From: a virus
Direction: 5' to 3' (one strand)
DNA: 30,939 bases
IMG/VR virus record: IMGVR_UViG_3300046718_000774
Span: 1 to 30,939 of that record
Part shown: positions 1 through 30,939 of the stretch, one piece after another
Layout: each line of letters starts with the position of its first letter
How positions within the stretch are numbered: the first letter of the stretch is position 1
The notes under the pieces: model-generated
The model's input: only the letters and a program-made list of their open reading frames with translations
Database searches by the model: none
Told to the model about the DNA's origin: nothing
Program-made: the position numbers and the translations under genes

Positions 1-239
1 AGGAGTACCAGCCGTCAACAGATCAGGTCGTTGCAGCAGGGAAGTCGAAATCAGTTCAGCTCGTACGTGAGCCGGAGATTCGTGTGGACCGTCGCGGTCG
101 TGAGTTCGAAGTGAAACCAGCTGTCCGTTCTACATCTCGGGAGGACATTGGTCACAGCGCCTGCCCGAACTGCGGTTCGATGCTGACGATCTTCCAGAAC
201 CTCGACGGGGTGTACCTCCGATACGACCACGACAAATGA
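1..239 (+). CDS. C-terminal part of a small CxxC-motif protein (partial)
   Basis: The reading frame is open from the window edge to a TGA at 237-239, giving the last 78 residues of a protein whose start lies outside. The visible part is basic and charged. It contains a single zinc-ribbon-like knuckle, HSACPNCGS, at visible residues 51-59, followed by LTIFQNLDGVYLRYDHDK at the C-terminus. One CxxC pair alone cannot form a full zinc site, so the second pair, if any, would be upstream. The stop overlaps the small terminase start (ATGA), which implies translational coupling and a shared rightward transcript. Function unknown; a small zinc-binding phage protein is the most that can be said. Confidence 0.75.
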   Translation, partial: EYQPSTDQVVAAGKSKSVQLVREPEIRVDRRGREFEVKPAVRSTSREDIGHSACPNCGSMLTIFQNLDGVYLRYDHDK

Positions 240-682
240 GCGTAACAAGTTACGAAGATGGCGGCTATTCGCCGGAACCGTGGGAGAAGAAGTTCTTCGA
301 TGCTCTTCTGACTGAATACGGCATTCTCGGCAAGGCCTGTGATGTTGCAGGCATTCACGAGAACGTCGTCAAAGAGCGAGCGAAAGCAGAGCCCACGTTC
401 AAAATGATGTTGGAGCAGGCGTACCGCATGATGAACGATGCTCTGGAATACGAGGCAATGCGCAGGGCCGTTGAGCCGAACGAACGCCCCGTATTCCAGC
501 GCGGTGAGATGGTCGGTGTGATCAAGGAGTACGACACCAAGCACCTTGAGTGGTTGCTTGAACGACGGATGCCAGAGCGGTACCACATTCCCACTCGGAT
601 CGAGTTCGCCGGCGACGGCGAGGGGGTGCTGAACTTTAAGTTGGAGCTCAACCCTGGCGGACAGAAGGAAGACGAAGAATGA
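236..682 (+). CDS. Terminase small subunit (probable)
   Basis: A 148-residue protein. The N-terminal half (about 15-75) reads as a helix-turn-helix of the terminase small subunit type: FFDALLTEYGILGKACDVAG, then a short recognition helix, then PTFKMMLEQAYRMMNDALE. This is followed by the family-typical segment with MRRAVEP, a PVFQRGEMVGVIKEY hairpin, and LEWLLERRMPERYH near residue 120. In this family the subunit binds the packaging site and loads the large subunit. The ATG overlaps the upstream stop (ATGA). Codons 2-6 are written by a copy of the 14-base palindrome (241-254). The gene lies about 14.6 kb from the large subunit, an unusual separation. Its 3' end converges with and overlaps the leftward gene ending at 648 by 35 bases. 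Assignment rests on sequence pattern only. Confidence 0.72.
   Translation: MSVTSYEDGGYSPEPWEKKFFDALLTEYGILGKACDVAGIHENVVKERAKAEPTFKMMLEQAYRMMNDALEYEAMRRAVEPNERPVFQRGEMVGVIKEYDTKHLEWLLERRMPERYHIPTRIEFAGDGEGVLNFKLELNPGGQKEDEE
241..254. repeat. 14-bp palindrome CGTAACAAGTTACG, inside the terS start
   Basis: Perfect inverted repeat CGTAAC-AA-GTTACG. Unlike most copies it lies inside a coding region, covering codons 2-6 of the small terminase gene (V-T-S-Y), immediately after the start codon. Confidence 0.9.
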
Positions 683-968
683 TCTCCGTCGGAGGTTTCG
701 CTCCTTGCGCCTGGATCACCATCTCCGTTGTTGGGTGCATCTCGCCGGGACCTAGCTCTCTCCTGGCGTAGTGTGGCTCATCCTCTTCGGCGATTAGGAC
801 AAGCTCCACGCCGGTCGTGGGCTCGCCGTCCTCGAACGTGTCGTTGTTCGTGATCCCGCAGTACGAACCACGCATTTCGAGTTTCTGCAGGAGCGTGAGC
901 AGGTTCCGGCGAGATAGCAACACTTCGACCGTAGTTTTCTCCCCGTTGATGATGTTCAGGCGGGCCAT
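648..968 (-). CDS. Hypothetical protein, last gene of the leftward block
   Basis: A 106-residue protein beginning MARLNIINGEKTTVEVLLSR. The ATG shares bases with the stop of the macro-domain gene (TGATG), so it is probably coupled to it. It looks like a small mixed alpha/beta protein: strand-rich start, a leucine-rich helix (RRNLLTLLQKLEM, about 20-32), then GVELVLIAEEDEPHYARREL. No catalytic motif is evident. The 3' end overlaps the convergent small terminase gene by 35 bases, and no hairpin terminator separates them. Family not recognised. Confidence 0.75.
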   Translation of the reverse strand: MARLNIINGEKTTVEVLLSRRNLLTLLQKLEMRGSYCGITNNDTFEDGEPTTGVELVLIAEEDEPHYARRELGPGEMHPTTEMVIQAQGAKPPTEIILRLPSVRQG

Positions 969-1435
969 CAGAACGTCACCACGATGAAGCGGTCGTCCAG
1001 GATCGGTTCGATCAGTGGTTTCACTTCCTCCCACTTGAGCCGACCGAGACCACACCCCGGTCGTGGGATCGCGACCGACTCCCAACTCCAGTCCTCGGTG
1101 AGTTTCACCAGCTCCTCAGCGGACTGTTCGATCAGATCAAGGTTGGCAGCTTGCCGCCAATGTTGCTTAACGGGGAAAGCGATCACTTCTGTTGTGTGTT
1201 CTTCCCCGTTCTCCCCGTCGTACCAGCCGTGACGCGGAGTGGCGAGATGGAAAACATGGTTTCCGTGCGCTGTGATCAGCGATCCGAGCTCTCGCGCGAT
1301 ACCCGGGAACATGTGTCGTGCTTCGAGCGCGCACCCGCCGCCCATCGCTGCCTCGTTGCCAACCACGACGCCGTTTGTGGTGATGCATACAGCGTCGACG
1401 CGCATTCCCCACAGGTCACCGTTCGCTTCCTTCAT
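968..1435 (-). CDS. Macro-domain protein (ADP-ribose-binding family)
   Basis: 155 residues, about the size of one macro domain. Visible hallmarks: DAVCITTNGVVVGNEAAMGGG (14-34, first 20 quoted residues matching the DAIVNxAN..GGGxA loop), GNHVFHLATP (58-67), and IPRPGCGLGRLKWEEVKPLI (123-142) matching the second phosphate-binding loop GCGxGGL. Known members bind ADP-ribose or derivatives; some remove ADP-ribose from proteins or hydrolyse ADP-ribose-1''-phosphate. The start is the ATG at 1435, placed about five bases after GGAGGG; a GTG lies one codon upstream. It overlaps the preceding small membrane gene by 20 bases. Activity is inferred; an anti-defence or NAD/ADP-ribose recycling role is a hypothesis. 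Confidence 0.85.
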   Translation of the reverse strand: MKEANGDLWGMRVDAVCITTNGVVVGNEAAMGGGCALEARHMFPGIARELGSLITAHGNHVFHLATPRHGWYDGENGEEHTTEVIAFPVKQHWRQAANLDLIEQSAEELVKLTEDWSWESVAIPRPGCGLGRLKWEEVKPLIEPILDDRFIVVTF

Positions 1436-1532
1436 CACTCCCTCCTTTCGCGTAGGCCACAACAAACCAGAACGCCGCAAGAAGAAAGACGATCGCCGAG
1501 ACGACTAGGAAGAACACGACAGCTCCCTTCAT
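1416..1532 (-). CDS. Small single-pass membrane protein
   Basis: 38 residues starting MKGAVVFFLVVSAIVFLLAA. One long hydrophobic segment spans about residues 3-28, followed by a short polar tail (KGGSDEGSER). The ATG shares one base with the TAA of the upstream HTH gene, and the 3' end overlaps the macro-domain gene by 20 bases, so it sits inside an operon. Probably a tiny inner-membrane protein; function unknown. It is one of several such peptides in the leftward block. Confidence 0.7.
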   Translation of the reverse strand: MKGAVVFFLVVSAIVFLLAAFWFVVAYAKGGSDEGSER

Positions 1533-1777
1533 TAGATGATCCCGAGTTGATGGGCCAGTGATACGGCGTGCGTGAGGTTGCGGGCGCGAAGCTTCCCCGT
1601 CGCGTTCCTTCGATGCCACTTCACCGTCGGCGTTGATAGAAACATCAACATTCCTGTCTCATCGGCCGTGAGCCCTTTGGCGGCGTGGTCGATGATCTCT
1701 ATCTCTCGCTCCGTCAACGACCACCGGTCGCGCGCAAGTGATCGCTCGATGTTCTCGTGCGCCGCAACGTTCGTCAA
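1532..1777 (-). CDS. LuxR/GerE-type helix-turn-helix protein
   Basis: 81 residues consisting essentially of one HTH domain. LTEREIEIIDHAAKGLTADE (21-40) matches the LTxREREVLxLxAxGLSNKE signature, then STPTVKWHRRNATGKL (48-63) is the recognition-helix region, and RNLTHAVSLAHQLGI closes the domain. Stand-alone GerE-like proteins of this kind bind DNA as dimers. There is no receiver or ligand domain, so activity is probably set by abundance. Start is TTG, overlapping the upstream stop (TTGA). Candidate regulator of phage or host transcription; it could be the protein reading one of the repeated motifs in this window, but nothing in the sequence proves that. Confidence 0.82.
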   Translation of the reverse strand: MTNVAAHENIERSLARDRWSLTEREIEIIDHAAKGLTADETGMLMFLSTPTVKWHRRNATGKLRARNLTHAVSLAHQLGII

Positions 1778-2091
1778 CTAAACCGGTCCATGATCTGCCC
1801 GAGGATCGTCGACCGGGTCGTCTCCTCTTTTGCGCGGCACACCGAGCAGATGTCTCTCCGCGAGATGATCGAAGCCCACATCTGCTCGCCGCACTCATCA
1901 CACACGGTCGGCGCGACCGCCTGATCACGAGCGGGGATGATCGGCGGCTGGCCCTGATGCCGTGCCTGCATCCTGAGCATCTGCTGTGCGTGCTCGTCCG
2001 CGGACGGGAGGTTCGGTGCGATACGAACGCGCAGCCCGCGCCTAGTTGGCTCATCGTGTTCGTCCGGGTCGTTGCTGTCGAAAGCGGTCAT
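1774..2091 (-). CDS. Small zinc-ribbon protein
   Basis: 105 residues. The N-terminal two thirds are polar and probably extended (acidic, then Arg/Pro/Gln-rich). The C-terminal third carries CDECGEQM and, after a 15-residue gap, CSVCRAK, a CxxC...CxxC pattern fitting one zinc ribbon. The ATG follows GAGGAG at proper spacing, with the 14-base palindrome at 2109-2122 immediately upstream. The stop overlaps the TTG of the HTH gene. Probably a nucleic-acid or protein-binding accessory factor; no specific function can be assigned. Confidence 0.78.
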   Translation of the reverse strand: MTAFDSNDPDEHDEPTRRGLRVRIAPNLPSADEHAQQMLRMQARHQGQPPIIPARDQAVAPTVCDECGEQMWASIISRRDICSVCRAKEETTRSTILGQIMDRFS

Positions 2092-2108
2092 GTTCTCCTC
2101 TCTTAGAG

Positions 2109-2122
2109 CGTAACTAGTTACG
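2109..2122. repeat. 14-bp palindrome CGTAACTAGTTACG
   Basis: Perfect arms and fully palindromic centre. It lies in the short gap between the SPFH gene (stop at 2125-2127) and the zinc-ribbon gene, 17 bases upstream of the latter's ATG and directly ahead of its CTAAGAGAGGAG ribosome-binding region. Confidence 0.93.
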
Positions 2123-2124
2123 GA

Positions 2125-3051
2125 CTACTTGCCGGCCGCGGTGATGAACGACGGGCACTTGCTCTGGCAGATGATCGTCGCGTTCGGGTTGATCTTGTCG
2201 ATCGCTTCCAGTTGCAGGATCTGCGGGTTGTCACGCAGCGCCTTGCCCTTAAGCGCGAGAGACTGCGCCTGAGCCTTCGCGGCGAGCACAACAGCCTCTG
2301 CCTTGCCGCGAGCGATCGCGACGTTCTGCTCGGCTTCAGCACGCGACTGAGCGACTTTCGCCTGCGCCTGCTCGGCCTGCTGCACCTGGACCTGCTTCTG
2401 CTCGATCGCGTTCGTGTACGCCTGCGAGTAGCCAACGTTCGAGATGAACACATCGACGATGCTCACGCACCACGGTTTCGCCGTTGTGTTCGGGCACATC
2501 TCCGTCTTCAAACGTTTAACCACGTCGTCGTGTAGCAGAGAACGGTTGAGCGTGATCTGCGGAGAGGTGAACAGCGCGGTCGTTTCCTTGAAGTCCTGCG
2601 GCACGCGGCCGTCGAGCAGCGTCGCCTGCCAGTTCGTCCCCACTGTTTTGAACAGGTCGATCACGTCCTGTGGAGAGACCTGGTAGTTGACGACGATCGT
2701 TGCGGTGATCGGCTGCTGGTCTTTCGAGACCGCCGAGTTCTGTTGATCGAAGACGAACTGCTCCTTCGTGACCGCGACGCTCTCCGTCTTGATGTGCTGC
2801 CACGGCATCGTCCAGACAACACCCGGCGACCTCTTTCCGGCGATCGTGCCGGAGAAGTTGTAGACGACCCCGACCTGGGTCTGCCCGACTGTGTGGATGC
2901 AGAGGAAGAGCGTGAGGATGAACCAGGCGACGCCGCAGAGAGCTGAGACAGCGTACGGCCCCGGCCTGTCTCTACCTGCGCTGCCCATACCGACGACGAG
3001 AGCACCTATGCCAATGACACCGAAGATGATGGTGAGGATGAGCCAGAGCAT
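2125..3051 (-). CDS. SPFH/band-7 (prohibitin-like) membrane protein
   Basis: 308 residues. Two hydrophobic segments at the N-terminus (about 2-22 and 36-53) are followed by an SPFH-type domain (about 55-200: GQTQVGVVYNFSG, SPGVVWTMPWQ, EQFVFDQQNSAVSKDQQPIT, TATIVVNYQVSPQDVIDLF). Next comes an Ala/Glu/Gln-rich coiled coil (about 215-285: QVQVQQAEQAQAKVAQSRAE) and a short tail. This order is typical of prohibitin/stomatin/HflK-like scaffolds that oligomerise at the membrane and regulate proteases or microdomains. The ATG follows AAGGAG, one base after the neighbouring gene's stop. Inferred role: membrane remodelling or control of a host protease such as FtsH during infection. The family assignment is strong; the role is not. 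Confidence 0.85.
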   Translation of the reverse strand: MLWLILTIIFGVIGIGALVVGMGSAGRDRPGPYAVSALCGVAWFILTLFLCIHTVGQTQVGVVYNFSGTIAGKRSPGVVWTMPWQHIKTESVAVTKEQFVFDQQNSAVSKDQQPITATIVVNYQVSPQDVIDLFKTVGTNWQATLLDGRVPQDFKETTALFTSPQITLNRSLLHDDVVKRLKTEMCPNTTAKPWCVSIVDVFISNVGYSQAYTNAIEQKQVQVQQAEQAQAKVAQSRAEAEQNVAIARGKAEAVVLAAKAQAQSLALKGKALRDNPQILQLEAIDKINPNATIICQSKCPSFITAAGK

Positions 3052-3052
3052 T

Positions 3053-3259
3053 CTATTTCTCCTTTTCCTTAGCGAACGTTGATTTTTCGGTATGCATGCG
3101 AGCAAGAGCTTCGTCGAGCTCGCTGTTTTCCTTCTCGATCTCCTGAACGCTCTTCTGGTGTCTGTCGTGAAGAGCGGGTGTAACGACGTTACGGTAGAAC
3201 CAGCGGAACATGAAGAAGAACACGATCAGGAACACAAGAATGATTCCGAGGCGTATCAC
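3053..3259 (-). CDS. Small membrane-anchored coiled-coil protein
   Basis: 68 residues. A hydrophobic helix (RLGIILVFLIVFFFMFRWF, about 3-21) is followed by a basic patch and a charged coiled coil (SVQEIEKENSELDEALARMH). The GTG start overlaps the upstream gene's TGA (GTGA). The stop lies one base before the SPFH gene start, so the two are probably co-translated. An anchored coiled coil next to an SPFH protein could be a partner of it; this is inference from context only. A spanin- or chaperone-like role cannot be excluded. Confidence 0.72.
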   Translation of the reverse strand: MIRLGIILVFLIVFFFMFRWFYRNVVTPALHDRHQKSVQEIEKENSELDEALARMHTEKSTFAKEKEK

Positions 3260-3945
3260 CACCCGCTCCTCTTCTTGTTGATGAAGTTGATAACCCACTG
3301 TTCTTTCGCTGAGCGCGCTGGCTCAGACCAAACCGACTCGACCGTTTGCTGCGGTTTGTGTTCTCTGAGCGCATGACGGGCCCAGAACCTCATTTCCTCG
3401 ACCTTTTTCGGGTTGACACGCTCGATTGCGAGCTCCAACCGATCGAGCACCCGCAGGCTCTGATGGTGCTCGGTGATGCTGCGCCCGTACACGATCTCGT
3501 TCGCCTCCAGGTATTGAAGAACGTCCTGCTCCTCTACGAGAAACTCACCCTCTATGCGCGCGTACTCACTGTCCCAGGTGGTCGCCTTGAGAGCCATCTC
3601 CCTGTCCGGGTCGAACATGCTCATCCCCTCGTTCTGCGCGAAAATAACGGCGGAATGACCGATGTTCTTTGCTTCGCGGCACGCGTCACACGTGGCCCTC
3701 GTCCCCGTTCCCTTCCCGCTCTTGAACGTGAACTTCTGCTTGCAGGAGAAGCAGGTGCGAGTGATCATCTTGCGCGGCGCCGGCAGTCTCTCCCTGTGTC
3801 TTACGCGCATGACGTACTTCGATTCTCGATGCTCGGGGCAGTACAGGAACTGCGGTTTCTCCGGGTAGAAGATCAGTCCGCAGTACTTGCATTCGCGCGG
3901 CTCGACGTTCGGCGCGTGGACGTCCCAAACGCGTTCGCTGCTCAT
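3256..3945 (-). CDS. Protein with two N-terminal zinc-finger-like motifs
   Basis: 229 residues. The first cluster is C19-x2-C22...C36-x2-H39 (ECKYCGLIFYP, LYCPEHR). The second is C65-x2-C68...C86-x2-C89 (TCFSCKQKFTF, TCDACREA). The remaining 140 residues are helical and charged with no known motif, ending NPKKVEEMRFWARHALREHK and a basic tail. Two treble-clef or ribbon-like fingers suggest nucleic-acid binding. The ATG overlaps the preceding TGA (ATGA), which fixes the start. Not recognised as a named family; a DNA/RNA-binding early protein is the best guess. Confidence 0.75.
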   Translation of the reverse strand: MSSERVWDVHAPNVEPRECKYCGLIFYPEKPQFLYCPEHRESKYVMRVRHRERLPAPRKMITRTCFSCKQKFTFKSGKGTGTRATCDACREAKNIGHSAVIFAQNEGMSMFDPDREMALKATTWDSEYARIEGEFLVEEQDVLQYLEANEIVYGRSITEHHQSLRVLDRLELAIERVNPKKVEEMRFWARHALREHKPQQTVESVWSEPARSAKEQWVINFINKKRSGW

Positions 3946-4490
3946 CGCCCCGATTGCGCCATTTCGAGGGCTAGCTGGAACCACGCCGTCGCCTGCTCGC
4001 GATCGATGTTGCCGTCGTTGTAGGTGATCACGCAGTCCTGCGGGTCACTCTCCAGCATGTACGCAACGATCTTTTCGAGAGACGGGATGTTGGTATTGCC
4101 GTCGTTGTCGTAGACCCACAGGTCCATGCTGTCGACGTAGTTCTCGCGATGCCAGTCGCTGATCGTGAGCGAAGCCTCTGCGAGAATCTCGATGCACTTC
4201 TTCGCAAGAGGGTCATCCCACATGTAGCCGTCCTCGTTCTCCCATGTTTCCTTGATAAGGAACTGGAAGGTGTCGTTGCGGAGCAGTTCCCACTCGCAAT
4301 GGCCGGTGTTGATCCCGACCATCCCAACCGCGCAACCGAGCGGCTTCTCCACATGGGTGCACGTGGTGTTGTTCTTGCTGAGGGTCCCGCAAACCCAGAG
4401 CCCGTCGCGGATGTCGAGGAGGCACTCGTGGATCACCTCCGCCGGGGTGGTGCACTTCTTGACCGTGCGTCTAGTCGTGAACGTGCTCAC
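3942..4490 (-). CDS. Hypothetical protein, cysteine-containing, 182 aa
   Basis: 182 residues starting at GTG 4490 (VSTFTTRRTVKKCTTP). This start is chosen because AAGGAG lies just upstream, preceded by the 14-base palindrome at 4505-4518. The protein is acidic, rich in aromatic residues, and has scattered cysteines (CTTP, ECLLD, WVCGT, TTCTH, LGCAVG). The C-terminal part has EKIVAYMLESDPQDCVITYNDG-like segments. No active-site signature or membrane segment is visible. It overlaps the zinc-finger gene by 4 bases (ATGA). Function unknown. Confidence 0.72.
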   Translation of the reverse strand: MSTFTTRRTVKKCTTPAEVIHECLLDIRDGLWVCGTLSKNNTTCTHVEKPLGCAVGMVGINTGHCEWELLRNDTFQFLIKETWENEDGYMWDDPLAKKCIEILAEASLTISDWHRENYVDSMDLWVYDNDGNTNIPSLEKIVAYMLESDPQDCVITYNDGNIDREQATAWFQLALEMAQSGR

Positions 4491-4504
4491 TTTTCTCCTT
4501 TCTC

Positions 4505-4518
4505 CGTAACAAGTTACG
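4505..4518. repeat. 14-bp palindrome CGTAACAAGTTACG
   Basis: Perfect copy in the junction between two leftward genes. It supplies the TAA stop (4514-4516) of the upstream gene and sits 14 bases upstream of the GTG at 4490. Confidence 0.93.
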
Positions 4519-4735
4519 TTGAATATCTGACGGCCATCGCGGCGCAATGACACGACGCTCCGCATGGTGCTGATGAAACAATCCAGTACTTGTGTGTTGC
4601 CTGATCCGTGACAACAACTGAGACCCTGTGTTCTTTTGCTTGTTCCCATCGCAACGCGTCGGGGTCGTTCAGCTCGATGATGATGGCGTGCGGGTCTGTC
4701 CCTCGGGGACCGTCGTAGCAGTAGAGCTTCCTCAT
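4514..4735 (-). CDS. Hypothetical protein, 73 aa
   Basis: Begins MRKLYCYDGPRGTDPHAIII. The ATG at 4735 is preferred over an in-frame ATG 10 codons upstream because GGGAGA lies just before it, and the earlier ATG would fall inside a hairpin. Small alpha/beta-looking protein with RVSVVVTDQATHKYWIVS in the middle and cysteines near the C-terminus. The TAA stop is part of the 14-base palindrome. A half-palindrome (CGTTAC on the coding strand) lies just upstream of the ribosome-binding site. Function unknown. Confidence 0.68.
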   Translation of the reverse strand: MRKLYCYDGPRGTDPHAIIIELNDPDALRWEQAKEHRVSVVVTDQATHKYWIVSSAPCGASCHCAAMAVRYST

Positions 4736-4757
4736 GGTTTCTCCCGTAACGACCAAA

Positions 4758-4774
4758 GCCCGCATGATGCGGGC
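4758..4774 (-). terminator. Hairpin terminator-like structure
   Basis: Inverted repeat GCCCGCA-TGA-TGCGGGC with 7-bp GC-rich arms and a 3-base loop, followed on the minus strand by TTTGG. It lies 13 bases after the stop of the gene ending at 4788, between that gene and the next leftward gene. The T-tract is short, so termination may be partial. Confidence 0.5.
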
Positions 4775-4787
4775 CTGATCGTGGTTT

Positions 4788-5018
4788 TTAGCTGAAGCTG
4801 TCGAACAGCTGTGGCGGGTCGTCGTCCTCTTCAGCGACGGACGCGAAAATGTCCATCAGCTGACGTTCGCCCGAGATGTATGCGTCATGCAGTTCGAGCT
4901 CGTTGTGAAGGACGCGGTGCAACTGGTGCGAGAGAAGCTCTGACAAGAACTCGTTCCACACCTGTTCTTTGTCGATCTTGATGGGTGCTGTGAAAGCCAC
5001 CTGGGGGATGGTGGACAT
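4788..5018 (-). CDS. Hypothetical acidic helical protein, 76 aa
   Basis: Begins MSTIPQVAFTAPIKIDKEQV. The centre is an amphipathic helix with His/Leu/Glu repeats (LSELLSHQLHRVLHNELELH) and the C-terminus is acidic (EEDDDPPQLF). The ribosome-binding region CTAGAAAAGGAGA is the clearest example of a signature shared by many leftward genes here. No palindrome lies directly upstream; a strong hairpin (5057-5094) and a tRNA-like sequence do. Function unknown. Confidence 0.72.
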   Translation of the reverse strand: MSTIPQVAFTAPIKIDKEQVWNEFLSELLSHQLHRVLHNELELHDAYISGERQLMDIFASVAEEDDDPPQLFDSFS

Positions 5019-5056
5019 AACGTGAGTCTCCTTTTCTAGGTATCGACTGCTGAATA

Positions 5057-5094
5057 AGCCAGCCCGCGAGCTGCTTAGGCGGGGCGGGCTGGCT
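5057..5094 (-). terminator. 11-bp inverted repeat between tRNA-like sequence and gene
   Basis: Perfect arms AGCCAGCCCGC (5057-5067) and GCGGGCTGGCT (5084-5094) around a 16-base loop. It lies just 3' of the tRNA-like sequence on the minus strand and 38 bases before the next ATG. There is no U-tract, so it may be a processing signal or partial terminator. Confidence 0.45.
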
Positions 5095-5097
5095 AAA

Positions 5098-5163
5098 GCC
5101 TCGCCCGGAGTTGAACCGGGATCTCCCTCATTGGGCCGTTACTCTTCCGTTGAGCTACGAGGC
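5098..5163 (-). tRNA. tRNA-like sequence with aberrant anticodon arm
   Basis: Read on the minus strand, a 66-base element has an acceptor stem GCCTCG/CGAGGC, then TAGCTCAACGGAAGAG matching a tRNA D-arm, and a perfect T-arm (stem CCCGG/CCGGG with loop TTCAACT). The middle part, AACGGCCCAATGAGGGAGAT, does not fold into a 5-bp stem with a 7-base loop. The best helix is CCC/GGG around five bases, so no anticodon can be assigned. CCA is not encoded. It may be a degenerate phage tRNA, a tRNA-derived element with another role, or an unusual functional tRNA. It lies between genes in the leftward operon. Confidence 0.55.
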
Positions 5164-5170
5164 TTACCTT

Positions 5171-5353
5171 CTATGCGCGCCGAAGCGCCGCAAGCTGTTC
5201 GCGATCTTCGCGCAGCCGAGCCTGGATCTGCTCGATCGTTGCCTCATCCTCAACCAGGAACGCCTCTTCGAGCAGGAGGTTCCAGTTGCGAATGTGCTCG
5301 GTGATGAGCTCGATCAGCTCTTCATCCGACTGCTTGATAAGTGTCGTAGACAT
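5171..5353 (-). CDS. Small coiled-coil protein, 60 aa
   Basis: Begins MSTTLIKQSDEELIELITEH and continues as charged helix (EATIEQIQARLREDREQLAALRRA). Almost the whole length is predicted helix with heptad-like leucines, so it is probably a small coiled coil that pairs with itself or a partner. The 14-base palindrome at 5381-5394 is 27 bases upstream. Between them the signature appears in weak form (CTAAGAAAGCGAGA). It ends eight bases before the tRNA-like sequence. Function unknown. Confidence 0.7.
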   Translation of the reverse strand: MSTTLIKQSDEELIELITEHIRNWNLLLEEAFLVEDEATIEQIQARLREDREQLAALRRA

Positions 5354-5380
5354 TTCGTTCTCGCTTTCTTAGGAGTGAAG

Positions 5381-5394
5381 CGTAACAAGTTACG
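5381..5394. repeat. 14-bp palindrome CGTAACAAGTTACG
   Basis: Perfect copy. It supplies the TAA stop (5390-5392) of the upstream leftward gene and precedes the next gene's ATG by 27 bases. Confidence 0.93.
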
Positions 5395-5581
5395 GCAGCG
5401 GTGCGCAAATAGCGGGTGTCACCATCCATACTTCCCCGCTTACTGCTTTTGCGCTCATCCGTGCTGACATACACGTGCCGGGGTCATGCGGGTCTACCAT
5501 CGGCCAGCGTTTATGCTCGACAACGCCGTCCGGTAAACGCCTGATGACGATGTAGAAACAACCTGTGGTGCCGCCCCTCAC
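5390..5581 (-). CDS. Hypothetical protein, 63 aa
   Basis: Begins at GTG (MRGGTTGCFYIVIRRLPDG), overlapping the upstream TGA (GTGA), which fixes the start. A short strand-rich protein with a PMVDPHDPGTCMSARMSAKA segment. The TAA stop lies inside the 14-base palindrome. No family recognised; the coupled gene order is the main support for it being real. Confidence 0.62.
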   Translation of the reverse strand: MRGGTTGCFYIVIRRLPDGVVEHKRWPMVDPHDPGTCMSARMSAKAVSGEVWMVTPAICAPLP

Positions 5582-5790
5582 GCGGCATCGTTTTTCCCGC
5601 GCACACTCTTGATCTCCTTCGGCAGGAGCCAGTAGGTGTTGCCGTCGTCCGCGTCGAAACGCATCGTGCCGAAGTTGGCGGGCCCGCAGTACATCGCGTT
5701 TCGGAGCGTGAGTCCGCCGGCGCCCGTCACGTTGTCGGAGAGCTCGATGTCGTACTCACGGGCGAGTTTCAGATCAGCTGGTGTGATCAT
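5578..5790 (-). CDS. Hypothetical protein, 70 aa
   Basis: Begins MITPADLKLAREYDIELSDN. The ATG overlaps the preceding TGA (ATGA), which is why this start is chosen over an upstream in-frame ATG. The middle contains GGLTLRNAMYCGP and DDGNTYWLLPKEIKSV, looking like a compact beta-rich fold. No catalytic motif. It is coupled to both neighbours by 4-base overlaps, forming a three-gene set with the genes at 5787-6110 and 5390-5581. Confidence 0.7.
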   Translation of the reverse strand: MITPADLKLAREYDIELSDNVTGAGGLTLRNAMYCGPANFGTMRFDADDGNTYWLLPKEIKSVRGKNDAA

Positions 5791-6110
5791 GACTGGTCCA
5801 TGTCGTCGCTCAGTGTGGACACCTTCTCGCGCTGCTCGGGTGTCATGTTGCGCCATCGCTGTCCGGGTACCTGGTTGCGCACCTTGTTGGTGACGGCGGT
5901 TGCCTTGTCGAAGCTGAGGATCGCGACAGCTTCCTGCATCCAGTGGGAGATCTGCAGGAGAATCTCGGTTTTCTGCTCTCCGGTAAGGCGCTCGTCGTAG
6001 TCCGCTTCGATCTCGACGTGGAGGTAGGGCCCGCGTCCCTCGGACGGGTAGGGTTCCTTGCGTTCGCGGACGTATTCGTCGATGACTTTGGCTGCCTGAT
6101 GGGTGGCCAT
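5787..6110 (-). CDS. Hypothetical helical protein, 107 aa
   Basis: Begins MATHQAAKVIDEYVRERKEP. The start is fixed by AACCTAGAAGAAGGAGACCA directly upstream, with the palindrome at 6133-6146 before that. GPYLHVEIEADYDERLTGEQ suggests a strand and turn, followed by helices (KTEILLQISHWMQEAVAIL). No known motif. It is the first gene after the leftward promoter candidate at 6247-6276 and a strong leader hairpin (6145-6199), so its expression may be controlled by that leader. Function unknown. Confidence 0.75.
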   Translation of the reverse strand: MATHQAAKVIDEYVRERKEPYPSEGRGPYLHVEIEADYDERLTGEQKTEILLQISHWMQEAVAILSFDKATAVTNKVRNQVPGQRWRNMTPEQREKVSTLSDDMDQS

Positions 6111-6132
6111 TTGGTCTCCTTCTTCTAGGTTG

Positions 6133-6146
6133 CGTAACTGGTTACG
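6133..6146. repeat. 14-bp palindrome CGTAACTGGTTACG
   Basis: Perfect 6-base arms around TG. It lies 22 bases upstream of the ATG at 6110, and its right end overlaps the base of the large leader hairpin (6145-6199). Confidence 0.92.
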
Positions 6147-6199
6147 GCGAACGGCGGCGGGACCCGGACAAGGTTTCCCGCCGCCGTGCAGGTTCGCCG
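6145..6199 (-). promoter_or_regulatory. Long leader hairpin upstream of the 6110 gene
   Basis: CGGCGAAC (6145-6152) pairs with GTTCGCCG (6192-6199), and GGCGGCGGGA (6153-6162) pairs with TCCCGCCGCC (6176-6185). This makes an 18-bp stem with one 6-base bulge and a 13-base loop. It occupies most of the predicted 5' leader between the promoter at 6247-6276 and the palindrome at 6133-6146. It could be an attenuator, a stability element or a protein-binding site. Confidence 0.6.
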
Positions 6200-6246
6200 T
6201 TGGAAAGGGAGCTGCCCTCAATGCCCACGAGCTACTCCCTACTACA

Positions 6247-6276
6247 AGTATACCCCCTTCTGGGTAGGAATGGCTA
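6247..6276 (-). promoter_or_regulatory. Leftward promoter candidate TAGCCA-N18-TATACT
   Basis: On the minus strand a consensus-like -10 TATACT (6247-6252) lies 18 bases from TAGCCA (6271-6276). The surrounding 40 bases match the promoter candidate at 15267-15296 at 31 of 40 positions, including GTAGGA next to the -35 and CTAG inside it. It would transcribe the genes from 6110 leftward. Confidence 0.65.
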
Positions 6277-6281
6277 GGGCT

Positions 6282-6301
6282 CCCCTCGTGCGCGCGAGGG
6301 G
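6282..6301. repeat. 7-bp inverted repeat in divergent promoter region
   Basis: CCCCTCG (6282-6288) and CGAGGGG (6295-6301) around six bases. It lies between the leftward promoter and the rightward -10 element, so it may be an operator, or a terminator for transcription coming from the right (minus strand TTTTCCCC precedes it). Confidence 0.4.
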
Positions 6302-6310
6302 AAAATCCGA

Positions 6311-6316
6311 TATGCT
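6311..6316 (+). promoter_or_regulatory. Rightward -10 TATGCT for a probable leaderless gene
   Basis: TATGCT is followed by six bases and then the ATG at 6323. This places the expected transcription start at or next to the start codon. No Shine-Dalgarno sequence is present. No good -35 is visible. Confidence 0.45.
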
Positions 6317-6322
6317 TTGAGC

Positions 6323-6649
6323 ATGGGTTTACGGCTCAGCAACAGGCAGTTGAGGATCGTGACGGAGCTCGTGCTCACGGAGATTAAGCGTGAGCAGAAC
6401 ATCGAGCTGGACGAGCTTCTTGACAGGCTTGCGGAGATGGCGAAGCATCGTGGGTTGACGTACACGATGCAGTCGCAGAAGAAGGACCCGAACGATTTGC
6501 ACGGGCTCTCGTTGCTTGTTGCGAGAGAGCGCCCAGACCGGAAGGGTTCACCAACGCCGATTCATCCGAAGCGGATGGCGCGTAAGCCTGTGTTGGTTGA
6601 GCACCCACTGTTTCGCGACGAACAGGAGAGGGGTAAGAAGAGCGCATGA
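6323..6649 (+). CDS. Hypothetical basic protein of a rightward island, 108 aa
   Basis: Begins MGLRLSNRQLRIVTELVLTE. The N-terminal half is helical and charged (EIKREQNIELDELLDRLAEM), the C-terminal half basic and proline-containing (SPTPIHPKRMARKPVLVEHP). ATG 6323 is preferred over TTG 6317 because it sits at the expected transcription start after TATGCT. Transcription opposes the surrounding leftward genes. It could be a small DNA-binding or regulatory protein, but no fold is recognised. The stop overlaps the next start (ATGA). Confidence 0.7.
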   Translation: MGLRLSNRQLRIVTELVLTEIKREQNIELDELLDRLAEMAKHRGLTYTMQSQKKDPNDLHGLSLLVARERPDRKGSPTPIHPKRMARKPVLVEHPLFRDEQERGKKSA

Positions 6650-6768
6650 ATACTCTCGCGAACATCCTCGCTGGTGGTTTGCACATAAGCACGGGCACGT
6701 TGGAAGTGATCGCTCTCGTGATTTTCATCGTGATCGGTCTGTTCTGGTTGTTCGGTCGTCTTCGCTAG
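6646..6768 (+). CDS. Small membrane protein, 40 aa
   Basis: Begins MNTLANILAGGLHISTGTLE, followed by a hydrophobic segment (VIALVIFIVIGLFWLFG, about 21-37) and a basic end (RLR). The ATG overlaps the upstream TGA (ATGA), supporting translation. Positive residues after the helix suggest an N-out, C-in orientation. Function unknown; a holin-like or anti-host membrane peptide is possible but unsupported. Confidence 0.68.
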   Translation: MNTLANILAGGLHISTGTLEVIALVIFIVIGLFWLFGRLR

Positions 6769-6847
6769 CCCGATCCTTGACAACCTAGATTCGCTTAAGC
6801 GTGACGCGCTGTAAGCCCGCAGGACGCAGAACCCAACGTGGTGTTCG

Positions 6848-6862
6848 CGTAACGGGGTTGCG
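6848..6862. repeat. Degenerate palindrome copy CGTAACGGGGTTGCG
   Basis: Matches the 15-base form of the repeat (CGTAACGCGGTTACG) at all but two positions. It lies in the 120-base non-coding gap between the rightward small membrane gene and the leftward terminator at 6898. The gap also holds the palindrome CGCTTAAGCG (6791-6800). Confidence 0.5.
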
Positions 6863-6897
6863 GTGCGTCACGCGCCGCGCTGTGAGCTTCTGGGCAT

Positions 6898-6928
6898 AAA
6901 AAAAGACCCCGTGGTGAGCGGGGTCTTT
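6898..6928 (-). terminator. Strong intrinsic terminator
   Basis: A 10-bp stem AAAGACCCCG (6902-6911) / CGGGGTCTTT (6919-6928) with a 7-base loop is followed on the minus strand by seven T residues. It lies just after the stop of the gene ending at 6944 and would end that leftward transcript. It could also act weakly on rightward transcription from the 6323-6768 island. Confidence 0.88.
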
Positions 6929-6943
6929 GTCGGGTGTTGCAGT

Positions 6944-7231
6944 TCAGCGCCTGAGCCGGCTCAGGATGTCCTCTCTGCGTTCGCGTTTCATCTCGTTCTC
7001 GAACGCGAAGCGTGTCATGGGCTGCCAGCCGATCTGCGGGCTGGGGCTCAGGTACTCGAACTTCCACTCGTGGAGCGGATGGAAGTTGGCTTTCAGGTAG
7101 TCGCACAGCGCGTTGCAGCTGGTCGCGACTACCTGGGTCTCGTCTGCGGTGCGGATCACCATCACGTTGTCCCCTGGTGGTGCAAACCACGGGGTCATGA
7201 CGATGATCCGGTAGCGGCGTTCGCCGGTCAC
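6944..7231 (-). CDS. Hypothetical protein, 95 aa
   Basis: Begins at GTG (MTGERRYRIIVMTPWFAPPG). The start follows CTAGAAGGAGAAACACC, with the palindrome at 7253-7266 ahead of it. NVMVIRTADETQVVATSCNA and the aromatic stretch HEWKFEYLSPSPQIGW suggest an alpha/beta fold, with a basic helical C-terminus (FENEMKRERREDILSRLRR). No known motif. It is the last gene before the strong terminator at 6898-6928. Function unknown. Confidence 0.75.
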   Translation of the reverse strand: MTGERRYRIIVMTPWFAPPGDNVMVIRTADETQVVATSCNALCDYLKANFHPLHEWKFEYLSPSPQIGWQPMTRFAFENEMKRERREDILSRLRR

Positions 7232-7252
7232 GGTGTTTCTCCTTCTAGAACG

Positions 7253-7266
7253 CGTAACTCGTTACG
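7253..7266. repeat. 14-bp palindrome CGTAACTCGTTACG (extended arms)
   Basis: The symmetry extends to 9-bp arms, ACGCGTAAC/GTTACGCGT (7250-7269). It supplies the TAA stop (7262-7264) of the SprT-like gene and lies 21 bases upstream of the GTG at 7231. Confidence 0.93.
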
Positions 7267-7696
7267 CGTGGTTGTCGTGGATGTGGAGCATCTTCTTGCA
7301 GTACGGGCAGAGCGGGAAGCGGTAGGTGAGCTTGTGACGCTTCCAGGTGCGCTTACAGGTGCGGCAGGTGAGCAGGTAACGCTTGTCACCTGAGCGCACG
7401 GCGCCTTCGGCGCAGGTTGTGCCGGTGCAGCCGAGTTTGAGCGCGATCCGGTACCAGTGGTCGTCGTGACCGTGGTTTGGTCCGGCGATCGCGTGTGACA
7501 CCTCGTGGAGCAGCGTGTTCGCGATGACTTTCACGGGGCTGTCGAGGAAATGGTGGGAGACGGTGATCTGCTTCCGCTTGTGGAAGCACCGTCCGACGGT
7601 GGTGAGTGTGTCGTCCCACTCGAACGTCCAGCCTGTGAGCCCGTGCTGCACGATGAGGTTCTCGGCCGCTTGCCGGACTGATGCCGGTTCTATCAC
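7262..7696 (-). CDS. SprT-like zinc metalloprotease domain protein
   Basis: 144 residues, a complete minimal SprT-like protein. HEVSH at 64-68 inside TLLHEVSHAIAGPNHGHDDH gives the HExxH zinc site with further histidines at 75-80 as the likely third ligand. The C-terminus carries a zinc ribbon, C111-x2-C114 (CRTCKR) and C130-x2-C133 (CPYCKK). ITVSHHFLDSP and WYRIALKLGC are also typical. SprT/Spartan relatives cleave DNA-bound proteins; in phages the role is unproven. GTG start after CTAGAAAAGGAGA, with the 15-base palindrome variant at 7724-7738 upstream. The stop is inside another palindrome. A host-protein or protein-DNA crosslink target is inferred. Confidence 0.9.
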   Translation of the reverse strand: MIEPASVRQAAENLIVQHGLTGWTFEWDDTLTTVGRCFHKRKQITVSHHFLDSPVKVIANTLLHEVSHAIAGPNHGHDDHWYRIALKLGCTGTTCAEGAVRSGDKRYLLTCRTCKRTWKRHKLTYRFPLCPYCKKMLHIHDNHA

Positions 7697-7723
7697 GGCT
7701 GATCTCCTTTTCTAGTGGTGGAG

Positions 7724-7738
7724 CGTAACGCGGTTACG
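7724..7738. repeat. 15-bp palindrome variant CGTAACGCGGTTACG
   Basis: Same perfect arms CGTAAC/GTTACG but a 3-base spacer (GCG) instead of two. It lies 27 bases upstream of the SprT-like gene's GTG and just downstream of a hairpin. The changed spacing is informative about what reads the repeat. Confidence 0.88.
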
Positions 7739-7747
7739 GCGACGGGT

Positions 7748-7775
7748 TAGCCCGCGCAGCATGCTGCGCGGGCTA
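7748..7775. terminator. 28-base perfect palindrome between leftward genes
   Basis: TAGCCCGCGCAGCA followed by its exact complement, TGCTGCGCGGGCTA. It sits five bases after the stop of the gene ending at 7781 and ten bases before the palindrome variant at 7724-7738. It forms a very stable GC-rich hairpin but has no T-tract, so a 3'-end stabiliser or partial terminator is likely. Confidence 0.6.
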
Positions 7776-7780
7776 GGTGG

Positions 7781-7996
7781 TTAGGTGACGGGGAGTGGTT
7801 CTTTCGGGGCGAGGAAGTTCTCCTCGGCGAATGGTTTCCCGTCCAAACCGTAGGCGAGAGCATCGACGGTGACGTCGTCGTCTCCGTAGCAGTGCGCGGA
7901 GATGAGTTCGGCGATTTTCCGCCCGCCGATGTAGATCTCGACGGTGAGGGTTTCGCTGGTCTCGTCGTTGGTCGCCTTGATGCGTGCTTGCAGCAT
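7781..7996 (-). CDS. Hypothetical protein, 71 aa
   Basis: Begins MLQARIKATNDETSETLTVE. A small, acidic, beta-rich sequence (LTVEIYIGGRKIAELISAHC, then DDDVTVDALAYGLDGKPFAE) ending PKEPLPVT. The ATG follows GGAGGTCTAACCCC, with a degenerate palindrome (8011-8025) ahead of it. A 28-base hairpin follows the stop. Function unknown. Confidence 0.72.
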   Translation of the reverse strand: MLQARIKATNDETSETLTVEIYIGGRKIAELISAHCYGDDDVTVDALAYGLDGKPFAEENFLAPKEPLPVT

Positions 7997-8010
7997 CGGG
8001 GTTAGACCTC

Positions 8011-8025
8011 CGTTTCGGCGTTACG
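8011..8025. repeat. Degenerate palindrome variant (minus strand CGTAACGCCGAAACG)
   Basis: The left arm CGTAAC is intact, but the right arm is GAAACG instead of GTTACG. Almost the same 15 bases recur at 9157-9171 and 10036-10050, so this is a second class of site rather than random decay. It lies 14 bases upstream of the ATG at 7996. Confidence 0.6.
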
Positions 8026-8092
8026 GTGTCGTCTGGTGACGAGTTGCGTAGCTAGCGCGGGCCGCGACCCTGGGTTGGAGCGGCCGGGCTGG

Positions 8093-9121
8093 TTAGGCGG
8101 CGACCTTCTCCGTGGTCTTGACCTTGGGCTCGACCTCGTCCTTGAGGACGGCCATGATGTCGGGCACCGCGACGATCGCGTCGAGCTGCTCGCGCTGCTC
8201 GGGCGTGATCTTCGAGTCGAGGTGCGCCTGGTACAGCTCGAGGGTCTTGATGATCGCGGCGTTGAGCACGCGGATCTCCTCGCGGCCCTCGATCTCGCCG
8301 CCGACGGACAGGACCTGCCGAACTCCGGCCTTGACTGCCGCTTCGATGGACTGCTCGATGACGAGCGGGTTGAAGCGGACGATGCCTTCGGCGACGGTGG
8401 TCTGGAACTGGGTCGCCGTGACCTTCTTCGACTTGGTGTCCTTGTCGTTGCCGCCCTTCTTCGGACCGCCGAACTTCTCGGGCACATCGAGGCCGGACTG
8501 CTTGTAGAGCTCCGCGATGGGCGCCTTGAGGAACTGAGGCACGGTCTTCAGGTAGAACAGGTCGGGGAAGTCGGGGTCGGGGTCGGACCACTTCAGGAAA
8601 CCGGGCTTCTGCAGGGACTGGAGGTCGTCTGCGTGAAGCTTGTAGTTCCCGATGTTGTCCATGACGTATGCGGTGGCGAAGCATTCCCGCATCCCGCCGA
8701 CGCCCTTCCGACCGCCCCACCAGAGGCGGACGGCGGTGAGGCTGTTGCTGCGCATCTTGCGTGCCTCTGCCTTCTCCGCGTCCGACACGTTCTCGCCGGA
8801 CGGGATGGGGAAGTAGGTGTCGTAGAGCGCGGCGCTGACCCGCTTGACGTACTCCGATGCCTTGCCGGTCTCCATCGACATGACGGGGTATCCGGCAGCG
8901 TTGACGACGTTCATCGCCAACTTGAGCAGGTGGTACGCGACCGTCTTGTTCTCCTTGCCAGCCTTCTTCAGCGTGGCAGAGAGGGACTTGAAGGTCTTGG
9001 AGAGGATGCCGATCTCCTCGGCAGCCGCCTCCAGGTTCAGCACCTGGGTTCCGTCGTCGATCTCGGACGTGTCGATGCCGAGAGCTTCGAACGGGTCCAC
9101 TACGGTGGTTGAAGCGTTCAT
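8093..9121 (-). CDS. Hypothetical protein, 342 aa, largest of the leftward block
   Basis: Begins MNASTTVVDPFEALGIDTSE. Mostly helical, with an acidic N-terminus, a central Trp/Gly stretch (TAVRLWWGGRKGVGGMRECF, about 128-147), DPDPDFPDLFYLKTVPQFLK (about 180-200), a low-complexity linker rich in Lys/Gly (GGPKKGGNDKDTKSKK, about 218-233), and a helical C-terminal domain. No catalytic motif, transmembrane segment or zinc site is visible. It has its own promoter candidate (9276-9305) and a 155-base leader, suggesting strong or separately timed expression. The linker implies two domains. Not recognised as any family; a DNA-binding or host-takeover protein is possible. Confidence 0.8.
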   Translation of the reverse strand: MNASTTVVDPFEALGIDTSEIDDGTQVLNLEAAAEEIGILSKTFKSLSATLKKAGKENKTVAYHLLKLAMNVVNAAGYPVMSMETGKASEYVKRVSAALYDTYFPIPSGENVSDAEKAEARKMRSNSLTAVRLWWGGRKGVGGMRECFATAYVMDNIGNYKLHADDLQSLQKPGFLKWSDPDPDFPDLFYLKTVPQFLKAPIAELYKQSGLDVPEKFGGPKKGGNDKDTKSKKVTATQFQTTVAEGIVRFNPLVIEQSIEAAVKAGVRQVLSVGGEIEGREEIRVLNAAIIKTLELYQAHLDSKITPEQREQLDAIVAVPDIMAVLKDEVEPKVKTTEKVAA

Positions 9122-9156
9122 GGGTTCTCCGTTTCTCTGACCTCTACCGTGTCGGG

Positions 9157-9171
9157 CGTTTCGCCGTTACG
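9157..9171. repeat. Degenerate palindrome variant (minus strand CGTAACGGCGAAACG)
   Basis: Second member of the GAAACG class, 35 bases upstream of the ATG at 9121. The flanking CGTTACGGTGTCG (plus strand) is shared with the copy at 8011-8025. Confidence 0.6.
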
Positions 9172-9275
9172 GTGTCGGGATCTGATTGGTGGAAAACCCA
9201 GGGACGCGGTACCCACGCTAGGTACGCAACCCATCACCAGATGGGACTAGGTTGTTCTCGTCTAGTCATAAGTAC

Positions 9276-9305
9276 ATTGTCGCACTCGTGACGTAGGAGA
9301 GTCAA
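9276..9305 (-). promoter_or_regulatory. Leftward promoter candidate TTGACT-N18-GACAAT
   Basis: The minus strand carries TTGACT (9300-9305), an 18-base spacer and GACAAT (9276-9281). CTCCTAC follows the -35 directly, as in the candidate at 15267-15296 and nearly as at 6247-6276. It lies in the 236-base gap before the 342-residue protein gene. Otherwise I see no gene in 9122-9357. Confidence 0.6.
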
Positions 9306-9357
9306 ACCCGTTCCCGGTTCGAGGCTACTCCCTGAGCCAGCAGCGCAGGTAGCAGGG

Positions 9358-9621
9358 TTAGGTGGATGGGGTGTAGCCGAGCCGGTGCACGAGTACCCGC
9401 ATGTTGCAGGTGATGCGGCGGATCTGGTGGTCGATCTCAGGGCTGGACTCGATGACCTGGAGCTCGTTGAGATGCCAGTAGAGCTCGCGGTAGTTCGCTT
9501 CCATCCGTTCCCGTCGCAGGCGTGGAGCGTTAGCACGTTCCCATTCCTGGCGGCGGTAGAGATCGAGGGCTCGGTCGGCGCTGGTCACCGCGTCACGTAG
9601 ATGACGTTCGACGTTGTCCAT
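9358..9621 (-). CDS. Hypothetical helical protein, 87 aa
   Basis: Begins MDNVERHLRDAVTSADRALD (an in-frame GTG lies one codon upstream). Strongly charged and helical, with WERANAPRLRRERMEANYRE and LQVIESSPEIDHQIRRIT segments that could form a helical hairpin. The start overlaps the stop of the upstream small membrane gene (TGATG), so the two are probably coupled. No palindrome precedes this pair. Function unknown. Confidence 0.7.
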   Translation of the reverse strand: MDNVERHLRDAVTSADRALDLYRRQEWERANAPRLRRERMEANYRELYWHLNELQVIESSPEIDHQIRRITCNMRVLVHRLGYTPST

Positions 9622-9755
9622 CACCGCTCGGTGTACGACCGGATCAGCTTGATACGTGCTGCGCGCTTCTGTGCTCTCGCGACCCAGTAGACCGGGACGA
9701 AGCCAAGCACGAGGGCGGACACGATCGTTATGAGCGCGATCAGGGATGCAGACAT
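9621..9755 (-). CDS. Small membrane protein, 44 aa
   Basis: Begins MSASLIALITIVSALVLGFV, one transmembrane helix (about 4-25), then a basic C-terminal tail (RAQKRAARIKLIRSYTER) expected to stay in the cytoplasm. AAGGAG lies 6 bases before the ATG. The stop overlaps the next gene's ATG. Function unknown. Confidence 0.72.
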   Translation of the reverse strand: MSASLIALITIVSALVLGFVPVYWVARAQKRAARIKLIRSYTER

Positions 9756-9780
9756 GGTGTCTCCTTCCCGCGCTGCTCGA

Positions 9781-9933
9781 TCAGGAAGTAGCCTCAGGTA
9801 CTGCGCTTCGGCCAGCGGTCAGCCGCCACACCTGCGTCACGTCCTTCTCGCTCAACGATCTGCCGTGGACTCCGGCCGGTAGCCAGGTCAGCTTGTGAGA
9901 GATCGGAGAGAGGGTGTGCGTATGGTGCGCCAT
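9781..9933 (-). CDS. Possible small protein, 50 aa (uncertain)
   Basis: An open frame starting MAHHTHTLSPISHKLTWLPA and ending SAVPEATS. There is no clear ribosome-binding site. A second overlapping frame in the same region (ATG at about 9967, 58 codons, starting MLTESRADSCHRDG) is equally open, so neither is secure. It lies upstream of the 44-residue membrane gene. Its end overlaps one arm of a 15-base inverted repeat. Listed because the 400-base gap otherwise holds no gene. Confidence 0.25.
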   Translation of the reverse strand: MAHHTHTLSPISHKLTWLPAGVHGRSLSEKDVTQVWRLTAGRSAVPEATS

Positions 9934-10020
9934 CCCGGTGGCAACTATCAGCCCGGGATTCAGTCAACATGACCGGGTAGCCAATGAGGGCAGCCGACCG
10001 CTTGACGAAGCGCAGTACCT
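9796..10020. repeat. 15-base inverted repeat pair enclosing about 195 bases
   Basis: AGGTACTGCGCTTCG at 9796-9810 and its exact complement CGAAGCGCAGTACCT at 10006-10020. The arms could pair to close a large RNA or DNA structure. No transposase or integrase is nearby. The rest of 9756-10160 holds only the weak small frame above and a degenerate palindrome at 10036-10050. Confidence 0.6.
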
Positions 10021-10035
10021 AGCCTTATGCCCAAG

Positions 10036-10050
10036 CGTTTCGCCGTTACG
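10036..10050. repeat. Degenerate palindrome variant (minus strand CGTAACGGCGAAACG)
   Basis: Third member of the GAAACG class, identical over 15 bases to the copy at 9157-9171. No confident start codon follows it closely. Confidence 0.55.
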
Positions 10051-10357
10051 CACCTAGCTGGAGTCATGGACGCCGCTACTCAGGGTCCTCGGAGCGCACG
10101 ATAGGCAACCGCGCAAGGGTTCGGCATATAACCCCTCAGAGAAGGGCCGTAGGTAGACTCTTGCTATCCCTCGCAGGATGGCCGTCTACTGTCCGTTCGG
10201 CGCACGACCTGCCCGAGCCGTTGTCGAGGCTGCGGAGCCTATCGCCGATTGTGATGCGACCCGATCCGGGCTATAGCTCGCGCCCGCCCGGGCCACCCAC
10301 GCAACCCCTATGGAAACCGTTGCGCCTACACAGAATGCCTGCCGTCACCCCGTTACG

Positions 10358-10400
10358 CCCCCCCCAAAGGTCTAGGTATTCCCCCCCCAAAGGTCTAGGT
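10358..10400. repeat. Direct repeat: C-tract plus AAAGGTCTAGGT, twice
   Basis: Eight C residues followed by AAAGGTCTAGGT occur at 10358-10377 and again at 10381-10400, a 23-base period. They lie in the 10160-10590 stretch, which is C-rich and in which I find no credible gene. GCGCCTAC also recurs there (10322, 10511, 10561). Confidence 0.75.
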
Positions 10401-10599
10401 CACCGCGCGACTACCCAACCCCCGTTCCCGCGCCCGGCACCCTGCCACCCGATGCCCCGTGCGTGCCCGCGTGAGCCACGCTGAGCCGCCTCCACCCCGG
10501 ATCCGACCCCGCGCCTACCCACGGATTACGCGCCAAGGTGGCCCCGTGCTCGCGCGACTCGCGCCTACTATTTTTGCGTCCCCCTGGAAATGTTCTCGT

Positions 10600-10656
10600 A
10601 CGAACAATGCTGCTCTCTTGGTGGTACAATGCTGCTCATGGAAACGAACAATGCTG
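10600..10656. promoter_or_regulatory. Three operator-like direct repeats at 22-base period
   Basis: CAATGCTG occurs at 10605-10612, 10627-10634 and 10649-10656, exactly 22 bases (two helical turns) apart. The first and third copies extend to ACGAACAATGCTG. The middle copy overlaps the -10 element and the third enters the coding region of the ribbon-helix-helix gene. The layout fits cooperative autorepression by that protein. Confidence 0.75.
10622..10630 (+). promoter_or_regulatory. Extended -10 promoter TGGTACAAT for the RHH gene
   Basis: An extended -10 (TG-N-TACAAT) ends seven bases before the ATG at 10638. The transcript would begin at or next to the start codon, making the gene leaderless. 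There is no Shine-Dalgarno sequence and no clear -35. Confidence 0.6.
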
Positions 10657-10958
10657 TACACAGGGTGACGGTGCGTTTGTCTGAGAGCGAGAACGCGAGA
10701 TGGAGGGACGCGGCCCATACGAGAGGAATGAGTTTGACCGGATTTTTGAAGGTCGCGGTGGACGAGGCTGTTTCGTCTCGTTCGTCGAGAGTGATGGCCG
10801 CTCGGATCGCGGAGGAGCTTCTACCGAGATTGCAGGAGGGTCTTTTGGTCGGCGGGCCGGCGGTGCCTCCGAGGGTGTTCGATCGAGCGTGTTTGGACGC
10901 TGATCTGCACCGACCTGGTGTGCTGTGCAATGGGTGCGGAGGGTCGACGTATGCGTGA
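10638..10958 (+). CDS. Ribbon-helix-helix regulator with C-terminal extension
   Basis: 106 residues. HRVTVRLSESENARWRDAAH then TRGMSLTGFLKVAVDEAV (8-45) fits a CopG/Arc-type fold: a beta strand for the DNA groove, then two helices. Such proteins are obligate dimers. The rest (SSRVMAARIAEELLPRLQEG and a short tail with CNGC, C97-x2-C100) may mediate oligomerisation. ATG 10638 is chosen because it sits at the transcription start implied by TGGTACAAT. Three repeats spaced 22 bases overlap promoter and start, strongly suggesting autoregulation. It is the only clear regulator on the plus strand inside the leftward block and so a candidate immunity or early-switch repressor; that role is inference. 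Confidence 0.8.
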   Translation: METNNAVHRVTVRLSESENARWRDAAHTRGMSLTGFLKVAVDEAVSSRSSRVMAARIAEELLPRLQEGLLVGGPAVPPRVFDRACLDADLHRPGVLCNGCGGSTYA

Positions 10959-11169
10959 GCACCCGACCCCGTTGGAGGAGTGCTTGAGAAGAGCTCGCCT
11001 CCATGTTTTGGAGCCGCCCGGAATGATGGACATGGACGGGAAAGGGCTGCGACCGCCGACGGAGCGGGAACGTAACGCGTTACGGGCTGCTGCGGTGAAA
11101 CGCGCGGAGGATTACGCGAGATGGCGGTTTCACGCGTACGAGCTGGGGGAGTGCGCGCACCCGTACTGA
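10951..11169 (+). CDS. Hypothetical protein, 72 aa
   Basis: Begins MREHPTPLEECLRRARLHVL. It overlaps the RHH gene by 8 bases, and GGAGGG lies seven bases before the ATG. Helical and basic, with a C-terminal segment VKRAEDYARWRFHAYELGEC. Codons in its middle are written by a perfect 14-base palindrome (11071-11084). Probably co-transcribed with the RHH regulator, perhaps as its partner. No family recognised. Confidence 0.66.
   Translation: MREHPTPLEECLRRARLHVLEPPGMMDMDGKGLRPPTERERNALRAAAVKRAEDYARWRFHAYELGECAHPY
11071..11084. repeat. 14-bp palindrome CGTAACGCGTTACG, inside a rightward gene
   Basis: Perfect and fully palindromic copy, lying within the coding region of the small gene 10951-11169 rather than between genes. 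Confidence 0.9.
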
Positions 11170-11179
11170 TTTAGGGCAC

Positions 11180-11207
11180 AAAAAAGAGGGCCCCTTTCGG
11201 GGCCCTC
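11180..11207 (-). terminator. Strong intrinsic terminator
   Basis: A 9-bp stem GAGGGCCCC (11186-11194) / GGGGCCCTC (11199-11207) with tetraloop TTTC on the plus strand (GAAA on the minus) is followed on the minus strand by six T residues. It ends the leftward transcript of the genes from 15149 down to 11245, 29 bases after a palindrome copy. It may also stop rightward transcription of the RHH pair. Confidence 0.9.
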
Positions 11208-11235
11208 CGTGTTTACGCCCGTCGCGGATTTCGGG

Positions 11236-11249
11236 CGTAACTTGTTACG
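11236..11249. repeat. 14-bp palindrome CGTAACTTGTTACG
   Basis: Perfect copy supplying the TAA stop (11245-11247) of the leftward gene. What follows is not a gene but the strong terminator at 11180-11207. Confidence 0.92.
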
Positions 11250-11493
11250 TGGGTTTGAAGTGTGTTTTGGCGAGCTTGGAGATCTCCTCGATGGGGAGCG
11301 CGGCGAGCTCCTGGTCGGTGATGCCTTCCTGACAGTCGATCGTGAGGCTGTGCAGGAACGCTTCCCCGCTCCCGACCCGTGCTATCTCCCCGCTGACCTT
11401 GACGGTTTTACCGTTGATGTCGAGGTCGGTGTCGTACTCACCGATGAACGTTGGCATCCGCTCATCGACTGTTTCCGTGAACCTCACTTCCAC
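11245..11493 (-). CDS. Hypothetical protein, 82 aa
   Basis: Begins at GTG (MEVRFTETVDERMPTFIGEY). Strand-rich first half (DTDLDINGKTVKVSGEIARV), then GITDQELAALPIEEISKLAK as a helix. An AAAGAGGTGGGG ribosome-binding region and the palindrome at 11515-11528 precede it, and the stop is inside another palindrome. It is the last gene before the terminator at 11180-11207. Function unknown. Confidence 0.72.
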   Translation of the reverse strand: MEVRFTETVDERMPTFIGEYDTDLDINGKTVKVSGEIARVGSGEAFLHSLTIDCQEGITDQELAALPIEEISKLAKTHFKPT

Positions 11494-11514
11494 GCCCCAC
11501 CTCTTTTCCGTTGA

Positions 11515-11528
11515 CGTAACGTGTTACG
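11515..11528. repeat. 14-bp palindrome CGTAACGTGTTACG
   Basis: Perfect arms. It supplies the TAA stop (11524-11526) of the 27-residue membrane peptide and lies 21 bases upstream of the next gene's GTG. Confidence 0.92.
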
Positions 11529-11607
11529 GGCGGTGCCGGGCGTACTGGACGGCGATCACGGTTGCGGCGCCCGCCAGGTAGATGAGGACGAGCGTCCAGA
11601 CGCTCAC
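11524..11607 (-). CDS. Tiny membrane peptide, 27 aa
   Basis: Starts at GTG overlapping the upstream TGA (GTGA): MSVWTLVLIYLAGAATVIAV then QYARHRP. A single hydrophobic helix with a basic end, and a stop inside the palindrome. Coupling to the upstream gene and the proper membrane-peptide layout support it. Function unknown. Confidence 0.55.
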   Translation of the reverse strand: MSVWTLVLIYLAGAATVIAVQYARHRP

Positions 11608-11969
11608 CGTGATCCCACGATCTCACGGAGCTCCTGCACCCACGCCCGTTGCAGCTCCAGCCACGACTCTTGGTTGTACATCCTCCAGTCGTGAGCCATG
11701 AACCCATGCTCGACCGGCTGATCACTGCGGGACGTGCCCCGGCCCCAGATCTGGTAGCAGCCGTTCTCATACTTCCCGTACAGTTGCCCGAGCACGCAAC
11801 ACGAGCTGTTCGAAAGCTTCAGTTTCCGCAGGTCGATCTTCTCCACCCAGTCGTCCCCGTGCTTCTCCTTCAGAAGCTCGATCCCCTTCCGGACCCGCGC
11901 CAACACGACGCGGTCAACCGCCTGCTCCTCCTCCGACCTCATCTCACCGTATGTCAGTGCTGAGCTCAT
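11604..11969 (-). CDS. Hypothetical protein of the CVLGQLYG type, 121 aa
   Basis: Begins MSSALTYGEMRSEEEQAVDR. Contains a helical N-terminus (VRKGIELLKEKHGDDWVEKI), then IDLRKLKLSNSSCCVLGQLY (about 45-64) and GFMAHDWRMYNQESWLELQR (about 89-108). The CVLGQLYGKY segment is a pattern I recall from small hypothetical proteins of actinobacterial phages, with no known function. The ATG overlaps the upstream stop (ATGA), and the TGA overlaps the next GTG. Confidence 0.74.
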   Translation of the reverse strand: MSSALTYGEMRSEEEQAVDRVVLARVRKGIELLKEKHGDDWVEKIDLRKLKLSNSSCCVLGQLYGKYENGCYQIWGRGTSRSDQPVEHGFMAHDWRMYNQESWLELQRAWVQELREIVGSR

Positions 11970-12682
11970 TCATCTCCCTCCGGTCGATCGAAAATCTCGT
12001 TGATGCTCCGGTCGTGAACCGCCGGAACCCCGTACGTGGCACTGAGCGCCTCAGCGAGCCCCGGGGTCGCGCACCGCAAAGACTTCGGGTACGCGAACTG
12101 CGCTCTGTAACCGAGCTTCGTTTCCAGGACGCGTCCCCACAACGACACCTCGCCCCACGCCTCCGGCCCATAGTGCCCGGCTCCCGCGGAAACATCACCC
12201 TCGTTCTTCAACGCCCACACCCCGCACGCGCACGACCGGAACGGTGCCTCATGACGCGAGGTCGTGCAGAGCGCCTCGAAACGACGGAACGGCGGGTAGA
12301 AGAACGGCATCCGGTGGCCCGGAGCGACCGGGATCAGCACCGTCGTCTCCACGCCGTGCCTCGACAAAAACGAGCCGGTGTGCCACGCCCTCCACCCAAC
12401 CACCACCTCCGTCTGGAACACCAACGGGAGCTCCGGCAACGGAGCGGTCGTCATCTCGAGAGACGCCTTAACGATCGAGGCCGCGCCACCGCCCTGCCCA
12501 CCACCACCACCACCACCACCCCCCCCGCTCAATATCCAATACCCGCCCTGCCAGGACCAGGGCTGGCTCGGGATTTTCATCGCCATGAACTTCTTCCTGT
12601 ACTCCTCCAGCTGCCGAGCGCGCTGCTCCAACGCTTTCCGCCGCTCCTCCTCCTGATGTTTCCTAGACCCCCACTGGCTCAC
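11966..12682 (-). CDS. GFRAW/CGxWA-family hypothetical protein with polyglycine linker
   Basis: 238 residues starting at GTG 12682 (VSQWGSRKHQEEERRKALEQ), preceded by GGAGG. Order: a coiled-coil-like charged N-terminus (1-35), an aromatic patch and a run of about 14 glycines with one glutamine (53-66), then the conserved domain with VVVGWRAW, CACGVWALKN, WGEVSLWGRVLETKLGYRAQ and FAYPKSL. The same motifs occur in the gene at 12921-13538, so the two are paralogues. The LWGRV..GYRA..A(Y/R)P pattern is common in actinobacterial and phage hypothetical proteins of unknown function. The start overlaps the nested 40-residue gene. The polyglycine tract is encoded by CCA/C-tract DNA prone to slippage. 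Confidence 0.76.
   Translation of the reverse strand: MSQWGSRKHQEEERRKALEQRARQLEEYRKKFMAMKIPSQPWSWQGGYWILSGGGGGGGGGGQGGGAASIVKASLEMTTAPLPELPLVFQTEVVVGWRAWHTGSFLSRHGVETTVLIPVAPGHRMPFFYPPFRRFEALCTTSRHEAPFRSCACGVWALKNEGDVSAGAGHYGPEAWGEVSLWGRVLETKLGYRAQFAYPKSLRCATPGLAEALSATYGVPAVHDRSINEIFDRPEGDE
12498..12527. repeat. (CCA)7 tract followed by C-run
   Basis: Seven CCA units (12498-12518) run into a stretch of C. On the coding strand this gives the polyglycine run of the 238-residue protein. Such a tract can change length by slippage. Confidence 0.85.
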
Positions 12683-12785
12683 CGGGAACCTCCGCCGGGG
12701 TTTCCTCCGGGACCGGTTCACGCGACGGCACCGGCTCCTCCGCCGGCTGCGCGTCAATCTCACGTTCAGGAACACCAATCTCCAT
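12663..12785 (-). CDS. Small acidic Pro/Glu-rich peptide, 40 aa
   Basis: Begins MEIGVPEREIDAQPAEEPVP and continues PSREPVPEETPAEVPGEPVG. Low-complexity, acidic, probably unfolded. AAAGGA and the palindrome at 12807-12820 precede it. Its last 20 bases overlap the start of the 238-residue gene in another frame, so it may be a leader peptide coupling ribosomes into that gene. Confidence 0.5.
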   Translation of the reverse strand: MEIGVPEREIDAQPAEEPVPSREPVPEETPAEVPGEPVGV

Positions 12786-12806
12786 CGAACACCACATCCT
12801 TTCAGT

Positions 12807-12820
12807 CGTAACACGTTACG
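12807..12820. repeat. 14-bp palindrome CGTAACACGTTACG
   Basis: Perfect arms, 21 bases upstream of the ATG at 12785, in a 135-base gap that also holds a hairpin (12875-12906). Confidence 0.92.
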
Positions 12821-12874
12821 GTTAGCGAGGGTTTTTCGTGGCACGCCCACCCTCGGGGACGCCTAGCCAAGCAA

Positions 12875-12906
12875 ACCAGGGGAGGAGGTTGAGGCTCAAC
12901 CCTGGT
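12875..12906 (-). terminator. Hairpin after the 12921 gene
   Basis: ACCAGGG (12875-12881) pairs with CCCTGGT (12900-12906), with an inner stem GTTGA/TCAAC. It lies 15 bases beyond the stop of the gene ending at 12921 and before the next palindrome. No T-tract follows, so the termination strength is uncertain. Confidence 0.45.
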
Positions 12907-12920
12907 CAGCCGCCACAGCT

Positions 12921-13538
12921 CTAAAACTTGGTGGACACCACCAAACCGTATCTCCGCTCCAACGCATCCACCACGAACTGCTCCACGTTACTAACGTAAC
13001 TAGAGGCCTTCTCGATCGTGAGCTCACCCGCCGGGCGCGCGAACTGCGCCCGGAACCCGTCCGAGTGCGACACCACCCGTCCCCACAGCTCCACCTGACC
13101 GGTCACGAAAAACTGGCCGTTCTGGCTGGCCCAGTCCATCAACATCGAACGCTGATACCGGTCCATGATCGGCTCACGGAACGCCCAAAACCCGCAACCG
13201 CACTCCGGGCACGGCGACTCACCATGCTCCCCCAGCTCCTCCAGTTCCCCTGAATACGAGTAAAGCAGCTTCTTCATTCGATGGCGGGTCTGAACGCTCA
13301 TACACGACGCCGGTCTTCCGTCACGGTCCCACGGCCAATGCATCGTCACCGCCTTCAACGTGCCGTTCGTGTCACACGACCACGCCCGGAACCCCACGAG
13401 CGGTGTCGCTTCCGGAACAACGTCCAACCGGTAGCCGTCCGCGGCCCCAATGAAAGCCCACATCCCCCGCCCGCCGTTCCCGGACACCACACGGTTGCCG
13501 CGCTCACGCACGAACTCCAAGATCCGTTTTTTAGCCAT
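12921..13538 (-). CDS. GFRAW/CGxWA-family hypothetical protein
   Basis: 205 residues starting MAKKRILEFVRERGNRVVSG (ATG 13538 sharing bases with the upstream TGA; GGAGGG just before). Contains PLVGFRAWSCDTNG, then CPECGCGFWAFREP (four cysteines in a row of motifs, a possible zinc knuckle), then GQVELWGRVVSHSDGFRAQF and ARPAGEL. This is the same layout as the 11966-12682 protein but without the polyglycine linker, indicating duplication within the genome. Domain function is unknown; in related genomes it is annotated only as hypothetical. Confidence 0.76.
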   Translation of the reverse strand: MAKKRILEFVRERGNRVVSGNGGRGMWAFIGAADGYRLDVVPEATPLVGFRAWSCDTNGTLKAVTMHWPWDRDGRPASCMSVQTRHRMKKLLYSYSGELEELGEHGESPCPECGCGFWAFREPIMDRYQRSMLMDWASQNGQFFVTGQVELWGRVVSHSDGFRAQFARPAGELTIEKASSYVSNVEQFVVDALERRYGLVVSTKF

Positions 13539-13765
13539 CACCGTCCCTCCCGCTCGAAGTACTCCCGCCAGAACTCCAGCTGCGCCGGATCGATCTCCCG
13601 CTGATAGCGGTGATCAACCACCAGCACCGGAAGCTCCCTGCTCCGCCCCAACCGGAACGGCAGCGTGAACAACCAGCCGAGAAGCAGAAACGGGCCGAAC
13701 ACCAGGGTCCCGAACAAGCCGAGGCTGAACCCCGACGCCTCACCGGTCGCGTAATAGGTTCTCAC
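13538..13765 (-). CDS. Small membrane protein, 75 aa
   Basis: Begins at GTG (MRTYYATGEASGFSLGLFGT). One hydrophobic region (LGLFGTLVFGPFLLLGWLFT, about 15-34) could span the membrane once or form a hairpin. The tail is charged and soluble (PVLVVDHRYQREIDPAQLEF). The GTG overlaps the previous TGA (GTGA), and the stop overlaps the next ATG. Function unknown. Confidence 0.7.
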   Translation of the reverse strand: MRTYYATGEASGFSLGLFGTLVFGPFLLLGWLFTLPFRLGRSRELPVLVVDHRYQREIDPAQLEFWREYFEREGR

Positions 13766-14259
13766 GCCGACACCAGGTTTCTTGTTGCGGCCTTTGCCTG
13801 CGCAAGCGCCGCTCGGAACACGTCCAGCATCAGCTCGCGCGAATGGTCCCCGAGCTCCGTCACGTCCTCCACGTCGTTGATCTCGTAACCCTCATCCTCG
13901 AACTCAGCGAACACCCCTTCCTTCCTCTGCGAGACCGCTTCCAGGTTCAGCCGGCGCATCACCCGCCAGTACACCTCGTGCTGCTCGTTTAGCGTGTCCG
14001 CGTCCCCCGGGGTCTGGCGCTCCTCCCCGCCCTTGCCGATGTACGCGAGCCGTGAGCGCTCCGCGATCACGCTCTTCCCGGTCACCATCCACACCGCCTG
14101 CTCCACCCCGCCGATCGCGCACGCCGCCACCACCTCGCGACCCGGCGTCTCGTCCCCGCTCTCCGTCCGTAGATACACCTCCGGGGTGTAATGGGACTCG
14201 TCCTCCTCGAACCAGGCGACCGCGGCCTCCAACACCCTCACTTCCAACATTGGATCCAT
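13762..14259 (-). CDS. Hypothetical protein, 165 aa
   Basis: Begins MDPMLEVRVLEAAVAWFEED. Acidic alpha/beta protein with REVVAACAIGGVEQAVWMVT and a helical C-terminal half (EQHEVYWRVMRRLNLEAVSQ, then LMLDVFRAALAQAKAATRNL). Preceded by CTAGCGAGAGGAGA and the palindrome at 14282-14295. No catalytic motif recognised. First of a coupled set with the membrane gene and the GFRAW gene downstream. Confidence 0.73.
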   Translation of the reverse strand: MDPMLEVRVLEAAVAWFEEDESHYTPEVYLRTESGDETPGREVVAACAIGGVEQAVWMVTGKSVIAERSRLAYIGKGGEERQTPGDADTLNEQHEVYWRVMRRLNLEAVSQRKEGVFAEFEDEGYEINDVEDVTELGDHSRELMLDVFRAALAQAKAATRNLVSA

Positions 14260-14281
14260 TCGAACATCTCCTCTCGCTAGA

Positions 14282-14295
14282 CGTAACGTGTTACG
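14282..14295. repeat. 14-bp palindrome CGTAACGTGTTACG
   Basis: Perfect arms, 22 bases upstream of the ATG at 14259, ten bases beyond the stop of the upstream gene (14305). Confidence 0.92.
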
Positions 14296-14304
14296 AACAA
14301 CACT

Positions 14305-14898
14305 TCATGGCGTCTCGCTCGGCGGGGCAGCAGCCGGGGAAGTCAGCGAGCCGCCGCTTACTTTGTCTGGTTGACCAACGCGCTGGTCGTCGCGTCCAGA
14401 GACTTCGGCTGGCGGCTCGCTCACCTCCTTGGGCGGGGCCGCCATATCGACAACCATCGGTAGGAACGGCGCGATGCCGCCAAGACCTTCCGCCTCGGGC
14501 GGGGCAGCAGCAGCGGCAAGCGCCGCCCGCGCTATCTCGTACGCAGCATCGGCGACTTGCCGTAGCCCGTGCCGGTCGTAATCAAGCTCGGCGATCTCGC
14601 GGAGTGCTTCTTCGAGCACGCCCGCCGTGTCGCTCATCTTTAGCCCGTACTCCTGCCACTTCACTGCGTCCTGCTCGGCCCGCTCAGCCCGCGCCCGCTG
14701 CTCTCGTGCGAACCGCTGCGACTCGTCCGCCAACTGCGCCTCCGCCCCCGCCGCCTGCTCGGCCTGCTGTAGCAGCCCCACCAGGGCGTCAAGAGCGGCG
14801 AGGGCGGCCACGTACAACGGCGTGTCGATTGGCTCGCAATCGTCGTTAGCTGTGCCGAGCGCCTCGCGGATAGCTGCCTCGTGGTCGGCTGCGCTCAC
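14305..14898 (-). CDS. Alanine-rich coiled-coil protein, 197 aa
   Basis: The GTG at 14898 overlaps the upstream TGA (GTGA), which defines the start (VSAADHEAAIREALGTANDD). A long helical region (about 25-120) is rich in Ala, Glu, Gln and Arg (LVGLLQQAEQAAGAEAQLAD, QRFAREQRARAERAEQDAVK) and should form a coiled coil. The C-terminal 60 residues are Pro/Ser/Gly-rich and probably unfolded. The first residues (SAAD) repeat those of the upstream gene. No enzymatic motif; a structural or bridging early protein is plausible. Confidence 0.72.
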   Translation of the reverse strand: MSAADHEAAIREALGTANDDCEPIDTPLYVAALAALDALVGLLQQAEQAAGAEAQLADESQRFAREQRARAERAEQDAVKWQEYGLKMSDTAGVLEEALREIAELDYDRHGLRQVADAAYEIARAALAAAAAPPEAEGLGGIAPFLPMVVDMAAPPKEVSEPPAEVSGRDDQRVGQPDKVSGGSLTSPAAAPPSETP

Positions 14899-15149
14899 GC
14901 CAGCGCCCTTCTGTACGCCGCGACTTCTGACCGCAACGGCTCGCCCAACTCCGACTCCGGCATCTCGAGAATGTCGTCCAACTGATCGACCCACGCATTG
15001 ACCGCCTCGCGTAGAGAGTCTCCGAAGCCGTATCGCAGTCCTGTTACGTCGGCAGCGATGAAGCCCTGACCCTGATCGTCGCGGTGGATTCGCAGAAGCA
15101 GCCCACGGGCGCTCAGCGAAGTAGTGGTATGCGGGTCGGCTGCGCTCAT
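14895..15149 (-). CDS. Hypothetical HicB-like small protein, 84 aa
   Basis: Begins MSAADPHTTTSLSARGLLLR. The core LLLRIHRDDQGQGFIAADVT then GLRYGFGDSLREAVNAWVDQ resembles the strand-strand-helix layout of HicB-type antitoxin folds, but similarity is weak and no HicA-like toxin is next to it. First gene after the leftward promoter at 15267-15296, preceded by GAGAGGAGG and the palindrome at 15170-15183. It is therefore among the first genes expressed by that promoter. Function unknown. Confidence 0.68.
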   Translation of the reverse strand: MSAADPHTTTSLSARGLLLRIHRDDQGQGFIAADVTGLRYGFGDSLREAVNAWVDQLDDILEMPESELGEPLRSEVAAYRRALA

Positions 15150-15169
15150 GGCCCTCCTCTCATAGATTC

Positions 15170-15183
15170 CGTAACAAGTTACG
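15170..15183. repeat. 14-bp palindrome CGTAACAAGTTACG
   Basis: Perfect copy, 20 bases upstream of the ATG at 15149. GTGTGGGT begins on its last base (15183-15190) and can pair with ACCCACAC (15255-15262) at the beginning of the predicted leader. Confidence 0.93.
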
Positions 15184-15266
15184 TGTGGGTGAGGTTTGTT
15201 TCAACGAGCACCCGACGGCCCGTCCCCGGATCTCCCGAGGCACCATGCCCATCAACCCACACTATA

Positions 15267-15296
15267 AGTATACCAACCAACGGGTAGGAGTGTCTA
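15267..15296 (-). promoter_or_regulatory. Leftward promoter TAGACA-N18-TATACT
   Basis: The minus strand carries TAGACA (15291-15296), an 18-base spacer and TATACT (15267-15272): five of six consensus matches at each hexamer. GTAGGAG (plus strand, 15284-15290) abuts the -35, as at 9293-9299. This is the best promoter of the window and should drive the leftward genes from 15149 to the terminator at 11180. Confidence 0.75.
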
Positions 15297-15301
15297 GGGC
15301 G

Positions 15302-15310
15302 TGCTACGCT
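15302..15310 (+). promoter_or_regulatory. Extended -10 TGCTACGCT for the terminase gene
   Basis: TG-N-TACGCT ends seven bases before the GTG at 15318, the same arrangement as at the RHH gene. No Shine-Dalgarno sequence precedes the GTG, so a leaderless mRNA is likely. It lies beside the divergent leftward promoter. Confidence 0.5.
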
Positions 15311-15317
15311 CCCGCGC

Positions 15318-16778
15318 GTGGCCCGCACCATCCGTTTCGAAGGTGCTCCCCTCTACCCGAAACAGCGCGCGGCGATCTACGACGAAAACCGGATCAGCTG
15401 CATTGAGGCGTCCACCAAAGCCGGGAAAACCGTTGGGTGTCTCGCCTGGATCGTCGAGCAGTCACTGAAAGGACGGTCGGGTTGGAACTACTGGTGGGTT
15501 GCCCCCGTGTTCGGGCAGGCGGAGATCGCGTTCCGTCGCTGCTGGGCGATGGTCACACCCATCAAAACGATGTGCAAACGCAACCAGTCGAGCATGTACA
15601 TCACCATGCCGAACGGGACCCGCATCTGGTTCAAATCCGGGGAGCGCCCTGACGACCTTTACGGCGAGGATGTGTACGGGGCTGTTCTCGACGAAGCCTC
15701 CCGCATGCGCGAGGAATCATGGCACGCTGTTCGTTCCACCCTCACCTACACACAGGGGCCCGTAAGGATCATCGGGAACGTGCGAGGGCGCAAAAACTGG
15801 TTTTACCGCCTTTCCCGTCTCGCTGAATCCGGCGCCGACAACATGGCGTTTCACCGTCTTACAGCTTGGGACGCTGTTCAGGCTGGTGTTCTCGACCGTG
15901 GCGAGATCGAATCCGCGAAACGGGACTTCGACCGCCTCGGACAGGAGGAAGTGTTCCGGCAGCTGTACATGGCGGAAGCGCTCGACGACGGCACCAACCC
16001 GTTCGGAATCGCGGCGATCGCCTCCTGCTGCGAGGGCGTAACAGGTTACTCAGAGGAAATGGCTCTCGCTGCCGGCGTCGACCTTGCGGGGCGCGGAGCG
16101 ATCAACATCGAGAAAGTTGGTGACGCTGAGTCACGTGACTGGACCGCGATCGTCTGCTTGGACAGGAAAGGGAACGCCACCCACGTTGATCGGTTCCGCA
16201 AGCCGCACCGAGAAACCATGACCGAAGTCACGAAACGGGTGAAACGGACCATGTGCCTGATCGACTCGACCGGCACCGGCGATGCCCTCGTTGAGGACCT
16301 CCAGCGCCGCGGTGACATGCGCGTCCTCGGCTACACGTTTACCGATCGGAGCCGGCAGGATCTCCTCGAAGGACTAGCGCTCGCGATTCAGGAGGGAAGC
16401 ATCCGTTTTCCCGACCTACGGACAAGCGACGGGAAAGGCTCCCTCCGCGAGGAGCTCGAATCGTTCGAGTTCACCTACAGCATCAAGGGTGTCCGCTACG
16501 AGGTCCCGTCCGGATCCGACGACCTCGCGATGGCATTGGCGCTCGCCGTGAAACGGATGCCGTGGCGGAGAACAGCAAAAATGGATCCGGTTGCGCTCCC
16601 CGCCGACGGAACCCCCTGGCACTCAGACGTGGACGGGGCGGAGGCGTGGAGGATCCACACGAAACCCAAGAACCCGGTTCTTTCCGAGCAGAAAGACCAG
16701 GACCTGCCACAGGCAGCTCTTCCTGTCGTGATCGGCGGTGGCGGGGCTGGTTCTAACCGGTGGTCTGGCGGCGGGTGA
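15318..16778 (+). CDS. Terminase large subunit
   Basis: 486 residues: ATPase plus nuclease that pumps DNA into the prohead. The N-terminal motor has the Walker A EASTKAGKT (30-38) and Walker B YGAVLDEAS (120-128, acidic pair D125-E126), with PLYPKQRAAI as the adenine-motif region. The RNase H-like nuclease has acidic residues in GVDLAGRG (D255), LIDSTGTGDAL (D316) and GSDDLAMALA (D401/D402). Length is normal for the family. GTG start without Shine-Dalgarno, seven bases after a -10-like element. An imperfect palindrome copy (16037-16050) lies inside. The small subunit is about 14.6 kb away, an uncommon layout. The TGA overlaps the GTG of the first glycosyltransferase-like gene. Confidence 0.95.
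   Translation: MARTIRFEGAPLYPKQRAAIYDENRISCIEASTKAGKTVGCLAWIVEQSLKGRSGWNYWWVAPVFGQAEIAFRRCWAMVTPIKTMCKRNQSSMYITMPNGTRIWFKSGERPDDLYGEDVYGAVLDEASRMREESWHAVRSTLTYTQGPVRIIGNVRGRKNWFYRLSRLAESGADNMAFHRLTAWDAVQAGVLDRGEIESAKRDFDRLGQEEVFRQLYMAEALDDGTNPFGIAAIASCCEGVTGYSEEMALAAGVDLAGRGAINIEKVGDAESRDWTAIVCLDRKGNATHVDRFRKPHRETMTEVTKRVKRTMCLIDSTGTGDALVEDLQRRGDMRVLGYTFTDRSRQDLLEGLALAIQEGSIRFPDLRTSDGKGSLREELESFEFTYSIKGVRYEVPSGSDDLAMALALAVKRMPWRRTAKMDPVALPADGTPWHSDVDGAEAWRIHTKPKNPVLSEQKDQDLPQAALPVVIGGGGAGSNRWSGGG
16037..16050. repeat. Imperfect palindrome CGTAACAGGTTACT in terL
   Basis: One mismatch to the 14-base repeat, in the last base. It lies within the terminase coding region and may be chance or a weak site. 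Confidence 0.4.
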
Positions 16779-17287
16779 AGATCGTCACCTGCCACACCGG
16801 TGTCATTCACATCGACACGAAACAGTCAATCGAGCGGCACTGGTCGGGCGAATGGCACACCCACCTGATCGATAAACGAGATCCCACCCACTACACGCGT
16901 ATCCTCACCGCCTACTGGGCTGTCGGTGAGGACTTCTGGATCGTCGAACCCGACATCGTGATCCGGGAGGACGTTGTCGAAGCCGTCCAGTCCTGTGGAT
17001 GCGACTACGGTTGCTACCCGTACTCGTGGCTTACCAACGTCGGGCCCGCCCTCGGATGCACATGGTTCCGTGCACCCATCCTTGAACGTCATCAGGACGC
17101 GATGCACTACGTCCAGTCCTCTCGTGTCGGGTGGCAGCAGCAGGACGTGGTTCTCATGCGGCATATACTCGCTGCGCGCGGTGAGCAGCCACACGTCCAT
17201 CTTCCCCCTGTTGAGCATCTAAACCCTCGCAAGCAACTCCAGGAGGGCGCTGACCCGACCGTGATGATGAAAGTTCCCACAAGGTGA
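16775..17287 (+). CDS. Glycosyltransferase-like protein, 170 aa
   Basis: Start GTG 16775 overlaps the terminase TGA (GTGA): MKIVTCHTGVIHIDTKQSIE. DFWIVEPDIVIRED (53-66) resembles the strand plus acidic metal/nucleotide-sugar site of GT-A enzymes, with EPD (58-60) in place of DxD. GWQQQDVVLMRHILAA near residue 125 fits the acceptor-site region seen in galactosyltransferase-like families. Short for a full GT-A enzyme, so it may be a minimal or degenerate member. First gene of the cassette between terminase and portal. Confidence 0.65.
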   Translation: MKIVTCHTGVIHIDTKQSIERHWSGEWHTHLIDKRDPTHYTRILTAYWAVGEDFWIVEPDIVIREDVVEAVQSCGCDYGCYPYSWLTNVGPALGCTWFRAPILERHQDAMHYVQSSRVGWQQQDVVLMRHILAARGEQPHVHLPPVEHLNPRKQLQEGADPTVMMKVPTR

Positions 17288-17883
17288 GCTTGCGCGAGGG
17301 AATCACTGTGATCATCCCCACCATCGGACGGGTGGCCCTCGCTGACACGATTCGCTCGTTCATCTATGACCTTACGGCAGCCGACGACGTGATCGTGCTC
17401 GCGGACGGACCAAGCCACAGCGCTCGGAACGTTGCGAGCTCCTTCGCTCTTGGTACCAACACAGGGGTCAGGTACCTGGAGCGGAAAGAACCTCTCGGAC
17501 ACTGGGGCCACCCCTTAAGGAACAAGGCATTAGAACACCATGTCGAGACCACACATGTGTGGACGATCGACGATGACGACATTGCGGCACTCGGGGCGAT
17601 CCCGGCGATGCGCGATCACATGGGAGACCCGTGGACGATCTTCCGGATGCACTTCGGCGCCGGCCACCCAGCCTCTGGGCTCACCCTCCCAAACAGTCAC
17701 CAGATCCGGTGGGGGAACATCGGTACCCCCATGATCTTCGCCCCGTGGACGCAAGCCAGGTTCGGACACCACTACTCCGGTGATCTCGACTACGCTCAAG
17801 CCCTGTACTCGGAACTCGGTGAACCGGTGTGGGCGTCCGAAACCATTGCGATTATCCAACCCGATGCGGTTCCCGCAGCCTGA
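17284..17883 (+). CDS. Family 2-like glycosyltransferase, 199 aa
   Basis: Start GTG overlapping the upstream TGA. GITVIIPTIGRVALADTIRS (6-25) is the nucleotide-binding start of a GT-A fold, DDVIVLADG follows (34-42), and HVWTIDDDDIAALG (91-104) holds the DxD-type metal site (D96-D99). The C-terminal part (GNIGTPMIFAPWTQARFGHH) fits the acceptor side. Transfers a sugar from a nucleotide donor; donor and acceptor cannot be told. Probably cytoplasmic, as there is no membrane segment. Confidence 0.82.
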   Translation: MSLREGITVIIPTIGRVALADTIRSFIYDLTAADDVIVLADGPSHSARNVASSFALGTNTGVRYLERKEPLGHWGHPLRNKALEHHVETTHVWTIDDDDIAALGAIPAMRDHMGDPWTIFRMHFGAGHPASGLTLPNSHQIRWGNIGTPMIFAPWTQARFGHHYSGDLDYAQALYSELGEPVWASETIAIIQPDAVPAA

Positions 17884-25467: not shown

Positions 25468-25644
25468 ATGCCTGCAAGCCCAAGAGTGGTGACACTAGGA
25501 GACATGGTCTACGCGCTCGACGCTCAGCCCGGAGACATGCTCGTCCTCAACGAGGATTTGATTCCGGAATGGGTGAGTCTCGATGAGCTAGCCGACCGAA
25601 TCGCCGAGGCGTTGGCGAAGAGACCCGCGAGTGCCCGCACGTAG
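25468..25644 (+). CDS. Small acidic protein between portal and protease, 58 aa
   Basis: Begins MPASPRVVTLGDMVYALDAQ, then PGDMLVLNEDLIPEWVSLDE and LADRIAEALAKRPASART. GGAGG lies seven bases before the ATG, with the palindrome directly upstream. Its 3' end overlaps the protease start by 14 bases. The position suggests a head-assembly accessory, but no fold is recognised. Confidence 0.7.
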   Translation: MPASPRVVTLGDMVYALDAQPGDMLVLNEDLIPEWVSLDELADRIAEALAKRPASART

Positions 25645-28042
25645 TCAAGCTCAGCGCGCCTTTCTGAACGCCCGTTTCGGGCATGACTGGGTTAAGGAGC
25701 ACCACTTCGACAACGAGGGGAAGCTGCCAGAGCACGTCGAGAAGGAGATCCCCGGGTGGGCGAACTTGCGCGAAGCGGAGTTTAGTGACGTGTCGTGCGG
25801 AACATGTGACTGGTTCCACCATGGTGTTTGCACGATGTTTGACGACACTCCCGTGGGTGCTGATGACACGTGCGACGCCTGGGAGGGAATAGTCACGAAG
25901 GAGGATCCGGCAATCGCGCCGATGTACACCGCGCCGGCACCGGCCCCGCCCGACACACCCGAGGGGCTGAGGGATCTTCTCGGAGCCTTGGAACCGGACC
26001 CGGAGGGGTTCATTTGGAAGGCTGGCGTAACGGCCGCTGGTATGGCTGTTCGTGCTGCGGACACAGGCAGAGTCCTGATGATTCAGCGCGCGAGCAACAA
26101 CGCGAAGGACCCGGCGGCTGGTTGCTGGGAGTTTCCCGGTGGGTGCCTGAACGATGGCGAACATCCCTATGTGGGCGCGAAGCGCGAGTGGCAGGAGGAA
26201 ATGGGCGTCCGCCTGCCGCGAGGACGGCACGTGGGGCAATGGCAGTCAGGCATCTACCAGGGTTTCGTGCACGAGGTCCCTTCCGAGGCGAATGTGAAGA
26301 TCAACGGCGAGCGCAAGGTGATGAACCCCGACGATCCTGACGGTGACGGGGTTGAGGTTGCCGCCTGGTGGGACCCGGATCACATGAAGCGCTCCCGTGC
26401 TGTGCGTTGGGAGCTCCATGATTCACGCGCCTGGGACAAGGTGCAGAAAGCGAACGGTTCCCTGTACATGGTCTCGCACGCGAAAACGCGGTACAACCGC
26501 CCGGGGCAGCCACATGATGTGGTGCAAGGGTGGAGAGATATTCCGCTCGACAACACCGGCAAGGTGCAGGCGAAGAAGCTCGGCAAGTTCTTCAAGGACG
26601 CTGGGGTGGAGGAGATCTACGCGTCCGATTTGAAGCGCGCGAAGCAGACAGCGGACATAGCTGCGCGTGAGTGCGGTGCCTCCGTGAAAGCTGATCGCAG
26701 CTACCGGCCGTGGAATCTTGGTTCGTTCGCCGGGCATTCGTCCGCTGACGTGATCCCGAAGCTGACGCCGTACATGACCACGAAAGCCGATGAGCCCGTT
26801 GATGGTGGTGAGTCCTTCAACGAGTACAAGGGCAGGTTCGTGCCGGCGTTGGAGAAACTACTCAAGCAGGCCGATGGCGGGAAAACGATCGCGCTCGTCA
26901 CTCACTCGCGCAACGTCGAGCTCGCCCAAGGATGGATCGGCGGGAAGGGCCCGCGTTCGAAGATCGACACGTCTGCGATCGAGGCTGACAAGATCGATCC
27001 GGCGACGGTGTTCAAGATCGACGCCGGCAAGAAGATGAGCGTGAAGGAGGTCGTCACGAAAGGACAGGCGCACGCCGCCATACTGCATTTGCGCGTGAAC
27101 GGTGTGTTGCGCCACCCAGACGGAGGGAACGTGTACCGGATGGTCACCCGTGACGGTCACTACGTGGGTCGCACGAACAGCAGCAGGATGAAAGCGAAGA
27201 AGGGCGACATCCTGAAAGTCCAGGCTGCTGATTTCGCGCAGGACGCTGACGGCGATTACCGCTGGCTGAACCCGAACGTCGCGGGTGCTTACACTGACGC
27301 AGCTCATTCGTGGAAAGAGTTGGAGGCCCTTGCCGGCGGACGCCTCGTCAAGGACTTTGCTCCTGGTGCTGGTGCTCCGCCGGCGGGCGACTCACCGATG
27401 GGCTCCTCGGAGATGCCGTCAGCGGGGACTCTCGCCGCGATGACACCCGCTGCTACGAGCGAAGTTCCGGTTGGCAGCATGGGACCAACGCTGCAGTCGG
27501 TGCATCGCAACAAGCCGTTGAAGGACCTGTCTGTCGCGTATATGAACGCGAACGTGAAGCTCCGTGTTCATAAAGCTGACGGGTACAAGCAGCTCGTCTA
27601 CGGGGTTGTGCTCGAACCGAACGCTCTCGACAGTCAGGACGATTTCATGCTTCCCGACCAGGTGGAGAAAGCCGCACACGGTTATCTGAAGAAGGTTGCT
27701 CGCGGGAAAGCAACGGTGACGAAGCTGCAGCATCAGGCGAAGAGTTTCTTCCGCGACAAGCCCGGGGTGGTTCCGGTGGAGTCCTATATCGCACCGGTGG
27801 ATTTCACCCTGGACGGGAAAGAGATGGTGAAGAAAGGGACGTGGGTGATGTGCGTCCACGTTGAGGACCATGACGTGTGGCAGGACGTTCTTGCCGGCAA
27901 GTACACGGGGTTCTCGATCGGTGGCTCGGGTATCCGTCGGTCTATGCACGTACCACCGGACGTTCTTGAGCGCAGCTTTATCGCGAACCCTCAGGCGTCC
28001 GACTGGTTTACGAGCGGCGGTAACGTCGCTTCAAACGAATAA
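25631..28042 (+). CDS. Multidomain prohead protease: Cys motif, NUDIX, histidine phosphatase-like, XkdF-like
   Basis: 803 residues from GTG 25631. In order: a basic N-terminus; C56-x2-C59...C67...C81 (SCGTCDWFHHGVC, CDAWE), a small metal or Fe-S-like motif; a NUDIX domain (about 130-260) with a perfect box from G171 to V193 (E177, R185-E186, E189-E190, G192). Next is a histidine-phosphatase-like domain (about 275-440) with VSHAKT (H283), ASDLKRAKQT (R336) and VTHSRN (H425). Here the usual first arginine of RHG is serine, so catalysis is doubtful. A linker (about 475-575, GRTNSSRMKAKKGDILKV) resembles an OB fold loosely. Last is an XkdF-type protease domain (about 635-770; likely H701 and S762 of TGFSIGG). 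The position after the portal supports a capsid-maturation protease. Confidence 0.85.
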   Translation: MPARSQAQRAFLNARFGHDWVKEHHFDNEGKLPEHVEKEIPGWANLREAEFSDVSCGTCDWFHHGVCTMFDDTPVGADDTCDAWEGIVTKEDPAIAPMYTAPAPAPPDTPEGLRDLLGALEPDPEGFIWKAGVTAAGMAVRAADTGRVLMIQRASNNAKDPAAGCWEFPGGCLNDGEHPYVGAKREWQEEMGVRLPRGRHVGQWQSGIYQGFVHEVPSEANVKINGERKVMNPDDPDGDGVEVAAWWDPDHMKRSRAVRWELHDSRAWDKVQKANGSLYMVSHAKTRYNRPGQPHDVVQGWRDIPLDNTGKVQAKKLGKFFKDAGVEEIYASDLKRAKQTADIAARECGASVKADRSYRPWNLGSFAGHSSADVIPKLTPYMTTKADEPVDGGESFNEYKGRFVPALEKLLKQADGGKTIALVTHSRNVELAQGWIGGKGPRSKIDTSAIEADKIDPATVFKIDAGKKMSVKEVVTKGQAHAAILHLRVNGVLRHPDGGNVYRMVTRDGHYVGRTNSSRMKAKKGDILKVQAADFAQDADGDYRWLNPNVAGAYTDAAHSWKELEALAGGRLVKDFAPGAGAPPAGDSPMGSSEMPSAGTLAAMTPAATSEVPVGSMGPTLQSVHRNKPLKDLSVAYMNANVKLRVHKADGYKQLVYGVVLEPNALDSQDDFMLPDQVEKAAHGYLKKVARGKATVTKLQHQAKSFFRDKPGVVPVESYIAPVDFTLDGKEMVKKGTWVMCVHVEDHDVWQDVLAGKYTGFSIGGSGIRRSMHVPPDVLERSFIANPQASDWFTSGGNVASNE

Positions 28043-28074
28043 CTCGTCTATAAGCCGATAGAGCATCCTCGAAG

Positions 28075-29247
28075 GTGAGGATCTCGAATCTAACGGATGT
28101 TGACGGGGACGAGGTATCCCTCGTGAGGCGTGCCGCTAACCGGCGGCGTTTTCTGCTGCTGAAAGGGGACCAAGACGTGGACTCAGAGCTGTCTGACATT
28201 CTCGATGTCCCCTGGGAGCGCGAAGGCGCGATGCTGGACGAGCTCCGTAAGGACGGCGTCGTTGACGAGACCGTAGAGAAAGCTTTCGTCACCGCTGTCC
28301 GTCTTCTCAAGGGAATCGAGGGTGAGTTTTCGCCGGAGCTGATCGAGAAGCTCGGGCGTGAGATGTACCCCGTTCAGAACAACCCACTTAACTCGACGAA
28401 GGTTGCGAGCCCAGGAGAGCTGTCTGGTAGTGCGAGCGGGGACGAGTCACTGAGTGCTTCCGCCACTGATGGCGAGTTGTCTGGTGGCGCGAGCGGGAGT
28501 TCCTTGGAGGGTCGCGGTAGCGGAGCGAAAGTTGCCGCTGACTCTGACGGTGACACCGAGGAGCCTGACGACGACGAGGACGACAAGAAGAAGAGACCTT
28601 GGATGTCCCGCAAGAAGAAGGCTGTTAGCAAGTCCGATGATCACGACGACGACGAAGGAGGCACGGTGGAGTTCCGAGTGCCAGTTCAGAAAGAGGACGG
28701 GACATGGGACTACTCCGATGTCCCCGAGGAGAGCCATTCGTTTTTCAAGACGATGATCGAGAAGGCTGAGAAGGCCGATCAGATCGAGAAGAGTCTTGGT
28801 GAGACGCGTGAGCAGCTTCTCAAGTCTCAGGATGAGCTCCGGCAGCGCGATTACATCGCGAAGGCGGAGAAGTTGGACACGCTCGCCCCCGCTGACAAGC
28901 TCGGGCTAGTGCTCAAGAATGCTGCGGAGACGATGGACGCTGATCGTTTCGCTGAGTTGGAGCAGGTTCTCACTTCTGCTCAGGCTCGCGTCCAGACCGG
29001 GGATCTGTTCAAGGAGCTCGGGGCTCGCGCGCTGGAGGATGAGACTTCGATGGTCGCGAAGAGCGACCCGTGGTCTCAGATCGAGGCGCTCGCCAAGACC
29101 CTTGTCGAGAAGTCCGGTGAGCTCACGGAGGAGCAGGCGATCGCTCGGGTGCTGAAGACAGCGGAGGGCAAGGAGCTGTACACCCGCTACGAGCGTGACT
29201 ACCTGGCTTCCGCCGCGGCGATGACGGGTTTCGGGGGGGCGAGCTAA
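28075..29247 (+). CDS. Scaffold/capsid-assembly-like protein, 390 aa
   Basis: GTG 28075 after GAAGG: MRISNLTDVDGDEVSLVRRA then ANRRRFLLLKG, an N-terminal segment (about 8-30) often found in phage head proteins encoded next to XkdF-type proteases. The middle (about 100-190) is low-complexity Ser/Gly then acidic and Lys-rich (DDDEDDKKKRPWMSRKKKAV), and about 215-270 is a coiled coil (KTMIEKAEKADQIEKSLGET). The acidic linker plus coiled coil and position just before decoration and capsid genes fit an internal scaffold removed during maturation. No direct proof of cleavage sites. Confidence 0.7.
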   Translation: MRISNLTDVDGDEVSLVRRAANRRRFLLLKGDQDVDSELSDILDVPWEREGAMLDELRKDGVVDETVEKAFVTAVRLLKGIEGEFSPELIEKLGREMYPVQNNPLNSTKVASPGELSGSASGDESLSASATDGELSGGASGSSLEGRGSGAKVAADSDGDTEEPDDDEDDKKKRPWMSRKKKAVSKSDDHDDDEGGTVEFRVPVQKEDGTWDYSDVPEESHSFFKTMIEKAEKADQIEKSLGETREQLLKSQDELRQRDYIAKAEKLDTLAPADKLGLVLKNAAETMDADRFAELEQVLTSAQARVQTGDLFKELGARALEDETSMVAKSDPWSQIEALAKTLVEKSGELTEEQAIARVLKTAEGKELYTRYERDYLASAAAMTGFGGAS

Positions 29248-29664
29248 ATGGCAGTCGAAACCAATGTCGGCCTCGACACCACGTTCCTCGCGAACACGGA
29301 TCTGTCGAGCAACCAGTTCTACTTCGTTCGGGTGACTTCGTCCGGGTTCCTGGCCACTGCCGGCAGCGGCGTGACGGGTCCCCGCGCGGTAGGCGTTCTG
29401 CAGGACACTCCGAACGGTACGGCTGCCACTCCTGTCCGGTCTCAGGTCCGGTACGGAGGCATCAGCAAGGTCATCGCCGGCGGTTCGTTCGCGATCGGTG
29501 ATCCGATTTCCTCGAACAGCACCGGCCAGGCCGTGAAGTACACGGTTGCCGCGAACTCAACCGGGTTCGGCACCGGCAGCCAGGTTCTCGGTTTCGCCAT
29601 TCTCGCGGGCGTAACCGGCGACACTTCCTCAATCATCTTCAGCCCGTCCGGGCTGTCTACATAG
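29248..29664 (+). CDS. Head decoration-like protein, 138 aa
   Basis: Begins MAVETNVGLDTTFLANTDLS, directly after the scaffold stop. Glycine/threonine/serine-rich, beta-strand pattern (NQFYFVRVTSSGFLATAGSG, GPRAVGVLQDTPNG, VRYGGISKVIAGGSFAIGDP). This resembles DUF2190-type capsid decoration/stabilisation proteins, which are small beta-rich trimers on the shell. It sits just before the capsid gene, the usual place. Separation from a minor capsid role is not possible from sequence. Confidence 0.72.
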   Translation: MAVETNVGLDTTFLANTDLSSNQFYFVRVTSSGFLATAGSGVTGPRAVGVLQDTPNGTAATPVRSQVRYGGISKVIAGGSFAIGDPISSNSTGQAVKYTVAANSTGFGTGSQVLGFAILAGVTGDTSSIIFSPSGLST

Positions 29665-29684
29665 GCACGAAAGGGGGATGACGA

Positions 29685-30671
29685 ATGCCTCAGCCAACTC
29701 TTACCCAAGTCCATGTAAACCGGCCGCTGACGAACATCAGCACCGCGTACATGCAGGACTCGAACGACTACATCGCTGACAAGATCGCCCCTGTTGTGCC
29801 CGTGCAGAAGCAGTCGGATCTGTACTTCCGGTACACGAAGGGCGACTGGTTCCGCGATGAGGCGGCGCAGCGCGCGCCTGGTACTGAGTCTGTTGGTTCC
29901 GGTTACAACGTGACCACGGACAGCTACCAGTGCCCGGTGTACGCACTGCACAAGATGGTGGACCCGCAGATCCGTGCGAACACGGACGACCCGCTGAACG
30001 CGGACCGTGACGCAACCCTGTGGATCACGCACCGTCTGCTGCTTTCCCGCGAGATCCAGGTCGTGACCGCCGTCATGGCGACCTCGACGTGGACTGGCTC
30101 CACAACGGGCGGAGACATCGTTCCGTCCCCGCTGTGGTCTGCGGCGAACGGAACACCGCTGGAGGACATCGAGGCTCAGATCTGGGCGATCAAGAAGACG
30201 ACCGGGCGTTTCCCGAACCGGCTCGTGCTTGGCGCGAAGGTCTGGCAGGTCCTGAAGAACCTCGATGAGCTCGTTCAGCGCATCAAGTACACCCAGCGTG
30301 GTGTGGTCACGACGGAGCTGCTCGCTTCTCTGATCGCCCCTCCGGGTGTGAACGACTTCCAGGTGATCGTCGCTGCGGCGATCGAGAACACCGCCCTTGA
30401 GGGTGCGACGGACAGCTTCGCGTTCATCGCTCCTGAGAAGGACGCTCTGCTTCTGTACGCGGAGCCGCAGCCGGGGATCATGGTTCCGTCGTCCGTGTAC
30501 ATCTTCACGTGGACTGCGCTTCTGGGCGCCGGCGCGTTCGGTTCCCGGATCAGCCAGATCCCGATGCCGTGGATGGGGATCGGTACTGTCCGGATCGAGG
30601 GTGAGCTCGCGTTCACCACGAAGATCGTCGGTACGGATCTCGGTGCTTACTTCCACGGAGCGGTTGCGTAG
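29685..30671 (+). CDS. Major capsid protein (probable)
   Basis: 328 residues, ATG 29685 after AAAGGGGGATGACG. Reads as an HK97-type shell protein: N-arm (QPTLTQVHVNRPLTNISTAY), an E-loop-like strand pair (KQSDLYFRYTKGDWFRDEAA), a spine-helix stretch (RDATLWITHRLLLSREIQVV, about 107-126), IEAQIWAIKKTTGRFPNRLV and A-domain strands (FQVIVAAAIENTALEGATDS, KDALLLYAEPQPGIMVPSSV), ending IVGTDLGAYFHGAVA. No pro-domain is visible, consistent with a separate scaffold. Gene order portal-protease-scaffold-decoration-capsid supports the call. Confidence 0.85.
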   Translation: MPQPTLTQVHVNRPLTNISTAYMQDSNDYIADKIAPVVPVQKQSDLYFRYTKGDWFRDEAAQRAPGTESVGSGYNVTTDSYQCPVYALHKMVDPQIRANTDDPLNADRDATLWITHRLLLSREIQVVTAVMATSTWTGSTTGGDIVPSPLWSAANGTPLEDIEAQIWAIKKTTGRFPNRLVLGAKVWQVLKNLDELVQRIKYTQRGVVTTELLASLIAPPGVNDFQVIVAAAIENTALEGATDSFAFIAPEKDALLLYAEPQPGIMVPSSVYIFTWTALLGAGAFGSRISQIPMPWMGIGTVRIEGELAFTTKIVGTDLGAYFHGAVA

Positions 30672-30684
30672 AAAGGAATCAGGG

Positions 30685-30939
30685 ATGGCAACGATCGAAC
30701 TGAAGTATGTGGCGCTGTCGCCGATCCAGGTTCAGAAGATGGACGGTGACCTACCGGTGCTCGACGAGACCGGGGAGTACGTGTTCATCAACTACGCCCC
30801 CGGTGACGAGGTTGACGCACGGTTTTTCCGTCCGTCCAAGCTGTCGGCGATGGTGGAGTACCGGCGCTTGCTGCCGGTGGCGTCCGATACTCAGGGCACG
30901 GTCACTCCTGTAGTTCCTTCCCCTGCGGGGGGGTCCATG
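30685..30939 (+). CDS. Hypothetical protein downstream of capsid (5' part)
   Basis: AAAGGAATCAGGG precedes ATG 30685. The frame stays open to the window edge, giving 85 residues: MATIELKYVALSPIQVQKMD, then GEYVFINYAPGDEVDARFFR and a Pro/Ser-rich stretch near the cut. Small beta-rich protein in the position of a head-completion or capsid-associated protein. Cannot be identified from the part shown. Confidence 0.7.
   Translation, partial: MATIELKYVALSPIQVQKMDGDLPVLDETGEYVFINYAPGDEVDARFFRPSKLSAMVEYRRLLPVASDTQGTVTPVVPSPAGGSM

Follow-up and report, generated by a model that had tools for sequence, protein, structure and literature searches.

The window that we analysed (30,939 nucleotides, the whole of IMG/VR record IMGVR_UViG_3300046718_000774, from a soil phage) encodes a prohead protease of the XkdF type to which a four-cysteine (Cys4) segment, a NUDIX domain and a domain of the histidine-phosphatase (HP) superfamily are fused at the N-terminal side. 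In our opinion it is rather probable that these additions are exchangeable passengers, which the protease brings into the capsid as head cargo and which are injected, and that the NUDIX domain hydrolyses a host nucleotide. Of the readings considered, that of enzymes produced at capsid level as cargo has the best support from the observations described below; the localisation, release and injection of the passengers, their substrate and an anti-defence role are what we infer.

The frame (25631-28042, plus strand) starts at a GTG and reads through 803 codons. It is real and maintained, as identical copies elsewhere and diverged contigs of the same layout show. Of the identical copies, L002 comes from a different IMG/VR dataset and agrees with the window letter for letter over 7445 bp that include the whole 803-codon gene; L003, from a third dataset, is identical over 3558 bp, which cover the gene's last 219 codons only. 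The same full layout recurs in two diverged contigs, in 781 aa in L010 (77% identity) and in 837 aa in L011 (54% identity), and dN/dS over the whole fusion gene is 0.14 (window against L010). The first-pass annotation, which had recognised the Cys4, NUDIX, HP-like and XkdF-type protease parts, had named an assembly artefact and a NUDIX region without fold support as findings that would speak against it. The identical copies in other assemblies and the diverged homologues of the same layout rule out the artefact, and the NUDIX core has a pLDDT of mostly 77-91 in the predicted model. All four domain calls were right: the Pfam matches for NUDIX, His_Phos_1 and Peptidase_S78_2 all lie above the curated cut-offs and far above chance, and the Cys4 motif is present. 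An extra conserved piece, 'mid' (about residues 476-570), was missing from that list. Among the IMG/VR relatives the full layout occurs in three contigs apart from identical copies, and in one variant without NUDIX.

Table 1. Features of the fusion gene and its neighbours in the window
Feature	Position	Strand	Basis
Portal protein gene, directly upstream of the fusion gene	24022..25449	+	Portal_Mu E 8.6e-27; phrog_113 2e-69
Fused prohead protease, 803 aa	25631..28042	+	GTG start, stop included; open frame and copies/relatives
N-terminal extension, residues 1-37, AQRAFL motif	25631..25741	+	Missing in L010 (alignment A2)
Cys4 segment, residues 38-90 (C56, C59, C67, C81)	25742..25900	+	HiPIP-like spacing; cysteines invariant in alignment A2
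NUDIX domain, residues 131-270	26021..26440	+	PF00293 E 1.6e-14; pLDDT mostly 77-91 over core; dN/dS 0.038 vs L010
NUDIX box, residues 171-193, GCLNDGEHPYVGAKREWQEEMGV	26141..26209	+	Pattern match
Tyr209, 16 residues past the NUDIX box	26255..26257	+	Position of the diadenosine-polyphosphatase tyrosine
Histidine-phosphatase-superfamily domain, residues 275-475	26453..27055	+	PF00300 E 5.9e-30; fold match 4ij6_B
Ser-His-Ala (282-284) replacing superfamily Arg-His-Gly	26474..26482	+	Alignment of phage relatives
'Mid' region, residues 476-570	27056..27340	+	Protease core (by sequence); kept in bare proteases L257, L259 (mid-S78_2)
Pro/Ala/Ser/Gly-rich linker, residues 571-640	27341..27550	+	Low pLDDT; low conservation in alignment A2
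Peptidase_S78_2 (XkdF) domain, residues 641-775	27551..27955	+	PF14550 E 6e-29; H701, S762 conserved
Acidic scaffold-like gene, after the protease	28075..29247	+	Position and sequence; phrog_17741 weakly
Small head protein (PHROG 'head scaffolding', possibly decoration)	29248..29664	+	phrog_673 E 2.8e-14
Major capsid protein	29685..30671	+	phrog_1005 E 1.6e-70

The C-terminal part resembles XkdF of PBSX (PF14550) both in the S78_2 domain (E 6e-29; the Pfam match at residues 645-766 has 101 bits against a cut-off of 24) and in the order portal, protease, major capsid protein (MCP), and the fusion gene thus sits where an XkdF prohead protease is expected. H701 and S762 are invariant in five family members (alignment A4), and by S78-type proteases in general we take them to be the likely catalytic pair. 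The mid region, with predicted strands and a pLDDT of about 58-76, is judged from its sequence to belong to the protease core, and the linker is a possible cleavage region. The full-length predicted model is poor across the protease part, and a joint alignment of HP and S78_2 fragments (A5) was left out because the fragments were misplaced. Unlike the window's fusion, the typical S78_2 members that we found either lack passengers (about 120-400 aa) or have other partners. The size of 200-400 residues which the first-pass annotation gave as usual for this class agrees with the same-family protease of the sister phages, which has 343-394 aa without passengers.

The gene order glycosyltransferases, portal, fusion gene, scaffold-like gene, small head protein and MCP is conserved. 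The glycosyltransferase block, between terminase and portal (19517-24009), consists of a GT6-like gene (20409-21062), two genes of GT2 type and one weakly GT1-like, together with a weak methyltransferase-like gene; it is partly conserved in L089 and L012, which suggests glycosylation of the virion or of the host surface. Elsewhere the window has a gene of the SPFH/Band 7 family (2125-3105, minus strand, E 1.1e-25), a family that to our knowledge is uncommon among phages, and a predicted tRNA-Lys (TTT; 12310-12406, minus strand), which is long (97 bases) and overlaps longer open frames.

The Pfam NUDIX match spans residues 135-255 (E 1.6e-14), and the box (GX5EX7REUXEEXGU), called perfect in the first-pass annotation, is complete, with Trp at the first hydrophobic 'U' position. 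In 105 phage NUDIX copies the box residues are essentially invariant, and R185, E186, E189 and E190 are kept in 100%. The NUDIX part is under the strongest purifying selection within the fusion protein, with a dN/dS of 0.038 (window against L010) compared to 0.123 for S78_2 and 0.226 for HP. Judging from its sequence, it is probably active. PADLOC returned a single match, PDC-S07, on this part.

The HP call stands on profile and fold. His_Phos_1 (PF00300, branch 1) matches residues 278-431 (E 5.9e-30, 104.8 bits), and the predicted model (mf9276e80fb21) superimposes on 4ij6_B with Z 22.6 and rmsd 2.4 over 193 aligned residues. It does not stand on the motif, however: the RHG catalytic motif of branch 1 is absent from the window protein, where SHA is found at 282-284, and RPWN stands where the usual acid motif would be. 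SHA is shared by L010, L011 and L261, while the other aligned phage relatives have RHG; the His is kept. Because RHG has become SHA, histidine phosphatase activity cannot be assumed, and the domain may be inactive. The loss of R and G from HP in the window's lineage would agree with the notion that the passengers are non-catalytic binding modules, which alter head or portal structure and have no enzymatic role. Nevertheless, we consider this highly improbable, since it is difficult to see why the four NUDIX residues named above should be completely conserved in 105 diverse copies, on unrelated backbones, if not for catalysis.

Relatives of the HP domain are found in phage contigs in frames of 200-866 aa, and a search of GenBank phages returned only general histidine phosphatases, which were about 30% identical and came for the most part from records without annotation. 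In L156 (2882-5937) HP lies between the N- and C-terminal parts of portal family phrog_12082: the C-terminal part of the HP frame matches the C-terminal part of the portal, and the N-terminal part of the portal is the gene just upstream, as if HP had been inserted into the portal and had split it into two genes. In L158 the HP frame has the gene for a head-tail connector (PHROG head-tail adaptor) on one side and the major capsid gene on the other.

The cysteine motif reads C56-x2-C59-x7-C67-x13-C81, a spacing similar to that of HiPIP. The HiPIP profile gives no match in the window protein; there are weak matches in relatives, namely L011 (PF01355, E 0.006) and L158 (E 0.0017; NF041615, E 2e-9), where HiPIP-type models match a Cys4 segment at the end of the HP frame. 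The segment also precedes NUDIX in the portal fusions L016, L039 and L048. With tblastn against GenBank phages it returned nothing even at E 10, and Pfam has no match to the N-terminal segment alone or to the mid segment alone.

Regarding the NUDIX substrate, a tyrosine motif has been described for diadenosine-polyphosphate NUDIX enzymes (PMC5389931, PMC6856373), and the ADP-ribose pyrophosphatase subfamily has a Pro about 16 residues past the box (PMC6856373). The window protein has no Pro at +15 to +17, and +16 is Tyr209; a Tyr at +16 to +19 is frequent in the subfamily (75 of the 88 phage copies that match the strict box pattern), and one residue is weak evidence. The best fold match to NUDIX plus HP as a whole is MutT1 (5xd5_A, Z 15.6, 253 aligned, rmsd 17.3), the high rmsd being probably due to a differing domain placement, and one PDB entry of MutT1/Rv2985 calls it a diadenosine polyphosphatase in the title. 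The Tyr and the fold match, neither of them strong, favour dinucleoside polyphosphates as the substrate, which is uncertain.

Mycobacterial MutT1 (Rv2985; PDB 5gg5 and related) has, like the window protein, a NUDIX followed by a histidine phosphatase in one chain. It differs in that the window's RHG reads SHA and its domains are fused to a protease, and in that the domains of the window's relatives are separable and their order is reversible. Descent from bacterial MutT1 was considered and rejected: sequence gives it no support, and the nearest kin found for each domain are phage proteins. It could be argued that the protein is a house-cleaning, MutT1-like NUDIX-phosphatase, which rids the infected cell of oxidised nucleotides or dinucleoside polyphosphates, and that the fusion to a late protease serves co-expression only. 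MutT1 being the best match among whole NUDIX-plus-HP structures would fit, and so would the +16 Tyr, as in ApnA hydrolases. We find such a role unlikely, however: the window scores 32.2 bits with the equivalog model for MutT1 (8-oxo-(d)GTP phosphatase, NF052459), far under the cut-off of 475; NUDIX and HP are also found separately, and in both orders, and so do not form a fixed pair; late expression is a poor fit to sanitation; and it would leave unexplained why the fusion is specifically to head proteins.

This last point concerns the whole NUDIX subfamily. A four-sequence NUDIX alignment retrieved 175 relatives in one IMG/VR scan, the best 80 of which we examined. In these best 80 of 175, together with a second scan and a scan of bacterial genomes, all complete frames (113 of 113) are at least 414 aa long. 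The usual carriers are portal, portal-MuF or prohead-protease proteins: a recognised portal, MuF, S78, S78_2 or Pam4-protease-like part is in the same ORF in 54 of 65 clustered copies (Pam4 row excluded), and in 4 further copies a head-protein part is in another ORF of the locus, one of these (L086) being itself a portal. Because loci were chosen by NUDIX or whole-protein patterns and without regard to fusion, this rate is not built into the sample. The carrier types comprise portal-NUDIX-MuF (Sonali type), a divergent portal with NUDIX (some with Cys4), S78-NUDIX (Gilgamesh type), the Pam4 type and the S78_2 type of the window. Arthrobacter phage Sonali and Streptomyces phage Gilgamesh have the same NUDIX subfamily (44-48% identity) on carriers that differ from the window's, and neither has an HP or Cys4 match. 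The scan of bacterial genomes gave close matches in only six contigs, all of them actinobacterial, and in each one the NUDIX is part of either a portal or an S78 protein. On a tree the phage NUDIX group separates as a clade from bacterial MutT (SH-aLRT 98); the tree needs about 17 carrier changes, with most forks poorly supported, so that the number of independent fusions is uncertain.

Some of the remaining large NUDIX frames contain head-protein parts as well; that of L094, for instance (1986-10439, open-ended, at least 2818 aa) has a head maturation protease match and ParB-like parts beside the same NUDIX, and by its composition we regard it as a polyvalent protein. In-frame inserts in portals, of about 270 aa (L282 6950-9382, about residues 290-570) and 400 aa (L069 3-4214), look like inteins by their ends and motifs.

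The window's own lineage was recovered by a portal scan and placed on the portal tree. There the window and L256 have a sister clade (support 95) in which the protease is a bare mid-S78_2 protein of 343-394 aa, and the portals of these sister phages are 72% identical to the window's. A 59-kb record of a bare-protease phage has neither NUDIX nor HP elsewhere, with the limit that bare-protease records may be fragments. Nearby, L262 and L282 have NUDIX-mid-S78_2 and L263 has NUDIX-S78_2; L261 has Cys4-x-HP-mid-S78_2 without NUDIX, and L267 has HP-NUDIX-S78_2, in reversed order. In the more distant L277, L291 and L293 a 2H phosphoesterase fills the slot before S78_2. Going by these arrangements, NUDIX, HP and the Cys4 segment behave as swappable cassettes, and since the sister phages have the bare protease, capsid assembly in the window's lineage very likely does not need the passengers. 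L261 (2557-5121) and L012 (3985-5565) share another N-terminal segment (FWEQYPNLRDGCVNKYGYDP... and FWAEHPDMRQECTANYGHDP..., respectively), apparently a further exchangeable cassette, which in L261 occupies the place of the window's NUDIX. L293 (9818-12937) has a 1040-aa frame with HP (its RHG end missing), Cys4, 2H phosphoesterase and S78_2, to be read from its domains as several phospho-hydrolase cassettes on one protease.

A prohead protease is normally removed by self-cleavage on maturation. Fusion to such a protease would therefore fit passengers that act transiently in head assembly, NUDIX and HP clearing nucleotides or pyrophosphate in or near the prohead, or acting on capsid or DNA, before being degraded on maturation; the strong conservation of NUDIX would also be in line with this. 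However, sister phages with 72% identical portals make do with the bare protease, and the same NUDIX is also found on portals, which remain in the mature virion. We think a role in assembly improbable.

We thus prefer head cargo. Proteases of this kind are built into the prohead, and the crown end of the portal faces the capsid interior. Because an S78-type protease is built into the prohead, the N-terminal passengers (Cys4, NUDIX, HP-like) are expected inside the capsid, which the NUDIX subfamily would reach in other phages via portal or MuF proteins. Selection for head cargo best accounts for one NUDIX being found on several carriers that all lead into one compartment, although portal-NUDIX fusions could act through the assembled portal and not as injected cargo. 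The passengers would most likely stay in the virion during and after maturation, perhaps freed by cutting in the Pro/Ala-rich linker (571-640), and would enter the host along with the phage DNA. There NUDIX would hydrolyse an NDP-X nucleotide, most plausibly a stress or defence nucleotide of the host (a dinucleoside polyphosphate or an ADP-ribose derivative), and the HP-like domain would trim the product, as in MutT1-type enzymes, or, given the change from RHG to SHA, merely bind it. It may be proposed further that the slot before S78_2 is a cargo port for exchangeable NUDIX, HP and 2H phosphoesterase enzymes, with a Cys4 tag that may be of iron-sulphur type, and that what is injected destroys alarm or defence nucleotides of the host as infection begins, in two steps as in MutT1; this we put forward only tentatively, as rather doubtful.

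The novelty of the fusion as such is limited. Iyer et al. 2022 (PMC9503650), as far as the sections cited here go, report NUDIX fused to MuF, to portal and to a capsid-processing serine peptidase, and propose head packaging and injection for these fusions; the window shares with them a NUDIX joined to a head-maturation serine protease (in their case also to portal) and the prediction that it is packaged and injected. They assign most phage NUDIX domains to NudE- or NadM-like clades; in contrast, the window's NUDIX lacks the ADP-ribose Pro at its expected place and a +16 Tyr is typical, a contrast which concerns motif residues only. In the same sections we found no mention of an HP or Cys4 partner. 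Polyvalent effectors, and also fusions of 2H domains to MuF and portal, are described, in the part of that work used here, by Iyer et al. 2017 (PMC5512222). Polyvalent proteins have, like the window's, many effector domains and a processing peptidase in one virion-associated polypeptide; their hubs are MPTase, ArdC, ART and MuF, whereas the window's protein is centred on the S78_2 prohead protease itself. Literature on NUDIX with prohead or capsid maturation protease, portal or MuF gave only these two papers and an unrelated phage genome paper. Hence the four-part layout, which the first-pass annotation called unusual, is so only in part: NUDIX-head fusions are common and published, and what is rare are the HP and Cys4 additions. 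These additions and the cassette exchange before S78_2 are, as far as we found in the parts of the literature cited, undescribed, the principle of the NUDIX-head protein fusion being already known.

If the cargo reading is true, the published NUDIX-head fusions would be extended to a two-enzyme module resembling MutT1. The sister phages with and without cassettes would be matched pairs for testing NUDIX and phosphatase cargo in infection, and from the slot before the prohead protease one could read off which enzymes are carried in with the phage DNA.
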